Shown here one piece after another: positions 1 through 64,000 of a stretch of DNA of 64,000 bases. The translations under genes and the position numbers were made by a program. This stretch comes from Spirosoma sp. KCTC 42546. Lineage in GTDB: Bacteria; Bacteroidota; Bacteroidia; Cytophagales; Spirosomataceae. Within the stretch, counting starts at the first letter, position 1. The number at the start of each line of letters is the position of its first letter. The stretch lies in NCBI RefSeq assembly GCF_006965485.1, contig NZ_CP041360.1:7358501-7422500 (forward strand), in the 5' to 3' direction. The notes beneath the pieces are model-generated. The model worked only from the letters and a program-made list of their open reading frames with translations. It searched no databases and had not been told where the DNA came from.

Positions 1-276
1 GGGAGGGTTAAGGGAGGGAGCATCCCCGCCCTTACAAGAACGGTTTAGGAGCTACAATTACGGAGTTTTTGTAGCTACAAACCACGTCTTGCAACATCTA
101 CCCACGAAGATAAGGAAACCACTGGGTTTCAGGGCAAACTGCTTTTTCTTTTTTCAGGGCAATATCTTTTTTATTGCAGAAAACACCCCTTTCAAATACG
201 GGAAAAATCCCGTTGCGGGAAGTTATTCTTTTTCCGTTTTTGGGCAACGTTTCCACCCTCCTTGACCTACTCGTTG

Positions 277-2082
277 ATGAATCCCGCCGAACCCCAAATG
301 GTAGGCACACCAAAACCAGCCGCGAACGGGTTTGGTGTGACCTCAGATGAAATCAATCAGCTTTTCAATATCACCCCCAATCCTTCGCTACAAAACAGAA
401 TAATTCTGTTTCTGGTCGGTCTCTTCCTAACCCCTATCACGTTGGCAGGAGCCTTATTCGGCTATACGCAAGCCTACCTGCGCTTTATGAAACCGTTGGC
501 GGAATATCCCCTGCTCTATCCCCTGCGGCCCATCGTTAAGTTTGCGATGGTTGCCTGGGCGATATTGGGCTGGTTCGTCCTGATTGGGCTTCTGTTCGTT
601 CTGTGGTTCGTCGCATCACTGATGGGGATGCAGGGCTATGCGTTTCTTATTTTCATGAGCTTCAATCTGTTCTTTTCACTCGTCGTATTTTTCATTTTCC
701 GACGTTGGCAGATTGGTATTAACAACGAACTAATCGAAGGAAACCGATTTGGTACGGCGCGGTTTGCCAGACCCGATGAACTGAATCCGTACCGGCAAGG
801 CCCAGGCATTTACATCGGTGGTGGATTTGTATTCAAGGACAAGGGCCACATTCTAACGGTCGCCGGTACACGGGGTGGCAAAGGCACCAATTTGATCATC
901 CCGAATCTACTTGGTCTAGGTGGCTATACAGGTTCCTGGGTCGTCATCGACCCCAAAGGCGAGAATGCGGCTATTACAGCGCGGTATCAGCGCGAAAGTG
1001 GCAAACAGGTTGTTGTTCTTAATCCGTGGGGATTGCTCGAAGAGCATATTGGCGAAGCGGAATCTTACAACCCGCTCGATATATTAGCCGATACTAACAG
1101 TATTCATTTAGTCGATGACGCGCACATGATCGCGGAAATGCTCGTTCCCGTTGAGCGTGACGACAAGAACCGCTTCTTTACCGATACCGCACGTTCCGTC
1201 GTCACGGGCCTCATCATGCAAATTGCCACAACACAGGAAGGTGATGACCGGACACTGACAACACTCTGGCGTTGGTCACGGCTTGCTGGTGATGATTGGG
1301 ATGAATTGGTTGCCCGTATGCGGCTTAATAACGATCCCGCCAATGGCGAAATCATCCGCAATGCCGGCAATGAGATCGTCAAACTGATGGAAGCCGGAGA
1401 AGAAACGTTTGGGAGTATTCTCTCGTCTGTTTTACAGGCAACTGATTTTCTGAAAAGCCCATCTTTACAAAAAGCCTTACGTTCAGGTTATGATCCAGCC
1501 ACCTTATCGGATGGCGATACCGCCCTCTATATCATTATTCCTGCCGACAAACTGCAAAGCCATGCGAGGTGGCTTCGACTGATGGCAACGACAACATTAC
1601 GTGCTGTTGTTAGAAATCCGAATAAGCGCGTCACATTTTTGTTAGACGAGTTTGCAGCGTTGGGTTATTTACCTGAAATTGAAACGGCTTTGAGTACCTA
1701 TGCAGGGTTTGAGATCACAGTGTGGCCTATTCTGCAATCACTTATTCAGTTGCAAGGATTGTACGGCGAGAACTGGGAGACGTTTACAGCCAATACGGCC
1801 ATCCGGCAGTTTTTCACCATCAACGATAATTTTACAGCAAACTATGTGAGTGCAGCTATTGGCCAAACCTCCCATGTTGTCACATCACGAAGTTGGTTTG
1901 GAGTGCAGGATGCAAATGCCAATCAGAGACCACTTGTTACACCGGATGAAGTTAGGCGAGGATCAGCTGATAATATTTTTGCTTTTCTCGGAGGTAATCC
2001 GCCGACAACTTTCATAAAACAGGCATATTATCAAGTTCCTGTTTTAACAAATAGGGGAGATATGAATCCCTATTTTAAATAA
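277..2082 (+). CDS. Type IV secretion coupling ATPase, VirD4/TraG family
   Basis: This is the conjugative coupling protein: an inner-membrane hexameric ATPase that docks the relaxase-DNA complex to the mating channel. The N-terminal ~150 residues hold hydrophobic membrane segments. Walker A (GTRGGKGTNLI) lies near residue 200, followed by the family hallmark VVIDPKGE. Walker B (VTFLLDEFAALG) is near residue 453, and the region after it matches TraG/VirD4 (WPILQSLIQLQ). The length of about 601 aa is normal. I chose ATG 277; an in-frame TTG at 262 and an ATG at 298 are alternatives. Its usual partner, the relaxase, is 5.2 kb downstream with cargo between. The remaining mating-channel genes must lie outside the window. 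Composition is typical of the element backbone and far less AT-rich than the cargo that follows. Confidence 0.93.
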   Translation: MNPAEPQMVGTPKPAANGFGVTSDEINQLFNITPNPSLQNRIILFLVGLFLTPITLAGALFGYTQAYLRFMKPLAEYPLLYPLRPIVKFAMVAWAILGWFVLIGLLFVLWFVASLMGMQGYAFLIFMSFNLFFSLVVFFIFRRWQIGINNELIEGNRFGTARFARPDELNPYRQGPGIYIGGGFVFKDKGHILTVAGTRGGKGTNLIIPNLLGLGGYTGSWVVIDPKGENAAITARYQRESGKQVVVLNPWGLLEEHIGEAESYNPLDILADTNSIHLVDDAHMIAEMLVPVERDDKNRFFTDTARSVVTGLIMQIATTQEGDDRTLTTLWRWSRLAGDDWDELVARMRLNNDPANGEIIRNAGNEIVKLMEAGEETFGSILSSVLQATDFLKSPSLQKALRSGYDPATLSDGDTALYIIIPADKLQSHARWLRLMATTTLRAVVRNPNKRVTFLLDEFAALGYLPEIETALSTYAGFEITVWPILQSLIQLQGLYGENWETFTANTAIRQFFTINDNFTANYVSAAIGQTSHVVTSRSWFGVQDANANQRPLVTPDEVRRGSADNIFAFLGGNPPTTFIKQAYYQVPVLTNRGDMNPYFK

Positions 2083-2227
2083 GGTGTTAAGTATTCGTAT
2101 TATATGCGGAAATCCAAGAAAATGTTGCAAACATTTCAAAATTAGAAAAGTCATATTTTTTCAACAATTTACACAACAACACAGGTTTTCACATAAATAT
2201 TAGCGTTTGTATTGCATTTTACAATAA

Positions 2228-2283
2228 TTTCTTTTAAGTTCACGCAGGTAAACGGCCGTTTACCTGCGTGAACTTAAAAGAAA
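2228..2283. repeat. 56-bp perfect palindrome after the coupling gene
   Basis: The two 28-bp arms are exact reverse complements with no spacer, centred between 2255 and 2256. It sits 145 bp after the coupling gene and its right end runs into the AGGAGG ribosome site of the short peptide at 2294. It could be a transcription terminator, a recombination or insertion mark, or a regulator site. The lack of a loop and of a clear T-run makes a simple terminator uncertain. Confidence 0.85.
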
Positions 2284-2293
2284 GGAGGTCGTC

Positions 2294-2356
2294 ATGTTTA
2301 GTCTAATCCGGTTTTCGAAAAAGAGGAATTTAAAGTGTAACAAGTATGGAGACTGA
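2294..2356 (+). CDS. 20-residue peptide, candidate RiPP precursor or leader
   Basis: A strong AAAGGAGG site lies 7 nt before this ATG. The reading frame encodes a 20-residue, lysine/arginine-rich peptide with one cysteine and a C-terminus reading KCNKYGD. Its last codons overlap the start of the ATP-grasp gene, so the two are translationally coupled. ATP-grasp peptide ligases act on short genome-encoded peptides that usually lie directly upstream, which makes this a candidate substrate. It could instead be only a leader ORF that sets translation of the ligase. I recognise no described precursor family, and the peptide is much shorter than most graspetide precursors. Confidence 0.45.
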   Translation: MFSLIRFSKKRNLKCNKYGD

Positions 2357-3308
2357 GCTAAAAAATAACGGTTGTTCTGATGATAGGATAACCGTTATTT
2401 TTTACGATAAATATAGTAAAAAGAATTTTGAAGATATACTAAAACATAATAATATTATCGCTATTGATATACTTGAATTTTGTTTAAGTATATCAATAGA
2501 ATTTTTAGCAGTTGGTACAAGAATTAAGTCAAGCAAATTTGATATAGATAAAATTCTAAAATCAAAAATTATATATTATCCTTATAATTTTGAATCTATT
2601 TATTTTGACCCTATAAAAAATGATAGTAGCTACAGATTTGCCAAGAGGCAATTGGCAGCGCTTGTATATTTTTTAGAGTCTTCATTTAGCTCATCTGCGA
2701 ATATTATTAACTCTCCAGACAATGGTAGAAAATGGAGTAACAAACTATATCAATTAGAGAGTATTGCTAAATTTCTACCTGAATATAAGCTCTCATCAAC
2801 TCTGCAATCGAGTTATGCAGATTCCAAACTTCATTCTGTTATCAAACATATAAGCGAGAGTAGACAAATTAATAAAGTAAATGTTAGTCTGTCACTCAAA
2901 GCCAATAAAGCTGTTAAAACTGATTTGAATCAAGGAGTCTCGTTGCCATATATAAACCAAGAATTCATTAATGAAGCATTTGAATATCGTTGTTACGTTT
3001 TTGGCGATGAATCTGTTTTATTAAGATTCTCGAGGGAGGGCTTGCCAAAGGATATAGTAGATATTCATTATAATAATGATTTGCTATTAACTCCCACAAT
3101 AGATCATATAACGCATATCCATCTTACTATAATCAAAAAAGTTCATGAACTCACAAATTTAAAAATGTTCGCCATTGATTTCTTCCACTCAAAAAATAAT
3201 AATTTGAGATTATTAGAAATTAATCCCTTATCTAGCTGGTATTGGTTACCGAAACATGCTAGAACAGCTATTGATCAAGCTTTTATCAAATTCATTAAAA
3301 AGGTCTAA
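2346..3308 (+). CDS. ATP-grasp ligase, RimK/peptide-maturase-like
   Basis: A 320-residue protein of the ATP-grasp fold. Seen directly: an EYRCYVFGDE strand near residue 217, then MFAIDFF and LEINPLSSWYW near residues 275-300. The latter is the D...ExN metal-binding pair typical of the C-terminal ATP-grasp half and resembles graspetide and grasp-with-spasm maturases. Such enzymes activate a carboxylate with ATP and join it to an amine or hydroxyl, forming peptide bonds or side-chain macrocycles. The N-terminal half is divergent. The gene overlaps the short upstream peptide and is followed 4 nt later by a cysteine-peptidase-like gene, giving a compact peptide-modifying cassette. It is strongly AT-rich compared with the flanking conjugation genes, a sign of separate acquisition. 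Substrate and product are unknown. Confidence 0.75.
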   Translation: METELKNNGCSDDRITVIFYDKYSKKNFEDILKHNNIIAIDILEFCLSISIEFLAVGTRIKSSKFDIDKILKSKIIYYPYNFESIYFDPIKNDSSYRFAKRQLAALVYFLESSFSSSANIINSPDNGRKWSNKLYQLESIAKFLPEYKLSSTLQSSYADSKLHSVIKHISESRQINKVNVSLSLKANKAVKTDLNQGVSLPYINQEFINEAFEYRCYVFGDESVLLRFSREGLPKDIVDIHYNNDLLLTPTIDHITHIHLTIIKKVHELTNLKMFAIDFFHSKNNNLRLLEINPLSSWYWLPKHARTAIDQAFIKFIKKV

Positions 3309-3312
3309 AACT

Positions 3313-3972
3313 ATGGTAGAAGTAAAATTATTCGATCCAGGGTTAGTAGAAAACTCTAAAACAGCAGAGCATTGTGTTCATGCATGTTTTCAAATGTTAT
3401 TAAGAACAAGGCCAGGGCAAGAAGTCTATAGTTTTAAAACTTTAGACCAGATAATGCATAAAGTACCAGGAAAATATACTTTTGAGTACAACCTAGTTGC
3501 AGAGATGCCAAATTTAGGTTTTAAAACAGAAATTATTTGGGAATTTGATTTATATAAGCTGTCTATCGACCCAGAGAAGTTTTTTTTAGATCTCCTGGGA
3601 GAGGAAGTTGGAAAAGTTACTATCGATAAGTCTGATTTAGAGACGTTAAAGTTAGATGCGAAAAAGCTAAACGAAAGTGGAGAAGTTAATATTCAAAAAC
3701 GTCCCGCAACATTTGAAGATATTAAATCAAAACTTTTAGACGGATATTATTTACTCTGTACAATAAATCAAAGAGTGTTACAAGCAGATCCAGGTTATGT
3801 TGCGCATACAATTTTAGTTTTTGGGTTCAACGATCGAGGGGTGATTATCCATAATCCTGGTCCTCCATCAAACGCAGCCGCAGAAATACCTTGGGATTTA
3901 TTTGACAAATCCTGGGCTTACCCTAATGCAAATGCAAGAAATATTCTGGCCTTCAAATTTCAAGACGAATAA
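3313..3972 (+). CDS. C39-like papain-fold cysteine peptidase
   Basis: About 219 residues from ATG 3313; a longer frame from 3256 would run back inside the ATP-grasp gene and is less likely. The sequence AEHCVHACFQMLL near the N-terminus places a cysteine at the start of a helix as in peptidase C39. Later YVAHTILVFGF and VIIHNPGPP give the matching histidine and Asp/Asn region. C39 peptidases normally remove leader peptides after a double glycine, usually fused to an ABC exporter; this one stands alone with no membrane segment. It may process the product of the neighbouring ligase, or act as a transferase or deamidase on the same fold. It directly follows the ATP-grasp gene and the three ORFs appear to form one transcript. 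Confidence 0.65.
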   Translation: MVEVKLFDPGLVENSKTAEHCVHACFQMLLRTRPGQEVYSFKTLDQIMHKVPGKYTFEYNLVAEMPNLGFKTEIIWEFDLYKLSIDPEKFFLDLLGEEVGKVTIDKSDLETLKLDAKKLNESGEVNIQKRPATFEDIKSKLLDGYYLLCTINQRVLQADPGYVAHTILVFGFNDRGVIIHNPGPPSNAAAEIPWDLFDKSWAYPNANARNILAFKFQDE

Positions 3973-4190
3973 ATTTACATTTCAAAATTAGTTAAAATAA
4001 ATATAATTTAGGGAAGATGTCTGATATCACAGCAGCACTTAAAAGTCAAGCTAACTAATGTTAATGGCTGTCTATATTCTCATAATGCCCAAATTTGGAA
4101 TACTATAAAGTTATTTTAACAGTATTTTATTTACAAAACGCTGTTATTGATCCGTGAATAAGCTTATAATAAACGTATCTTGTTGTCGGT

Positions 4191-4664
4191 ATGGCAAAAT
4201 ACAAACAATCAGAGTACGAACTACTCCGCCGACGCTGTGTCGAACTGGATCAGCAGGGTTGGAAGCAGGGCCCTATTGCGCAAGCACTAGGCTTGACCCA
4301 AGGCTGGGTTAGTCAGACCCTCAAGAAATACCGACAGCAAGGCATAACAGCCTTGCAATGGCGAAAACCCACTGGAGCGCCCACTCGGTTAACAACCGAC
4401 CAACTTGATCAACTGGTGGTTGAACTCAACAAAGGCGCTGAAGAGCATAGCTTTATGGGCGCAGTTTGGACAAGGCCCCGTGTCAATGAGGTCATTAAGA
4501 AGCTATTCGGCGTTAGTTATGACCCTTCCCAAGTTGGTCGACTCCTCAAAAAAGCAGGCTGGACGCGTCAAAAACCGCAGGTGAAAGCCCGTCAACAAGA
4601 TAGGAATGCGGTGGCCCGATGGCGGCAAGAGCGTATAGTAGAACTTAAAAAAAGCGCAGGATGA
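4191..4664 (+). CDS. IS630 transposase, N-terminal DNA-binding part
   Basis: 157 residues with paired helix-turn-helix segments (IAQALGLTQGWVSQTLKKY, then VNEVIKKLFGVSYDPSQVGRLLKKAGW), the usual IS630 DNA-binding half that recognises the terminal repeats. The frame ends at TGA 4662-4664, right after a run of seven A residues (ELKKSAG). Skipping one base in that run joins it to the catalytic frame (KKAQDEQRVILYVDES). This may be slippage-programmed expression, as in some IS630 relatives, or simple decay. Confidence 0.8.
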   Translation: MAKYKQSEYELLRRRCVELDQQGWKQGPIAQALGLTQGWVSQTLKKYRQQGITALQWRKPTGAPTRLTTDQLDQLVVELNKGAEEHSFMGAVWTRPRVNEVIKKLFGVSYDPSQVGRLLKKAGWTRQKPQVKARQQDRNAVARWRQERIVELKKSAG

Positions 4665-4671
4665 ACAGCGA

Positions 4672-5215
4672 GTTATTTTATATGTCGATGAGTCGGCCTG
4701 CTATCTATTGCCTTTGTTGGCTCACACTTGGGCTCCGTGCGGTCAGACACCCGTACTTATTGAGCAGGCAGGCCGATCCCATCTTAGTTTAATTGCTGCC
4801 ATTGCCCCCAACGGTCGTCTGTATGTAGCGGGTCAGGATCAGCCCTTTACTAGCGAGGATATAGTCTGGTTTCTGAATAAACTTTGTAGTCGCTATCGCA
4901 AGCGGAACCTGTTAGTGATTTGGGATGGCGCAGCTATCCACCGCAGCGAAGCTGTTAAGAATCTGTTAACTGATAAAGCGGGTCGAGTTCATCTGGAGCG
5001 GTTACCAGCTTATAGTCCAGAACTCAACCCAGTTGAGTTGGTATGGAGTCATCTAAAGCGAAGCTTAAAAAATCAGCCGGGCCGCCGGTGCGGTATTTAC
5101 CAACTTAGACGAACTGACCATAGCGGTTCTGGAACAAATCAAACGCTTGGAAGAAAATCCAAAGCTGGTGCAGGCCTTCTTCCAAAAAAAGGAAATAGGC
5201 TTCATTACAAGTTAA
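4672..5215 (+). pseudogene. IS630 transposase DDE catalytic part, frameshifted
   Basis: The three acidic residues are visible in VILYVDES, LLVIWDGAAIH and LPAYSPELNPVELVW, the DDE triad of IS630. The frame breaks again near 5085-5090. The true C-terminus continues in the next frame as VFTNLDELTIAVLEQIKRL and ends QKKEIGFITS at 5215. With two frame breaks the transposase is probably dead. The open frame that runs on to 5304 past the break is an artefact. Confidence 0.75.
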
Positions 5216-5393
5216 TTCACAGGTCTATAATTAGAAAATTAAATCCAACAGGATGTTACCACCTTCAAGAAATAAGTGTAAGTTTTTATATAAAATGCAT
5301 ATAAAATAGCAAATAACAATATAAAGTACACTAACATACAGGAAAAGTATTACCTTTATGTTAATAAAACAAAACTACCCACATTGCTGTTAA

Positions 5394-7181
5394 ATGAAAG
5401 TTTTTGCTGTACATGGAATTCGCAGATACGATAGATGGTATGAGAAATTTGAACAAATTCCAGAAGTTAAAAAACAAGGAATAGAAGTCGTTCCTTTCGA
5501 TTATGGTTTTTTTTCATTTGGTAATTTTCTTATTAAAAAACGTAGAGAAGTTATCATTGATAAGTTTTGTAAATTTTATGATGAGAATACGCAAGACACG
5601 GAGTTTCCTCCAAGTGTAATTGCCCATAGTTTTGGAACATACATTGTTTACATGGCAATGTTAAGGTATGATGCAATTAAGTTTGATAAAATCATATTTT
5701 GTGGTTCAATACTAAATTCCAACATAAATTTTAGATCTTTTTTTGAAAAAGGACAAATCCAAAACTTATTAAATGATATTGGTGCTAGGGATTGGTTTAT
5801 AAAATTTACTCGCTATCTTATAGATAAGAACTGCGGAAATGCTGGAGAGGTTGGTTTTATGGATATTCCCCCTAAATACAATTCAATTTTCAGAAATCGT
5901 CCTAATAATTTAAGACATAGTGATTATTTTCTGCCATTGCATATGAAGGGTAATTGGTTGCCCTTTTTAGCAAGCTCTAACAATATATTTACTTATAATA
6001 AAAATATTTTACGAAGAGAAGTTATTGATAGAATTTATAAGAATATCGAATCTGCAAAAAATAATCTCGACACAAATGAAGTTAAGTTCCATGCAAGGAT
6101 TGATAAAGCAGGAAATTATTATGCTAAGTACGAACAATTAGGGTTGAATAATCACACAAACACGATAAATAGCCTTGAATTTTCAACAACTGCTGATGGT
6201 TATCATACAGTAGAATCTATGAATTTTTCTGTTTATGATAAAGATAATAGTTTACTTCAATATGATATAATAGAAGACGTTGCCTTTTCAAAGTCCATAA
6301 AGGTACATTTAAATAATCCACTTAGATATAAAGAAAATTTTTACATAAAACTGTACTTTTGTTGGATTAAAACTATTGAATTCAAAGGTGATACAGACCA
6401 CTGGAGTATAAAAGATATCCATAATGTTAAAATATTTTTAAATTTCCCATATGAATTAAAGTCACCTCGTATATATGAAGTTAAGGATAAGGAAATAGTA
6501 GGTCAACAGAATTTAGTTTCTAATACAGAGAAAGACGGAAGTATAACTTATTCTTTAGATTACACTAATTCTAGAAATGTAGATGGGTTGATTTTTTATT
6601 TTGAAGGCCATAAATCAAACTCTAACGCTAGTAGCCGATTTAAGCAATCTACTATACATATAAATGAAAGAAAGAAAAAGAAATATAATATCGTTAGGGC
6701 TACAGTAAATGATGCAAAAAAGATTTATCAACAAGAAGTAGATATAGAATTAAGTAACGCTGCAAGCGAAGAGACTATAAAAGATAGAATTAATATGTTT
6801 AATGACGGTTTTTTAATTATAAAAAACGTAGATAATGGAGAAGTCATAGCATATATAGAAAGTGTTATTTGGAATCAGAAGCCCTTTCAAAGGTTTGAAG
6901 AAATATCCAATTTCCCCATGCATTATAACATAACTGGTGACTCATTATACGTAATTTTTTTAGCAGTAAAGAAAATATATCGTAGAAAAGGGATAGCGAC
7001 CAAATTATTGAATGAGATTGAGAAAGTGGCGAAAAATTATGAGTTAAATGTAATACGATTGGTCGCAAAAGATGATTTAATTTCTTTCTATGAAAAAAGG
7101 GGTTATAAAAAGACTATTGAACTTCCCTACTTTTTGGAAAATAGAAATTATAAATCAATTCTTATGGAGAAAAATATTTAA
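5394..7181 (+). CDS. Alpha/beta-hydrolase fused to a GNAT acetyltransferase
   Basis: 595 residues. The N-terminal ~110 residues look like a lipase-type alpha/beta hydrolase: VFAVHGIRR (oxyanion-loop HG) followed by the nucleophile elbow VIAHSFGTYIVY. The middle ~330 residues are beta-rich and unrecognised. The C-terminal ~150 residues are a GNAT N-acetyltransferase, with acetyl-CoA loop RRKGIATKLLNEIE and a closing FYEKRGYKK strand. Fusion of a serine hydrolase to an acetyltransferase is unusual. The gene stands alone, is very AT-rich, and lies between the IS630 and the relaxase, so it is cargo. The substrates of both halves are unknown. Role as an effector or defence protein is inference only. 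Confidence 0.75.
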   Translation: MKVFAVHGIRRYDRWYEKFEQIPEVKKQGIEVVPFDYGFFSFGNFLIKKRREVIIDKFCKFYDENTQDTEFPPSVIAHSFGTYIVYMAMLRYDAIKFDKIIFCGSILNSNINFRSFFEKGQIQNLLNDIGARDWFIKFTRYLIDKNCGNAGEVGFMDIPPKYNSIFRNRPNNLRHSDYFLPLHMKGNWLPFLASSNNIFTYNKNILRREVIDRIYKNIESAKNNLDTNEVKFHARIDKAGNYYAKYEQLGLNNHTNTINSLEFSTTADGYHTVESMNFSVYDKDNSLLQYDIIEDVAFSKSIKVHLNNPLRYKENFYIKLYFCWIKTIEFKGDTDHWSIKDIHNVKIFLNFPYELKSPRIYEVKDKEIVGQQNLVSNTEKDGSITYSLDYTNSRNVDGLIFYFEGHKSNSNASSRFKQSTIHINERKKKKYNIVRATVNDAKKIYQQEVDIELSNAASEETIKDRINMFNDGFLIIKNVDNGEVIAYIESVIWNQKPFQRFEEISNFPMHYNITGDSLYVIFLAVKKIYRRKGIATKLLNEIEKVAKNYELNVIRLVAKDDLISFYEKRGYKKTIELPYFLENRNYKSILMEKNI

Positions 7182-7288
7182 CAACCACATTTTAATGGGC
7201 TTCTCCGTTTATAAGATTATTATTTACCGGTATTAACAATTCGACTATTTACCAAGTCTGACCCAATTTGTCCTGTATAAAATCATGC

Positions 7289-10054
7289 ATGATACGCATG
7301 ATCCAAAGTAGTTCTACTAGTCAAGCCAGAAAGTATTTTAACTCATCTCTGTGTCGTTCTGACTATTATCTGAACGGACAAGAACAGCCTGGCCAGTTAT
7401 GTGGCCGGATCGCAGCCCGTATGGGAATTGCAGGCCTCATTACAAAGAATATGTTTCATGCTTTCTGTGAGCATATCAATCCCATTACAGGCAAGGCCCT
7501 TACGCCACGCAAAAAAGACAATCGTACCGTTGGCTACGACATCAATTTCCACTGTCCGAAATCCGTTTCGATCATTCACGCCCTGATCAATGACAATCAT
7601 ATTTTGGATGCGTTTCAGGAAAGCGTCAATGAGACGATGCTAGACATTGAGGCTAATGCCCAAACGCGTGTGCGGAAAAATGGTAAGAACGAAGACCGAG
7701 CAACTAACGAACTCATTTGGGCCGACTTTATTCACCAGACCGCAAGGCCGGTGAACGGTAAGACTCCTGACCCTCACCTGCATTGTCATTCCTTTGTCTT
7801 CAACGTAACATGGGATGCCGTTGAAGAGCAATTCAAGGCGGCCCAATTCCAGTCGATCAAACAAGACATGCCCTATTATCAGGCGCGGTTTCACAAACGG
7901 CTAGCCGATAAACTGGTTGAATTAGGCTATCGCATTCGGCGCACCGACAAAGCCTTTGAAATCGCCGGTGTGCCGGAGCATATCATCGACCTGTTTTCCA
8001 AACGCACCAACGAAATCGGCCAGATCGCCAAAGAACTCGGCATTACCGATCAAGTCAAACTGGATCAATTGGGAGCACGAACCCGCGCCAAGAAGCAAAA
8101 GGGTTTGACGATTAGCCAACTCAAGCAGGAATGGCGCAAACAGATATTCGCATTGGGGATGCGTGATAAGGATGAAGGTGCCCAACCAATCCGCTTTGCT
8201 CCTGTTAAACCTTTAGTACCACCCTCGCCTAAACACTGCGTTGATCATGCGTTATCGATGCGATTTGAACGAGTGTCTGTTATGCAGGATCGGCGCATCC
8301 TGGAAGTCGCCTATCGGCAGGGGTTGGGCTATCCAATGCTGACCGTCGATCAGATTACCAACCGCTTTGCAGATGATAAGCGAATTATTCGGGTCAAAGA
8401 TGGAGCCAAAATTCTCTGCACGACCAACGAAGTGTTGCGTGAAGAGAAACACATGGTGGCTTTAGCACAACAAGGAAAAGGCAATATGCCTCCACTTTAT
8501 CCGGTTACCCCTGTCATCGCACTGGAAGGCGAACAGCATGAGGCTGTAGTCCATGTGCTAACCACCACTAATCGCGTGTCGATTATTCGAGGCCGAGCCG
8601 GAACCGGCAAAACCACCTTGATGAAAGAAGCGATTCGGCTGATCGAGGAAGCGGGGCGTAAAGTCACCATTGTGGCACCGACGGCGCAAGCAGCACGCGG
8701 CGTGTTGCGGGATGAAGGCTTTAGTGAAACCGAAACCGTCGCCAAACTGCTGTCCTCACTCGAACTACAAGCGGCTTTAGCCGATGGTGTGTTGTGGGTG
8801 GATGAAGCCGGATTGTTGAACACAAAAGACATGACGGCGCTGTTGCAATTGGCCATAGACAAAAACGCACGTCTGATCTTAAGTGGTGATACGCGGCAAC
8901 ATAGCAGTGTGATGCGCGGGGATGCCTTGCGGATTTTGAATACGGTGGCAGGTATCCAATCAGCCGAAGTCAGCCGCATCTATCGGCAACGTCATCTGGA
9001 CTATCGCAAAGCCGTTCAAGCCCTAGCTGATCATAAAGTTGGTGAAGCGTTTGCCGTGCTGGATAACATGAGAGCGATCAAGATTCTTGATCCAGCCAAT
9101 TCCTTTGCAGCCTTAGCCAATGATTATATAGCTGCCTTGAAAAAAGGAAAATCTGCTCTGGTGGTTTCCCCGACGCATAAGGAAGGTCAGCAGGTCACCA
9201 AAGCCATTCGCGAGGCATTGCGCGAGACTGGACGAATTACAAGGGAGGAAACGACCGTTCCGCAACTGGTCAATACCAATCTGACAGTTGCCGAAAAAAG
9301 TGATCATCGCAATTATCGCACAGGCCAAGTCATCCAGTTCAATCAGAAACTGGCCGGTATTGAGCGCGGTTCGCGGTGGGTGGTTCATTCTGTGGCCGAT
9401 GGCATAGTCCACATTCAGGATGCCTGTGGCCAGCAAACAGCCCTGCCCCTTACTCGCATGCAACAATTCGATGTGTATAGACTAAGCACAATCGCGCTGT
9501 CCGAAGGCGATAAGCTACGCATTACGCGGAATGGATACGATACCAATAGAAAACGGCTAACAAACGGGCAAATGCTGGAGGTTATCGCCATTGAGCCGAA
9601 CGGGGCTTTGCGCCTACACAACAAGGCCAGCAAAGCCACCTACACCGTTCCGGCCCATTTCAGTCATATCGCGCATGGCTATTGCCTGACCTCTCATGCT
9701 GCACAGGGTAAGACCGTCGATGAGGTCTTTATCGCGCAACCGGCCAGCACCTTTCCTGCTACCAACCTCAACCAATTCTATGTATCAGTATCACGGGCGC
9801 GAGATGGTGCGCATATCTATACGGATGATAAAGCCGCTTTACTGGCCCATACATCGGAAGCAGGAGATCGCCTGTCGGCTTTGGAACTAGTGAAACGAAA
9901 AAAATCAGACCGCAGGGCCGTTGAGCATGTGGTGAGAACGGCGCGACCAACACTACCCAACATGAAACCGTCGATCAAGGCCCTTGAAACCCCAGACAAG
10001 CCGAAGCCTATTCAGCGAAAGCCGAACGTTCATGCACCAAGTCCAAAACTTTAG
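7289..10054 (+). CDS. MobF-type conjugative relaxase with helicase domain (TrwC/TraI-like)
   Basis: About 921 residues from ATG 7289 (MIRMIQSSS, matching the N-terminus of TrwC-like proteins); an upstream TTG at 7268 is unlikely. The relaxase domain has an early tyrosine pair (SDYYLNGQE) and the three-histidine HUH motif PDPHLHCHSFVFN near residue 160. This domain nicks oriT and stays covalently bound to the DNA 5' end. The second half is a RecD-like 5'-3' helicase: Walker A GRAGTGKTTLMKEA near residue 435, LWVDEAGLL, GDTRQHSS, and C-terminal SHAAQGKTVDEVF. The basic, proline-rich tail may contact the coupling protein. It overlaps the next gene by 23 nt. oriT was not identified. Confidence 0.93.
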   Translation: MIRMIQSSSTSQARKYFNSSLCRSDYYLNGQEQPGQLCGRIAARMGIAGLITKNMFHAFCEHINPITGKALTPRKKDNRTVGYDINFHCPKSVSIIHALINDNHILDAFQESVNETMLDIEANAQTRVRKNGKNEDRATNELIWADFIHQTARPVNGKTPDPHLHCHSFVFNVTWDAVEEQFKAAQFQSIKQDMPYYQARFHKRLADKLVELGYRIRRTDKAFEIAGVPEHIIDLFSKRTNEIGQIAKELGITDQVKLDQLGARTRAKKQKGLTISQLKQEWRKQIFALGMRDKDEGAQPIRFAPVKPLVPPSPKHCVDHALSMRFERVSVMQDRRILEVAYRQGLGYPMLTVDQITNRFADDKRIIRVKDGAKILCTTNEVLREEKHMVALAQQGKGNMPPLYPVTPVIALEGEQHEAVVHVLTTTNRVSIIRGRAGTGKTTLMKEAIRLIEEAGRKVTIVAPTAQAARGVLRDEGFSETETVAKLLSSLELQAALADGVLWVDEAGLLNTKDMTALLQLAIDKNARLILSGDTRQHSSVMRGDALRILNTVAGIQSAEVSRIYRQRHLDYRKAVQALADHKVGEAFAVLDNMRAIKILDPANSFAALANDYIAALKKGKSALVVSPTHKEGQQVTKAIREALRETGRITREETTVPQLVNTNLTVAEKSDHRNYRTGQVIQFNQKLAGIERGSRWVVHSVADGIVHIQDACGQQTALPLTRMQQFDVYRLSTIALSEGDKLRITRNGYDTNRKRLTNGQMLEVIAIEPNGALRLHNKASKATYTVPAHFSHIAHGYCLTSHAAQGKTVDEVFIAQPASTFPATNLNQFYVSVSRARDGAHIYTDDKAALLAHTSEAGDRLSALELVKRKKSDRRAVEHVVRTARPTLPNMKPSIKALETPDKPKPIQRKPNVHAPSPKL

Positions 10055-10430
10055 GACCAATTTCGCCCAAGATGAAATTGTCGATACGGCAACCGATAAA
10101 CCAGTGGATGCCCAGGTTGACAGGGCAGAACTGTACGATACAGATAGTTCCGTCCGCAATGTTTGTTTCGTATGGGAAAATGGCCGTAAAGCCTTTTTCA
10201 ATTACGCTTATCTGGTTTCGGTTGATCTGGTTATAACCGAGACGTTGAACGAGATGCTGCTTTATTTCAGTGGTCAGATTGTCACCCTGAAAGGCTACCA
10301 TTTGGGTTCACTTTTCGATCTGTTACTGAACCACATACCTAAAACCATTACAGCCACCAATCCGCGCTATCACACGAATGGACAAACAACAGATACAATT
10401 GTGACTGACATCATAGTCAAAAGTGAGTGA
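10032..10430 (+). CDS. Hypothetical protein overlapping the relaxase
   Basis: About 132 residues starting at ATG 10032 inside the end of the relaxase gene, so the two are translationally coupled. No membrane segment, signal peptide or known motif is visible. The centre (NVCFVWENGRKAFFNYAYLVS) suggests a small beta-rich cytosolic domain. A strong hairpin terminator follows 36 nt after the stop. Position suggests a mobilisation or entry-related accessory gene, but the function is unknown. Confidence 0.65.
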   Translation: MHQVQNFRTNFAQDEIVDTATDKPVDAQVDRAELYDTDSSVRNVCFVWENGRKAFFNYAYLVSVDLVITETLNEMLLYFSGQIVTLKGYHLGSLFDLLLNHIPKTITATNPRYHTNGQTTDTIVTDIIVKSE

Positions 10431-10465
10431 AGAGCCATTTTTGCCAAGCTCAATAATGGTGATAA

Positions 10466-10493
10466 AAAGCCGGATGCAAAAACATCCGGCTTT
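10466..10493. terminator. Bidirectional hairpin terminator
   Basis: An 11-bp perfect stem (AAAGCCGGATG paired with CATCCGGCTTT) has a six-base loop with A-run and T-run flanks on both strands. It separates the relaxase operon from the convergent small gene at 10499. Confidence 0.9.
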
Positions 10494-10498
10494 CTGAT

Positions 10499-10702
10499 TT
10501 ATTCGGCCTTGGGCTTGGTTGGCCGCACGGTGAGAATCACGGTTTGCCCTAAATTATCAAGGGAAAGATTCATGCCTTCGCCGTCGCGATTTATCCAGGC
10601 CGAACCCACTCTGATCCAGTCTGGATTACCTTTACGGTCTTTGACAAAGTAAACCCCGTGGGTTGGGGCCTTGGCATTTTTTTCATCTAGTGTCGTCATC
10701 AT
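10499..10702 (-). CDS. Small conserved mobile-element protein
   Basis: 67 residues from ATG 10702, which has a good GGAG site (GAAAGGAGATTTG) just upstream; the longer frame to 10780 is not needed. The core reads GVYFVKDRKGNP, WIRVGSAWINRDGEG, then LTVRP. It resembles small proteins often found beside conjugation and replication genes of mobile elements, with a conserved R(V/I)GSA..N.DGEG pattern. The biochemical role is unknown. It is transcribed toward the relaxase terminator. Confidence 0.65.
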   Translation of the reverse strand: MMTTLDEKNAKAPTHGVYFVKDRKGNPDWIRVGSAWINRDGEGMNLSLDNLGQTVILTVRPTKPKAE

Positions 10703-10869
10703 CAAATCTCCTTTCTTGTGTTGTTGATGATGGAAGCAACCAAAGCTCATAGAGACAGTGACAGCTCCCCAAAGGCCCAAAATCTATGCGTAGTGTCTAT
10801 TTTGAGCCGAAGTCGCAGATCATTTTACAAAGTAAAAATGAGGGATAAGCGCCATCACGGACGATGAGA

Positions 10870-11055
10870 TTACGCTGACATCCCATCCATCAACCGACGA
10901 CAGAGAGGTGCTTTTGCTTGACGATGCACAAGAAACCAATGCACTCGCCCAACGCTGCGTTTACGTATCAAGATTTCGCCAACGACCCGCGATAGACGGG
11001 TGTTGTCATCGGCCATTGTAGACTTAAACGTTTCAGAATGAGCAACCTTGATCAT
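10870..11055 (-). CDS. Possible small protein after radC
   Basis: 61 residues, starting directly after the RadC stop codon (TAA followed at once by ATG). It is basic (about ten Arg/Lys) with no recognised motif. The tight junction with RadC favours a real coupled gene, but length and composition do not exclude chance. Confidence 0.35.
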   Translation of the reverse strand: MIKVAHSETFKSTMADDNTRLSRVVGEILIRKRSVGRVHWFLVHRQAKAPLCRRLMDGMSA

Positions 11056-11529
11056 TTAGCCAGGCATACAGCCTTCATCGGCAAAGGAATAATAATTCTG
11101 GGGCGTGACGATCAGGTGATCGAGTATGGCGATGTCCAGTAACTTGCCGCCCTCCTTGATCTTGCGCGTCAAAATTTTGTCGGCTTCACTGGGCTGTAAA
11201 TTAGAACTTGGATGATTGTGCGCCAGAATGATACCCGTTGCCCTCGCCTTGAGCGCCGTGGCAAAGATGAGTTTGGGATCAGCAATACAGGCACTCATGC
11301 CACCAGTCGCAATATCTGAAATCGCCAGACAGTTGTTTTTCTGATCGAGGAGCAAAATTTTAAACTGTTCGACCAACTCCATCCGATTTTCATCCCAGGA
11401 TTGCCGGAGGATTTCATACGCTGTTGTGGACTTAGTAATCTGAATCCTGTCCTGATAGGGCGTTTTGTTGCGGTAGATTATTTCAACTTCACTGACCTTG
11501 AACAAAGACTGGAGATTGAGTTGTGTCAT
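11056..11529 (-). CDS. RadC-family JAB/MPN metalloprotein
   Basis: 157 residues from ATG 11529, chosen because GGGGAGG lies 6 nt upstream; a longer frame to 11574 has no such site. The JAMM motif is intact: GIILAHNHPSSNLQPSEAD (H-x-H...D zinc ligands) with an upstream catalytic glutamate region (VEQFKILLLDQ). It has the MPN domain without the usual N-terminal HhH part, as is common for the RadC-like proteins of mobile elements. The family is tied to DNA processing or anti-restriction on plasmids and ICEs, but the exact activity is not settled. It overlaps no gene and follows the primase-like gene on the same strand. Confidence 0.9.
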   Translation of the reverse strand: MTQLNLQSLFKVSEVEIIYRNKTPYQDRIQITKSTTAYEILRQSWDENRMELVEQFKILLLDQKNNCLAISDIATGGMSACIADPKLIFATALKARATGIILAHNHPSSNLQPSEADKILTRKIKEGGKLLDIAILDHLIVTPQNYYSFADEGCMPG

Positions 11530-11540
11530 GCTGTCCTCCC

Positions 11541-12464
11541 CTACGCGATCAGATTGAGTTGATGCCTGTGCCATGTACTCACATCCCTGTGTGGAATATA
11601 GAGTTTATTCATCCGATGATGGCTTAAATCATCCTGCGTTTTAAAAAATGTGGACAATACTGCGGTGACATTTTCTCCCGTATTATCATTATCCATCCAG
11701 CTATAGGCGATACGGTAACCGTAATTCTGGATGTAGGGAAAGATCTGTTTCAAACAGGAAAGCGAATTCAGCACAATCGTATCACCCTTGAACCCTTGGC
11801 CGTTCAATTGACTGATGGCAGACAGGTAGTCCATGACGTTTTTAAATAGATGAATGGCATTCGGTTTGGGCGTAACACCCCGGATGAACGAAATCGCCAA
11901 GGGACCAATATGCCTTTCCAGATAGGCCGTTTTCAAGGAGAAACCTCCATCTACAGTTTGAAAGCCAAGCGCCATAAAGTCCTTACCGGTTTGCCGGTTA
12001 CGGGCATGGATTTCTTTGAGGTATTGCCTGGCAAGTGTCAGAGAAATACCCTGCCGTTCCAGATAGTGAATAAGACCGGCATACTGGATCGTCTTTTTGT
12101 GTCGAAGCTCCAGGACTGACTGATTATCACCCAGACCGGCAGTATCTATAAGATCCGGCAGCTGATCAGGGATTGATAGCGTCATATTCTTTAGCCAGCG
12201 CAGCGCATCGGCTTGGGTATACTCCTCCTGTTTAATTTTAAGATATTTGCAGACAAAATCTAATACGGTTCCGTCCTGATGATGGGCATTAGACCAGCGA
12301 TTGGTTAATGTATTGACGGATAAGATGGCTTTTCGCCTGCGATCCAGCGGGGACGGGTAGTGGACGATAGGCCCATCAGTCCGCAGGGGTTGAAGATCAA
12401 GCTTGCCTAGAATTTCGGAAATAGGTATCGTATTGGCAGGTTCTTTGTCCATTGCGCTCACCAT
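11541..12464 (-). CDS. TOPRIM/primase-like protein of mobile elements
   Basis: 307 residues. The N-terminal ~90 residues have the shape of a CHC2 primase zinc-finger region (VHYPSPLDRRRKAILSVN, NRWSNAHHQDGTVLDFVCKY) but without the canonical cysteine/histidine set. The C-terminal half carries TOPRIM-like strands (DTIVLNSLSCLKQIF, RIAYSWMDNDNTGEN). Such proteins occur in the replication or mobilisation block of Bacteroidota elements. The gene lies 11 nt upstream of the RadC start and is probably co-transcribed with it. The start at 12464 (MVSAMDKE) could also be the methionine 12 nt later. Confidence 0.75.
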   Translation of the reverse strand: MVSAMDKEPANTIPISEILGKLDLQPLRTDGPIVHYPSPLDRRRKAILSVNTLTNRWSNAHHQDGTVLDFVCKYLKIKQEEYTQADALRWLKNMTLSIPDQLPDLIDTAGLGDNQSVLELRHKKTIQYAGLIHYLERQGISLTLARQYLKEIHARNRQTGKDFMALGFQTVDGGFSLKTAYLERHIGPLAISFIRGVTPKPNAIHLFKNVMDYLSAISQLNGQGFKGDTIVLNSLSCLKQIFPYIQNYGYRIAYSWMDNDNTGENVTAVLSTFFKTQDDLSHHRMNKLYIPHRDVSTWHRHQLNLIA

Positions 12465-12488
12465 TGAAACGGATGTGATGGGGAACTA

Positions 12489-12523
12489 GGGAAGGGAAAG
12501 TTCGCCTAAAACTTTCTCTTCCC
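12489..12523. terminator. Hairpin between the excisionase-like and primase-like genes
   Basis: A 14-bp stem with one G-T wobble and a 7-nt loop is followed on the plus strand by GCTTTTT. It begins 6 nt after the stop of the minus-strand HTH gene. On the minus strand no T-run follows, so it may act as an attenuator or mRNA-stabilising hairpin rather than a full terminator. Confidence 0.5.
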
Positions 12524-12528
12524 GCTTT

Positions 12529-12717
12529 TTAATCTGACAGTCGTTGATCCAGAAACTGATCCAGATCCGACAGGCGGTAATGCACAAGCTTCCCAATTTT
12601 AATCGGATTAAGTTGACGACGTTTCGTACAATCCCAGACGGCCAGTGTGCCGAGCGAGACGCCGAGGTAATCAGCGGCTTCTTTTCGGTTTAGCAAACGG
12701 CTTTGTTGATGGGGCAT
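12529..12717 (-). CDS. Excisionase-like HTH protein (HTH_17 family)
   Basis: 62 residues from ATG 12717 with an AGGAG site upstream. The sequence LLNRKEAADYLGVSLGTLAVWD, with one residue break, is the winged-helix MerR/excisionase fold, and IGKLVHYRLSDLDQFLDQR is its typical wing and C-terminal helix. These proteins bind element ends or promoters and bias recombinases toward excision, or regulate transfer genes. The serine recombinase 650 bp away on the opposite strand is a plausible partner. Confidence 0.85.
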   Translation of the reverse strand: MPHQQSRLLNRKEAADYLGVSLGTLAVWDCTKRRQLNPIKIGKLVHYRLSDLDQFLDQRLSD

Positions 12718-13187
12718 TTTTAAAGCTCCTGGCTGCAGTTCAAACACTGTAAGTCGGATCTATCAAAAGACATTTCCCTTACGGGACATTACCTAAATAC
12801 TTTTGGCGGAGTCTGTCAATTCAATTGCCGTTCCATTAAAGAATGAGCAACATGCATCTCTGGAAATTAGGCTCGCATGACCTGCAAGGCTTATTTTTTG
12901 TAATTCTTTTTGTGTGATCATGACACGACTGACTAACAGGTATGGCTTTGGTGAGTGATCAATTACCAACTTTAATGAACTAATTTTTTCGCCCGCATTC
13001 TCAAGCCGTAGTGGTATGCAATCAGGAATGACTGTTTGCTGAAGACGCAATACGAAACAACTTCCGAGCTGCCGTTATCGCATCTGTGACCATAAATCTA
13101 TGGCCCCAAGCTGATCGCTGGTCGGAAATACGTTCCGCTTTCGGAACATTAAGGTAATAAATCATACAGCCGTATGGGTATTCATCT
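12718..13187. other. Divergent region with operator-like dyads
   Basis: 470 bp between the excisionase-like gene and the small gene at 13188. A perfect dyad with 6-bp arms GTTCCG and CGGAAC and a 4-nt spacer lies at 13132-13147, and a related ACGGGACATTACC occurs near 12780. Either could be a regulator site. A TTG-started minus frame at 12793-13050 (85 codons) looks protein-like but has no ribosome site, so I do not call it a gene. Confidence 0.4.
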
Positions 13188-13358
13188 ATGCCTAACTCTT
13201 CTCAAACCAATCCTGAAAACAGTACCTATCAGGGAGTCGTGAATCATATAAGTGAGCTTTATCAAGGGAGCATCTCGCAACGGGAAGCCCATGAAGCCGC
13301 TCGAAATCTGATTGGTTTTTGTCAATTATTGCTTGAAATCAAAAGCCAAAAGCCATAG
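13188..13358 (+). CDS. Small protein upstream of the serine recombinase
   Basis: 56 residues, acidic at the N-terminus and helical at the C-terminus (SQREAHEAARNLIGFCQLLLEI). It ends 9 nt before the recombinase start on the same strand, so the two are probably co-transcribed. The helical, amphipathic C-terminus suggests a small accessory protein, perhaps a recombination partner. No family is recognised. Confidence 0.6.
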   Translation: MPNSSQTNPENSTYQGVVNHISELYQGSISQREAHEAARNLIGFCQLLLEIKSQKP

Positions 13359-13367
13359 GATTAGCCT

Positions 13368-14972
13368 ATGAGCCGGAAAATAGTCGATCTCAGTCAGCGT
13401 TCAATGACAGCCACTAAAGCTGTCATTCTGACGCGGGTATCCTCCAAAGAGCAAGAGGAAGGCTATTCCATTGAAGCCCAAAAACACCGCCTACAACTCT
13501 ATTGTGAACGACGTGGGCTTACCGTCTTGAAAGTCTTTGAGCTGGTAGAATCCTCGACACAGGGTGATCGCAAACAGTTTATGGCGATGATCAAATTTGT
13601 CAAAAGCCATCGTGAACCCATTGCCATTGTCGCCGACAAGGTGGATCGTGTACAACGTTCGTTTAAAGAATATCCGATGCTCGATGCGCTGATCCAGGAT
13701 GGACGTATCGAACTGCATTTCAATTCCGAAAATTATATTATCCATAAAAATTCGGTCAGTCAGGAACGGCTCATGTGGTCAATGGGTGTGATCATGGCCC
13801 AGTCCTATGTCGATAGTCTGCGTGACAATGTCAAACGCTCTATCGATCATAAAATCAGACAGGGCGAATGCATATCACTGGCTCCATTAGGCTATCTGAA
13901 CGTCAAGGACGCCCGCCGACGGGGTGATGTGATTATTGACCCCGATCGCGCGTTACTGGTTCGACGGTTGTTTGAAACCTACGCGACCGGCACGAGCACG
14001 TTAGCGGAGCTTCGTCAGCAAACGATTAGTTGGGACCTCAAAACCCGCTTTGGCAATAAAGGCTATCTCACAAAATCCCAACTCCATCAGCTCATTACCA
14101 ATCCATTCTACTATGGCCGGATGATAGTCAAAGGCCAACTTCATGATCATCGGTATCCTCCCCTGATTTCCAAGAATTTGTTCGATCAATGTCAGGCCGT
14201 TTTGCAAGGCTGGCATAAAAAGCCGTTCCAATGGGCGGGCAAAGAATATGTTTTCCGTGGTCTGTTAACCTGTGCCACCACGGGCCGAATGGTTACAGCC
14301 GATACCAAGAAAAAAACCTATGTCAGTGGAGAAACCGCTCAATGGACTTATCTACGGTGTAGCGATCCAGCTAATCCCACGAAAATGATGTGGGTGCGTG
14401 AAGAAGAAATCTTGGCCCAAGTTGAGCAGGCCTTAAAACGGATACAGATTCCGACAGAGACATTGGTCAAGGTGCTGGCTTATATCCGTGAAACCGATCA
14501 AGCCGAACGGGCTTTTTTGCGTCGCCAGACGGGCGAATTGCAGAGCGAACATGCCATGCTTCAGAATCGACTGGATACGCTGATGGATCTATTGCTGGAT
14601 GGCACCATCGATAAGCACGACTTTGACACCAAGAAATCCAGTTTGCGTAGCCAGCAAATGGATGTGGAGAGTCATATTACTGCGAATCGTGAGGGCGATG
14701 ATAGTTTCAAGAACTCGTTGATTTCACTAGTATCCTTGTCTTCACAAGCCCATGATTTATTCACTCTTTCGAGTGTTGAGCAGAAACGTAAACTCATCAA
14801 TTTCGTATTTGCGAACCTGTCGCTAAACGGACGAACTCTTTGTTTTTCCTTAAGAAAACCATTCGATCAGTTCATCAATTGTACCAATGAACAAGAATGG
14901 CTGTCCTTAATAGACAGTTTGCGAACCAATCCAAACTTACGATTATCAATTATAGATAACCCTCTAAAGTAA
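13368..14972 (+). CDS. Large serine recombinase
   Basis: 534 residues. The N-terminal resolvase domain has the catalytic serine in VILTRVSSKEQEEGYSIEAQ (Ser25), followed by the arginine-bearing VADKVDRVQRSFKEYPML. The central recombinase domain starts near residue 170 (APLGYLN, then TNPFYYGRM). A zinc-ribbon-like region follows (GLLTCATTGRMVT ... YLRCSD), though it is short of cysteines. The C-terminal coiled coil (residues ~380-450) controls direction of recombination in this family. Such enzymes integrate, excise or invert DNA. Together with the tyrosine integrase at 36.7 kb, the window holds two unrelated recombination systems, suggesting a composite element. Confidence 0.92.
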   Translation: MSRKIVDLSQRSMTATKAVILTRVSSKEQEEGYSIEAQKHRLQLYCERRGLTVLKVFELVESSTQGDRKQFMAMIKFVKSHREPIAIVADKVDRVQRSFKEYPMLDALIQDGRIELHFNSENYIIHKNSVSQERLMWSMGVIMAQSYVDSLRDNVKRSIDHKIRQGECISLAPLGYLNVKDARRRGDVIIDPDRALLVRRLFETYATGTSTLAELRQQTISWDLKTRFGNKGYLTKSQLHQLITNPFYYGRMIVKGQLHDHRYPPLISKNLFDQCQAVLQGWHKKPFQWAGKEYVFRGLLTCATTGRMVTADTKKKTYVSGETAQWTYLRCSDPANPTKMMWVREEEILAQVEQALKRIQIPTETLVKVLAYIRETDQAERAFLRRQTGELQSEHAMLQNRLDTLMDLLLDGTIDKHDFDTKKSSLRSQQMDVESHITANREGDDSFKNSLISLVSLSSQAHDLFTLSSVEQKRKLINFVFANLSLNGRTLCFSLRKPFDQFINCTNEQEWLSLIDSLRTNPNLRLSIIDNPLK

Positions 14973-15090
14973 CCAAGAACAAAAAATTATTATTGAGAAA
15001 AGGTCTAATCTCATCGCTTCAATTAAGTTTTGCAGACACAGTTCAGTGAGCAATTCTTAGAAAGATAGAAGCACCTGTTTTGTCATCATC

Positions 15091-15146
15091 TAGATTTCCT
15101 TCCATGGCTTAATTAAGTCATTGATTAAGCCATGGAAGGAAATCTA
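15091..15146. terminator. Long inverted repeat between convergent genes
   Basis: Two perfect 23-bp arms (15091-15113 and 15124-15146) are separated by 10 nt. It lies between the serine recombinase and the convergent minus-strand gene ending at 15207, so a bidirectional terminator is the simplest reading. The stem is longer than an ordinary intrinsic terminator. Confidence 0.75.
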
Positions 15147-15206
15147 TCTTTAAACTGCAATATTATTCAGATTAATTAAATGGTGTGGATAAAGATATTA
15201 TAACTA

Positions 15207-15806
15207 TTAATTTAAATTACTTAGAACCTCATTTAACTCACCCTCAAAACCACTTACTTCTACGCCTATTGGAGCATCAAAAACATCTTCTAGTGTTGTT
15301 GGCGGCCCCACTTCATAATAAAAAAAGTCTTCTACAACATTATTTATTTGTACATCTCTACTTAAAATGGATAATTTATCCCCAACAGTTCCAAGATCTC
15401 TAGCTCTTGAGGCCAATGTTGCATTTGGATCATCAACAATATTATTTTTGACACCAACAGCAATTATAGATGGTGACTGTAGATGATTTTTACAAAAATA
15501 AAATCGGATTCCTTCACATTCGTTTTGTGATAAAATAAATAGTAGAGATTCTTTTCCCAAGGTAATTGCTATGGGACGACTTGCAACTGCTTGTTTTGTT
15601 TCATCATCTCCATTTACAAATTCTAAAAGTAAATCAGATTGGAAATTTCTGATCATTTTTTGGCTGGCTGCTAACGATACTGGTTGGCCAAATCCCGAAA
15701 CACTTTCATCATTTTGCGTATTGAATTGAATATCGCCTTGGCTAAATTCGTCTCCTGCTAAGGTAATACCCGGGATTTTCATTGTTCCAATTTGGGGCTG
15801 TTCCAT
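15207..15806 (-). CDS. Hypothetical protein, last gene of the two-component operon
   Basis: 199 residues, acidic, without signal peptide or membrane segments. The centre (SRPIAITLGKESLLFILSQ, IRFYFCKN, SIIAVGVKNN) looks like an alpha/beta or beta-sandwich cytosolic domain. It lies about 110 bp after the response regulator stop and is probably in the same minus-strand operon. I recognise no family. Confidence 0.6.
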   Translation of the reverse strand: MEQPQIGTMKIPGITLAGDEFSQGDIQFNTQNDESVSGFGQPVSLAASQKMIRNFQSDLLLEFVNGDDETKQAVASRPIAITLGKESLLFILSQNECEGIRFYFCKNHLQSPSIIAVGVKNNIVDDPNATLASRARDLGTVGDKLSILSRDVQINNVVEDFFYYEVGPPTTLEDVFDAPIGVEVSGFEGELNEVLSNLN

Positions 15807-15914
15807 ATTTTAGTAAAGTGATTAAAAGTTAATATAATAATTAAGCGAAATTCAAAAATGAAAAAAATTCTAAAGAGCGACTTTTATTGTTGTTATAATG
15901 AATAATCCCATTTC

Positions 15915-16577
15915 TCAATTTAACTTAAACAAGCCGTGTTTGATAGCATAAATTACTAAGCCAACTCTAGTTGTAACTTCTAGCTTTCGAAATAATATTT
16001 CTCGGGTTGCCTCCACCATACGTGGATGAATATTTAACAAAGGCGAAAAAGACTTATACGGTAGCTCAGTACAAGCTAATTTTAAGAACTCTACTTCACG
16101 AGAAGTTAAGGCAACATCTACTTTTTTATTTTTATATAGGCTTTTCAATAATGCTTCTGTTACACAATTCGTATAAAAAGTCCCACCTTGGTTAATCGTT
16201 TCTAAGGCTCTTCTGAGTTCATCAGGATCAGAATTTTTTAAAATATATCCATCAATACCTGATTTAAGCATTTTTAAAACTGTTTCTTCGTCATTATGCA
16301 TAGATAAAGTTAAAATCTTTATATTAGGTTGGTTCTTATGGATCCAATTAGCCGTTTCATATCCATCCATAATAGGCATATTAATATCTAATAAAATTAT
16401 CTCTGGTATTTCATTCATCGAAAATTGACGAATGAAATCTTGACCATTGTCCGCTTCCCAGATTACGCGATAGTCTGGAAAATCATTGATAAGCTCGATA
16501 AGGCCTTTACGAAATAGTATGTGATCGTCTACTAGCACTATAGAAGTCACTTTTGTATTAGTACGTTCCAAATTCAT
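15915..16577 (-). CDS. NarL/LuxR-type response regulator
   Basis: 220 residues. The receiver domain has the acidic pair in IVLVDDH, the phospho-acceptor Asp64 in IILLDINMP and the TLSMHND switch strand. The C-terminal LuxR-type HTH begins LTSREVEFLKLACTEL and ends with the recognition helix (HPRMVEATREILFRKLEV), in the divergent form common in Bacteroidota. It overlaps the histidine kinase gene by 4 nt (stop within start), so the two form a coupled two-component pair. Targets are probably promoters of its own operon, but no operator was identified. Confidence 0.92.
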   Translation of the reverse strand: MNLERTNTKVTSIVLVDDHILFRKGLIELINDFPDYRVIWEADNGQDFIRQFSMNEIPEIILLDINMPIMDGYETANWIHKNQPNIKILTLSMHNDEETVLKMLKSGIDGYILKNSDPDELRRALETINQGGTFYTNCVTEALLKSLYKNKKVDVALTSREVEFLKLACTELPYKSFSPLLNIHPRMVEATREILFRKLEVTTRVGLVIYAIKHGLFKLN

Positions 16578-17371
16578 ATTGGGCTATGATAAATTAATTT
16601 GACCTGACTACCTTGATCTATCTTGCTTTCCACTAATAACTTCGCTCCAATTAATTTTGCTCGATGTTGCATACTTTGCATACCAACACCAGTAATATAA
16701 TTATCCGAATTCTCCTGTGTATTTATTAGAAACCCCTTGCCATTATCGTTAATACTAACAACAATCTGGCAATCAGAATACGTAATAACTACAGTAATGT
16801 GTGTAGCTTTGGAATGCTTTAACGCGTTATTTATCGCTTCCTGTGCAATCCTAAAAATAATAAGTTTAATATCAGAACTAATAGTTGGCTCTTCTCCAGA
16901 AGTTTCAAAAGTAGCTAGAAAAGCACCAGTTTTTTCGATATAATTTACTTGCAACTTTAGTGATTCCGAAAGAGTTTTTTGGCTCACATAATTTGAATTT
17001 AATCGTTTAGACAAACTGCGTAAGTCTTCAATCGCTTGGTCTAACAATTGTTTACTCGATTGGATCTTGGGACTATTTTGTACCTCTAAGATTTTTATTG
17101 TACTTAAGTTTAATCGCACTAAGGAAAGAATTTGCCCGATATTATCATGGATTTCTTCTGAGACATAGTGCAATGTTTGCTCTTGAACTTCTAATTGTGC
17201 TTTAAACAACTCTTCCTGATAAGAAATTTTAAGATTACTAACTTCTTGCAGGTGTTTCCTTAAGCGAATTTGATACTTAATTATAGCAGCTAGTACAACG
17301 CAAACTAGTAATATCATGACCGCAGTTGTACTGACTACAGCTATAAAAATTTTCTCATCCGACGCGAACAT
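16574..17371 (-). CDS. NarX-type sensor histidine kinase
   Basis: About 265 residues from ATG 17371; a GTG at 17392 would add 7. One N-terminal membrane helix (IFIAVVSTTAVMILLVCVVL) is followed by a short coiled coil. The HisKA_3 dimerisation helix carries the phospho-acceptor histidine in EEIHDNIGQILSLVRLNL. The ATPase domain has the N box AQEAINNALKHSKA and G boxes NDNGKGF and TGVGMQSM. It lacks an obvious external sensor domain, so it may sense through the adjacent multi-helix membrane protein, whose gene overlaps its start. It phosphorylates the response regulator encoded next. Confidence 0.9.
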   Translation of the reverse strand: MFASDEKIFIAVVSTTAVMILLVCVVLAAIIKYQIRLRKHLQEVSNLKISYQEELFKAQLEVQEQTLHYVSEEIHDNIGQILSLVRLNLSTIKILEVQNSPKIQSSKQLLDQAIEDLRSLSKRLNSNYVSQKTLSESLKLQVNYIEKTGAFLATFETSGEEPTISSDIKLIIFRIAQEAINNALKHSKATHITVVITYSDCQIVVSINDNGKGFLINTQENSDNYITGVGMQSMQHRAKLIGAKLLVESKIDQGSQVKLIYHSPI

Positions 17372-18006
17372 ATGAAAGCTACGATAAAACACACATATAA
17401 TACAAAATTAAGGCCTTTATTAATTAACCAATTTAGGGTTCTACTTAATTCAAATCGAGTATCCAGTAAATACTGATATAATGAATTGAAAAAAAAATTT
17501 CCTGCATAGTAAATTAAAATACCAGCAGTAACCCAAAAAACGGGTAGCCTAAATAAAGTAAAATTGACCTCTGGAGGAATATTAAATAAGATAATTATAG
17601 CCCAAAGCATAATTAAACAGCCAGTTAAATTTAAACTATATCCTGGATAATTAAATAGTCCACTAAACCAAATTGAAATTACTGCACATGCAATCCAGAT
17701 AAACGGTATCGTATAAATAAGTACCTTTTTTAATTTTTGATCATGTATTTGCGTTTGAAAGTAATAGGTAAGCAGTGAATACTCTATAGGAATATATAAG
17801 TGATAGACTAAAAAATAATAAGATTTATATTCTTTTGAGTAATACATCGTGTAAACGAATGTTTCTGTTAAAATCGAAAAAAACAATAGTATAGAAAGAA
17901 TGCGTAAGTTTTTATCTATTTTTCCAATGCCAATACTTGTGATAAAGCAAACGCACATTAATAAAAGATAAAGCTCATTGATTATATTCATACCTAATAA
18001 AGGCAT
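17341..18006 (-). CDS. Multi-helix membrane protein, possible sensor
   Basis: 221 residues with about six to seven hydrophobic helices spaced through the whole length and short basic loops, ending CSRRMRKFL (positive-inside tail). No transport or enzyme motif is visible. Its 3' end overlaps the histidine kinase gene, as if the sensory transmembrane module were encoded separately from the kinase. Start could be 17991 (MNIINEL). Function as membrane input for the two-component pair is inference from position. Confidence 0.7.
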   Translation of the reverse strand: MPLLGMNIINELYLLLMCVCFITSIGIGKIDKNLRILSILLFFSILTETFVYTMYYSKEYKSYYFLVYHLYIPIEYSLLTYYFQTQIHDQKLKKVLIYTIPFIWIACAVISIWFSGLFNYPGYSLNLTGCLIMLWAIIILFNIPPEVNFTLFRLPVFWVTAGILIYYAGNFFFNSLYQYLLDTRFELSRTLNWLINKGLNFVLYVCFIVAFICSRRMRKFL

Positions 18007-18128
18007 GAAGCAATAGCAACTATCTATCTTAATTAATAAAAAAAATCATATTTTTAAATATTAAACCTTTTATCACAATTAGTATTAAAATAAAGATATA
18101 TCTATTTAAATATAATGTATTTACAATA

Positions 18129-19526
18129 TTATTTCTCTGGTATTTTAAAACCTAAGTAAGTCCCTGCACTAATACCAAGTAAGGTAAGTAAAGTAGCGCT
18201 GAACTCTGGCATTGAAAGCCGGCTCCAAACTGAATATATAAAAAGACATCCGAGGACAAGTGTCCAAGTGGCCATTTGAAATCGATGAAAACTTATTCCA
18301 TTGGCATCCGTGAGTATATCTTTGAGAAACCCTTCAGAAACTTGAGGAGCCAAAGATTGTTCTTCTACACTTATTTGGTTTACTAAATAATCCTGCCTTA
18401 CCTTTTCAACGTCCTTTACTTGCGCTAACGATTCGTTATTAGGTGACAGTGGGTTGCTCGTTATTTGTGCATTTAAGGTTTGAATGTTGGCATCAACATC
18501 CTTTTTTTCAGTGATAAGCTTTTTGAGATTTTCTTGAATTGACGGTAAGTCACTTTGTTTGTTAAGATCTACAGCAACGGCACCAAGAGCAGTGCCTGCA
18601 CCAATACCAATTAAAGTTAATACACTGCTATTAATAATATCATAAGCACCTGTAATAAGCCATAGGTAAATAAAAGATCCAAGTACTAAAAAAAACCAAA
18701 AAGCCATTTGGCAGCGAGAAAGACTATAGGGCTTCGGATTAGTTCCTTGAGTAGGTATCCCTGAGTCACGCAAGATGTTGCTCTTGCGAGCTAATAATAT
18801 TAAAAATACAGTTAGAAAAATATACAAAATTGAAAAAGCAATAAATCTTATTGATCTTATACGTATAATGTTAAATTTATTATTGCCTTTAATAGTAGTA
18901 ACTTCTGGGTACTCATTTTCAAGGCCTACACTAAGTTCGGTAGGCCGGTTAAAGAAGTTAGGCCCTATAGCTGGAGCGCCTAATAGATCAGCCCACATTT
19001 CATCATTCTCTAAGTTACGAATCAAATGATATTGAAGTTTTTGATCTTGAGGACGGGGAGCACCGGATTCAGGAATTACCCCTTGTACTTTTCTGCCATC
19101 TAAAAAGAGTGCAATTTCTTGTTCATGACAATTGGCTATAACTTTACCCTGACTATCTACACACTTAGCCCTATTTACAAGTGTTTGTAGATTATTGACT
19201 TTCACAACTATGATATCTCCTATCCCAGCGTATTTCTTTAAGTATTTATCTTTTTCATGCCCAATAGCATAGGCATCAACCACAACTATTTCTTGCTGCC
19301 CGGATAAACTCTCAGTAGTTGAGAGTAAAGAGTCAGTCTGTTTAATACGATTTACTAAGTTTTCTTTCCGTGTTTTTTCTTTCAAGCTATCTAAATTATT
19401 TTTCAACCCAGATTCCAATTCTTTTATCGGTAGTTGTGCAATTGATAACTGTCTCCCCCCAACAGTAAAAAGAACAACAAGCAGCCCAACGCCATATTTA
19501 GATATAAATAGACTTTTCGCTTTCAT
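18129..19526 (-). CDS. Membrane protein with duplicated C-terminal helix-pair domain
   Basis: 465 residues. A signal peptide or anchor (KYGVGLLVVLFTVGG) precedes a ~190-residue extracytoplasmic region with two cysteines (AKCVDSQGKVIANCHEQ). Then one helix (FIAFSILYIFLTVFLILLA) is followed by two copies of a helix-pair unit: CQMAFWFFLVLGSFIYLW...LTLIGIGAGTALG near residue 270 and FQMATWTLVLGCLFIYSVW...LTLLGISAGTYLG at the C-terminus. A charged coiled coil lies between them. The internal duplication is clear by eye. Function is unknown; context suggests a membrane signalling or envelope role with the two-component genes. Confidence 0.7.
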   Translation of the reverse strand: MKAKSLFISKYGVGLLVVLFTVGGRQLSIAQLPIKELESGLKNNLDSLKEKTRKENLVNRIKQTDSLLSTTESLSGQQEIVVVDAYAIGHEKDKYLKKYAGIGDIIVVKVNNLQTLVNRAKCVDSQGKVIANCHEQEIALFLDGRKVQGVIPESGAPRPQDQKLQYHLIRNLENDEMWADLLGAPAIGPNFFNRPTELSVGLENEYPEVTTIKGNNKFNIIRIRSIRFIAFSILYIFLTVFLILLARKSNILRDSGIPTQGTNPKPYSLSRCQMAFWFFLVLGSFIYLWLITGAYDIINSSVLTLIGIGAGTALGAVAVDLNKQSDLPSIQENLKKLITEKKDVDANIQTLNAQITSNPLSPNNESLAQVKDVEKVRQDYLVNQISVEEQSLAPQVSEGFLKDILTDANGISFHRFQMATWTLVLGCLFIYSVWSRLSMPEFSATLLTLLGISAGTYLGFKIPEK

Positions 19527-19551
19527 AATTTTATCTAGGTATAATTATTAA

Positions 19552-20475
19552 TTACAAACTAATCGCACTAAAGCTAAGCCTGGCATTTAAACCAAATTGT
19601 ATAGATTTATTGAATGATGATTTATTTTGACCAGATAAATCATTACTTTGAACATATACGCCTCCTAATAGCTTACCGGTTTTTTCGCTTATAAAGTTTA
19701 TACTTAATCCGCCCACAACTGTATTGGGAATTAAATTACTTTTGTTCGATGTATTTACCCTTAGATAGGCATTCGGGCAGATGTAATTTTGATCATTAGT
19801 AGGAATAAAATATAATGCATCTATATTAATGTAAGTTCTAGAATATGTAAGGTAATTACCTGCATAAGCTGCAATTTCCCTAGTACTTGTCAGCCCCTGT
19901 ATGTTCGGGTCAGTAGCTGTAAAAGTGTAGGTCGTTTTTCGAAGGTTATCTTGATTGCTCTGTAATTTATTACCAAGTACAGCTCCTAAGTAGATACGTC
20001 CACCTAGGCGAGTTGTTAGACCTACTTCAATGGCAGGGCTAACAAGCGTTGTATCGATAAATCTACTACTTACTGTAGTAAAAGAGTTACCTTTATCTAA
20101 TTTTAATGCCGTCGCGGACAGACCAGGTCTTATATATATCAATATTTTACTTGTAGTTTGATTATCATCATTTTTAAAACTTTGCTGATAACCAATCAGA
20201 CCGGACATTTCAGTATTTGGCGAAAAACTTCCATTTTGGAAAAGACTAACCAAGCCATCATTGTTTTTTCCTTGGATATCGAAACCATAAATCCAAGCCG
20301 ATGGCTTCAAACTTTTTTTATAAAAATTTGCTTTCACTAAGCCTTGGCCAAAGTCAAAATTTAGGGTTCCTCCAGAAACCACTATACTACTTTTCCCTTC
20401 TGCATCCTGATTTAATATCTGGCAATTCGCAGTAATAGCTAAAATGCTGATAATAAATATTAAAAGATATCGCAT
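19552..20475 (-). CDS. Secreted or outer-membrane beta-rich protein
   Basis: About 307 residues from ATG 20475; the longer frame to 20502 adds nine polar residues and hides the signal peptide. The signal peptide (YLLIFIISILAITANCQ) is clear. The rest alternates hydrophobic and polar residues in strand-like blocks (IVVSGGTLNFDFGQ, LIYIRPGLSATAL) and ends in a strand (IQFGLNARLSFSAISL), suggesting an outer-membrane barrel. It belongs to the minus-strand operon between the small cytosolic gene and the duplicated membrane protein. No specific family recognised. Confidence 0.6.
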   Translation of the reverse strand: MRYLLIFIISILAITANCQILNQDAEGKSSIVVSGGTLNFDFGQGLVKANFYKKSLKPSAWIYGFDIQGKNNDGLVSLFQNGSFSPNTEMSGLIGYQQSFKNDDNQTTSKILIYIRPGLSATALKLDKGNSFTTVSSRFIDTTLVSPAIEVGLTTRLGGRIYLGAVLGNKLQSNQDNLRKTTYTFTATDPNIQGLTSTREIAAYAGNYLTYSRTYINIDALYFIPTNDQNYICPNAYLRVNTSNKSNLIPNTVVGGLSINFISEKTGKLLGGVYVQSNDLSGQNKSSFNKSIQFGLNARLSFSAISL

Positions 20476-20505
20476 GATTGTTTCTTTTTTAGAATGTGAC
20501 ATGGT

Positions 20506-20805
20506 TTATACTAATGGACATGTTCTATCAAACCAAGAACCGCCACCACGACCAATCTTACCTGAAATTATTTCTGGAATTGTGTGCAAAGTTTCCTCAT
20601 CATTCTCAATACTGACTTCTAAATTCCAAGCTTGTCTTTCAATACCTCCTAATTCGAGTCTTATTCTGATACCAGCCTCTGATATAAATACATTATCCAA
20701 CGAACCTTCTAGTTCATCAGGATCAACATAATGCCCACCAATTTCAAATACAAAAATTGTGTCAATCAATGGATCAAGAGTAAGTTTATAATTTGCCGTT
20801 GCCAT
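20506..20805 (-). CDS. Small cytosolic protein, first gene of the operon
   Basis: 99 residues, acidic and beta-rich (YKLTLDPLIDTIFVFEIGG, IRIRLELGGIERQAWNLEV), ending in a glycine-rich stretch and WFDRTCPLV. No signal peptide or membrane helix. It is the most upstream gene of the minus-strand run to 15207; a promoter would lie just above 20805. Function unknown. Confidence 0.55.
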   Translation of the reverse strand: MATANYKLTLDPLIDTIFVFEIGGHYVDPDELEGSLDNVFISEAGIRIRLELGGIERQAWNLEVSIENDEETLHTIPEIISGKIGRGGGSWFDRTCPLV

Positions 20806-21599
20806 AATCTTAAATATTTAATGGTTATTAGAATAATTCAGACGGAGTGACTTTGGAATAAATAGGCAGCAAGTACAATAATTAGCTTTCATTCTGCCAT
20901 ATTTAAACACTAAGTACATGACAAAATTAGCTCGACGTCTTTCTAGGGGCAACGTGAATTTTCACATGAATATTTGGGATTTTTAACTTAATGTATTCTA
21001 TATACCTTCCATTCTTGGGCTAATAGCTTATTTGCTGAGCCGCTAAGCAGTTAGTATTATGAATGCCCCAAATGCATCTTTTTGTATTTAGTCATTCTCA
21101 TCAATTAGGATTTTCTCATTAATGACAAAGCGCCTACATTACTGAAAGGTCTCTATTAGTAATCGACGCGTTAATCATGGATTAGCTTATCTAGAGCATC
21201 TCCATACGGCTATCTATGGTCAAATAGCATTGCCCCTCTCAAGGATGGCATTGTCATGTAGCCGATAAGTAAAAAAGGCCGGCTACATCGTAACCGACCT
21301 TTCCAGTATTTATTCACTTCATATAGGGAAGTCATTCAGATAATCCCCTATTGTTCAATCCTTTGCATTAATAATTGAAAGGGAAAGGGCTAATAACTAA
21401 TATTAGCCGGGAATACTACAGTAGACACCATTTTGTTTGACTATTTGGCTAAAGAAACTATAAAGCAGTTAATCGGGATAAATTGATTAGGAATTTCGTT
21501 TGTGAGCCAAATTTGAGAGTTTTGCTCTATGATTGCAAAACAGGACTATTGAGATGGTCCAAGTTTGCCGGACAGTTGAGTTGCTTAATTAGCTGTACC
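20806..21599. other. Gene-poor stretch leading into IS debris
   Basis: No convincing gene. Direction changes here from the minus-strand operon to IS fragments. A small inverted repeat (ATGTAGCCG and CGGCTACAT) lies near 21255-21290. A GTAGACACC at 21421 could be the left end of the IS3 fragment that follows. Confidence 0.4.
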
Positions 21600-21862
21600 A
21601 TGGCCAAAAAACAAACCCCGTCGGCGCCCCGCCGAAAGTACGACGAAGCCTTCAAAAACGAAGCTCTCCGATTGGTCACAACCGGTAACCGAAGTGTACC
21701 TGATGTAGCTCGCTCACTGGGAATTTCGGATAATCTGCTTTATAACTGGAAAAGCAAGCTAAAAATAACCCCGCCACAAAACGGTGCTTACGAACAAGAA
21801 CTTCATCAACTCCGGGAACAATTACGCAAAACTGAACAAGAGCGAGATATACTAAAATCCCT
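21600..21862 (+). pseudogene. IS3-family OrfA transposase, truncated
   Basis: From ATG 21600 the reading (RRKYDEAFKNEALRLVTTG, VARSLGISDNLLYNWKSKL, leucine-zipper LHQLREQLRKTEQERDILK) is a standard IS3 OrfA: helix-turn-helix plus leucine zipper. It stops matching at the final lysine, where OrfA normally continues, and the open frame runs on into unrelated sequence to 22178. No OrfB follows. It appears to be cut by the left end of an IS110-type element. Confidence 0.75.
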
Positions 21863-22117
21863 GTACAGCGCCGACGCTGTTGAATGGCTGTTACAACTTA
21901 TCTTCTCGGCCCAAAACCCTACCTTTAATCGATTTCTGAACCAAGCCTCCCGCTTTTACTGGTACCTAATCGAGTCCTTCCTAAAATCTGGGCTGGAGCG
22001 TACGATGCTTTTAGAAAAGCATTTGGTGAATAAACTGGTGATCGCTTCAGCGAATCCCGTACAGAAAACTCTTACTCTCCCGCTACGCTCCCAGAAGTCA
22101 TTAACCATTAATGTCCT

Positions 22118-22296
22118 ATGGAAAGCAATCAAACATCGTTTAACATCATTCATGCTCATGCTGCTGGCATCGATGTAGGCTCACGGAGTCACCTAGTGGC
22201 TATCGACCAGAACAAAGACAACGTCCACGAATTTGGGGTGTATACCAAAGACCATCAGCGAAAAACATTCAGAGTGTTTTTTAAACAAGCGTCCGA
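22118..22296 (+). pseudogene. IS110-family transposase, N-terminal fragment
   Basis: About 45 residues match the IS110 DEDD start: HAHAAGIDVGSRSHLVAIDQ, whose aspartate is the first catalytic acid, then EFGVYTKDHQ. The frame then leaves the family and ends at 22300, so at least 85% of the ~330-residue enzyme is missing. The ~255 bp before it may be the IS110 left-end noncoding region. Confidence 0.7.
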
Positions 22297-22833
22297 TTAA
22301 TAGAACTCAATGATCCTAGGCCTGCTCCAACCTCGCAGCGGTGGCTCTATCCAAGCCATTTAAAAATCAGATCTAGGAAGGCCCCTTCGTCTCACATGGA
22401 TCCTTTTGATTGATAAACTATTCAAATATACGTATCTTCTTTTCTCTGATCTAGCCCCACAATCTTCAATAATTCCACTAAAGCAACACTAAATTAGCTC
22501 CTTCCACTTTTACTTGCGACATACACCACCAAGATGTATCCAGAAAGCTACTGAAAGTCTCGCTCATAACGGTCTGGTCGCCAGTTCAAGTCTGGCCGGG
22601 CCCACCATATCTTTCAATAATTTAATTAAACCTTTATGATTGTCAGTTATTTGGCGGGGTTACATAGGGGTTACATTCAAAGTGTTTGGAAATGGGCTAA
22701 TCTCCACGTGTTATCGTCCTTGTAATTCTAAAGGTTCAGTGAAGGAGAACCATATCTATGGCAACCTATTCGGTACTTTAAGTTTGTACGATGTTCGGTC
22801 TATTTCGACAGTCTACTTCAGCAAAAGCCTGCT
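22297..22833. other. Decayed sequence without genes
   Basis: No open frame with a recognisable product. The stretch lies between the IS110 fragment and a decayed membrane-protein gene and is probably mobile-element debris. Confidence 0.4.
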
Positions 22834-23290
22834 CTATCGTTCAATACGCGCTTTCAGCATATGTCTGGCGAACCACTGACAGTCACGCTTGACAGTCATC
22901 TTATTGTCGTAGATGTCACGGAACTCTACTTTCAAGCTAATCGGTGCGAGTTGTTTTCGGGCATCATCAATGCCCACTTCACATTCATGATCATCAAAGC
23001 GTTTCTCAAAAATCGTTAGAGACGAATTTGGCAACACAATCCGCGCGACCGAGTCATTGGTTGGGGCAAACAGATAGGATTTTGCTCAAGGTTAAGGCGG
23101 GTTTCTATACTGGTATAAACCACACCACTTTTGCGACAGGTTGTTCTGTCAATGATTAAGGGCTAAGACCGTTGTTGCGTAGGTGAATTGCTATCACTTG
23201 TTGGCAGTCCTCCAACACAATCTGTAATAACGGCTTGAGCGACTTTTCGTTATGAAGCCGTTGCTGATACAGTTGATAAAACGTAGCCGC
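22834..23290 (-). pseudogene. Decayed copy of the 31425-31928 membrane protein
   Basis: Read on the minus strand, the sequence begins LAATFYQLYQQRLHNEKSLK, then IAIHLRNNGLSP followed by a stop. After frame changes it resumes with LKVEFRDIYDNKM and DCQWFARHMLKARIE. Each block matches the intact protein at 31425-31928 (LLATFYQLYLQRVHNEKSLK, VHVRNNGLGP, LKVEGRDIYDNKI, WFARYMVKNGIE). At least one in-frame stop and frame breaks show it is inactive. It lies directly before the conflict operon. Confidence 0.8.
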
Positions 23291-23341
23291 AAGAATAGAA
23301 AATTAATTAATTTTGATCTTATTAAATTCCACCAAAATTGA

Positions 23342-24634
23342 ATGGAACGTAACGAGATTTTCTACGATTGGCTGCGCGCAAAATTTTTCGAGATAGAGGA
23401 TAATGATACACGTTTACAACAACTTACTGCTGCTGTAAACGATTTAGCTGCGATCCTCGAGAAGGACCTGCACGAGGTTCGTTGCTTCACCTTGTCGGCA
23501 CTCGATGCTGACATTCCGATTACTAATCCAAGTATTGTGGCTACTTATGAGTTAGTCAAAAAACATTGGAGCAGTATAGAGGGCAAATATCCAGAACCTC
23601 CACGTGGTATACTGCGAGGTATAATACTCAGTGCACTTTATCAACTGGGAATGAAGGATGCTGAACTTTGTAGGATTATTTACTATACTGCTAGTGGCTA
23701 TAGCCAATTTGTGCGGTTTGGCAATGAACAGTCCATTATTAATCGCATCCTGAAAGAGTTTGGTAAGGATGTGGAGGATGAAGCATTAGCTGAGTGGTCA
23801 TTAGGTGACGCGCCAATAGCGCCAACTCCAATTGCGTTGAAGCTCAAAAATTTGAGTTTAGAACTAAAGCTGAGTAGCACTGAAGTAGACGAAAATGAAC
23901 TAAAAAAAGCACTAACTGAAGCAGCAGGAGTAGAGCCTAGACATAATCACGGCCCTCAAAATGGAACTCAATTTTGGTCTCCACACTTTGGATCCACTGC
24001 AAGTGCAGGCATTGCCAAAGCTATTAAAACAGCAGTAAATGGCTTTGGGGGATCACTCTCAACAAATACATTGGAAACCGAAATCAACAATTACTTCACC
24101 AATATAAATAACACATTAAATAACGCGTTTAAAGCATCCTTCCAGTCACTCTTAGCAGTAGAAAGACGAAGTAAATTATTATGGTGGAAGGAAACGCTAT
24201 ATTCTACCACGCTACGTAAAAGTTATAGAGAGATTGATGCGGCTGTTTTACCAGTAGTGATGGCCATTGACTTAGTCAAGCTACTGCCAGATGTAACGCC
24301 TGTAAGTGTGGACTATTTACTCACCGATACCTACCGTGCGGTGAAACACGACGCATCGATTAAGCAACCACTCTCGAAACTATTAGCTTGTTTTGAAGAT
24401 GAAGAGCAGCAGAAACTTTTGGCTTCGCACCTACCCATGTTAACAGACTGCGGGGAGCGAACTACCCTGACTTTATTCCTAACCCAGGTAGTACACGACC
24501 AGAAATCCTTGAAAAAACTTACACATTATACGGGCCTGCGTGCCGATGTTGAGGCATCACATCAACAGCTGGCAGTAATAGTTCTCCACGATTTACTCAC
24601 GGAACGTCTTATCCAGGAAGCCAATGCCGCTTAG
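23342..24634 (+). CDS. GASH-like helical protein, GTPase-centred conflict system
   Basis: 430 residues, almost entirely helical, without signal peptide. The C-terminal half (residues ~260-425: KLLWWKETLYSTTLRKSY, MAIDLVKLLPDVTPVSVDYLL, LTLFLTQVVHDQKSL) resembles the GTPase-associated system helical (GASH) proteins described by comparative genomics for predicted GTPase-centred conflict systems. The assignment rests on this resemblance and on the neighbours. It is the first gene of a five-gene operon and overlaps the next by 11 nt. Likely role: scaffold or regulator of the two downstream GTPases. Confidence 0.65.
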   Translation: MERNEIFYDWLRAKFFEIEDNDTRLQQLTAAVNDLAAILEKDLHEVRCFTLSALDADIPITNPSIVATYELVKKHWSSIEGKYPEPPRGILRGIILSALYQLGMKDAELCRIIYYTASGYSQFVRFGNEQSIINRILKEFGKDVEDEALAEWSLGDAPIAPTPIALKLKNLSLELKLSSTEVDENELKKALTEAAGVEPRHNHGPQNGTQFWSPHFGSTASAGIAKAIKTAVNGFGGSLSTNTLETEINNYFTNINNTLNNAFKASFQSLLAVERRSKLLWWKETLYSTTLRKSYREIDAAVLPVVMAIDLVKLLPDVTPVSVDYLLTDTYRAVKHDASIKQPLSKLLACFEDEEQQKLLASHLPMLTDCGERTTLTLFLTQVVHDQKSLKKLTHYTGLRADVEASHQQLAVIVLHDLLTERLIQEANAA

Positions 24635-25607
24635 TTGTACTAATACAAACTGTTATCCACAGGATAGAGAGTGTCAGGAAGGATGTAGGCCATTTAATCA
24701 ATGCCCTAACTTAAGTCGGAACGAAAATGCGCCCGATGCTAACCCAACTGAAGCATCAACAACCGAACTTGATGGGCAGCGAGTGAACTGGACAGGTAGC
24801 GCAATGGGGTTAACTGATTTGCAGTCTTTAACTGCTCGTTCTCGAATTCTTCTGATTGGCCTTGCAGGAATGGAGAATGCAGGTAAAACTACATTTCTGG
24901 CCTTACTCTATTCACTCTTGCGCCGTGGGCAAAGCATAAACCACTATCGTTTTGCGGGTTCTTATACTCTATCCGGGTGGGAATTAATTACTAGCTTTCT
25001 GACATTCGAGAACGGTTCTAATCAAGTTACTTTCCCCCCCCATACCAGCCGTAATGCTGGTAGAATACCGGGTTTGTTGCATCTAGCGTTGAAGACTGAG
25101 GCAGACTATTTACTTGATGTAGTGTTTACCGACGCACCCGGAGAGTGGTTTAATGAGTGGCGTAGCTATCAGCAAGCGGATAATGCCGTTGGGGCAGAAT
25201 GGATACATCATCATGGAGACGGTTTTTTATTATTTGCTGACTGCGAAGAATTGGCCGGAATTAATCGGGGAATTACACGTACAAATATCCAAATGATAGC
25301 AGACCGACTTGTAGTAAATCTAGGTTCTAGGCCGTTGGGTTTAGTATGGTCGAAATCTGACGTAGAGAATAACCGGCCAGCAATGCGAGAGAAGATTCAA
25401 AGCCATATTCAAACGAAAGCACCACAACATTATCAGGAATTCTCTGTCAGTGTAATGCAAAATGACCCCCAATGGCATCAGCAAGTCCTGCAGGCAGTTG
25501 GCTGGTTACTGGATACAATAGAACACGCGGCAGATCAGCAAGTCCCCACAATACCTTTAGCCGATACTGATGATTTATTTCTACTTCGTCGTAGTGTATT
25601 AGTATGA
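24624..25607 (+). CDS. Double-GTPase family protein with cysteine-rich N-terminus
   Basis: 327 residues. The first ~30 carry a cysteine cluster (C5, C9, C16, C20, C27) likely to bind zinc. The P-loop GLAGMENAGKTTFLALLY lies near residues 75-92. VVFTDAPGEWFNEW matches the switch II DxPG position, and GLVWSKSDVE takes the place of the NKxD/TKxD base-specificity loop. These features fit the DO-GTPase proteins predicted to work as a pair in GTPase-centred conflict systems. The next gene encodes the second GTPase and overlaps by 4 nt (ATGA). Confidence 0.75.
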   Translation: MPLSCTNTNCYPQDRECQEGCRPFNQCPNLSRNENAPDANPTEASTTELDGQRVNWTGSAMGLTDLQSLTARSRILLIGLAGMENAGKTTFLALLYSLLRRGQSINHYRFAGSYTLSGWELITSFLTFENGSNQVTFPPHTSRNAGRIPGLLHLALKTEADYLLDVVFTDAPGEWFNEWRSYQQADNAVGAEWIHHHGDGFLLFADCEELAGINRGITRTNIQMIADRLVVNLGSRPLGLVWSKSDVENNRPAMREKIQSHIQTKAPQHYQEFSVSVMQNDPQWHQQVLQAVGWLLDTIEHAADQQVPTIPLADTDDLFLLRRSVLV

Positions 25608-26440
25608 ATCAATCACATCAATTATTGATTATAGGCGGTCCTAATGCTGGGAAAACGCACTTTGTATGTCAACTCTATAATCGGTTAGATGCTAAACGTA
25701 GTACTTATCACATGGTTACTGCGCCTTTAGATCTGACAGTAATAAAATCGGTTATAGGCCGATTAGCTCAAGGCTTGTCAGGTGAGCATACTGAAAGCGG
25801 GTTAAATGAAGAAATAAACTTTGTTGTAGCCAATGAATATAAAGAGATCGCGCTTTCTTTTCCCGATTACGCGGGTGAACAAATTCGGACCCTTGTGCGA
25901 GATCGGTTGGTTTCGAGCCGGTGGTACGAACTAATAACGCAATCAGACGAATGGTTACTGCTAATTCGGCCCGATGAAATTCCCACCTTGGAGGACATTA
26001 CGACCCGTGGCCTTGCCAATGTAGAAGATTTGAAATCCAGATTTGCTATAGTGCCTAAGCAAGTGGAGCTGACCCCTCCAAGCTTTTATATTGAACTGCT
26101 CCAGATGATGCTGTACATTAAAGGTAAATCAGTGATTACGCCCGTTATCGAACCACGCCTTACAATAGCGCTATCGTGCTGGGATACCTTAAACCTGTCT
26201 TCATCAGGTATAACGCCATTTGGAGAATTACAAAAGCGATTACCATTCTTGTCAACTTTTCTAGAAACGGTTTGGGCACATGATAGTTGGCGAGTTTGTG
26301 GCTTATCCTCACTAGGCCGAACATTGGATACCAAAGTACCAGATGATGATTTTGTAGATGAAGGACCTGAGACAGCAGGATATTTAGTACTTCCATCAGG
26401 AGAACATGATCCTGATCTAACAAAACTAATTACTTTCTGA
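25604..26440 (+). CDS. Second double-GTPase-like protein
   Basis: 278 residues. The P-loop is IIGGPNAGKTHFVCQLYNRL near residues 8-27, and IALSFPDYAGEQIRTLVRDR supplies the switch II-like DxxG. IALSCWDTLN stands where a base-specificity loop would be, without a clear NKxD. It is adjacent to, and coupled with, the first GTPase by an ATGA overlap; the next gene starts 2 nt after its stop. Two different GTPases in tandem is the defining feature of the predicted DO-GTPase systems. Confidence 0.75.
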   Translation: MNQSHQLLIIGGPNAGKTHFVCQLYNRLDAKRSTYHMVTAPLDLTVIKSVIGRLAQGLSGEHTESGLNEEINFVVANEYKEIALSFPDYAGEQIRTLVRDRLVSSRWYELITQSDEWLLLIRPDEIPTLEDITTRGLANVEDLKSRFAIVPKQVELTPPSFYIELLQMMLYIKGKSVITPVIEPRLTIALSCWDTLNLSSSGITPFGELQKRLPFLSTFLETVWAHDSWRVCGLSSLGRTLDTKVPDDDFVDEGPETAGYLVLPSGEHDPDLTKLITF

Positions 26441-26442
26441 AC

Positions 26443-29022
26443 GTGTCAGTTGTATCTACTTTGCAAATCCATCAAGCATACTTTGGGGCTGTCAATGGCA
26501 CATCGCACGGACAGTTAGTTAGTAGTCTGACCGATACTTATCTACGTTCTTTTTTATCTGGGATTACTGACCGTCCAGAAGCTTTACCAACGGGATTTGA
26601 AATTTCCCCTTATCTATCAGCTACTACATATAGAGGCTACTATATTCTTTGGCGAACTTGGTCCGACAACGAAGCAAAAAGATTGGGAATGGTATTTACA
26701 CATGTCCTTATTCTATCAGTTCAAGATTTGCCTAGAATCCCCGAGTTAAGTTCTGTTTTGAGCTTATTGTTAGACAAGCCGCTTCCAGTGGCACAACAGC
26801 CAACTTCGTTGGGTCCATTATCATTATCTTTAATCGATCATCAAAAGATAGAGCCAGTCGGTGCCGTTCCAGAAAGTTGGTTAACAATAATCAATCAAAT
26901 GATTGATTGGCATCCTGGACTATTACCAATTTTTGTATCAGGAGAAGCCGATCAATTTCAAAAATTATTAGAGGATCTATGGCGTGGTTTACCAGGCACC
27001 TTAAGAGGCTTATTAGGATTTGGAATCAGGTTCACTCCACCCAATAAACCCAACTCAGCCTTGCCGATGCTTGTATATATACCTGTTGAATTGGAGGACA
27101 AATGGCGAAGTAAGCAAATAACTAAACTAGACATTAATCTAGTAAAAACACCAGAGGCCCCAATCGAGCAGCTAATATTGAATGGACAGCTGGGTCATGA
27201 CTTTCTTGAATTTATCAATAATCTGGACTTATCTCTAGAAAATTTTAGGGCTCTAAATTTATGCCAGCGTGCTTATGTGCAGTTTAAGAGTTTACAGCCT
27301 TCTGAATTAGATGCTGGTAAGTTGCTAGCCTTACTCAGATCGTTAAGACAATTGCAACCAGACCCTCATAAAGCTGTAGAAATTAAGCGTTCAACCATAA
27401 AATTATTAGCAGAGGCATTGCCAGTTGTTGGTGTTAAGGAAGCAATGGGCCTACGAAACCTACCTTTAACAGCTTTTCCGCCTGAAGACCAGCTTTTAGA
27501 AGTAGCTTTAGAACAAATAGTGATTGACGTTATTAAAGCCCCTAAGCCCAATGAAGATTTACAGAAAAACTTACTGGGCTATCTGGTCGATACGAACGCG
27601 GAAAATATTGAACCGTGGTGGCGCCAAACAGCTCTCAAAGCATTTGAACAGAGTATAGTACAAGATTCCATGCACACTGCTAAAGTAATATGGCTTGGGG
27701 TTACAAAAACTGAAACAATTCGTGATTATGTTCTGAGTACTGTTCCGAATACAGAGGATTGGGAGCAAATATTAAGTAAGACTATCCCAAGATCACTATC
27801 TATTATGGTAGCAGATAGTGTAACCAGTTTTTGTGTACGTCGGAATTGGTGGGACTTATTTGCAGAAACAGTTGCAGTCGCATTCAAACCCGTAGAAGCG
27901 TTACGAAGACAAATAGAAGCTGAAAAACAGCTTAATATTTCAATATCACCCCGTGTGGATAAGCTGGTAAAGCGACTTTCTGATAGCGAATTAGTAGATA
28001 TAGCTGTAGAATTAACTCATACTCAGCTTTTGGAGCTAGCAGGTGAAGTTTGCGGAAGAGATCCTAAGCAACTTTTACCAATGGATGTGCATATGCAGTC
28101 CTGGCGGACGATATGGTCAATCTCATTAACTTACACTAATTCAATTACAGTTGGATTAAGCAATCCCAAAGAGTCAATCAGCACCTTCTTAAAAGAATTA
28201 GCTTATGGGCGGGCCAGTGACTCCCAACCATTAGAATTGATTGCAGCGTCAACATATGCAAATATCTTGCATTTACCGGAGAGGACTATTATATGGAGCA
28301 GACTACCAACCAAACTTCTTCCGAAATTTGTTTCAACGACTCTCGATGCATTAGTTGAAGAAATATTGGCTGGTAAATGGACAGGTACTATTGAGCCTGT
28401 TTTAATGGAGAAGGCCCGTAGTATAGAATTTATTGGAAAGTTTTTGGGGCAGAAATGGAATGAGCCAGCGGCTGTGCTATCTGTAAATGACGTTCTTCAT
28501 AACTTGTCAGACAATTATCTTAAAGATTATATTCACAATCTTCCCGCAATAAATGGGATTATAGCTGCGCGGTTAGGAAAACTCGTATATCTAAATAATT
28601 GGGATTCATCCGCTAGAACACTTTTAAGCAAAGCGAAGTCTAATACTGATTTCCGACCTGCTTTATATGAGTGTACTGGTATGTTTAATCTTCTGACCAA
28701 ATTCATAAATCATCAATTATTTGGGCACCAAGCAACCTCAATTGAGGCTTGGTATGCTCTTGAGGAGCTTTTGGCTGATTTATACGAAGAAGGTCCGGAT
28801 GGTGAATACAAAATCTGGAAAAAAGCTGGTGGTGACGTAACTAAATTCTCCAATGCCCAAAGCCGCAGGGCGCAATGGACAGAAGCTATACGACTATTAC
28901 GGTATGGAGGGGGAGGAAAAAAGATTTCAGTTGAATCGTTAATTAAAGCTGCGCTTGATGACTATAAAGGCAATTCTAATCTAAAGGCACTAGCTAGCCT
29001 GAAACATTTATTTCAATCATAA
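26443..29022 (+). CDS. GAP1-like protein with C-terminal effector-associated domain
   Basis: 859 residues from GTG 26443. The N-terminus (LQIHQAYFGAVNGTSHGQLV) matches the start of GTPase-associated protein 1 (GAP1) proteins; the long middle is helical. The C-terminal ~90 residues (from ~770) read LLADLYEEGPDGEYKIWKKA, WTEAIRLLRYGG, IKAALDDYKG, which fits the EAD1-type effector-associated domain. The last gene of the operon ends in a similar domain. Homotypic pairing of the two tails would recruit the nucleosidase to the GTPase complex. That mechanism is inferred from published predictions for this system class, not shown here. Confidence 0.75.
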   Translation: MSVVSTLQIHQAYFGAVNGTSHGQLVSSLTDTYLRSFLSGITDRPEALPTGFEISPYLSATTYRGYYILWRTWSDNEAKRLGMVFTHVLILSVQDLPRIPELSSVLSLLLDKPLPVAQQPTSLGPLSLSLIDHQKIEPVGAVPESWLTIINQMIDWHPGLLPIFVSGEADQFQKLLEDLWRGLPGTLRGLLGFGIRFTPPNKPNSALPMLVYIPVELEDKWRSKQITKLDINLVKTPEAPIEQLILNGQLGHDFLEFINNLDLSLENFRALNLCQRAYVQFKSLQPSELDAGKLLALLRSLRQLQPDPHKAVEIKRSTIKLLAEALPVVGVKEAMGLRNLPLTAFPPEDQLLEVALEQIVIDVIKAPKPNEDLQKNLLGYLVDTNAENIEPWWRQTALKAFEQSIVQDSMHTAKVIWLGVTKTETIRDYVLSTVPNTEDWEQILSKTIPRSLSIMVADSVTSFCVRRNWWDLFAETVAVAFKPVEALRRQIEAEKQLNISISPRVDKLVKRLSDSELVDIAVELTHTQLLELAGEVCGRDPKQLLPMDVHMQSWRTIWSISLTYTNSITVGLSNPKESISTFLKELAYGRASDSQPLELIAASTYANILHLPERTIIWSRLPTKLLPKFVSTTLDALVEEILAGKWTGTIEPVLMEKARSIEFIGKFLGQKWNEPAAVLSVNDVLHNLSDNYLKDYIHNLPAINGIIAARLGKLVYLNNWDSSARTLLSKAKSNTDFRPALYECTGMFNLLTKFINHQLFGHQATSIEAWYALEELLADLYEEGPDGEYKIWKKAGGDVTKFSNAQSRRAQWTEAIRLLRYGGGGKKISVESLIKAALDDYKGNSNLKALASLKHLFQS

Positions 29023-30119
29023 TGAAAACAGACATACTAGTTATCACCGCACTAGCATTGGAATTTAAAGCGGTCGAACAACTGCTTATAAATACTATTC
29101 CTATCAGACACCCAACCGGTACATACTATAAACGTGGTTCCTTTACTGCCGGGCAACATACTTTCTCAGTTGCTGTGGTGGAAACTGGTGCTGGTAACGT
29201 TAATTCTGCCCAAGAGACAGAAAGAGCTATTACTTTCTTTCAACCTGAGTATATCTTTTTCGTAGGCATAGCAGGAGGAATAAAAGACGTCCGTATTGGC
29301 GATGTTATTGTCTCTTCAGAAGTTATTCATTATGAAGGCGGCAAGGCAGGTGAAGTTTATAAGCCTCGTCTAAGTACTTATGCAGCCAACTATGAGTTAA
29401 TGTCTTTGGCTAAATTAATAGCTAGGGATAATTCTTGGCAGCATAGAGTTAAGGATAAAATAAACACATATAAAGCTGAAGTCAAGCCAATTGCGGCTGG
29501 AGAAAAAGTAGTCGCTTCAGAGCGCTCGGCGACCTATGAACTCCTGAATCAATATGTAAGTCAAGCATTAGCCGTTGAGATGGAAGGCTACGGTTTTTTG
29601 GCTCCCATACATTCTCATCATGCTAAAGGCATAGTTATTCGAGGAATTTCAGATCTTCTGAATAATAAAGAAGTGGCTGATGCTAGCGGAAGTCAACCCC
29701 TGGCAGCACGTAATGGAACTGCTTTTTTAGCAGAAATGCTGGTAGAACTGGCAAACGAAAACCGACACTCATCGAATACTACCAATGTAATCAATCCTAA
29801 AGTATCAATCATTAAGCCAAATTCAGCAAATCCTCTTGATGATTTGGAGTGGCGAAATCGGTTGACAAAAATTCTGGCAGATCTTTACGAAGTAGGTCCG
29901 ACTGATAACGGTGGTGCCTGGAAACGTGCTGGTGGAAAAATTGGCTTTCTTAGCAACAATAGTTCAAACGAAACACAATGGTTTACCGCCTTAGAACGCT
30001 TAGCAAAAGGCGGTGCTGGCCCCATTACTCTTGAATCACTTCTGAAAACAGTTCAACAAGATTTCGGAGATAATGAAGAAATAAATAATTTATGCAAGTA
30101 TATATCTTTATCTAATTAA
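29022..30119 (+). CDS. Nucleoside phosphorylase/nucleosidase effector with EAD1-like tail
   Basis: 365 residues. Residues 1-~245 are a PNP/MTAN-type purine nucleosidase: ILVITALALEFKAVEQLL, the phosphate or base region VVETGAGNVNSAQ, FVGIAGGIKDVRIGDVIV, the catalytic AVEMEGYGFLA and VIRGISDLL. Such domains cleave nucleosides or nucleotides and act as toxic effectors in several immune systems. Residues ~275-362 (LTKILADLYEVG, WKRAGGKIGFLS, LESLLKTVQQDF) match the C-terminal domain of the preceding gene. The stop and start overlap by one base (TAATG). Likely the output of the operon; the substrate is unknown. Confidence 0.85.
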   Translation: MKTDILVITALALEFKAVEQLLINTIPIRHPTGTYYKRGSFTAGQHTFSVAVVETGAGNVNSAQETERAITFFQPEYIFFVGIAGGIKDVRIGDVIVSSEVIHYEGGKAGEVYKPRLSTYAANYELMSLAKLIARDNSWQHRVKDKINTYKAEVKPIAAGEKVVASERSATYELLNQYVSQALAVEMEGYGFLAPIHSHHAKGIVIRGISDLLNNKEVADASGSQPLAARNGTAFLAEMLVELANENRHSSNTTNVINPKVSIIKPNSANPLDDLEWRNRLTKILADLYEVGPTDNGGAWKRAGGKIGFLSNNSSNETQWFTALERLAKGGAGPITLESLLKTVQQDFGDNEEINNLCKYISLSN

Positions 30120-30134
30120 TAATAAGCCCTTTGC

Positions 30135-31316
30135 TCACTGAATATTGCGAACTTCCTGCATCATATCAACCAAGGCGATTGCTGTGACACCTTTGGAAAC
30201 TGGGTAACGCTCTGTGCCTGGATAAACCAGAAATCGGCTGGTTGCACCGATGTCTTCGCAACCCAGATAAAACCCTTTCGAGAGTACTGGAGCCATCGAA
30301 CGCTTGATTTCGATGGCGTATATCTGCTGCTTATTTCGTTCGATAACGAGATCAATTTCCGCGCCTGCTGATGTCCGGTAAAACCATGGGGTAACACCAA
30401 CGGGTAAGCAGGATAGCAGGTTTTCCACGACGAACCCTTCCCAACTGGCTCCGACCACCGGATGCCCCAGCAGATCATCCATATCCGTCAGGTTGAGTAA
30501 CGCATGGGTAATGCCGCTATCGCGAATATAGACTTTAGGAGCTTTGACCAAGCGTTTCCCAATATTGCCTGACCACGGGCGCAAATGGCGGATCAGTAAC
30601 AGGTCTTCCAAAAGTTCGATGTACCTTTTGGTTGTGGGTATACTTATACCCAGATTGGCCCCTAATTGAGCCATGTTTACTTGAGCCCCTTGGTTGTGGG
30701 CTAGCATCGTCCATAAGAGCCGTAAGGTCGTGGCTGGAATGCGCGGGCCAAATTGGGGTACATCCCGTTCTAGATAGGTATTAATAAAGTTGAGCCGCCA
30801 GCGAAGACTGGCCGGATCGGTTTTAGCTAAAAAGCTATCAGGAAATCCACCACGTAGCCAAAGCCTATTCTGATGGCCGGTCTTTGGAGCAATAATTTCC
30901 GTAGCCGTCAAACCCGATAGTTCTTTATAGGCGATGCGACCGGCAAGGGATTCGGATGCTTGCTTTAATAGATCGAGCGATGCCGATCCCAAAATGAGAA
31001 ACTGGCCGGTTTTGTATCCCTGTCTGCGTCGTCGGTCAATAACACCGCGCAAAATGGCAAACAATTCGGGCACACGCTGGATTTCGTCCAGAATAATGAG
31101 CTGTCCCTTATGCAACTCAAAATACGCTTCGGGTTCACGCAATTTAGCCTGATCCGTTGGACTCTCCAGATCAAGATAGATCGGATCAGGACTAATAGCA
31201 GTTGCGATTGTTTCAGCCAGCGTTGTTTTGCCGACTTGACGGGGGCCAAGTACAGCAACGGCAGGAAACTCCTCAAGGAGCTGGGCGATTTCAGTTTGGG
31301 CTTCACGAGTTATCAT
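30135..31316 (-). CDS. AAA ATPase with DUF4143 domain
   Basis: 393 residues. The P-loop VAVLGPRQVGKTTLAETIA is near residue 20 and Walker B GQLIILDEIQRVPELF near residue 72. FLILGSASLDLL is the sensor 1 strand, and the ending (AGAEIDLVIERNKQQIYAIEIK) is the PD-(D/E)xK-like DUF4143 fold. These proteins are common in bacteria and mobile elements; proposed roles include toxin-antitoxin-like or DNA-related functions, but none is firm. It converges on the conflict operon, 15 bp after the nucleosidase stop. A long palindrome sits directly on its ribosome site, which suggests autoregulation. Confidence 0.88.
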   Translation of the reverse strand: MITREAQTEIAQLLEEFPAVAVLGPRQVGKTTLAETIATAISPDPIYLDLESPTDQAKLREPEAYFELHKGQLIILDEIQRVPELFAILRGVIDRRRRQGYKTGQFLILGSASLDLLKQASESLAGRIAYKELSGLTATEIIAPKTGHQNRLWLRGGFPDSFLAKTDPASLRWRLNFINTYLERDVPQFGPRIPATTLRLLWTMLAHNQGAQVNMAQLGANLGISIPTTKRYIELLEDLLLIRHLRPWSGNIGKRLVKAPKVYIRDSGITHALLNLTDMDDLLGHPVVGASWEGFVVENLLSCLPVGVTPWFYRTSAGAEIDLVIERNKQQIYAIEIKRSMAPVLSKGFYLGCEDIGATSRFLVYPGTERYPVSKGVTAIALVDMMQEVRNIQ

Positions 31317-31353
31317 CCTTGCAATTATAATACAGTATATTATAATTGCAAGG
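31317..31353 (-). promoter_or_regulatory. Palindromic operator/promoter at the ATPase start codon
   Basis: Perfect 16-bp arms with a 5-nt spacer abut the ATG at 31316. Both arms contain TATAAT, a possible -10 box, and the inner edge supplies GCAAGG as a weak ribosome site. Binding of a dimeric regulator, or mRNA folding, would block both transcription and translation. Confidence 0.65.
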
Positions 31354-31424
31354 TCATTTTCAAGGCTTCAATAAAAAACTTGGGCTGTACAATTGTACTC
31401 GGGCAGTCTATGACCGTAAAAACT

Positions 31425-31928
31425 TCACTCAATACCATTTTTCACCATATATCGTGCAAACCATTTAAAATCACGTTCAAGGCAGATTTTATTATCGTAA
31501 ATATCCCGTCCTTCGACTTTCAGGGTAATAACTGCCAGTTGTTGCCGAGCGTGGTTGATTTCGCTCTCGCCTTCATTCTCACCAAATTGGGTTTCAAAAA
31601 CCACCAGATGCGCATTGGGAAGAACCACGCGTTTTACGGTAGTATTGATGGTCATACGCATATACGACCTCGGATTTAGATCAAGGCAATCTTCGATATT
31701 CGTACAAGACTGGCCGTCTTTTACGAAGGTTAGTCGGTCAATGATAAGTGGGCCGAGACCATTATTGCGCACGTGAACAGCAAGCTGCTTGTTGTAATCG
31801 GGCAAATCAATCTGGCCTAAAGGCTTGAGCGATTTTTCATTGTGAACCCGTTGCAGATACAATTGGTAAAACGTGGCCAGCAATGCTAACACCGAAATCA
31901 AAATTGCCAAGTTGGCCTCCCATGACAC
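31425..31928 (-). CDS. Small membrane-anchored protein of unknown function
   Basis: 167 residues. A single N-terminal helix (LAILISVLALLATFYQLYL) anchors a beta-rich cytosolic domain (LAVHVRNNGLGPLIIDRLTF, LKVEGRDIYDNKICLERDF). The pattern of an N-terminal anchor with a short-repeat beta-sandwich is common in proteins of unknown function near defence genes. A decayed paralogue lies at 22834-23290, so two copies bracket the five-gene conflict operon and the ATPase. Start at 31928 fits the anchor. Confidence 0.7.
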   Translation of the reverse strand: MSWEANLAILISVLALLATFYQLYLQRVHNEKSLKPLGQIDLPDYNKQLAVHVRNNGLGPLIIDRLTFVKDGQSCTNIEDCLDLNPRSYMRMTINTTVKRVVLPNAHLVVFETQFGENEGESEINHARQQLAVITLKVEGRDIYDNKICLERDFKWFARYMVKNGIE

Positions 31929-31977
31929 AAATGCTTATGATGCAGAAAGCATCTTCTTACTAAAAGGTGCTTTCCAG

Positions 31978-33315
31978 CTAGGCTATCATTCTATAATCCT
32001 GCAATAATTTCAATCGCTCCCGCGCCTGCAATTCGTAAATCAAGGGGATAAACTGGTGATACAAGCTGCATTGGGGGTCTTTGCCATTCACCCGATACAC
32101 TGGACAGCCACTGGTGCAAACCGATCGGTAACGGCAGGACTGGCAGTCTTGAGATTTCATGTCTTCGTAATGGCTTCCCTGCTGGATCATATCCACCAAA
32201 TCTATATTTGTATCAAAGAGGCTATAGGATAGCTGGGTGGGATCACCAAAATGGACATGGCAATAGTTGACCGATCCATCCACATAAATCGCTCCACCCG
32301 AAAAACCAGACGCACAGGTTTGAAAGCCTAACTCACTCGGTTTAAGATCGCAGAATTGGTGGCGAAGGGAAAATCGCCAGCCCTGCCCGATGGCCTCTTT
32401 CATTAACATATAGGATTCCGATAAGTATTTGTCCAGCATTTTCGCATCAATAGCTTCACCTTTCACAATTGAATAGCGAAATGGAACATCCAGGTCGATC
32501 AGGTAACGCGTCAGACGCGGCAAACCAACCAGGTTACTGTTCGTCACCACCGTATTGGTCGATACCGGAATCTGATGAGCGAGCAGTGTCCGCAAATTCC
32601 GATCAATGAGGGCAAAGCTCCCAGCCCCCGCTTTAAACGAGCGGGTACTGTCGTGATCTACATCTAATCCATCCAACGAAATCCCATAGCTGATACCGTA
32701 TTCCTTTGAGAACGCCAATATCTCATCGGTTAAAATGGTTAGATTAGTAATAAACGAGCATTCCAACTGACAACCGATCTCCTGCAAGGTGCTTTTGGCT
32801 TGTGGAATAAAGGTTTTCCAAGCTTTGAACTGGCTTAGCGGCTCTCCTCCAGCTAAGCGCAGTTTGATGGATTTGAGACCTCGTTTTTGAACCGTTTCCA
32901 CAATCTTATTTAGCAACTGCTGGCGTGTCGTCTCCGACATGCCCGACGTGGTGTTAAGCGTTGAGATGTAGCAATAGCTACAGGTCAGATTACACCGATT
33001 GGTAGTGTGAATCCAGAAATTGAGCGATTTCGGACTAGCTGGTTTTCGCGGTGAACTAAACTGCTGGTCAAACCGTATGATTTCGGTTCGAGACAGCAGA
33101 TTCAAAAATCCCTCAACCGTATCAGCGGCAATACCGAATTTCTCGCTTAGGTCTGATACTGAGGTTTGATTATCAATAGCTGCTAGTAGCTCAGACTGTG
33201 CCCGGCTCAGAATCCGCAGTGAATTCGGGTAAGCGCAATTGACAACAAAGGCATGTTGATCATCAATGGGCCTTAATAGCAGTTGTGACGACTTGATGGG
33301 TATGTATGTCTTCAT
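31978..33315 (-). CDS. Radical SAM/SPASM peptide maturase
   Basis: 445 residues. The N-terminal ~80 (SAQSEL-like helix and a winged-helix-like TSVSDLSEKFGI) resemble a peptide-recognition PqqD-type domain. The radical SAM cluster motif is C108-x3-C112-x2-C115 (RCNLTCSYC), followed by KLRLAGGEPL and SYGISLDGLD. The C-terminal SPASM region has the cysteine set FQTCASGF, VNYCHVHFGD, CQSCRYRSVCTSGCPVY and QCSLYH, binding extra Fe-S clusters. SPASM enzymes modify ribosomal peptides by forming thioether, C-C or other crosslinks. The gene overlaps by 53 nt a small ORF that looks like its precursor. No transporter or peptidase gene is adjacent. Confidence 0.92.
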   Translation of the reverse strand: MKTYIPIKSSQLLLRPIDDQHAFVVNCAYPNSLRILSRAQSELLAAIDNQTSVSDLSEKFGIAADTVEGFLNLLSRTEIIRFDQQFSSPRKPASPKSLNFWIHTTNRCNLTCSYCYISTLNTTSGMSETTRQQLLNKIVETVQKRGLKSIKLRLAGGEPLSQFKAWKTFIPQAKSTLQEIGCQLECSFITNLTILTDEILAFSKEYGISYGISLDGLDVDHDSTRSFKAGAGSFALIDRNLRTLLAHQIPVSTNTVVTNSNLVGLPRLTRYLIDLDVPFRYSIVKGEAIDAKMLDKYLSESYMLMKEAIGQGWRFSLRHQFCDLKPSELGFQTCASGFSGGAIYVDGSVNYCHVHFGDPTQLSYSLFDTNIDLVDMIQQGSHYEDMKSQDCQSCRYRSVCTSGCPVYRVNGKDPQCSLYHQFIPLIYELQARERLKLLQDYRMIA

Positions 33316-33448
33316 CGTCTGAAGTTGAGTAGCCTATGCAATCACAATTGGCATTTGCGGACGGAATAATAAATTCATGTTGCCCGAAGAACTGTTTGAT
33401 GACAGAAGCATCATCGAATAAAAGGCTTTGTTGATCTATCATTGTCAT
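33263..33448 (-). CDS. Candidate radical SAM RiPP precursor peptide
   Basis: 61 residues, whose 3' end overlaps the maturase start. The N-terminal ~28 residues (DQQSLLFDDASVIKQFF) are acidic and helical, like a leader. The C-terminal part has Cys35 and Cys37 (NANCDCIGYSTSDDEDIH) and then a tail of threonine, valine, lysine and histidine. This layout fits a thioether or cyclophane RiPP, but the exact core and modified residues cannot be read from sequence. Translation could start at 33448 or 33442. Because part of it is in an overlapping frame, conservation of both frames in relatives would be the best test. Confidence 0.65.
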   Translation of the reverse strand: MTMIDQQSLLFDDASVIKQFFGQHEFIIPSANANCDCIGYSTSDDEDIHTHQVVTTAIKAH

Positions 33449-33537
33449 TGTAGTAAGTTTAAATTTTGGTCTGGTCTATAATGGGCTAATTTTTTAGCAA
33501 TAATAAAAGCATAAAACAAAATCTAAGCTAACTTTGA

Positions 33538-33553
33538 CTTTAAGAATTTAAAG
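33538..33553. promoter_or_regulatory. Operator-like dyad in the divergent promoter
   Basis: CTTTAA and TTAAAG with a 4-nt spacer lie 22 bp before the XRE regulator start and about 90 bp before the divergent precursor/maturase genes. A TATAAT-like box follows near 33561. A plausible binding site for the XRE protein. Confidence 0.4.
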
Positions 33554-33574
33554 TTATACTTATAATAATCTAAC

Positions 33575-33982
33575 ATGAATACTCTCATGACTATTGGTGA
33601 AAAGATTAGGAGCCTACGTGCTATTAAAGGTTACTCACAGGAAACAATGGCTGATTTAATCGGCATCTCATCCATTGCTTATAGCAACATAGAACGGAAT
33701 AAGACTGATATTAGCCACTCTCGCCTAGAGCAGATTGCCAAAGTACTAGGAATGGATCTCATCAGCCTGCTTTCCCACGGAGAACAAATTGCCAACATCT
33801 TCAGCAACTGTACAAACAATAATGTAGTTGGCACGGGCAACATTGTGTATTCAGAGCAGGAACTCCGTCATCAATTAGAAAAGGCCAACTTGACTATCGC
33901 CCTGCTAACAGCAGAAAAAAATAAAGCTGAGATGGAGGCTAATTACTGGAAGGAAAAATATACGCACGAACAAAAATTATAA
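33575..33982 (+). CDS. XRE-family transcription regulator with coiled-coil tail
   Basis: 135 residues. A Cro/cI-type HTH occupies residues ~6-65 (IGEKIRSLRAIKGYSQETMA, SSIAYSNIERNKTDISHSR, LEQIAKVLGMDLI). The C-terminal ~45 residues form a heptad-like helix (LRHQLEKANLTIALLTAEKN), probably for dimerisation. It is divergent from the radical SAM gene pair with a 126-bp shared promoter region, so it may control that cluster, itself, or both. No metal- or ligand-binding domain is visible. Confidence 0.9.
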   Translation: MNTLMTIGEKIRSLRAIKGYSQETMADLIGISSIAYSNIERNKTDISHSRLEQIAKVLGMDLISLLSHGEQIANIFSNCTNNNVVGTGNIVYSEQELRHQLEKANLTIALLTAEKNKAEMEANYWKEKYTHEQKL

Positions 33983-34068
33983 GCTTGCCTTTATAAAACC
34001 ATTCTTGACGTACCAGTTCTCTTTACAAATCCATATATTTACAAGTCAGGCACTTGAGATGAATATCT

Positions 34069-34545
34069 ATGTCGTACAGCGATCTTTTAGCCCAACAGGA
34101 CAAAGAACTTGAACGGCTCAATCAGGAGTATTATACGGATCAGGCAACGATCCGGCAACTGCAAAACGATCATTACGATAAGACCAAGTATGATGGCCAA
34201 TTAGATCGGCTCAAAACACTCCACGAAAAGAAGGTCAAAGACGTACAAACCCGTTTTTCTCAGGAACAGCGGGAATATTTAGGAGAGCCAACCCCGCCGG
34301 AGCCATTACCTGATATTTCTCAAAGTCAAGATAAGGCGGCTGACATGATAAAAGCTTACCGACAGCAACAAACTTCAGCCCAAGCCAGCGCTCAGCAAAA
34401 TTTGGGTGGAAGTCAAGAAATCAAGCGTCCTCAACACGCAAAAGGGCAAGTAGTCGATGAAGCTGAAGTCAAAAAACTAGCGCAGCAGGCACGAGAAAAA
34501 CGTGAGCAAAAGCAACAACAGCACCGACGAGGTTTTAGAAGATAA
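34069..34545 (+). CDS. Hydrophilic coiled-coil protein of the element
   Basis: 158 residues, without hydrophobic core or signal peptide. Residues 5-75 are a predicted coiled coil (LERLNQEYY, LDRLKTLHEKKVKDVQ); a proline-rich linker follows (PTPPEPLP), and the C-terminus is basic with a glutamine/arginine-rich tail (KREQKQQQHRRGFRR). Codon use and composition resemble the element backbone rather than the AT-rich cargo. Function unknown; a DNA- or coupling-associated accessory role is possible. Confidence 0.7.
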   Translation: MSYSDLLAQQDKELERLNQEYYTDQATIRQLQNDHYDKTKYDGQLDRLKTLHEKKVKDVQTRFSQEQREYLGEPTPPEPLPDISQSQDKAADMIKAYRQQQTSAQASAQQNLGGSQEIKRPQHAKGQVVDEAEVKKLAQQAREKREQKQQQHRRGFRR

Positions 34546-34655
34546 GTGTAATTTACTTCTTTTCTTCTATAAATTACTAAAAAATTTGAATCTTATTGGA
34601 AGGAATAAAATTCATTATTTGAAAATGAAATATTATATCTGACATATTCATATGT

Positions 34656-35663
34656 ATGAAGAAAATCCAAGAAGCCGTAAATGAAATTGCACAAGAGCTA
34701 TATAATCATGCTCTGTTAATGGTGACAGAGGAAAATAAAAATCTCAAAACCTCTGGAAGGCAACTAACATTTAATATAAGCCTTGCAACCACAGTAAATG
34801 CTAGAGTCCAACCCTTGGCTATTGGGCCGCAACTACTAGGCTATGAAATATATATAAATCGTGGTTTGATTTTTAATACTTATATACTTACTGCCATATT
34901 ATTATCAAACTCTAATGTGATGCCTGATTTGGGTGAAAATAATTATGAATTTGCTGGGGGCAAATCAAACATTACTAATATAATATGGGGAGATAATCTT
35001 GAATCACAGATAGATAAGCTCTCAGATGAAGGTTGCAAATTATATTCGTTAACACATAAACGATTTAATGTTTTAAAGATAATCGTTTATAGCGCATTTT
35101 TATTTACTTATTTTCATGAAGTTGGCCATGCAAGACGTTCCCATGTAGATTGGTACTATTCTCTTTATTTAAAAGCTCTTGAGGAAAATAGAAATACCGA
35201 TTATTTAAAACCATTATCTTCTCAAGCTCTTGAACTTTCTGCTGACGCATATGCGTGTTTAGAGATAGCAAGAATTTTAAGTATTTCACCCAATCAGGCC
35301 CAAACCGCTCGATTTTTTGGTTTCGGTATTGCTTTATTATTTGAAATGTTTGACACAGTTTTTTCTCCACAAAAAAACTATTCAGATACTGCCCACCCTC
35401 ATCCTGGCTTACGATACATATACATTTGTTCTGGATTTGCATCTCGAGCAAAAAAATATGGAATATATATTTCTGATGAAGTACAAACGGCTTTCGAGAA
35501 GGCATTTAGAGAAGCTTCCATAGCCTGTTCAACAATTAAATCTGAAGTAACGGTAATTAGAATGTTAGGGCTAGACCTTTTTGATATAAATTCAAAACTG
35601 AATGAGATCTTAGATGAGTTAGACCGAATAACAGTTCATCATATGCCGCGATGGTCTTGGTAG
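34656..35663 (+). CDS. HExxH metalloprotease-like protein
   Basis: 335 residues. A zinc-binding HExxH is present in TYFHEVGHARRSH near residue 155, and a third ligand is likely in ALELSADAYACLE about 40 residues later, the gluzincin-type layout. A later AHPHPGLRY recalls the M48/M78-like C-terminal region. No signal peptide; two hydrophobic segments flank the metal site. The gene is AT-rich and sits 52 bp before the EACC1-like small protein, so the two may act together. Substrate and role are unknown; a conflict or regulatory protease is one reading. Confidence 0.7.
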   Translation: MKKIQEAVNEIAQELYNHALLMVTEENKNLKTSGRQLTFNISLATTVNARVQPLAIGPQLLGYEIYINRGLIFNTYILTAILLSNSNVMPDLGENNYEFAGGKSNITNIIWGDNLESQIDKLSDEGCKLYSLTHKRFNVLKIIVYSAFLFTYFHEVGHARRSHVDWYYSLYLKALEENRNTDYLKPLSSQALELSADAYACLEIARILSISPNQAQTARFFGFGIALLFEMFDTVFSPQKNYSDTAHPHPGLRYIYICSGFASRAKKYGIYISDEVQTAFEKAFREASIACSTIKSEVTVIRMLGLDLFDINSKLNEILDELDRITVHHMPRWSW

Positions 35664-35715
35664 ATGATTATTTCCTATTTTAATTTACTTGTATAACGAC
35701 AAAATTCTGGCTCAT

Positions 35716-36048
35716 ATGACTATTTATACTTCAAGAAAGGAGGCATTAGAATTTGAAAAATTTTTAAACTCTGAACAAATACAATTAATTCAGAAGCCAG
35801 TACTGAATTTAGACACAAGTTCAGTACTAGAATATCTTACAGTTGGAGGAGGTATTACAGCTATAGCAAAATGCATATTACAATATTTGCAGTTACATTA
35901 TCAAAAAAGGAAAGTTACTATAAAATTAAAAGATACATTAGAAATTGATGTTGAAGCAAGTTCAATAAAAGAACTTGAAAAACTACTAGAAGCAGCTGAC
36001 ACAATAACAATTACTAAGTTACAAAATGAATCCAAAAATGACCTATAA
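35716..36048 (+). CDS. EACC1-like small protein
   Basis: 110 residues from ATG 35716; an upstream TTG at 35689 is an alternative. It has an early alpha/beta part, a short hydrophobic helix (YLTVGGGITAIAKCILQYL), a basic KRK turn, and a closing strand-helix (VTIKLKDTLEIDVEASSIKE, then LEKLLEAAD). This layout resembles effector-associated constant component 1 (EACC1) proteins, which partner protease effectors in predicted conflict systems. Here the neighbour is an HExxH protease-like gene. The match is by overall pattern only. Confidence 0.55.
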   Translation: MTIYTSRKEALEFEKFLNSEQIQLIQKPVLNLDTSSVLEYLTVGGGITAIAKCILQYLQLHYQKRKVTIKLKDTLEIDVEASSIKELEKLLEAADTITITKLQNESKNDL

Positions 36049-36053
36049 TATTA

Positions 36054-36296
36054 TTATCGTTTTCTTCTAATGTTCTGCTTTTGCCGTTCGCGAATGGCCT
36101 TCATTTCAGCAACAAGCTTTTCATGCTCGTACTGGGTTTTCCCATGTACCATAGCTCTGCTGTAATCGTTGGGAGCGTTATCACTTTGGGACTTCACAAT
36201 TTTGTCTAATAGCTCCGGCTCATGTTTGGCCAGTTGATAACCATGATTATAACCTTTTAGGAACTCTGGGGATGGCTCTTCTTCGTCCTCTATCAT
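36054..36296 (-). CDS. Small hydrophilic protein beside the integrase block
   Basis: 80 residues, acidic N-terminus (MIEDEEEPSPEFLKGYNHGY) and basic C-terminus (AIRERQKQNIRRKR), mostly helical. It starts 2 nt after the stop of the HTH gene on the same strand and is probably coupled to it. No family recognised. Confidence 0.6.
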   Translation of the reverse strand: MIEDEEEPSPEFLKGYNHGYQLAKHEPELLDKIVKSQSDNAPNDYSRAMVHGKTQYEHEKLVAEMKAIRERQKQNIRRKR

Positions 36297-36298
36297 GG

Positions 36299-36568
36299 CT
36301 AAAAAGTTTCTTTAGTGTGGCGAGATAAATAGTCGTTGATGGAATCGCTATCGTACAGGATAATTTTCCTCTCAGGCTGCGCAAACCGGATACTGCCTTC
36401 ATCACGCAGCTTCTGCAACGTTGTTTTGCTCTGAATGCGCAACTTCTTCATGGCCTCACTGCCTGAAATCCATTTGTCATCCTTAGCCACTTGCTGTTGC
36501 TGAACCCGTTTAAGAACCTTGTCGATCAAGGCGTAAAAAGCGTCATCGTGTAGACAGATAACTTCCAT
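36299..36568 (-). CDS. Helix-turn-helix protein, Bacteroidota excisionase-like
   Basis: 89 residues. An N-terminal helix (FYALIDKVLKRVQQQQ) precedes the winged HTH WISGSEAMKKLRIQSKTTLQ and the wing IRFAQPERKIILYDSDSIND. This is the layout of the HTH proteins that sit next to integrases in Bacteroidota conjugative elements and act in excision or regulation. It lies 130 bp after the integrase gene on the same strand. Confidence 0.85.
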   Translation of the reverse strand: MEVICLHDDAFYALIDKVLKRVQQQQVAKDDKWISGSEAMKKLRIQSKTTLQKLRDEGSIRFAQPERKIILYDSDSINDYLSRHTKETF

Positions 36569-36698
36569 TGTTCTTTTTGACCAAAATAGAGAGTCTACCG
36601 ATAAAAGCTATACGAACCGTCTAAATACTGACTTTTATTCATACCCGTTTTATTTAACGGACTAATAGTCAACTAGCTGCTTGCTTCATTTATTCGAC

Positions 36699-37913
36699 TC
36701 ATCCTAAAATCCGTTCATTGTAATTGTCCAGGATATTGACCGGCAGCCCTTTCAGATAAATTTCGGTAGTTTTTACGCTGGAATGGCCAAGCATCGTGCT
36801 GATCGCTGTCAGCGGAATATCATGTAGCATTGCCTGGGTCGCAAATGAATGTCGGCTCACATAGCTTGTCAGGTTTGAGTCAATACCGCATAGCGAGGCT
36901 AGTAGCTTCAGTTTTTTATTGTACCGTTTTCTGGCCCATTGAATGTCCTTTTCACGTAGGGTTGGCGAGTCCCGTTTCAGGATCGGAAAGACGAACTTGG
37001 AATCGGGGGTTTGTTGCATGTAGTAAACCAGTATGCTTTCAAGCTGTGGGGTAATCTTGATATCGTACAGCTTGCCCGTTTTTCTCCGGCGATACCGCAC
37101 ACGTCCATTCTCTACAGCACTTTTTTCCAGATAAGCCATATCCGCAAAGTTCATCCCGTACATCATGTAGCTGGCAACGAAATAATTCCGCGTATTGAAG
37201 CACAGATGGGCGACCGGAATGTCCAGTTGAATAATCGTTTTAAGAAACTCTCCGTCCAAAGCCCGTTTTTCAGTAGGAGCAGTCTTTATTTTATAGTCAT
37301 CGAATGGATACAATTCTTTATCGGCTACCCCAGACTTAATGGCTTTGTTGTAGATGGCCCTGATTGTCCGCATATAGACGGCCAAGCCATTGGCACCATT
37401 CCCCTTGCTTTTATGATTGGTCTCGAATCTGGCGAGGAAATCATATGTAATCTCTTTGAACAATAAATCCTTACCCTTGCGGTATTCTTTCAAAACACTG
37501 ATTAAGCCCTTATACGATCTGGCCGTACCAACCCGATGCGCTTTAATCAGTTCATCCACGCATTGACTGGCGAATTGCAGAAACGAATCCTTGGCTTCTT
37601 TCTGAGTGATCCGGTCTTTTAAGGACGTGATCGACAAGGTTTGAAGGGTGCCTAATTCATGAAGTTTGAGAATAATGTCCATCGCATCGGTCTTCTCCTT
37701 CTCAATCTGATTATTCAATCGGGTCACGGAACTGACGCCCTTGTAGCTTTTTTTAATAGCTCGTTTTTTCTCATCCCAATCCGCTACAGCAACACTTATT
37801 CCAATGGGGATAGAGGTTGTTTGCGCATTATGGCCCAGCCGCATAATGACCGGATAGGTGCCGTCCTTTTTGGCACGGCGTGTATCTAAGGAAATCACGA
37901 CGTTTGTGTTCAT
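36699..37913 (-). CDS. Tyrosine site-specific integrase, Bacteroidota type
   Basis: 404 residues with the usual layout: N-terminal arm-binding domain (VISLDTRRAKKDGTYPVIMR), SAM-like core-binding domain (~100-205), and C-terminal catalytic domain. Visible active-site parts are YVSRHSFATQAML (arginine in an RHxF box), the second histidine in TMLGHSSVKTT, and the nucleophile in TEIYLKGLP. The length is typical. Its start faces a 3' tRNA-Asn fragment 140 bp away, the expected arrangement for an integrase next to its attachment site. It is therefore the likely integrase of the element that fills the left 38 kb. Confidence 0.95.
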   Translation of the reverse strand: MNTNVVISLDTRRAKKDGTYPVIMRLGHNAQTTSIPIGISVAVADWDEKKRAIKKSYKGVSSVTRLNNQIEKEKTDAMDIILKLHELGTLQTLSITSLKDRITQKEAKDSFLQFASQCVDELIKAHRVGTARSYKGLISVLKEYRKGKDLLFKEITYDFLARFETNHKSKGNGANGLAVYMRTIRAIYNKAIKSGVADKELYPFDDYKIKTAPTEKRALDGEFLKTIIQLDIPVAHLCFNTRNYFVASYMMYGMNFADMAYLEKSAVENGRVRYRRRKTGKLYDIKITPQLESILVYYMQQTPDSKFVFPILKRDSPTLREKDIQWARKRYNKKLKLLASLCGIDSNLTSYVSRHSFATQAMLHDIPLTAISTMLGHSSVKTTEIYLKGLPVNILDNYNERILG

Positions 37914-38055
37914 GATTTAAAGATACAAAAAATTTGCACAAGATTTGCACAAGAAATCCGTATTTAAGCGGTTTATTGTGAAATTACATATTCTGCAAAT
38001 ATCTTATAGTCAGGATATTATAAACCATATTGAACCATATTAAACCAATAATCCG

Positions 38056-38102
38056 CTGACTGTTAATCAGAGGGTCGCTGGTTCGAGCCCAGCTTCGGGA
38101 GC
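38056..38102 (+). other. 3' tRNA-Asn(GTT) fragment, probable right attachment site
   Basis: The anticodon arm (CTGA, loop CTGTTAA, TCAG), variable loop, T-arm (GCTGG, TTCGAGC, CCAGC) and 3' acceptor strand TTCGGGA plus discriminator G are all present. No matching 5' half (TCCCGAA) precedes them. The anticodon GTT is at 38062-38064. Displaced 3' tRNA ends mark one border of elements that integrate in tRNA genes. The element then lies to the left and the chromosome to the right. Confidence 0.85.
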
Positions 38103-38111
38103 CTGATAATC

Positions 38112-38145
38112 AAGCACTTACATACTTTTTGTAAGTGCTTTTTTT
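38112..38145 (+). terminator. Terminator after the tRNA-Asn end
   Basis: A 10-bp perfect stem (AAGCACTTAC with GTAAGTGCTT) and a 9-nt loop are followed by a run of seven T. It is the expected tRNA transcription terminator, left behind with the displaced 3' end. Confidence 0.85.
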
Positions 38146-38265
38146 ATTTTCCTACCCACTGACTCGCCCAGATTGGATATAAATGGTTAATATAAAAGTA
38201 TTAAGTGCTTAGCTGTGTATTTTTATATTAGGCTAGTCAAGGTCATCACTTAGATAGAACTACTT

Positions 38266-38523
38266 ATGTTCAAGAGCGCACAGGAAACCAATAAAGCCAT
38301 CACAGTTTAGCTAAAAGAGTAAGTTGATTTACTTGAAAGTAGCAGCTACCTTTCTTGAGCAAAAGGGTATGACCCAGAAGGATCTGTCAGTTGCCCTCCA
38401 AAATCAGAATCAGAAATTTGTAAATGGGACAGTGGCACACATAACTTAGAATTAAAGACAATCATTCGGATTGATGAAGCTCTGGGTGAAAATATTTCAA
38501 CAGTACCAAAACTAAAGTCATAG
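38266..38523 (+). pseudogene. Decayed XRE-family regulator or antitoxin
   Basis: Pieces in different frames read MFKSAQETNKAITV (then stop), FLEQKGMTQKDLSVALQNQ, EICKWDSGTHNLELKTIIRI and DEALGENI. This is the HTH-XRE pattern of small antitoxin-type regulators. In-frame stops and at least one frameshift show it is dead. Confidence 0.7.
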
Positions 38524-38896
38524 TTTGACAACTTTCACCAATCAAAAATTTATATTAACATATAAATACTCTTTTGTATGGTAATATATTATTTATAAGG
38601 AACCATTTATGGGTTGTAACATGCACAACAAAGGCAAAACCTGAAAACGGTTAAGATAAAAATATTGTTGGTGGTAATATCAAGAAGAAACCTAAAGTAG
38701 TGTACCTCTCTGAGATAAATTATAATTATTGGTACAAACCCCTATTAAAACTGTATATTACAGGCAAAAGCTTGTGTTGCTACATAAAACAAGTAAATTC
38801 CAAAACGTAAAATTGAATATTTTTGCAAGGGTCAGCTGTATCTATTGCGACAATTTTCTATAATTATTGCTATAAGACATATAAGCTTAAATTGAG
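38524..38896. other. AT-rich upstream region of the SIS-HAD operon
   Basis: No gene seen. The promoter of the five-gene operon should lie here; the last ~80 bp are AT-rich, but no clear -33/-7 pair could be fixed by eye. Confidence 0.4.
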
Positions 38897-40792
38897 ATGG
38901 GAAAACCATTTAAAAAAGAATTAACAAAGATTAATTCAACAATAGAATGGGCACTTATACAAGAGTCAAATATCTTGCAGTCATTAATAAATGACCCTAA
39001 TAGAAAACCCTTATATATAGTTGGCTCTGGTGGATCTTTAAGCGCATGCTTTTATTTGGAAACTATTTACCAAAAGCTTGGTGGTTTTGCGAAAGCGATA
39101 ACACCACTTGAATTATATTCTTTGAAAGAATCAATTAAAGGATCAAATATCATATTCATTAGCGCAAGCGGAAAAAATAACGATATATTATTTTCATTCG
39201 AACTTTCAATACAAAGAAATCCTAATCAGATATTAACCATAAGTATGAGTGAAGATTCACCGTTGTCAAGACTGGCAAATTCTTACTCTATTAGTAAATC
39301 TATAAACTTCCCTATACCATCAAAAAAAGATGGTTTTTTAGCAACAAATTCCTTGCTCGCCTATTTTATAATACTATGTAAATCAATCAACAAAGATTCA
39401 TCTCTAATCGAAATTCAACATATCAACTATGAATATTATAAAAGAGATTTAAATAATTTTATGCCTAAAATTAAAGAAAACTTCACATTATTTGTTCTAT
39501 ACGGTGGGTGGGGTAAATCTGTAGCTTATGATATAGAATCAAAATTTACTGAAGCTGCTTTAGGTAATGTAATATTATCAGATTATAGAAATTTTGGACA
39601 TGGTAGGCACCATTGGTTTGCAAAAAAAGGGAATAACTCAGCAATCATTTCATTGATTACACCTGAAGAAGAACTATTACAATTAAAAACTATTAATTTA
39701 TTACCTCCAGAAATACCAACATTAGAAATAAAAAGCAATAATACAGACGCTTCTTCTACTATAGAATTATTAGTGAAATCTTTTTTACTAGCAGATGCTT
39801 TCGGCGATTTGCAGAATATAGATCCAGGACGACCAGGAGTTCCAGACTTTGGAAGTAAACTATACCATTTAAAATACGCTAAAATATATAATACCCCTAT
39901 CTCTGATGAACAAACTGCAATATTAAAGAAGAACAATAAATCAGATATTTCACAGTTCGATATTAGTGAATTAAAATTTTGGAAAGAAAAATATGTAAAC
40001 TTTAAAAATAAAATTAATTCAATTCAATTTTATAGTATAGTATTTGATTACGATGGGACACTGTGTTCAGAAACTGAAAAGAAAATAGGGCCCTGTCAAG
40101 AAATAATAAAATACCTGATAAACTTCCTTGAAAATGGTATAATAATAGGTATAGCCAGTGGTAGAGGTAAATCTGTAAAAATAGATTTAAGAAGAGCTAT
40201 TCCTGAAAAATATTGGAATAATGTAATAATAGGATATTATAATGGTTCTGAATTAGGTCTTTTAGGTGATAATAATACGCCAAACGTACAATTAGAAATT
40301 AATGAAGATTTGCAAAAAGTTTTCGACAGATTAGAGATTATAGAAATTATTAGTAAGAATACAAAGATGACTTTACGACCATACCAACTTACAATAGAGT
40401 TAAATGATACAAAAGATACAGTATATGTAAAAAACTTTATACAAAACTTTGTATTGCCGTACGATAATCTACTTTTTTTAATATCAAGCCACTCAATAGA
40501 TATTGTGGTTAAAGGAAAGTCTTCTAAAGTAAGGGTGGTTGATAAGTGTAACGAGATAAGTTTAGAACGCAATGGAATAAATAATTGCTTAACTATAGGC
40601 GACAAAGGTGTTTGGCCAGGAAACGATTATGCATTATTAGGATTGCCTTATTCACTAAGCGTAGATGAAGTATCTCCTGATCCAGATACATGCTGGAATT
40701 TATGTCAAATTGGTTTAAAAAACATTCCAGCAACAATAAATTATTTAAACAAAATTTCTTTCAAAAAAAACCATTTTATGATAAAATTATGA
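38897..40792 (+). CDS. SIS domain fused to HAD phosphatase
   Basis: 631 residues. Residues ~1-180 form a SIS sugar-phosphate-binding domain: YIVGSGGSLSACFYLE, SNIIFISASGKNNDILFSF, and KKDGFLATNSLLAYFI. From ~380 a HAD phosphatase follows: motif I FDYDGTLCS, motif II IGIASGRGKS, a lysine in KGKSSKVRV, and motif IV TIGDKGVWPGNDYALLG, as in the Cof/SPP-like group. Isomerase-type and phosphatase domains on one chain suggest handling of a phosphorylated sugar. It is the first gene of an AT-rich operon with a phosphoribosyltransferase-like, an ATPase and a PfkB gene. Stop and next start overlap as ATGA. Confidence 0.85.
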   Translation: MGKPFKKELTKINSTIEWALIQESNILQSLINDPNRKPLYIVGSGGSLSACFYLETIYQKLGGFAKAITPLELYSLKESIKGSNIIFISASGKNNDILFSFELSIQRNPNQILTISMSEDSPLSRLANSYSISKSINFPIPSKKDGFLATNSLLAYFIILCKSINKDSSLIEIQHINYEYYKRDLNNFMPKIKENFTLFVLYGGWGKSVAYDIESKFTEAALGNVILSDYRNFGHGRHHWFAKKGNNSAIISLITPEEELLQLKTINLLPPEIPTLEIKSNNTDASSTIELLVKSFLLADAFGDLQNIDPGRPGVPDFGSKLYHLKYAKIYNTPISDEQTAILKKNNKSDISQFDISELKFWKEKYVNFKNKINSIQFYSIVFDYDGTLCSETEKKIGPCQEIIKYLINFLENGIIIGIASGRGKSVKIDLRRAIPEKYWNNVIIGYYNGSELGLLGDNNTPNVQLEINEDLQKVFDRLEIIEIISKNTKMTLRPYQLTIELNDTKDTVYVKNFIQNFVLPYDNLLFLISSHSIDIVVKGKSSKVRVVDKCNEISLERNGINNCLTIGDKGVWPGNDYALLGLPYSLSVDEVSPDPDTCWNLCQIGLKNIPATINYLNKISFKKNHFMIKL

Positions 40793-41904
40793 AACTAGAG
40801 ATAGTTCAAGGTCTTTTGCATAAAGTGGCATCGGGTATGTTCAGCGATGACGAATTGGCAGATAATGGTATTTTCTTCCAGACAATGGCCAAATTTAAGT
40901 ATGATGGATACAAACAGTATGCACCTGGGATGCGTTTTCTTGAACGATTTGCATTGTGGTTACAACAATTTGATGACATCAATGATAGAAAAATAGCGTT
41001 TAATTTTGTTAAAAATAAATTAATTTACATATCAGGTCCTGAAATGGATCTTTTAGTTTCGTCTTCCTACCCAGATGTAGTAAAACCTATATTAGGCAGA
41101 TCTGTCGCTGAAAAACTAGGAATACCAGAATATAAAATTAACAAAATATATGATAATATTCACTTCAAATCATTGTTACGTCAGTCTTTATTCTGTGGTT
41201 TAAGTGATGGTGCAAGAACAGAAATTTTCAGAAGAGCAAATAATAACTTTTTATCGCATGAGCAAATATATCAGACATATGAATTATCTGACAAGAGGGC
41301 AACAAAAATGAAAGAAGAATTAACTTCTGATCAGATAAATATACTAGGTAGAGTGCCTAGTAATGAAGAAAGTAAATTTAAATTTCTATTCTTATTAGAC
41401 GACTTTTCTGCAAGTGGCACTTCATATCTAAAATATAATACATTAACGAATACTTTTAAAGGCAAAATTAACGCTTTATATGAAAATATATATAATAGAA
41501 ATAATTTGAGTGATGTATTTGATTTGAATAACTTAGAGGTACACATTATCTTGTATTTATGTACTGAACAAGCGAAAGAAAATATTGAAGCAAATTTAGA
41601 ACTGCTTGCTAATAATTTTTCTTTATCAAAAAAACCTTCGCTTCATGTATCTTGTCTTATTCCAGATTCATATAGAATAACTGATGAAGATATAAAATAC
41701 TTATGCAACAAAGATACTTATTATGATGCTTCTGCGCTAGAGGATAAACATACAGGCACTGTTAAAATGGGATATAGTGATTGTGCATTGCCAATTGTTC
41801 TATATCATAACTGCCCAAATAATTCAGTATCAATCTTATGGGCGTATGAAAATGCAGAATTTCAAGGTTTATTTCCAAGAGTACCAAGACACAAAGAAAT
41901 ATGA
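40789..41904 (+). CDS. Phosphoribosyltransferase-like protein
   Basis: About 371 residues from ATG 40789, which overlaps the previous stop (ATGA); the longer frame from 40690 lies inside the upstream gene. The centre has LFLLDDFSASGTSYLKYNTL near residues 200-218, the acidic pair plus SGT loop that binds PRPP in type I phosphoribosyltransferases. The flanks are helical and unlike standard purine or pyrimidine enzymes. It resembles the PRTase-like proteins reported in predicted conflict systems with ORC/CDC6-like ATPases, but the reaction is unknown. Coupled to the ATPase gene by another ATGA overlap. Confidence 0.75.
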   Translation: MKLEIVQGLLHKVASGMFSDDELADNGIFFQTMAKFKYDGYKQYAPGMRFLERFALWLQQFDDINDRKIAFNFVKNKLIYISGPEMDLLVSSSYPDVVKPILGRSVAEKLGIPEYKINKIYDNIHFKSLLRQSLFCGLSDGARTEIFRRANNNFLSHEQIYQTYELSDKRATKMKEELTSDQINILGRVPSNEESKFKFLFLLDDFSASGTSYLKYNTLTNTFKGKINALYENIYNRNNLSDVFDLNNLEVHIILYLCTEQAKENIEANLELLANNFSLSKKPSLHVSCLIPDSYRITDEDIKYLCNKDTYYDASALEDKHTGTVKMGYSDCALPIVLYHNCPNNSVSILWAYENAEFQGLFPRVPRHKEI

Positions 41905-43847
41905 TTACTGAAATCAATCCTTTTTTTACAAGAGCTTCAGAATACATTGAACTTGATGATAAGTTTTTAAACCTATTTAGCCCAGAGATCCTGAGCATAT
42001 TTAAAAATGAAAGTAATATATGGCGAAATGTAAATATCTTCAGAAGCGCACCAGGTGGTGGTAAAACCACTTTGCTAAGAATGTTTACACCCAAAGTTTT
42101 AAAAAAATTAAAAGAGACAAGTAGACATGATGATCATAATAGAGAGATATTCAATGAGCTAAAAAATCTTCAAGTTTATGACATAGATGGATCTATCCAA
42201 ATAGTAGGTTCAATTGTTCAATTTAACAATGAGTACGTCTCTATACAATTTTTAAATATAAATGAGTATCAAAAAATAAAAGTGTTTGTCGCTTTAGTGA
42301 ATGTGAGAATAATAATATCAATACTTCAAGCTATCTTCTCTTTAAAAGAATTTAAATCAAGCGACGAATTTTCAAGGATTACTTTCGATTTTAGCAATAG
42401 TCAGTTGTTACCAACTGGGTTAAGAAATATTACTAGTGGGCTTAATATATATAATTGGGCATGCGATTTAGAAGAGAGTATTTGTAACAAAATTGATAGT
42501 GTCTACACTGATACAGTTCTTTCAATTGAAGGAGGTGATAGTTTTTATTCATTAGATATTTTTAACTCTGATAACATTCTAATTGATAATCAAAGAATGA
42601 ATGAGAAAATACTTGTCATGTTAGATGATGTACATAATCTTTCTTCTTTTCAAAGAAATCATCTAATAAATTCTATAATAGCTCGCAGACCAAGGGTCAA
42701 TACTTGGGTTTCTGAAAGGTTGAAAGCGCTCACAATGGATGAATTGTTTTCGGAAGGTAATACTGAAGGTAGAGATATGACAACTATTCATTTAGAAAAA
42801 TTTTGGTCTAAAAAATATGTTGCTTTTGAAAAATTTGTCAAATCTGTTGCTAATAGAAGAGTAGCAGCCGTTTTGGATGTACCCCGAGAATTTGCTAGTT
42901 ATTTACGAGAAGATTTTACAGAAGACGATACCCGTAAAATAAAGGCTGCAATACCGATTGTTAAAGAAAGAGTCATAAAAAATTATGGTTCAACTAAGAA
43001 GTATGAAGCATGGATTAGTGACGTAAAACTTAAAGATGACGATTTTTTTGCTGAATTAGTAAATTGGAGAAGTCTTGAAATACTATGCTTCAGAGATAAT
43101 AATAAATCACAAAAAATGTTAAACTTTGGTGAAGATTTTCTTGAAGTAGAAAAGTTAAAGGATCAGCAAGGCTCAGACGTAAATACTGCTGCTCAACTTT
43201 TTTTAAATAAAGAATTTGATATACCGTTTTATTTTGGAATTTCGAAGATAAGTAAATTATCTTCATTTAATATAGAGCAATTTCTTTCATTATCTGGTGA
43301 GTTATTCGAGGATATAAGATATAATGATATTAAAAGGATTGTAAATCCTAACCACAGTTTGGAAATTTCATCATCTAGACAAGAGAAAATACTAAAAAAT
43401 CTAATAAACAACAAAAAGTGGAAAGAATTAACTAACAAAGTGCCCAATTTTTCTAAAATTGAAATATTTCTTAATGCAATTGGTAGCTTTTGTCAACAAG
43501 AAACCTATACGCCAAATGCATGGAATTCTCCAGGATTAAATGCAGTTGCAATTCTTATGCGTGATAGAGATATTTTAAAGGGAGAAGCCCTTATGGATAA
43601 AAGTAATATATATCATAATTTAGCAAAGTGTATTTCAGATTGTATATCATACAACTTAATAGACTTTGAACTAAATTATAAGAATAAGGACAAAACTTTA
43701 ATGATCCTTTATTTGAATAAAATGTATTGCTCTAAATATAATTTACCATTGAACAGGGGCAAGTTCAAAGAAAAAAGACTTAATGAACTATTAAACTGGT
43801 ATAATAATGGTTTCAAAATATCTGCTCAAAAAAGAATAGTTTTATAG
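41901..43847 (+). CDS. ORC/CDC6-like P-loop ATPase
   Basis: 648 residues. The N-terminus (INPFFTRASEYIELDDKFLN) leads into the P-loop NIFRSAPGGGKTTLLRMFTP near residues 45-65. Walker B is ILVMLDDVHNLSSFQRNHLI near residue 237. The C-terminal ~300 residues are helical, with possible winged-helix segments. The layout fits STAND/ORC-type ATPases that serve as sensors or switches. In this operon it is the natural candidate for the regulatory component that activates the enzymes around it. The gene starts within the previous stop. Confidence 0.8.
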   Translation: MITEINPFFTRASEYIELDDKFLNLFSPEILSIFKNESNIWRNVNIFRSAPGGGKTTLLRMFTPKVLKKLKETSRHDDHNREIFNELKNLQVYDIDGSIQIVGSIVQFNNEYVSIQFLNINEYQKIKVFVALVNVRIIISILQAIFSLKEFKSSDEFSRITFDFSNSQLLPTGLRNITSGLNIYNWACDLEESICNKIDSVYTDTVLSIEGGDSFYSLDIFNSDNILIDNQRMNEKILVMLDDVHNLSSFQRNHLINSIIARRPRVNTWVSERLKALTMDELFSEGNTEGRDMTTIHLEKFWSKKYVAFEKFVKSVANRRVAAVLDVPREFASYLREDFTEDDTRKIKAAIPIVKERVIKNYGSTKKYEAWISDVKLKDDDFFAELVNWRSLEILCFRDNNKSQKMLNFGEDFLEVEKLKDQQGSDVNTAAQLFLNKEFDIPFYFGISKISKLSSFNIEQFLSLSGELFEDIRYNDIKRIVNPNHSLEISSSRQEKILKNLINNKKWKELTNKVPNFSKIEIFLNAIGSFCQQETYTPNAWNSPGLNAVAILMRDRDILKGEALMDKSNIYHNLAKCISDCISYNLIDFELNYKNKDKTLMILYLNKMYCSKYNLPLNRGKFKEKRLNELLNWYNNGFKISAQKRIVL

Positions 43848-43850
43848 ATT

Positions 43851-44993
43851 ATGAAATGGGAAAACTATTTTTTAAGATCTGGGCTCGCCTTTAGTGAATT
43901 CTGGGAAAAATACTTGAGTGACAAATCTCGTGAAGTTCTCTTTGTTATGGGTATAGGATTTGATCCCAGAACAACTGTTGGCATAAAGTCGATATTTTCC
44001 TCTAATAGTAATGCTCTAAAATCTGTTTTCGGACTTAGGTATTTCCGTAGAACTGACGAAATTGAATCGTCTAATCATCCCCTTATTGATAAACATTTAA
44101 AAGATATTTCTACTTTTTTAGAACCAGTTGGTTTAACTCTTACAGAAAAGCCAATTATTTTAAGATCAGATGAGGGTAAAAGTATAGCATCTATCAATGC
44201 TACTAAACTTTTAACGATTGAAGACATCAAAGGTTTTTCTGATGTTGTTTTAGATATTAGCGCAATACCCAGAGGGATTTTTCTACCATTGCTTAATAAG
44301 CTATTAGTTTTAGTGAATGATTGGAATAAATCTGCTCATATTGATAATTTGATAAATTTACACGTAATTGTTACTGAAAATTCACAATTAGATTCAAATA
44401 TTCATGACCAAGGAGAAGCTGAAGATGCTATCTTTATTCATGGATTAGCTATTGCTGATACTGCTAAAAGACGAGATGATAAAGAGGTCTGGTTTGCGTT
44501 GCTGGGTGAGGGTCAAACTAAACAATATGAGAAGGTAAGAAAAGATCTTGATCCCGCAGAGGTGTGTCCTATATTACCTTTTCCTTCCCAAGATCTAAAA
44601 AGAGCTGATAAGTTAATGATTGAACATCAACGATTCTTAGTTAATGATTTGAGTTTTGACCCAAAAAATGTTATATACGCCCATGAAGAAAATCCCTTTC
44701 AAGTTTATCGCTTTTTAAAGAACGCAATTGAAAGATTTGAGGTATCTTTGCGCCTTTTAGGTGGTTGTAAAATAATAGTGTCTGCATTTTCAAGCAAACT
44801 ATTTACTGTTGGTGCATTTTTAGCAGTCTTTGAATCCAAAGCTGAGGGTAAAAATATAGGAATTAAGCATGTTGAATCTTTGAATCAAGAACTTGATTTG
44901 GAAGTAAAGAATAGCTTAGACGCAATATTGTCTAATAATAATCTTGTTGAAATTTGGTTAGCCGGCGAACCTTATGCGGAAACTACCATTTGA
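43851..44993 (+). CDS. Rossmann-like protein of unknown function
   Basis: 380 residues with no signal peptide. The pattern is alternating beta strands and helices: EVLFVMGIGFDPRTTVGI near residue 28, DVVLDISAIPRGIFLPLLNK near residue 130, CKIIVSAFSSKLFTVGAFLA near residue 305, and a closing VEIWLAGEPY. The acidic-strand ends and glycine turns suggest a nucleotide-binding Rossmann fold, possibly a ligand sensor, but no catalytic motif is recognised. The gene starts 4 nt after the ATPase and overlaps the kinase gene by 20 nt, so it is an integral part of the operon. Confidence 0.65.
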   Translation: MKWENYFLRSGLAFSEFWEKYLSDKSREVLFVMGIGFDPRTTVGIKSIFSSNSNALKSVFGLRYFRRTDEIESSNHPLIDKHLKDISTFLEPVGLTLTEKPIILRSDEGKSIASINATKLLTIEDIKGFSDVVLDISAIPRGIFLPLLNKLLVLVNDWNKSAHIDNLINLHVIVTENSQLDSNIHDQGEAEDAIFIHGLAIADTAKRRDDKEVWFALLGEGQTKQYEKVRKDLDPAEVCPILPFPSQDLKRADKLMIEHQRFLVNDLSFDPKNVIYAHEENPFQVYRFLKNAIERFEVSLRLLGGCKIIVSAFSSKLFTVGAFLAVFESKAEGKNIGIKHVESLNQELDLEVKNSLDAILSNNNLVEIWLAGEPYAETTI

Positions 44994-46032
44994 CAATACT
45001 GTTCAGCCTATTTGTGTAGGTTCTGGACTCGTTGCCCTTGACGTTGTTATCAGTAATGATCCAGCAACATCTGCCCAGTTTTTTGCTGGAGGGTCATGTG
45101 GTAATGTACTATGTATCTTATCATATTTTGGATGGTCTTCTTATCCTGTAGCAAGATTGTCAAATAATGTTGCCACTCAAATTCTAATTGAGGACTTTCT
45201 CAAATGGAATATCAAGACCGATGCAATCTCTGTAACTTCGGATGGTAGCACTCCAATAATTATTCAAAGAATAATTAAAAATAAAAAGGGAAAGTTAAAG
45301 CATAGGTTTGAGTTTAGAAACCCAGAAAATGGTGAATATCTTCCTTCTTTCAAGCCTGTTCTTGCTAAATCTGTCTCTACTATTGTTGCTTCTATAGAAT
45401 CTTGTGATGTATACTTCTTTGATAGAATAAGTCGTTCATCAATCGATCTTGCATTAGAATATAAAAGACAAGGTTCTCTAGTTTTCTTCGAACCATCTAA
45501 TTTTAAAGATTTTAATGAGTTTAATAAATGTTTGGAATTTTCGGATATTGTTAAGTTTTCTAATGATAGGATAAGTGATTATGATGTGCATTACCCTTAT
45601 TGCGTTGCGCCACTCGAAATACAAACTTTAGGAGATAAGGGACTTCAGTTCAGGCTTAAAGGTGATAAGATTTGGTCACATGTACCTGGTTACAATATCG
45701 AGACATTAGTTGATGCTGCTGGTGCTGGTGATTGGTGCACTGCAGGTATAATCATGTATCTAAGGTCATTGAATATTAAAAACTTGCTTAATATAACCCC
45801 TTCTGAAATTTTTGAAGCAGCGAGATTTGGGCAATTATTAAGTGCTTTTAATTGCGGTTATGAGGGTGCAAGGGGATTAATGTATAATTATAGTAAGAAT
45901 GTTTTTATCGCCCATTTAAACGAAATTATAAATACTTTCTCTGGTTTGCTAGTTATCAAGAATTCTACTGAAGTACGGTATCGTCAATCAAAAGATAATA
46001 TAAACATTTCCTCTTTAACTGAACCAATTTAA
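44974..46032 (+). CDS. PfkB/ribokinase-family carbohydrate or nucleoside kinase
   Basis: 352 residues. PfkB features: an N-terminal glycine-rich segment (ICVGSGLVALDVVI, FAGGSCGNVLCILSYFGW), a central FFEPSN, and the signature anion-hole/catalytic motif TLVDAAGAGDWCTAGII near residue 250, where D is the catalytic base. It would phosphorylate a sugar, nucleoside or related alcohol. Together with the SIS-HAD and PRTase-like genes it points to sugar-phosphate or nucleotide chemistry. Last gene of the operon. About 425 bp of noncoding DNA follows. Confidence 0.88.
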   Translation: MRKLPFDNTVQPICVGSGLVALDVVISNDPATSAQFFAGGSCGNVLCILSYFGWSSYPVARLSNNVATQILIEDFLKWNIKTDAISVTSDGSTPIIIQRIIKNKKGKLKHRFEFRNPENGEYLPSFKPVLAKSVSTIVASIESCDVYFFDRISRSSIDLALEYKRQGSLVFFEPSNFKDFNEFNKCLEFSDIVKFSNDRISDYDVHYPYCVAPLEIQTLGDKGLQFRLKGDKIWSHVPGYNIETLVDAAGAGDWCTAGIIMYLRSLNIKNLLNITPSEIFEAARFGQLLSAFNCGYEGARGLMYNYSKNVFIAHLNEIINTFSGLLVIKNSTEVRYRQSKDNINISSLTEPI

Positions 46033-46457
46033 TTATAGCCTTTTAGAATGTTTTCTGTATAGTAAAATATAAATTTTGATTTAAGTGTACCAACTGAGTG
46101 GTGGAACTTTGCAATGGGTTTGACCAAACTTTAGGTGATAAATAGCGGGTCGAATCGTCTAACCAATAGCATAGGCAAGGTTATAATAGAAGGACCACAT
46201 TATAATGAGTAGAGTAACTGGATGTATAGTTGAAGTAACATGTAGGCAGTAACTGTGGCTTTTGGCTTAATTTCACATATAATGGGCGCTTATGTTACAA
46301 ATGGGCGGATTTACACAACTAATAATCATCAAATCAATTATTATTAAATCATAATTTAGTTACACATACATTGCTGATTAGATAATCCAACTTTATAATT
46401 TGCAATACCCCTTATACAATTAAACAGACTGTCAATTTATGGGTAGTAGTTTGTAGT
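46033..46457. other. Noncoding stretch after the PfkB gene
   Basis: No gene, RNA or repeat seen. It separates the AT-rich operon from the resolvase gene. Confidence 0.4.
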
Positions 46458-47060
46458 TTACAATATGTCTAGTTTCTTCTTAATCCATTCATGCAGCGTA
46501 CTTTCTGAGCAGCCGTAGCGCCTGGCAATAAACTTCTTGGTCGACCCATTAGCCAGCAGGGCCCGAATCTCGACCGCTTTCTCATCCAGCTTGGATTTAC
46601 CGGGGCCTTCAGGGCGGCCAATCCGTTTGCCACTGGCAACGGCCTTACGCTGGCCCGCTTTGGTGCGTTCGGAGGTTAGCCGTAATTCAAACTGGCCCGT
46701 GGCGGCAAGTACCGAAAATATAAGATCCGAAACGGGCGAGCCGTCCAGAACAATGTTTTCCCGGATTAAATGCAGTACAGCTTTCTTGTGGCGGATCACA
46801 TCAGCCATCTGGTGGATCTCGGAGGTTGAGCGGCCCAGGCGGTACATTTCCGGCTCGATGAGAATATCGCCCTCCTGAAGCAAGTCTAGAATCTGGGCCA
46901 CCTTGCGGGATCGCCAGTTAACTTTTCCGGAAATTTTCTCCTGCTGAAATTCGACGGGACCGATCCCGAGTTTATTGGCATACTCCAGCACGAGCAAACG
47001 GTCTTTATCCAGATCCTGCTCTTCGGTACTGACCCGCAGATACGAGTAGGTTGTAGGCAT
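46458..47060 (-). CDS. Small serine recombinase (resolvase/invertase)
   Basis: 200 residues. The catalytic serine is in YSYLRVSTEEQDLDKDR, the arginine region in DILIEPEMYRLGRS, and the dimerisation helix carries RTKAGQRKAVASGKRIGRP. The C-terminal HTH (STKKFIARRYGCSESTLHEW) binds DNA. Size and layout match resolvases of plasmids and transposons, which recombine short res or hix sites. It has no inverted flanks that I could see. It marks the end of the accessory region. Confidence 0.92.
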   Translation of the reverse strand: MPTTYSYLRVSTEEQDLDKDRLLVLEYANKLGIGPVEFQQEKISGKVNWRSRKVAQILDLLQEGDILIEPEMYRLGRSTSEIHQMADVIRHKKAVLHLIRENIVLDGSPVSDLIFSVLAATGQFELRLTSERTKAGQRKAVASGKRIGRPEGPGKSKLDEKAVEIRALLANGSTKKFIARRYGCSESTLHEWIKKKLDIL

Positions 47061-47368
47061 AAGGGGTGAATTTTCGGGTGAAAACTAGCCGATTCGGACT
47101 AAGTCTAAAGATAGGGGTTTTTCCGGAGTTTTTTGACTGGAAAAAGGGTACAAATAGTATTGCCGAATCACTCGGGTGAAAACGTTCGTTTTTCCCGAGT
47201 CATTCCTAGTTTATACATTCGGTTTTGCTACAAAGCTGAATCTTTAAAAGGTGGTTTAGGGAAGGTCTGAACGGTTTAGTTATAAGACCATAGGATAGTA
47301 TGATTTAGGAATTTTCCGAATTAGCACTACCTTGTTAGTACCAATATTTTTATGGTGTGGAAAGAGAC
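47061..47368. other. Upstream region of the resolvase
   Basis: No gene seen. The resolvase promoter and any res site should lie here, but no clear sub-site repeats were found by eye. Confidence 0.35.
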
Positions 47369-47401
47369 AAAAACCCCGACTAGGATCTAGTCGGGGTTTT
47401 T
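47369..47401. terminator. Bidirectional hairpin terminator
   Basis: A perfect 14-bp stem (AAAAACCCCGACTA with its complement) and 5-nt loop with A- and T-runs on both sides. It serves the minus-strand ORF above it and any plus-strand readthrough. Confidence 0.9.
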
Positions 47402-47652
47402 AGATGGGCTTCCATATATCCATTCTTTGGGCGGTATAGCACGTTAAGTAGTACTGTTGCTTTATCGGTCTTATAGGTCCGTCGGAATGTAGCACTGCGA
47501 AAGGCGATACATTCTTCACCTCTCCCTTCCCATCGAGTTTTACTGAAACACGTCCCAAAGCGATGTACCACGCCTTTCGGTGTGCCGCGGTAGCAACCAT
47601 TGGTGCAGACTTCAACGCTGGCTCGATCGCCAGGTGGAACGACTGGCTTCAT
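47380..47652 (-). CDS. Possible small protein, frame unresolved
   Basis: 90 codons whose N-terminal part (VEVCTNGCYRGTPKGVVHRF) has three cysteines and reads like protein. The reading frame runs into the terminator. An alternative frame at 47400-47615 ends just before it with QRMDIWKP. One of the two may be real, or there may be a frameshift between them. Confidence 0.3.
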   Translation of the reverse strand: MKPVVPPGDRASVEVCTNGCYRGTPKGVVHRFGTCFSKTRWEGRGEECIAFRSATFRRTYKTDKATVLLNVLYRPKNGYMEAHLKTPTRS

Positions 47653-47666
47653 ACCGAACGTTTTAA

Positions 47667-47729
47667 GAGATTGACTATACGACCAACGCTGGCTTCGATG
47701 AGGTCAGCGTTGGTCGTATAGTCAATCTC
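47667..47729. repeat. 25-bp inverted repeat with 13-nt loop
   Basis: Two perfect arms (47667-47691 and 47705-47729). It sits between the small ORF and the 3' end of the large secreted protein. A terminator for the latter is likely, though no T-run follows on either side. Confidence 0.8.
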
Positions 47730-47924
47730 CTACTAAGTCAACCGAGAGTTAGCTCATTGCGCATTAGACCTTTTATATACCCATTCTTCGACACCAAGCC
47801 ATACCAATTGTTCATTAGTATTGGACTAACTTAACCAAGGTTCGAACGGCAGGGAACCAGCTCAAGAAGAGCCTAAATCATAACCAACTAGAACAGTACT
47901 TCAGTCCGACCCAATTCCCTGCAT

Positions 47925-50183
47925 CTACAATCCACTAATGACGCGGGCGTAAACATTGTTCGACAAGTTACTATCATAGCCTGCCGTCAGATCATCCTTC
48001 ACATTCACCGTGATGCTGGCCGTACTGCCCGAATTGGCACTGGTCCGAGTGAGGCTGAAACCGATACTCGATTCGCCACCCCCGCCAATAAACATTCCCG
48101 AGTTCATCGTCAAGGTCAACTGCCGTTCTGACACCGTACCACTCACTGCCCATTGCCCGTTATTGACAACCACCGGGTTACGCTCCCCACCCGACACATT
48201 GGTACTGGTCAGACTGGGAGTAAAGGCAAGGGTGTAACCAACGGGGGCCGTAATCGTGATCGTTACCTTGCCCGAAGAGGTGGGCTGGCCCGCCACTTCG
48301 AAGATATTCACCACGAAGTTGCCTACACTGCCCGAGCTGGCGAAGTTAGCCTGGGGCAAGTCCAGGTTAATGGTCAAGTCAGATCCGGTAACTGTCACAC
48401 TGGTACTGGCCGTACACCCATTGGAGCCAGTCAGGCTGACCGAGTAGATGCCACTCGTGCTTACGGAGATAACAGGGAAGGTGGATCCGGTTGACCATAG
48501 AAAATTCCCCGTTCCCTGGGCCGTGAGGTTCACCGATGGATTCGCGCTGGTCAGGACGGTAGAGCTGGGAATGATCGCTACATTGGGGACAGCCGTATCA
48601 CTGTACACTGTGGTGGTCGTTACGCTGGAGCAACCCGTTGTTGTATTGGTGACCGTTACCGAATAGAGGCCACCGGCATTAACGACGGCCAGACCATTCT
48701 GTTGACTTAGTACACCTGGGCCACTAAAGGTGTATCCATTGCCACCTGAGGCCGTCAGCGTGAGCGAGGTACTGGCGCAAGTTACTGTGCCACTAGTGGG
48801 TAGGATACTGGCCAGGGGTAATGGATTTACCGTAAGGCCTAGAGCGGATCGGTCGCTCTCACAGCCATCACTACTAGTCTGGCTAACGTAGAAAGTAGCT
48901 GACCCCACGGCTGTAGTGGATACCGTCGGCGCTACCGTTTCACCTATATTCCCACTGGAAGCCGTATACCATTTCAGGTTCGTTCCTGACGTAACCCCCG
49001 TTGACAGAGAAACCGGTGTCGTATTCTGACAAACACTAATGGGCGTTGTTGCCGGGACAACTGGTCGGGTGTTGATCGTTACCGGAATAGTTGCCTTCGT
49101 GCCTTCGCAACCGCCGAAAGTTTGACTGACTGAATAATAGGTAGTGCCTGGGGATGTTGTGGGCGGAGTGGGAGTCGTACTACCCAAGGCATTATTTGAT
49201 GTGCCGTACCAGTTCAAAGTGCCACCAGCCACGGCAGTAGCCGATAGCGGACCAGCCACTGCATCCTGACAATATATAACCGGGCTGGTCACCGATGGGG
49301 CAGCAGGCGCAGCTTTAGTGGTCACCGTAATAGCCGCCCGCTCACTCTCACAACCACTCCCATCGGTCTGGTTAGAGAAATTGGTCTGGCTCACATAGTA
49401 CATAATCGAACCCACATCAGAAGTCGAGGGCGTAGGCGCTACCGTAGAACCAGTGCCACTAAGCGCGGAGTTGTACCATTTCAGGTTACTACCAGAGTTG
49501 ACCGCGCTGGCCAGGGAAGGTGCAGTAACACCCTGGCAATAGGACAGAGAAGCAACCACAGTGGGCTTGACTGGTGGTGGGTTTATGGTGACCTGCAAAT
49601 TAGCTCTGGGACCTTCACAGTCATTCACCGTCTGACTCAGGTAGTAGTCGGTGGTACCTGTTGATGAAGTGGGTGGCGTAGGCGCAACGGTTGTCCCTCC
49701 CCCACCCGACACATTCGGATACCAGGTCAGGTTCTGGCCGTTAGCGGTTAGGGATTGGATGCCCGTAGCTCCCTGGCAGTAAGCAACATTCGACACACCC
49801 GGTGCTGAAGGCCGGGCATTAACCGTAAACCCATTGCTATTGAGACTATTGACTACTACTCCTGTGGTAGCCGATTGCCGGATCAGTCTGACGGTGTAGG
49901 TGCCGGTGGTTCGATTAGCCGGAATCGTGCCCTGCATGCTTCCATTGCCTCCATTAACCGAAGTGGCACCAATAAGCATATCACTCGTATTGGGCCCATT
50001 GAGAAACAAGTATAGGGTACCCGCGTCACCAGTGGTATAGCTGTAAGAGACGGTAATGGATGATGCGGCACAGACCGGATTGGGTGTGACGGAGGAAATT
50101 GTCAGTTGCTGGGCCTGAGAGGTTCCAGTATATAGTAGCGGAAAAACTAACATACATATGAATATGCGTAGAATAGAAACCAT
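47925..50183 (-). CDS. Secreted Ig-like repeat protein
   Basis: 752 residues. A signal peptide (ILRIFICMLVFPLLYTGTSQA) precedes at least five ~85-residue beta-sandwich repeats. Each carries a cysteine, a YCQ or similar box and a tail such as YYLSQTVNDCEGPRA, YYVSQTSSDGCESDRS or YYSVSQTFGGCEG. A different C-terminal domain follows (LTINLDLPQANFASSGSVGN, VVNIFEVAGQ), ending in YARVISGL. No ordinary sortase or Por-type C-terminal signal is obvious. Such proteins form cell-surface adhesins or gliding-related structures in Bacteroidota. A piece of the C-terminal domain recurs at 55926-56040. Confidence 0.75.
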   Translation of the reverse strand: MVSILRIFICMLVFPLLYTGTSQAQQLTISSVTPNPVCAASSITVSYSYTTGDAGTLYLFLNGPNTSDMLIGATSVNGGNGSMQGTIPANRTTGTYTVRLIRQSATTGVVVNSLNSNGFTVNARPSAPGVSNVAYCQGATGIQSLTANGQNLTWYPNVSGGGGTTVAPTPPTSSTGTTDYYLSQTVNDCEGPRANLQVTINPPPVKPTVVASLSYCQGVTAPSLASAVNSGSNLKWYNSALSGTGSTVAPTPSTSDVGSIMYYVSQTNFSNQTDGSGCESERAAITVTTKAAPAAPSVTSPVIYCQDAVAGPLSATAVAGGTLNWYGTSNNALGSTTPTPPTTSPGTTYYSVSQTFGGCEGTKATIPVTINTRPVVPATTPISVCQNTTPVSLSTGVTSGTNLKWYTASSGNIGETVAPTVSTTAVGSATFYVSQTSSDGCESDRSALGLTVNPLPLASILPTSGTVTCASTSLTLTASGGNGYTFSGPGVLSQQNGLAVVNAGGLYSVTVTNTTTGCSSVTTTTVYSDTAVPNVAIIPSSTVLTSANPSVNLTAQGTGNFLWSTGSTFPVISVSTSGIYSVSLTGSNGCTASTSVTVTGSDLTINLDLPQANFASSGSVGNFVVNIFEVAGQPTSSGKVTITITAPVGYTLAFTPSLTSTNVSGGERNPVVVNNGQWAVSGTVSERQLTLTMNSGMFIGGGGESSIGFSLTRTSANSGSTASITVNVKDDLTAGYDSNLSNNVYARVISGL

Positions 50184-50710
50184 ATAATGCGGGGTTTATC
50201 GAGGTGATTTTATAGTATACAACAAAAAAGTTAAGCCTCTTCTAAAGGTATTTGCTTGTGGCCTTACGATTAAAAAAAAGTTGTGAATAGCCCGAAATGG
50301 ATTGTCAATCGCCTGAATTAGATGGTGTATAATAAAGTCCCCTTGCACTTTTTGTGTTCGTCGGAGCCCGTTGAGCAGCAAAAGCTACATTGGGGTCAGT
50401 CATTCTTCCAGCTGTACTGTATATTGGCTATCGGCTTGATACCTGAAAACAGGTATAGATAAATTTACGCAGCACTATGCCGAGATTCAGGAATTACTCT
50501 GGAATGTGTAAGCTACCGAGGCCACCGTTTTAAACCTAGCTATATTTTGATCTTCTCGATTATAAACGGTTAAGTATCCGTCTGCATCGTATTCAATAGT
50601 CCTTACAGTCTCTTGCTGGCAATAAATTTCCAAAAGCCTAGGAAGAGATTCTATCCTCATTGTATTTTCAAAACTGTTGTATAATCTACAAAATAGTTAA
50701 AAGCCTCAAA
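50184..50710. other. Intergenic stretch, possibly with transposase remnant
   Basis: No intact gene. A minus frame around 50196-50381 gives a short peptide without a recognised motif. The promoter of the large secreted protein should lie near 50190-50300. Confidence 0.35.
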
Positions 50711-50878
50711 ATGGTGAGCTATAACGATCAGTGGCGAGCTGACCCGTTTCACCTAGAATTGATTGAAGTAAAACGAATTAATAAAATTTATCTTTACCAG
50801 GATACATTGCGTGTTGAATGGGTAAGCTCCGGGTTGTCTTGGCTTGACGAAAGCCATCAGCTGAATTGGATTACTTAA
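50711..50878 (+). CDS. Possible small protein
   Basis: 55 residues from ATG 50711, rich in aromatic residues (YNDQWRADPFHLELIEVKRI, then LSWLDESHQLNWIT). It converges on, and just overlaps, the DUF5694 gene. No family recognised and no strong ribosome site. Confidence 0.35.
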   Translation: MVSYNDQWRADPFHLELIEVKRINKIYLYQDTLRVEWVSSGLSWLDESHQLNWIT

Positions 50879-51756
50879 TTCAAATAGTTTAACGTGTCTG
50901 CAAGGTCAAATTCAGGACTAGCTTTCAGCAAATGTTTTAGAATATACAGGTGAGTGTTTCCATAAAGCACCAGGATACGGTCCGATGAGCTAGTGACCAG
51001 CCGCTGTATGTTAGCGTAAATACGAAGGTTTCGATTATAGTACCGGGAGATGAAGCCATCGGCTCCAATCGGTTCTCGGTTGGTTCCCTTCTTAGTGGTA
51101 ACTAGCCACCGACCGATGCTACGCGACTGGGTTTCATCTGCGTTCAAAAAGCGCAAATAGTCGATTACCGATGAGTTATATTTTAAGGAATCTTGCAGTT
51201 TCGAATAGGTGGTGTACTGCTTGTCCCAATAGGCAAAGGAGGCATCGGATTGGTGTTCGTACTTGGTAAACATCGTCAAGGAATCCGCCGGGCTGAAGCG
51301 AATACGAAACGACTGTGCGTCAATAGGAAAAAGCTCGGTATGACCTAGACGGTTAGCGAGTTTGAAACCGATTTGATAGAGTTCATCATCAACCCTGACC
51401 CGCTTGTCTCCCTGAAATCTTCCCGCCCGGTAGGCGCTATAAACAGAGTCGATGTAGTTCTTTGAGTTTGGCGATGCCTCAATGGCAATTTTGGTGGGTT
51501 TGAATCGGGCAATCTGGTTGAGGACTTCCTCCAGTTGGGTCTGCCGGGTTGGACTTAGTATATCCACCCGCAGATTGGCCGGAGTAGTGTTGGCATCGAC
51601 CTGTTCACCGGCAAAATGAAACGTTCCAATCAGCAATACTTGGGGCTTGGGCAAAGCCGGGTTGAACAAGGCGTCAATCTGTTGGCGAATGGGGATGGGT
51701 TGGGCGAGTGTTGAACGAGTCAGAAAAAACGATACCAGCAAGTAGATCAATCTCAT
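50875..51756 (-). CDS. DUF5694 secreted protein
   Basis: About 293 residues from ATG 51756; the longer frame adds 16 polar residues before the signal peptide. Signal peptide RLIYLLVSFFLTRSTLAQ. The core has QVLLIGTFHFAGEQVD, FKPTKIAIEAS, and near the end ILVLYGNTHLYILKHLL, the pattern of DUF5694, a TraB/erythromycin-esterase-like fold with conserved GTFHF and GxxH positions. The substrate is unknown. Likely periplasmic. Confidence 0.8.
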   Translation of the reverse strand: MRLIYLLVSFFLTRSTLAQPIPIRQQIDALFNPALPKPQVLLIGTFHFAGEQVDANTTPANLRVDILSPTRQTQLEEVLNQIARFKPTKIAIEASPNSKNYIDSVYSAYRAGRFQGDKRVRVDDELYQIGFKLANRLGHTELFPIDAQSFRIRFSPADSLTMFTKYEHQSDASFAYWDKQYTTYSKLQDSLKYNSSVIDYLRFLNADETQSRSIGRWLVTTKKGTNREPIGADGFISRYYNRNLRIYANIQRLVTSSSDRILVLYGNTHLYILKHLLKASPEFDLADTLNYLN

Positions 51757-51944
51757 AACAGCTATTAAAGTAGGTACCAGACAAGGACGCTGGTAATAGC
51801 TCAACGTTGCTTGCTGCGGAGCCTATGATCTAGACCGTGTTTAAGAAAGCAGTTCACTGCTGGAAAACCAATTCGTCAGGACCGGGGTTCTTATAGAACG
51901 CTTCCAAGTGAGACGATAGAATCATTCAGCCATTTCACAGATAC

Positions 51945-51976
51945 AAAAATAGCCAGTAGAAGTGCTGGCTATTTTT
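51945..51976. terminator. Bidirectional hairpin terminator
   Basis: A perfect 12-bp stem (AAAAATAGCCAG with CTGGCTATTTTT) and 8-nt loop. It ends the outer-membrane protein gene at 52000 and shields the region above the DUF5694 gene. Confidence 0.9.
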
Positions 51977-51999
51977 GCATTATCCTTTTTAACGTCTTC

Positions 52000-52605
52000 C
52001 TATCGCTGGCCAACTACAAAGTAGACGCCTGCCCCTAGTAAAAGCATCTTCCCCGTATCACCTTCAGCAAAAACGATATGATACCCAGCATCCGCATTTA
52101 CGCCAAAGGCAGGTGAAATAGCATACTGTAATCCCACCTTCGGAGCTACGCCAAACTTACTATCGTTATCTGCTGATTTTAAAGTCTGAGCCCCGCTGGT
52201 AATCTCAACGCTGGCAGCGGCTCTATACAACCCGGCTTCTACCCCCACATAGGGCCGCAAAGCTGACTGGGAGAAAAAATACTCTGCCTGACCAGTTACC
52301 ATTAGTAGATTCACAGAGGCCTTGACCGATCCATTAGCCCCAATTCCAGGATCCAAAACGAAACTTGCTGAATTACTTTTCGTAAAATACCGACCGTTTA
52401 ATCCAACGGCCAACTTAGGGTTAACAAAATAGCGGAGCGTAACACCACCCCCCCAAAGGCCGTCAGAGAATGAAGAGCCGGATTCGGTTGGGGCCAGAAA
52501 GTTACCATTCAGGTTAGCTTGTAACTGAGCCTGAGCTTGACTGGACAAAAGCAGCGCACCAACAAGAAGTAAACAGGCTGCCGTTAGCTTGATCGTGTTT
52601 TTCAT
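52000..52605 (-). CDS. Outer-membrane beta-barrel protein
   Basis: 201 residues. Signal peptide TAACLLLVGALLLSSQAQA. Eight-stranded barrel pattern with alternating residues (LWGGGVTLRYFVNPKLAVGL, LLMVTGQAEYFFSQSALRPY, GVEAGLYRAAASVEI, VGLQYAISPAFGVNADAGY) and an ending in strand MLLLGAGVYFVVGQ. This fits the OmpA/OmpW-like barrel family common in Bacteroidota. It ends at a strong terminator and appears monocistronic. Confidence 0.85.
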   Translation of the reverse strand: MKNTIKLTAACLLLVGALLLSSQAQAQLQANLNGNFLAPTESGSSFSDGLWGGGVTLRYFVNPKLAVGLNGRYFTKSNSASFVLDPGIGANGSVKASVNLLMVTGQAEYFFSQSALRPYVGVEAGLYRAAASVEITSGAQTLKSADNDSKFGVAPKVGLQYAISPAFGVNADAGYHIVFAEGDTGKMLLLGAGVYFVVGQR

Positions 52606-52953
52606 AATGAGTAGATAACAAGGATTAAAAACAAATTAACTGCCGTGAAGATAGGCCGCTATACCTGTATCGCCAAAGGCCTCTAGAATGCGTCCACTAT
52701 TTTGGCATCAGTGGCTTTCAGTGATTGGACAAGTGCTGTTTTTTCTGATTACTTACCAGTTTGCCTCTTCTTCCAGTAATCGGTGAACTAGTAGTACCTA
52801 CTTTCAGTAGCGGCTGGTAAAAGCCTAAAGACGACTAATCATTCGCTGACTACCTATTGATAGCGCTACTACTATTGGTAACCACGGGTTACTTTTCGCA
52901 CAAAAACGCTCTTCTGGGGATTGCCTGAAAGCCAACCGGAATAATCTGAAGAG
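52606..52953. other. Intergenic stretch upstream of the barrel gene
   Basis: No gene, repeat or RNA seen. The barrel promoter should lie within the first ~100 bp above 52605. Confidence 0.4.
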
Positions 52954-53175
52954 CTAAACATCCAGCAAGCCTCGTTCACTATATATGTTCTCTTCTCTTA
53001 ACAGTTCATCGACTTGCTTTTCAAGTTTGGGCAAGTATAAGGCCTGTATATAAACAGCATCCACTGGATTAAAGGCGACACCACCGGCTAGCTGGTAGCC
53101 ACTTGACAACCGATCAACAACCTGAGTTTCGAGCAATTCAAGGGTTTCGGCAGCTTCAACGACGTATAACTTCAT
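52954..53175 (-). CDS. DUF1737 protein
   Basis: 73 residues. The core YVVEAAETLELLETQVVDRL, SGYQLAGGVAFNP, VYIQALYLP matches DUF1737 (a GW..GG pattern followed by a YxQA strand), a small cytosolic domain of unknown function. An acidic C-terminal helix is added. Confidence 0.75.
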   Translation of the reverse strand: MKLYVVEAAETLELLETQVVDRLSSGYQLAGGVAFNPVDAVYIQALYLPKLEKQVDELLREENIYSERGLLDV

Positions 53176-53492
53176 AATAATTGGGGCTTGGCCATTAGGC
53201 CGGTTAGAATAAAGACTGAGATTTATTGACTATTCACTAAGTTCTTGAGTAAGTAAGTTCAGGTTACTAGGTAAGCCCCGCTTTGCAGGACCCTTTATAT
53301 ACCCCCTGCATCCAGGAGCTGTTGATTCAAGATCCTACCAGCGCTCGCTTCCAAGACGAATTCATGATCCTGTTTTGCGGTAGGCGTTTAATCAACCTGT
53401 ACACCCTTCGGACGATATACGGTTATTGACAAACTAGGTTAGGGTAACACCGGTTTCTGTTTTTTCTTCAGTAGCCGTGGTCGTATTTACTT
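53176..53492. other. Intergenic stretch
   Basis: Nothing supported is visible here on either strand. Confidence 0.4.
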
Positions 53493-53771
53493 TTACGATC
53501 GATAAAAGCCGTATAGGAAAAGCCCCACCAGGATCGATTCAATAATCCAGATGTTGCGCGTATTCGAATGCGTGATCCGTCGAATGACCCAGTGTCCCCC
53601 CAAACATATGGCCATGATGGGCAGCCCAAGCACAATCTCGAGCGGATAGTCTCGCTTTTGGTCGGGTGTTCCGTACAGCACATAAAATAGGCCATGCAGA
53701 ATCTCGTACAGACCCAGTAATGCCCCCAGCGTCAGCGGTGTGATCCAGGTTAGTAACTTTTCAATCGTCAT
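53493..53771 (-). CDS. Small three-helix membrane protein
   Basis: 92 residues from ATG 53771; the longer frame to 53954 adds a non-hydrophobic stretch and is unlikely. Three helices: WITPLTLGALLGLYEILHGL, LEIVLGLPIMAICLGGHWVI, and IWIIESILVGLFLYGFY. No family recognised. Confidence 0.6.
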   Translation of the reverse strand: MTIEKLLTWITPLTLGALLGLYEILHGLFYVLYGTPDQKRDYPLEIVLGLPIMAICLGGHWVIRRITHSNTRNIWIIESILVGLFLYGFYRS

Positions 53772-54289
53772 CTTGGTGCGTCGGGATTTATAAGAGCCGC
53801 AGGCCAACTCGTTTTGATTTCGAATGCCTATAATACTACTAACCATTCGTGGTGTAGGGTTGTTGGCATTTTTTGTATCTACAAGACTCGCTACCAGGTA
53901 GACCACTGATCGGGATTGACTTGGAGTTGCACCGCTAAGCGTGGTTCCCTGCAACGGCCGGTACGCCGGAGCGGTACCCTGCCGGGATCAGCGGCTGTAG
54001 TGGCCGAAGCAATTTGGGGTTATAATGACACCATAAAATGAATAACGGTGTCTGTTGAACAACTCGACAGGGCCGCCAACTAGCTCGTTGACTCGTTGAA
54101 CAGATAGTATTGGCTACAAATTGGGCTACAATGAACACGGACAATGCAGGCCTATTTAACCGGGTTTAGCGTTTTCCAAGCGCACCGCAGCCGCGGACGG
54201 TCGGCGGTCCGGAGTCAAAGCCGGGTAGTTGACTTGATAAAGTAGAACGATCAACTTCCTGCGTTTTACGAGTCTACACCCTCTTGTTT
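53772..54289. other. Intergenic stretch upstream of the DUF4249 gene
   Basis: No convincing gene. Short minus frames here lack ribosome sites and conserved-looking sequence. Confidence 0.35.
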
Positions 54290-55486
54290 ATGCGTGCTGC
54301 TAGTCTATTTCTACTCGTTGGCTTGACGACGCTTATCTTACCCGTTGCCTGCGTCGATTTGCTGGAGATCCCCTTAACTCAACGAGTTAACGTGCTAGTG
54401 GTCGATGGGACACTAACCAACCTCAATGAGGATCAAAAAATTCACATCAACCGCGCCAAATCCGACTCGCTAACTGGCCGTTTTGGCAGCTTACCCATCA
54501 CAGGCGCTACCGTAGAGGTCGTGGTTGATTCGTCCCAGGTGCTGGTCTTCACTGAGACCGACACAGCCGGGGCCTACCGCTCACCAGCAGGCTTTCGAGC
54601 CCAACCCGGCCACGCCTACCAGCTACGTTTTACACTCAAAGATGGGACTCATTATCGGTCAACGACCGAAGTGATGGCTCCGGTCCCCTCCATTGACCGC
54701 GTCCATACAAAATTCAATCCCACTAGTTTACCCGCTATCCTTGCCGATGGTACCATTAATCAATACCGGGGGGCGCATGAGCTAACAATTGATTTTCAGG
54801 ACCCTGCCAACCAACACAACTATTACCGCTGGGATTGGCTGTTGTGGGAGAAACAGGACTGGTGTCATACGTGTGTGAATACCTTATATATGATTTACAA
54901 CCCCTATACTACCCCCCCAACCCTCTACGAAGACTGCTTTGGAGACCCCAATTATGGCGGTTACTTTGTCATCGATTACAACTGCCGCACCCAATGCTGG
55001 GAAATCTTACGTAATTATACCACCAATGTGTTCGACGATGTGTACAGTAACGGCGGGCTGATCCTGGGCCGCACGGTAGCCCAGATTCCATTTTACCAAC
55101 AGAAAGCCTGCTTAGTGCAGCTTCGCCAATCCTCGCTCACCAAGGGGGCCTATCAGTACTACCGAGCCGTTGAGGACCAGTCCCAGAATACGGGGGGCGT
55201 GGCCGTCCCTCCCCCAACGGTGTTGGTGGGTAACATACGCAACGTCGCCAATGGACAGGAAAGCGTGATTGGCTACTTTACGGCCTCAGCGGTGGCGGTG
55301 GCTCTGGACTGGATTGACCGGAGCGACGCGACGGGTCGTGCGCCGGGCTTATTTGAGGCCTTGTATGGTCGCCCGCCTTCGCAACCCAACCACCAGGGTG
55401 GCTATGGGTCGGTCGAGTACCCAACGGCGGTCTGTGTACCGAGTGATGGTCGTACGCCCAACAAGCCCATTGGCTGGCGCGATTAA
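54290..55486 (+). CDS. DUF4249 lipoprotein
   Basis: About 398 residues from ATG 54290. A lipoprotein signal (RAASLFLLVGLTTLILPVAC) ends in a cysteine, with a beta-rich N-terminal domain (RVNVLVVDGTLTNLNEDQKI, PITGATVEVVVDSSQ, GHAYQLRF). The rest carries many cysteines and aromatic residues (DWCHTC, NCRTQCWEILRNY). This is the DUF4249 family, usually encoded right after a TonB-dependent receptor of the SusC/carboxypeptidase-regulatory type, acting as its surface partner. No such receptor gene is in the window, so this copy appears orphaned. Confidence 0.8.
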   Translation: MRAASLFLLVGLTTLILPVACVDLLEIPLTQRVNVLVVDGTLTNLNEDQKIHINRAKSDSLTGRFGSLPITGATVEVVVDSSQVLVFTETDTAGAYRSPAGFRAQPGHAYQLRFTLKDGTHYRSTTEVMAPVPSIDRVHTKFNPTSLPAILADGTINQYRGAHELTIDFQDPANQHNYYRWDWLLWEKQDWCHTCVNTLYMIYNPYTTPPTLYEDCFGDPNYGGYFVIDYNCRTQCWEILRNYTTNVFDDVYSNGGLILGRTVAQIPFYQQKACLVQLRQSSLTKGAYQYYRAVEDQSQNTGGVAVPPPTVLVGNIRNVANGQESVIGYFTASAVAVALDWIDRSDATGRAPGLFEALYGRPPSQPNHQGGYGSVEYPTAVCVPSDGRTPNKPIGWRD

Positions 55487-55675
55487 TTTCTGTTGTCTAC
55501 GTGCTGGGGTGTCACAAAAATCTAAAACGGGTTGGCTGTCGATAAAATAGAACCGATTAAGGGCCGTCCATAACAGGGATTTGGCCAATTAACGAGTCCG
55601 TGCCATTTTCGACTTCTGCAACAGCCACGCTCCTATTGATAGATAGCCTAGACAGACGGGGCACTAAACAATGCA

Positions 55676-55858
55676 TTAATCGTTTACCAAGATTAAAATG
55701 TAAGAAACCAGAAAGCAGATCAGGGCCATCGATACGCCCAGCAAGGGAATAGTAAACCAATACTTTTCGGCTAACCAAACGTAAAAGCCAATCGTAAGGA
55801 TTGTAATGATAAAAAAGAAGTGGACCTGCCATAGTTGATTGAACATTAGGTTAAGCAT
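55676..55858 (-). CDS. Very small two-helix membrane protein
   Basis: 60 residues with two hydrophobic helices (VHFFFIITILTIGFYVWLA and IPLLGVSMALICFLVSYILI) and a polar end. A plausible real gene because it is almost entirely membrane-like. Another frame overlaps it. Confidence 0.45.
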   Translation of the reverse strand: MLNLMFNQLWQVHFFFIITILTIGFYVWLAEKYWFTIPLLGVSMALICFLVSYILILVND

Positions 55859-55925
55859 GATCTAACTTAGTGAACTATGAAAACCAGGAGGTAGTACAAC
55901 CGCTCGGTAACACCCGCCTGTATCC

Positions 55926-56040
55926 GTTACCAGGTCTGATCTGACCATAACCCTGGAACTACCCCAGGCCAACTTCGCTACGGTGGGCACGGCAAATAAC
56001 TTCGTTCGTTCCAGCAGTTTTAACAACGAAAACTCCTTCC
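55926..56040 (+). pseudogene. Fragment of the secreted-repeat C-terminal domain
   Basis: Plus-strand reading VTRSDLTITLELPQANFATV followed by NNFV matches the C-terminal domain of the protein at 47925-50183 (VTGSDLTINLDLPQANFASS, then NFVV). No start, no continuation, and a stop upstream, so it is a leftover of a related gene in the opposite orientation. Confidence 0.6.
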
Positions 56041-56079
56041 TCACGGTTGGGATTTTTCGTTCATCCCGTTCTCTGAAAC

Positions 56080-59000
56080 TTACCGGCTAGCCGTCCTCGA
56101 CTTCTGAATGACCAGGGGTATACATTTGGGAGCCGGACACGTACAGGTAGCAGGTTCCAGGATAACCGTCACATCTGTATAGCAAGCTCCTCCCGGACTG
56201 TACAACCGAATGGTGTAAGGCTGGCTCATTGCAGGGTTTGGCAGATTCGTAAAACTAACGGCACCAGCGGTAATGGCCAGGTTTGTTGGGTCGCCGTAAG
56301 CAGGCCCACTTCCGTAGGTATTCCCTGCAACAATGTCGGCGAGTTCGGTATTTTGTAAGGTGGTCAGGTCAATATGCGCATCGTTATTGGCTGCGAGGCC
56401 TACGCAGGTAGCCGTCACTGCCTGCGGAAGTGCCGTGTACGATGGAACTTCATTGACCGTTACGGTTGTCGATATTGTTGACGAACAGCCCGTAGTAAAC
56501 GCACAGATAGCCGTATAAACAGTTGTTAAAGAAGGCGATACAAGTATGGTAGCTGTCGTTTCGGTTGTTGACCAAAGAATTGTTCCATCTTCACAACCAG
56601 CCACGGTCAATGTGGCTGATTGTCCGGAACAGACCGTTTCAGAATTCACCGTTAGCACCGGTAAGGGATTGACAGTAACCATTGTACTGGCTACCGCTGA
56701 GCAACCAACCTCCGTGCTTACAGTTACTGAATATACATCGCTGGTTGTTACAACAATCGAAGCCGTTTGCTCACCAGTTGACCAGAGGTAGGTGTCGCCC
56801 CCACTGGCGGTTAACGTCGCACTTTGCCCCTCACAAATCGTTGCACTACTCCCTGTAATGGCAGCCACAGGTAATGGATTTACCGTGATCGTACCGGTAG
56901 CCGTACCCGAACAACCATCGCTACTGATGGCTGTGACGGAGTACGTACCTTCCGCGGTGCCCGTGGCTACATTAAATGGACCTACCTGAGTCAGGCCTGA
57001 TGAAAACTGATACGTGGTATAGCCTCCCGTAGCCACCAGCACCGCCTGTTGACCAGCGCAGATTGTATCAGAACTCAGGCTCACTACCGGGTTCGCATTA
57101 ATCGTGATACTGCCCGTACCAGTACCTACACACCCCTCAGCACTGATCGCCGTTACCGAATAAATCCCATCGGTTGTACCAATGGCCACATTCGAGTTCC
57201 CCAACTGGGTCAGACCCGTCGAGAAGAGATAGATATCATAACCGGCCGTAGCAGTCAGGCTTGCTGTCTGTCCTTCACAAATCGTTGCCGATGTAAGCGC
57301 AACCACGGGTAGTGGATTGGCGGTGATACTACCTGTGGCCGTAGACGAGCAACCGACTGAATTTATGGCCGTTACCGAGTACGTACCGGTGGTTGTACCG
57401 ATGGCCTCATTGGTTGTGCCAATACGGGTTAGGCCAGGTGAGAAATTATAGTCTGCAAAACCTGCCGTAGCGGTTAGTATTGCCGTCTGGCCCGCGCAGA
57501 TCGTCATCGAGGAAAGCTCAACAACAGGTATAGGATTGACCGTAACACTGCCCGTAGCGATGGCCGAACAGCCCCCCGCTGTAGCAGCCGTCACCGAATA
57601 CGTACCCGCTTCTGTCGTACTCGCTATATTCGTACCAGCCAGTTGTGTGAGACCCGTTGAGAAACTATAGGAAGCCAGCCCTGCCGTAGCGGTCAATGTA
57701 GCCGTTTCTCCTGCGCAAATAGTTACTGAAGTAAGTGTAATAACTGGGTTTGGATTCACCGTAATTGTCCCGGTAGCGGTACCTGAACAACCCGCCGAGT
57801 TGACCGCCGTCACCGAGTACGTACCGGTAGCGCTTCCACTGGCAACATTGGTAGTTCCTAGCTGGGTAAGTTCGCTCGAAAAGGTATAGCTGCTAAAACC
57901 GGCAGTAGCCGTCAGGTTAACCGTTTGACCAACGCAAATTTCGGCTGATGTCAATGACAGGGCCAGGGGCGCACACACATAGCCCGCATCGTACGTAAAG
58001 TTGTTTTGACCGGCCTGTCCTAGTGTAAACGCAATACTACCCGTTGCATCCGGATCGGAGTCGATGGCATTCGTTACTGTGCCGGAAGCAGGTACTGTGT
58101 TAATGGTAAACGCACTGACACTAACGGGAAAACTGAGTGTATAACTGCCACCTGGCGTCAGGGTTAAGTTGTAAACGGACCCCAACACATTTGTACCCAC
58201 TGCCGTTGAAAAATAATAGTCACCATCGGCATTCGTTGTTACGGTAGCAATCGTTGTTGAGCCGGGGCCCAGCAAGGCAACCTGCACATCCGCGAAACCA
58301 GGCTCATCGGGGTCCTGAATCCCGTTGTTATTCGTATCTCGCCAAACCCGGTTCCCGATTTGAATAGGTGGCAAATCACAGCCCAGTTCAAGATCGCCCA
58401 GCCCATTGGCTTTACCATAGGTGGACACATCATCGCTCCGGTAAATTTGTACACTGGTAGCTGGTCCACTCGAGCCATCTGAGTTTTTGAATCGCCGGAT
58501 ACCACCGGAATCCACGTTATACGTGGGATCAAGTACAATAGATGCCACTTCGCCACTTCCGGGTAGCAAGGCTAACCCACCCTCGCTCATTTCTAATTGA
58601 AAAGCTCCGCCAGATGCACCAGCTTCTATATGATCGCTGTAATAATACTCTCCATTACCGGGTCCCTGCGTTGTATTGGCACCACTTGTTACCAGGCCAT
58701 TGCAAACGCTGGCGTTGTACTCAAGCGTCCATTCATTGACCCCCGCCGTACATCTACCAGCTCGCAGAATATCCCCAGGGGCAATAGCCCGGTATTTCTG
58801 AATAGGATCAGCAGTGCTATTGGGATCGGGCCCAAGGTTATTATTCCCATATTGATCGCCGAAACGGTCCCGGATACTCAGGATCATTGACCCATCCACA
58901 TCAAACTCGATACCTGTCAACATAGGCTGTGGATAACTACAGTAAGGCAGATCATTCCGGGCAAACCGGGCAGGTTGAGCGTCAACCCAGGGCAGCCAGA

Positions 59001-60423
59001 ACTCAGCCCGGTCGGCACCGGTTTTATCATTGTTCGTAGCCCCTTTTTGGTAAGTTAACGGGAACGAGAGCACCGATGTAAAACTTGCATCATTCGGATT
59101 GAATTCATAGACAACGGCTTTCATACCCGTTGTATCCCGAGTAACCAGGCTGGTACTGCTGGGCAACTCCCCAATAGTTCCTCCTATGCCAAAATTCACC
59201 GTTCCGGCTACGCCTTCGTTGGAAGTTACGCCACCCACATAGACACGGCCTCGGTAATATTTAAGCCCAAATGGCCGAAAAACGCTGCCTGGTTGCTGAC
59301 TTGGCGATGGAATTGTAAAACTGATAGCTGTACCCGCCGTTGGCGTATCGCTGGTTGGGTCAATGATTGGAATTTGATATAATCGGCGATCACCCAGATT
59401 GACAACGTACAATTGCGTCCCATCTTCAGAAATTTCCAGGTCTCCTAAACCCGCTTTTCCAACCAGATCGAATGTAGTTGCGTCCCGATTACCCTCCGTT
59501 AGCACAGCAGGCAACCCCCGATCTGTATTAGAGCCCACTGTACTGGAAACTGTTGTGGCAACCGTACCCGACACACTGGTGGTAGCTATTGCCGTAACGG
59601 CGGTCGGTAACGTGGTGAACAGGCTGGTTGTAAACGTAGCCCCCCCCGAAGGCTTTGTGATATAAATACCCCCTGCCCCACCATCAGCCAGTCCGGAATG
59701 CCGTTTTACGAAAGCAGATGTGTACGTATATTTTGTGGCCCGTTGATAGGCTACCCCATACACAGTTCCTAATTGGCGATTAAGGCTAATGGCTGTTTCT
59801 GACGGCGTATTACCACCCGTATTCGAAACTTCCTGAGCACTGGTAGCATTGTAGGGCAATGTAACAAACACCCCCTCATCACCCGAGCTGCCGCTACCCA
59901 ATGGGTTACCGTTCACGTAGCAGGGAACAAAGAAAACCGGGACAGCCTGACAATAATCAAAGGGATAATTAATACCCAGATTAATTTCGGTAGCAACGGA
60001 GCTGGCAACAAACTGGGTTGAGGTGCCGCTTGCTGTTCCATGCAATCCATCATAATAACCCGCTGGCAGATTACTAAACTCGACCCGATATGGGCCTGCT
60101 CCCGATGGGGTAATTGTGTAAAACCCAGCCGTGGCCGTGGCAGAGCTCGTAATGGTGCTACCTACCAGCCCAGTGTTGTTATATACATTGACTGTTATAC
60201 CACCTACCCCAATCTCACCATCCAGGGGTGTGGCAACTGTAAAACTGCGAACCCCATCCTCGTTGAAATCCCGATAAACGGTACCCGATAGTTGTCCATA
60301 AGCTGACTGGGACAAGGCAATGAAAACGAGCAGTAAGCCAACAATTGAGAAGAAACGGGCTGTATTTCTATAGATGGAACAAATACTCAGTCCAGACTTT
60401 TTAACGTAAACATCATTTTCCAT
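56080..60423 (-). CDS. Giant secreted SdrD-B/Ig-like repeat protein
   Basis: 1447 residues. Signal peptide (FFSIVGLLLVFIALSQSAYG). An SdrD B-like domain follows (GTVYRDFNEDGVRSF, VGGITVNVYN), then a ~500-residue region with strand-rich blocks, a second SdrD-like domain (NRVWRDTNNNGIQDPDEPGF), and six near-identical ~75-residue repeats (ICAGQTA.LTATAG..., TYSVTAI, GCSGTATG.ITVNP). Two shorter Ig-like units and a cysteine-rich end (CTCPAPKCIP) close it. The repeats are clear by eye and typical of surface or gliding adhesins of Bacteroidota. No classic secretion C-terminal signal is obvious. Confidence 0.8.
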   Translation of the reverse strand: MENDVYVKKSGLSICSIYRNTARFFSIVGLLLVFIALSQSAYGQLSGTVYRDFNEDGVRSFTVATPLDGEIGVGGITVNVYNNTGLVGSTITSSATATAGFYTITPSGAGPYRVEFSNLPAGYYDGLHGTASGTSTQFVASSVATEINLGINYPFDYCQAVPVFFVPCYVNGNPLGSGSSGDEGVFVTLPYNATSAQEVSNTGGNTPSETAISLNRQLGTVYGVAYQRATKYTYTSAFVKRHSGLADGGAGGIYITKPSGGATFTTSLFTTLPTAVTAIATTSVSGTVATTVSSTVGSNTDRGLPAVLTEGNRDATTFDLVGKAGLGDLEISEDGTQLYVVNLGDRRLYQIPIIDPTSDTPTAGTAISFTIPSPSQQPGSVFRPFGLKYYRGRVYVGGVTSNEGVAGTVNFGIGGTIGELPSSTSLVTRDTTGMKAVVYEFNPNDASFTSVLSFPLTYQKGATNNDKTGADRAEFWLPWVDAQPARFARNDLPYCSYPQPMLTGIEFDVDGSMILSIRDRFGDQYGNNNLGPDPNSTADPIQKYRAIAPGDILRAGRCTAGVNEWTLEYNASVCNGLVTSGANTTQGPGNGEYYYSDHIEAGASGGAFQLEMSEGGLALLPGSGEVASIVLDPTYNVDSGGIRRFKNSDGSSGPATSVQIYRSDDVSTYGKANGLGDLELGCDLPPIQIGNRVWRDTNNNGIQDPDEPGFADVQVALLGPGSTTIATVTTNADGDYYFSTAVGTNVLGSVYNLTLTPGGSYTLSFPVSVSAFTINTVPASGTVTNAIDSDPDATGSIAFTLGQAGQNNFTYDAGYVCAPLALSLTSAEICVGQTVNLTATAGFSSYTFSSELTQLGTTNVASGSATGTYSVTAVNSAGCSGTATGTITVNPNPVITLTSVTICAGETATLTATAGLASYSFSTGLTQLAGTNIASTTEAGTYSVTAATAGGCSAIATGSVTVNPIPVVELSSMTICAGQTAILTATAGFADYNFSPGLTRIGTTNEAIGTTTGTYSVTAINSVGCSSTATGSITANPLPVVALTSATICEGQTASLTATAGYDIYLFSTGLTQLGNSNVAIGTTDGIYSVTAISAEGCVGTGTGSITINANPVVSLSSDTICAGQQAVLVATGGYTTYQFSSGLTQVGPFNVATGTAEGTYSVTAISSDGCSGTATGTITVNPLPVAAITGSSATICEGQSATLTASGGDTYLWSTGEQTASIVVTTSDVYSVTVSTEVGCSAVASTMVTVNPLPVLTVNSETVCSGQSATLTVAGCEDGTILWSTTETTATILVSPSLTTVYTAICAFTTGCSSTISTTVTVNEVPSYTALPQAVTATCVGLAANNDAHIDLTTLQNTELADIVAGNTYGSGPAYGDPTNLAITAGAVSFTNLPNPAMSQPYTIRLYSPGGACYTDVTVILEPATCTCPAPKCIPLVIQKSRTASR

Positions 60424-61049
60424 AGGGTTCCCGGTTGAGCTGTATCAGTAAGTACTGAGCTAGACAAACAGGGTGCCATTTTCCTGGAAAACACAAAAAA
60501 TATCCTATAGATAGTTACATCTTATATACAAATATAAGTCATAGTAACATGTGCCATTCTATATACACCAGTAGACGTTTTATATAGTTACATAGTCACG
60601 CTTCGTGCGACGAAAAACAACAATCAACTAATAGTCAATAACTTATCGAAAAATCAGTTCACGTACCGCTGAATTAGCATGTAAATCCATTAGTATACAA
60701 AAACTGCTTCAAAAATGTATTTATGGACAAGTAAGACAGATACACTTAGCCTTCAGAATTAGTAGATTTATTTTTAAACGGAACTGGTATAGCTACCCGT
60801 TTTATATTAAAAACGGCCCGTATAATCAGGTGCGGAAGGGCCGCGAATAACGTGCCAAAATAAGCGCAGATACAGGTTTTTTCCTAAAAACCAGATTTAG
60901 TTATATCAATACTATAAATACGATCTTCCTCCCAACGCGTTTGCCGGATTAGCTGCTATATCTGATGCTACAATGGAGAGATCGGGTTGGGAAAACCTAT
61001 AGGTATTCCTTACTAGGTAACCACACGTTCATGGGATCAACACCCCAGT
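60424..61049. other. Promoter region of the giant secreted protein
   Basis: 626 bp without a supported gene. Sequence near 60480-60760 is AT-rich and should hold the promoter of the 1447-residue gene. A weak GC-rich inverted repeat (ACGGCCC and AGGGCCG) lies near 60815-60850, possibly the end signal of hemJ. Confidence 0.4.
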
Positions 61050-61577
61050 TCACCCTTTGCGCAAACGCCGGTACGTCCGTATCGCAACCAGCAAAACAAC
61101 TAATAGAACCAACAGGCCCAGCATACCCCAGAGCATGTTCAGGGCATCCTTAAGGACCACCAGAAAAACAATAGCAAACAGAAATAAGGTGGCTACTTCA
61201 TTCCAGATACGAAGCTGGTTGGACGTATAGCGAAACTCGCCCCGCTGCTGTTGCCGGAAAATACCATGACACAAGCCGTGATAAACATACAGGCCCGCCA
61301 CCAGCACCAGTTTGTAGATGAGCCAGTCGGGCGTTGATCCGTAGTTATACCAGGTATTCAGGCCTAGTATCAAGGTTATTACTGCCGACGGCCACGTAAT
61401 ACCGAACCAGAGTCGACGCTGCATTAGCAGGAGTTGTTGCTGGAGAACACTACGTCCCGGTTCAGGCAATGGCTCGGCTTCGGTGGCGTAGATGAACAGC
61501 CTCGGCATATAAAACAAGCCTGCAAACCAGGTTACGACAAAAATAATGTGCAGGGCTTTGCTATAAAAGAAGGTCAT
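61050..61577 (-). CDS. hemJ: HemJ-type protoporphyrinogen IX oxidase (CopD family)
   Basis: 175 residues with four to five membrane helices: FYSKALHIIFVVTWFAGLFY (with the conserved early histidine), ITWPSAVITLILGLNTWY, LIYKLVLVAGLYVYHGLCHG, and LFLFAIVFLVVLKDALNML. This pattern, with a conserved K after helix 2 and an H in the third, matches HemJ, which oxidises protoporphyrinogen IX in heme synthesis in many bacteria that lack HemG and HemY. It is monocistronic here and divergent from the 600-residue gene. Confidence 0.85.
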   Translation of the reverse strand: MTFFYSKALHIIFVVTWFAGLFYMPRLFIYATEAEPLPEPGRSVLQQQLLLMQRRLWFGITWPSAVITLILGLNTWYNYGSTPDWLIYKLVLVAGLYVYHGLCHGIFRQQQRGEFRYTSNQLRIWNEVATLFLFAIVFLVVLKDALNMLWGMLGLLVLLVVLLVAIRTYRRLRKG

Positions 61578-61750
61578 AATTCAGCAGAAAGAGGCATCGG
61601 TTTTTGGAGTAAATATACAATGGCAAAAACTGCGATTGATAAAAATCAGCTGGCTACCTTATCGTTGTCAATAACCCACCCAAAAGAGTCCAGTAGCTTT
61701 ATCCGTGAATTTGGAGAACTATACCTCATCCATTCATCATCTAATTCGCT

Positions 61751-63553
61751 ATGAGTACCCCCATTCACAGTTTTCATATCCCGGTCATGGGTTTGGCCTA
61801 TACCATTGATTCTCCGTTCAAAGTAGCCCGTTTCGGCATCAACTCGGTTCTTTCCATTGTGGAAGACCGGCTTATTGAATCCATGCGCAACTACTATTAC
61901 CAACAGGCCAATGAACCCTATGTACCAATAACAGCCAACGAAAAAGACTATCGTGCCCGCCGGATAACAGACTACCTCAACCTGATGAATCGAACGGTTC
62001 AGGCGCAGGTGGAAGCCCTGAAAAATGCCGCGTTTGAAGCTGGTTCTGAGCTTGTTAAATACGTTGATATGCTCCCTGATAGCAGTACGCTGAAAAGTTT
62101 ATACCAGAATATGATCCAATCCAACGATGTCTCGGAAAAGGCTCGTCTGGAACAGATGCTACGAAGTCAGATTCAACCCGGAAGCATTGACGTCAACATC
62201 ATGACGAAGGTCGATAAAAACAACCTCGACCGAAACGGACTGGTGCGCGAAAATGGATCTGATGCCCTAACCGCCTTACAGGGCTATGCCAATAGTACTC
62301 TATCAAATTCATCCATTATTTTCTCGGCGGGTCTTAATCCGAGGCTGTTCAACTATCTGGAAAACTGCCCTGAGTTCGACGCCAAAGGTCTCGGCGAATT
62401 TGACAAGAAGGTGGTCATCAAAGTAAGTGATTATCGATCGGCGCTGATTCAGGGAAAATATCTGGCAAAAAAAGGAGTTTGGGTCAGTGAATTCCGGGTT
62501 GAGTCGGGGCTTAATTGCGGGGGGCACGCTTTTGCCACCGATGGGTATCTGATGGGACCGATCCTGGAAGAATTCAAGCAGAAAAAAACGGAGTTAGTGG
62601 ATGCGCTTTTCAGCCTTTATGTCAACGCGTTACAACAAAAAGGAAAGCCTGTTTTTACCGAACCACACCCGATTAAATTGACTGTTCAGGGCGGTATTGG
62701 TACGCATCAGGAAGACCAGTTTCTGCACCAGTATTATGGAGCTGAAAGTACAGGCTGGGGGACCCCCTTTCTGTTGGTTCCGGAAGCAACTACGGTGGAT
62801 GATGATACCCTGGAAAAACTTCAGAAAGCGCGGCAGAAAGACGTTGTTCTGAGCAAAGCCTCTCCGCTTGGCGTACGTTTTTATTACCTGAAAGGGACCA
62901 GTGCAGAAGTGGAAAAACTAAACCGGATTAACCGGGGGCGGCCCGGTAGCCCCTGCACCGAAAAACACCTGGTCACCAACACCGAATTCACAAAAGAGCC
63001 CATCTGTACAGCTTCTCAACAGTATCAGAAACTCAAACTGGAACAACTCAACTCGTTGAATCTACCCGCACCTGAGTATAACAAACAGGTATCAGAACTA
63101 GAGGAAAAGGAGTGCTTATGCGTGGGTCTGAGTAACGCGGTTTCGCATGTGTACGGGGTTCCGTTTCTCAAAAAACTGCACGCTGTAACCATCTGCCCCG
63201 GCCCGAACATCGCCTATTTTTCCAAAGTTGCGTCACTGAAGGAAATGACTGACCATATCTACGGGCGTACCAACCTGCTCGATGATCCGGATCGCCCGCA
63301 CATGTTCCTGAACGAACTAACGCAATACCTGAATTACCTGGAAGAGCAGTTGGCAGACGCTGACCCCACCGATTCAAAACGCCAAACCTATTTGCGAAAT
63401 TTCGGCCGGAACTTAGACGAGGGTATCGCGTATTACCGTCAATTAACCCCGAGTCTGTTTGACAGATCTGTTGCCGAAAACGCGTTTTCAGCGGGCCTGG
63501 CTCAGGCCCATGAACGCCTTCAGACACTTGCACCAGAGTTGTTGGCAGTGTAG
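61751..63553 (+). CDS. Conserved protein, possibly TIM-barrel oxidoreductase-like
   Basis: 600 residues, no signal peptide. The middle contains ESGLNCGGHAFATDGYLMG near residue 260 and LTVQGGIGTHQEDQFLHQ, STGWGTPFLLVPEAT near residues 315-345, which recall the glycine-rich loops of nitronate monooxygenase or related FMN barrels. C-terminal cysteines (KECLCVGLSNAV) could bind metal. I am not sure of the family. The gene is divergent from hemJ and ends at a very long hairpin. Confidence 0.6.
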   Translation: MSTPIHSFHIPVMGLAYTIDSPFKVARFGINSVLSIVEDRLIESMRNYYYQQANEPYVPITANEKDYRARRITDYLNLMNRTVQAQVEALKNAAFEAGSELVKYVDMLPDSSTLKSLYQNMIQSNDVSEKARLEQMLRSQIQPGSIDVNIMTKVDKNNLDRNGLVRENGSDALTALQGYANSTLSNSSIIFSAGLNPRLFNYLENCPEFDAKGLGEFDKKVVIKVSDYRSALIQGKYLAKKGVWVSEFRVESGLNCGGHAFATDGYLMGPILEEFKQKKTELVDALFSLYVNALQQKGKPVFTEPHPIKLTVQGGIGTHQEDQFLHQYYGAESTGWGTPFLLVPEATTVDDDTLEKLQKARQKDVVLSKASPLGVRFYYLKGTSAEVEKLNRINRGRPGSPCTEKHLVTNTEFTKEPICTASQQYQKLKLEQLNSLNLPAPEYNKQVSELEEKECLCVGLSNAVSHVYGVPFLKKLHAVTICPGPNIAYFSKVASLKEMTDHIYGRTNLLDDPDRPHMFLNELTQYLNYLEEQLADADPTDSKRQTYLRNFGRNLDEGIAYYRQLTPSLFDRSVAENAFSAGLAQAHERLQTLAPELLAV

Positions 63554-63554
63554 T

Positions 63555-63632
63555 AGGGATTTTTCGTGAAACGGTTTGAGTGGCGTCGGTTACTGATAAC
63601 CGACGCCACTCAAACCGTTTCACAAAAAATCC
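63555..63632. terminator. Very long hairpin between convergent genes
   Basis: Two 37-bp arms (63555-63591 and 63596-63632) with a single C/T mismatch (a G-U pair in RNA) and a 4-nt loop. It lies between the 600-residue gene and the convergent LysR gene, so it probably stops both transcripts. Confidence 0.85.
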
Positions 63633-63654
63633 CTGATCGGCATAGTAAAGGCGT

Positions 63655-64000
63655 TTAGTTCTGTTTTTCAAAAATTTGCTGAATCCGGCCAATCTCGTCA
63701 ACGTACATCGTTTTCTTTCGAGTGCCGAAATAGAGCGTATTTTCAATCACCTTCTTGCCCTCCCAAACCAGCTTTACTTTACCCTTATCCAGCTCATCGC
63801 GACATAAAAAGTCCGGGATGATGGAAAAGCCTTTCCCATCGCTCAAACAACGTACAATAGAGCAGATATTCGGCACAATATAGTTGGGTTTAAAATCGGG
63901 ATGTCGGTTAAAATTCAGGTTCCAGAATTTTTTTAGATTATCCATGTCGGCAGCCGTACTATACCACAGTTGCTCTTTTAGCCAGCTTTCGGCCTCATTT
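63655..64000 (-). CDS. LysR-type regulator, C-terminal part (runs off the window)
   Basis: The last ~114 residues are visible: FNRHPDFKPNYIVPN, CLSDGKGFSIIPDFLCRDEL, DKGKVKLVWEG, ending GRIQQIFEKQN. The GxGFSIIPDFL box and the following short strand pair are the end of a LysR substrate-binding domain. The frame continues beyond position 64000, where the HTH should be. Confidence 0.85.
   Translation of the reverse strand, partial: NEAESWLKEQLWYSTAADMDNLKKFWNLNFNRHPDFKPNYIVPNICSIVRCLSDGKGFSIIPDFLCRDELDKGKVKLVWEGKKVIENTLYFGTRKKTMYVDEIGRIQQIFEKQN

What the first reader, a model, noticed from the sequence alone, without database searches (positions are those of the whole stretch)
38897..46032. 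Five-gene operon linking SIS-HAD, PRTase-like, ORC-like ATPase, Rossmann-like and PfkB proteins
Seen: four junctions overlap or are within 4 nt, all on one strand, in AT-rich DNA beside an element border. SIS, HAD, PRPP-loop, P-loop and PfkB motifs are all intact. Known: PRTase-like proteins with ORC/CDC6-like ATPases occur in predicted conflict systems. Inferred: the enzymes make or degrade a sugar-phosphate or nucleotide signal or toxin, with the ATPase as switch. The full five-part set is not one I recognise as characterised.
Basis: partly seen in the sequence, partly recalled or inferred. Interest (0 to 1): 0.82.

Follow-up and report, generated by a model that had tools for sequence, protein, structure and literature searches.

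The report
Five-gene sugar-enzyme defence-like operon
A block of five genes that travels together through very distant bacteria couples a likely self-destruct enzyme and its two-protein switch to a pair of sugar-handling enzymes, and looks like a virus-defence system whose trigger is not yet known.

Summary
The operon is real and intact; all four junctions are tight once the PRTase start is moved to 40789. The "Rossmann-like" protein is a CARF6 homologue (PADLOC E=1e-91), so the set is SIS-HAD, PRTase-CE, ORC/Cdc6-like ATPase, CARF6, PfkB. On 72,556 plasmids four separate searches hit 18, 18, 18 and 17 records; the same 17 carry all four genes. Of the best 80 of 316 SIS-HAD loci from 84,980 species genomes, 71 have all five genes (70 in this order and strand); the other 9 reach a contig end. 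It spans about 12 phylum-level groups, yet of 200 genomes of its family only its own has it. Catalytic residues are conserved. Trees show two modules that reassort: PRTase-ORC-CARF6 swaps as a block between SIS-HAD and PfkB. The trio occurs elsewhere with a DNA methyltransferase, ThyX or dUTPase instead. 39 of 51 carrier genomes show no Cas10 match, so the CARF ligand is not generally CRISPR-made. Best reading: a mobile defence system in which the sugar pair supplies or clears what CARF6/ORC read before PRTase attacks nucleotides. Defence is inferred; substrate and trigger are unknown; no structure could be obtained. A new variant of a predicted kind.

The parts
38897..40792 (+). SIS-HAD: NagB-II-like sugar-phosphate isomerase/deaminase region (probably double SIS, inferred) fused to a HAD-IIB (Cof-type) phosphatase, 631 aa
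   Evidence: Pfam SIS/Hydrolase_3; nearest solved SIS relative NagB-II 8eol, E=2.8e-6; GSGG, E214, E219, H235, K345, DxDGT, K544, GD568-569 and GND575-577 in 78-80 of 80 sequences
40789..41904 (+). PRTase-CE, 371 aa from the conserved start (the longest ORF starts at 40690), likely effector
   Evidence: PF24390 E=6e-24; PADLOC PRTase_III-A E=1.1e-15; PRPP-loop Asp pair D237-D238 (numbered in the long ORF) in 79 of 79
41901..43847 (+). ORC/Cdc6-like AAA+ ATPase, 648 aa, likely switch
   Evidence: PF24389 E=6e-25 over residues 52-621; Walker A K55 in 77 and Walker B D242-D243 in 78 of 78
43851..44993 (+). CARF6 protein, 380 aa, predicted ligand sensor
   Evidence: PADLOC PDLC01910 E=9.8e-92 over 1-376; G36, F37, D38, R40, D135, D181 in 77 of 77
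44974..46032 (+). PfkB-family sugar/nucleoside kinase, 352 aa
   Evidence: PF00294 E=5e-8; catalytic GAGD-type D253 in 72 of 72; nearest solved relatives PH1459, ketohexokinase, fructokinase
38056..38140 (+). duplicated 3' half of tRNA-Asn plus downstream bases: border of the neighbouring ~40 kb island (not part of the operon)
   Evidence: second copy at G000:C1:7356480-7356567, 91% identity, overlapping an intact tRNA-Asn
36699..37913 (-). tyrosine recombinase of the neighbouring island (context, not part of the operon)
   Evidence: Phage_integrase and Arm-DNA-bind_5
46458..47060 (-). resolvase-family recombinase on the other side of the operon (context)
   Evidence: Pfam Resolvase 2.9e-25

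Best explanation
A mobile defence system built of two modules. Module 1 is PRTase-CE, an ORC/Cdc6-like ATPase and CARF6. Module 2 is SIS-HAD and PfkB. Proposed action: CARF6 reads a small phosphorylated sugar or nucleotide whose level is set by the SIS-HAD/PfkB pair. When infection changes that ligand (or DNA engages the ORC-like ATPase), the ATPase switches and licenses PRTase-CE, which breaks or consumes nucleotides through the ribose-phosphate bond and stops the infected cell. Shown here: the five genes are one unit, active-site residues are kept, the trio and the pair are separate genetic modules, and the trio also occurs with DNA-methylation or thymidylate/dUTP enzymes. Inferred: defence, the order of signalling, the ligand, and PRTase as the killer.
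For: Linkage: the same 17 of 72,556 plasmids; 71 of 80 genome loci complete, the other 9 reaching a contig end within 1.7 kb of the last gene. Conserved catalytic residues in all five proteins. Patchy spread: of 390 genomes of the order only the window's own has the CARF6 profile, with none in 17 listed genus-mates; of 200 of the family only its own has SIS-HAD. Modules: distance correlation 0.95-0.96 within the trio, 0.91 within the pair, 0.66-0.70 between (71 operons); a 9-row clade holds in PRT, ORC and CARF trees separately and is rejected by SIS-HAD and PfkB, and a 4-row clade the reverse. Trio or ORC-CARF6 with other partners: DNA methyltransferase, ThyX, dUTPase, kinase. In 10 of 80 loci one or more ORFs sit between CARF and PfkB; those profiled were AbiEi/AbiEii (L090), AAA_21 (L100) and AAA_14-DUF4143 (L103). 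Immediate neighbours include GajB, AbiEii, SoFic, PD-T7-1 and PD-T7-5 matches. PRTases that this one resembles (PADLOC PRTase_III-A) are the usual effectors of type III retrons (PMC12548924, passages), and a DprA-PRTase pair protects against T7 and lambda (PMC9122126, passage).
Against: No experiment. No match for CARF6 or SIS-HAD in 50,697 phage records and only 4 IMG/VR contigs with a relative of either, so little link from the phage side. Neighbour tallies have no control set, and the call does not tell how many of the 138 neighbours match any defence family. The Pfam SIS match is just below the cut-off and the isomerase reading rests on E about 1e-6 similarity. In the passages seen of PMC12548924, the type III-A retron tested (Bpu1) gave no defence against the phages tried, and another (Ppe1) could not be put into E. 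coli and was presumed toxic. A role in plasmid competition or stress is not excluded.
Confidence: 0.48

Rival explanations
1. All four enzymes form one biosynthetic line that makes a nucleoside-like signal or toxin (as proposed for Ter systems): SIS-HAD and PfkB prepare a sugar phosphate, PRTase joins it to a base, CARF6 senses the product, and NADAR, where present, destroys it.
For: SIS, HAD, PfkB and PRTase chemistries fit in principle; Ter systems are described with PRTase and HAD signal makers (PMC7824862, passage); NADAR, a predicted ADP-ribose-processing enzyme, is found at 8 of 16 opened plasmid loci.
Against: PRTase co-evolves with ORC and CARF6 (0.95) and less with SIS-HAD or PfkB (0.70, 0.67) and has a different tree; PRTase-CE with ORC and CARF6 occurs without the sugar pair; NADAR is in only 2 of 80 genome loci.
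Confidence: 0.2
2. Restriction-modification-like logic: the sugar pair takes the place of the DNA methyltransferase/ThyX/dUTPase of sister systems and keeps a 'self' state (of DNA, nucleotides or a metabolite) that holds the trio off; invaders lack it.
For: ORC-CARF6 with PRTase-CE (calcineurin-like in L141) has a methyltransferase beside it in L140, L141, L145, L146, L147 and, by annotation, L148; ThyX in L145, L146 and L149; dUTPase in L148. None of the ten sister loci L140-L149 (12.8-18 kb each) matches the SIS-HAD, PfkB or NADAR HMM at E<=0.01. A dUTPase/dCTP-deaminase-like gene sits in one five-gene locus, L079.
Against: No glycosyltransferase or other DNA-modifying enzyme is among the five genes; SIS, HAD and PfkB are small-molecule enzymes; no modified base is known.
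Confidence: 0.2
3. A plain sugar-catabolism or housekeeping operon.
For: SIS, HAD-IIB and PfkB are common in sugar pathways (common knowledge).
Against: Of 200 genomes of the family only the window's own has SIS-HAD; found on plasmids and here beside recombinases; the three middle genes are not catabolic; no transporter among the five genes.
Confidence: 0.04
4. An accessory effector set of a type III CRISPR system, with CARF6 reading cyclic oligoadenylate from Cas10.
For: CARF6 profile; 12 of 51 carrier genomes have some Cas10-palm match at E<=0.001, 11 over the family cut-off.
Against: No Cas10 palm match in the window's complete genome and none in 39 of 51 carrier genomes; only 5 of 51 have a match at E<=1e-13.
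Confidence: 0.03

Closest known systems
DNA methyltransferase - PRTase-CE - ORC-CDC6-like - CARF6 operons (PRTase-CE recalled from Nicastro et al. 2023, gkad879, not held; its existence seen only as a reference in PMC10853773)
   Same: Same three families in the same order, on plasmids too
   Different: Methyltransferase, often with ThyX or dUTPase, in place of SIS-HAD and PfkB; the PRTases seen are 309-321 aa against 371 aa here; only weak matches to our HMMs
STK-AAA-CARF fusion proteins (Makarova et al. 2014, PMC4012209, passage read; PADLOC CARF6--CARF_STK_AAA)
   Same: ORC-like ATPase joined to a CARF6 domain, here met as L143 and L144
   Different: Kinase instead of PRTase; no sugar enzymes
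Type III retrons (PRTase effector with a winged-helix protein; PMC12548924, passages)
   Same: PRTase of the same superfamily (PADLOC PRTase_III-A; that this name means retron type III-A is recalled)
   Different: No reverse transcriptase among the five genes; different switch proteins
Ter-system PRTase-HAD signal modules (PMC7824862, passage)
   Same: PRTase and HAD in a conflict operon
   Different: No TerB/C/D among the five genes; our PRTase belongs to another module
SIS-HAD-kinase enzyme sets of heptose synthesis (GmhA, GmhB, HldE; recalled)
   Same: Isomerase, phosphatase and PfkB kinase together
   Different: NagB-II-like SIS and HAD-IIB types here; no nucleotidyltransferase among the five genes

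Membership tests
PRTase-CE (PF24390) | score over the Pfam cut-off and an intact PRPP loop | tested here: met
   85.7 bits against 27; DD pair in 79 of 79
ORC-CDC6-like (PF24389) | score over the cut-off along the whole protein, with Walker A and B | tested here: met
   88.3 bits against 27, residues 52-621; motifs conserved
CARF6 | full-length profile match | tested here: met
   PDLC01910 9.8e-92
CARF6 | CARF fold and bound (oligo)nucleotide ligand | not tested
   structure prediction never accepted; PDB sequence search gave one match at E=0.84 only
Type III CRISPR-Cas accessory | Cas10 in the genome | tested here: not met
   0 matches in G000
Type III retron | reverse transcriptase and ncRNA with the PRTase | tested here: not met
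   none of the five proteins is a reverse transcriptase; none among the 25 commonest of 121 Pfam families of 138 neighbours in related loci; flanking window ORFs only partly scanned; ncRNA not searched
Methyltransferase-linked PRTase-ORC-CARF6 system | trio PRTase-CE, ORC, CARF6 in order | tested here: met
Methyltransferase-linked PRTase-ORC-CARF6 system | DNA methyltransferase in the operon | tested here: not met
   the five genes are accounted for; SIS-HAD and PfkB flank the trio instead
Housekeeping sugar pathway | general presence in relatives | tested here: not met
   of 200 family genomes only its own
Anti-phage defence system | protection shown by plating or survival | not testable with these tools
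   only context and homology available

The most novel reading that the evidence does not exclude
A CARF protein outside CRISPR gates immunity on a new kind of signal: a phosphorylated sugar or sugar-nucleotide produced or removed by the system's own SIS-HAD/PfkB pair. The sensor-effector trio is exchanged as a cassette between constant flanking sugar genes, and the sugar pair does the job that DNA methylation or thymidylate/dUTP enzymes do in sister systems.
Probability: 0.25. Interest if true: 0.88.

Novelty: new variant of a known kind. Interest (0 to 1): 0.7.

Why it matters
If right, it shows that an ORC/CARF6-controlled nucleotide-attacking core can be run by quite different chemistries (DNA methylation, thymidylate/dUTP control or sugar-phosphate metabolism). 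It would give a tractable route to the ligand of CARF proteins in genomes without Cas10. The strict five-gene order across about 12 phylum-level groups, with cassette exchange of the middle three genes, makes the mechanism testable by simple gene removals and module swaps.

Tried and rejected
Considered and rejected: housekeeping sugar operon (distribution); CRISPR type III accessory; chance neighbours; one linear biosynthetic pathway as first choice.

Led nowhere: PDB sequence search for CARF6; the ORC search gave P-loop similarities, best E=0.0048, and the PRTase search one weak orotate PRTase match, E=0.039; phage collection searches; the attempt to find the empty site by the right flank in 21 genomes of the genus gave only scattered partial matches. 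The PF24389 search over 395 phylum genomes gave 102 with a match and 25 over the cut-off, most being short P-loop pieces; only seven, the window's own included, looked like long ORC relatives. Paper searches for this combination listed nothing that describes it; two searches listed 20 of 149 and 20 of 119 papers, and one search listed 10 of 11. The most relevant paper (Nicastro 2023) is not held, so it may already mention this variant.

Limits: the 80 genome loci are the best 80 of 316 confirmed, so the weaker 236 were not examined. HMMs were built from the window and plasmid copies. Alignments used 69 of 77 CARF (A5), 49 of 78 ORC (A6), 36 of 72 PfkB (A7) and 47 of 79 PRT sequences (A8); one search used all. 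Neighbours were chosen by a longest-ORF rule, the nearest on each side, dropping very long or cut ORFs, which left 143; 138 were scanned. One search covered the window's genome and 50 of the 80 carriers. Trees used 28 of 71 operons, quick method without bootstrap, with the clades chosen after seeing the trees. Of ten sister plasmid records five were opened. PfkB and NADAR were not searched on plasmids as queries.
Full report
What is there. Window 38897-46032 holds five intact + strand genes. Checked against relatives, the PRTase begins at 40789, not 40690: the Met at residue 34 of the long ORF is conserved in 78 of 79 sequences. The junctions are then ATGA, ATGA, a 3-nt gap and a 20-nt overlap. 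Profiles name the proteins SIS plus HAD-IIB, PRTase-CE, ORC-CDC6-like and PfkB; the fourth, which Pfam does not recognise, is CARF6 (PADLOC PDLC01910, E=9.8e-92). G+C is 29-34% per gene against 41.6% for the window.

Surroundings. The genome is one 8.66 Mb contig. A tRNA-Asn lies about 2 kb left of the window and its 3' half is repeated at 38056-38140 beside a tyrosine recombinase, which marks a ~40 kb island. The island carries a GTPase-associated (GASH, double-GTPase, EAD1, phosphorylase) conflict operon at 23.3-30.1 kb and a radical-SAM protein with some similarity to prokaryotic viperins. The five-gene operon starts 757 nt beyond this border; a resolvase gene lies on its other side. So the operon is beside the island, not proven to be part of it.

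Is it a unit? Yes. tblastn of four of the proteins against 72,556 plasmids found 18 (CARF6), 18 (SIS-HAD), 18 (PRTase) and 17 records (ORC), and 17 records are common to all four lists. I opened 16 of the 18 CARF6 records. Of the 15 that belong to the shared 17, 14 also have PfkB (not Rhizobium lentis); in two of the 15 some genes are broken into pieces (L048, several genes; L034, the PRTase). The sixteenth, L049, holds only a CARF6 remnant. Organisms are mostly alphaproteobacteria, plus Paraburkholderia and Paenarthrobacter. A scan of 84,980 species genomes with the SIS-HAD alignment confirmed 316 relatives, of which the best 80 were kept. With HMMs built from the window and plasmid copies, 71 of 80 have all five genes and 70 of these in the order SIS-HAD, PRTase, ORC, CARF6, PfkB on one strand; the exception has PfkB reversed. 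The other nine reach a contig end at 0-1.7 kb after the last gene found; four of these lack only PfkB with 0.5-1.7 kb left, so a true absence there is not excluded. Spacing, with longest-ORF starts, is 20 nt or less, or overlap, in 76 of 78, 77 of 78, 76 of 76 and 55 of 70 junctions. Record titles include Bacteroidota, Chloroflexi, Armatimonadetes, cyanobacteria, Acidobacteria, Desulfuromonadaceae, Planctomycetes, Proteobacteria, Nitrospirae, Myxococcota and Poribacteria, and there is an actinobacterial plasmid. Yet it is rare close to home: of 390 genomes of the order only the window's own has the CARF6 profile, none of 17 listed genus-mates, and of 200 of the family only its own has SIS-HAD.

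Active sites. In alignments of 72-80 sequences the following are invariant or nearly so: SIS GSGG, E214, E219, H235, K345; HAD D384, D386, T388, K544, D569, N576, D577; PRTase D237, D238; ORC K55, D242, D243, R273, R291; CARF6 D38, R40, D135, D181; PfkB D253 (local alignments). The comparison of SIS E/H/K with GlmS-type catalytic residues is recalled, not computed; the nearest solved SIS relative found is glucosamine-6-phosphate deaminase NagB-II. PfkB is nearest to PH1459, ketohexokinase and fructokinase structures, which does not fix its substrate.

Two modules. Pairwise distances over 71 operons (70 loci and the window) correlate at 0.95-0.96 among PRTase, ORC and CARF6, at 0.91 between SIS-HAD and PfkB, and only at 0.66-0.70 between the groups; the largest of 500 permutations for any pair was 0.133. 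All loci share ancestry effects, so the contrast matters more than the level. In 28-row trees a nine-row clade that includes the window is present in the separate PRTase, ORC and CARF6 trees and is rejected by SIS-HAD and PfkB (p-AU 7.6e-19 and 4.7e-61); a four-row clade (L069, L070, L074, L076) is present in both sugar-enzyme trees and rejected by all three others (p-AU 1.7e-67, 4.3e-8 and 1.2e-4). These clades were chosen after seeing the trees, which weakens the p-values but not the pattern. One test did not show a contrast: holding the window with L050 is not rejected by the sugar data (p 0.67). Because SIS-HAD and PfkB flank the trio, the middle three genes appear to be exchanged as a cassette.

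Sister systems. In Bacteroidota, L140 has methyltransferase - PRTase-CE - ORC - CARF6; L141 has a Dam-type methyltransferase, a calcineurin-like phosphoesterase, ORC and CARF6; L143 and L144 have a kinase joined to the ORC domain with CARF6 fused or adjacent, L144 with a methyltransferase (L142 was not profiled). On plasmids, a search with the L140 ORC found ten records. In five of five opened, PRTase-CE and CARF6 genes flank it, with an N6/N4 methyltransferase in L145, L146 and L147, an annotated N-6 DNA methylase and a dUTPase in L148, and ThyX in L145, L146 and L149. None of the ten loci L140-L149 matches the SIS-HAD, PfkB or NADAR HMM at E<=0.01; their trio proteins are only distantly like ours (best 30.7 bits). 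A kinase-AAA-CARF fusion family was already noted in 2014 (PMC4012209, passage). So the trio, or at least ORC with CARF6, is a general core that takes different partners, and SIS-HAD plus PfkB is one such partner set.

Links to defence. Ten of 80 loci, all Bacteroidota and mostly from gut samples by title, carry extra ORFs between CARF6 and PfkB. Those profiled were AbiEi and AbiEii (L090), an AAA_21 protein (L100) and an AAA_14-DUF4143 protein (L103); in L079 a dUTPase/dCTP-deaminase-like gene follows SIS-HAD. Among 138 immediate neighbours PADLOC matches include SoFic, PD-T7-1, PD-T7-5, AbiEii and GajB; the call does not give the number of neighbours with any match, the Pfam tally is led by integrases and transposases and holds many ordinary enzymes, and no control set was run. 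NADAR genes accompany 8 of 16 opened plasmid loci and 2 of 80 genome loci. CARF6 and SIS-HAD have no match in 50,697 phage records; four IMG/VR contigs carry relatives.

CARF without CRISPR. A Cas10 palm search found nothing in the window's genome. Of the 51 genomes searched (own plus 50 carriers), 39 have no match at E<=0.001; of the 12 that do, 11 are over the family cut-off and five are at E<=1e-13. The profile also rings in E. coli, so the weaker matches are probably GGDEF proteins (inference). Many carriers are incomplete assemblies. The CARF6 ligand must usually come from elsewhere.

Mechanism. The simplest reading is that PRTase-CE is the effector: related PRTases are the typical effectors of type III retrons (PMC12548924, passages), and a DprA-PRTase pair protects against phages with the PRTase suggested as effector (PMC9122126, passage). 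The ORC-like ATPase is the switch and may engage DNA; ORC/Cdc6-family ATPases recur in defence systems (PMC12839542 and PMC10853773, passages). CARF6 senses a small molecule. The sugar pair sets the level of that molecule or of a self-state. The last step is the least certain. The rival that all enzymes build one nucleoside-like signal is weakened by the module structure.

Novelty. PRTase-CE, ORC-CDC6-like and CARF6 are named families and the methyltransferase version is, as far as I recall, part of published predictions. The five-gene version with SIS-HAD and PfkB, its strict conservation and its cassette exchange did not turn up in my searches, but the key 2023 paper could not be read.

Noticed in passing
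window 23342-30119: GTPase-associated conflict operon: GASH, two double-GTPases, GAP1-N1 with EAD1, and a phosphorylase-superfamily protein (PADLOC effector match), inside the tRNA-Asn island.
   Followed up: partly
window 31978-33315 (-): Radical-SAM protein with moderate similarity to prokaryotic viperins (pVip 1.6e-16); may be another radical-SAM family.
   Followed up: no
window 38325-38525 (+): Stretch that reads like a degenerate XRE-type helix-turn-helix gene between the island border and the operon (by eye, no profile run).
   Followed up: no
L145, L146, L149 (rhizobial plasmids): FAD-dependent thymidylate synthase ThyX encoded close to PRTase-CE, ORC and CARF6 genes; a second plasmid type (L148) has a dUTPase there.
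   Followed up: partly
L143:7060-10770; L144:6385-10004: Protein kinase joined to the ORC-like domain with CARF6 fused or adjacent; L144 has a DNA methyltransferase next to it.
   Followed up: partly
PfkB of ten non-Bacteroidota members printed, e.g. L101, L126: A CPxCG motif resembling part of a zinc ribbon lies in the middle of the kinase in all ten; the window copy and three other Bacteroidota copies printed lack the cysteines.
   Followed up: no
L042: Rhizobium tumorigenes plasmid carries two PRTase-ORC-CARF6 trios and one SIS-HAD/PfkB/NADAR set.
   Followed up: no
several rhizobial plasmid loci, e.g. L034, L044, L045, L149: An 'RHE_PE00001 family' gene of unknown role recurs close to both system types.
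   Followed up: no
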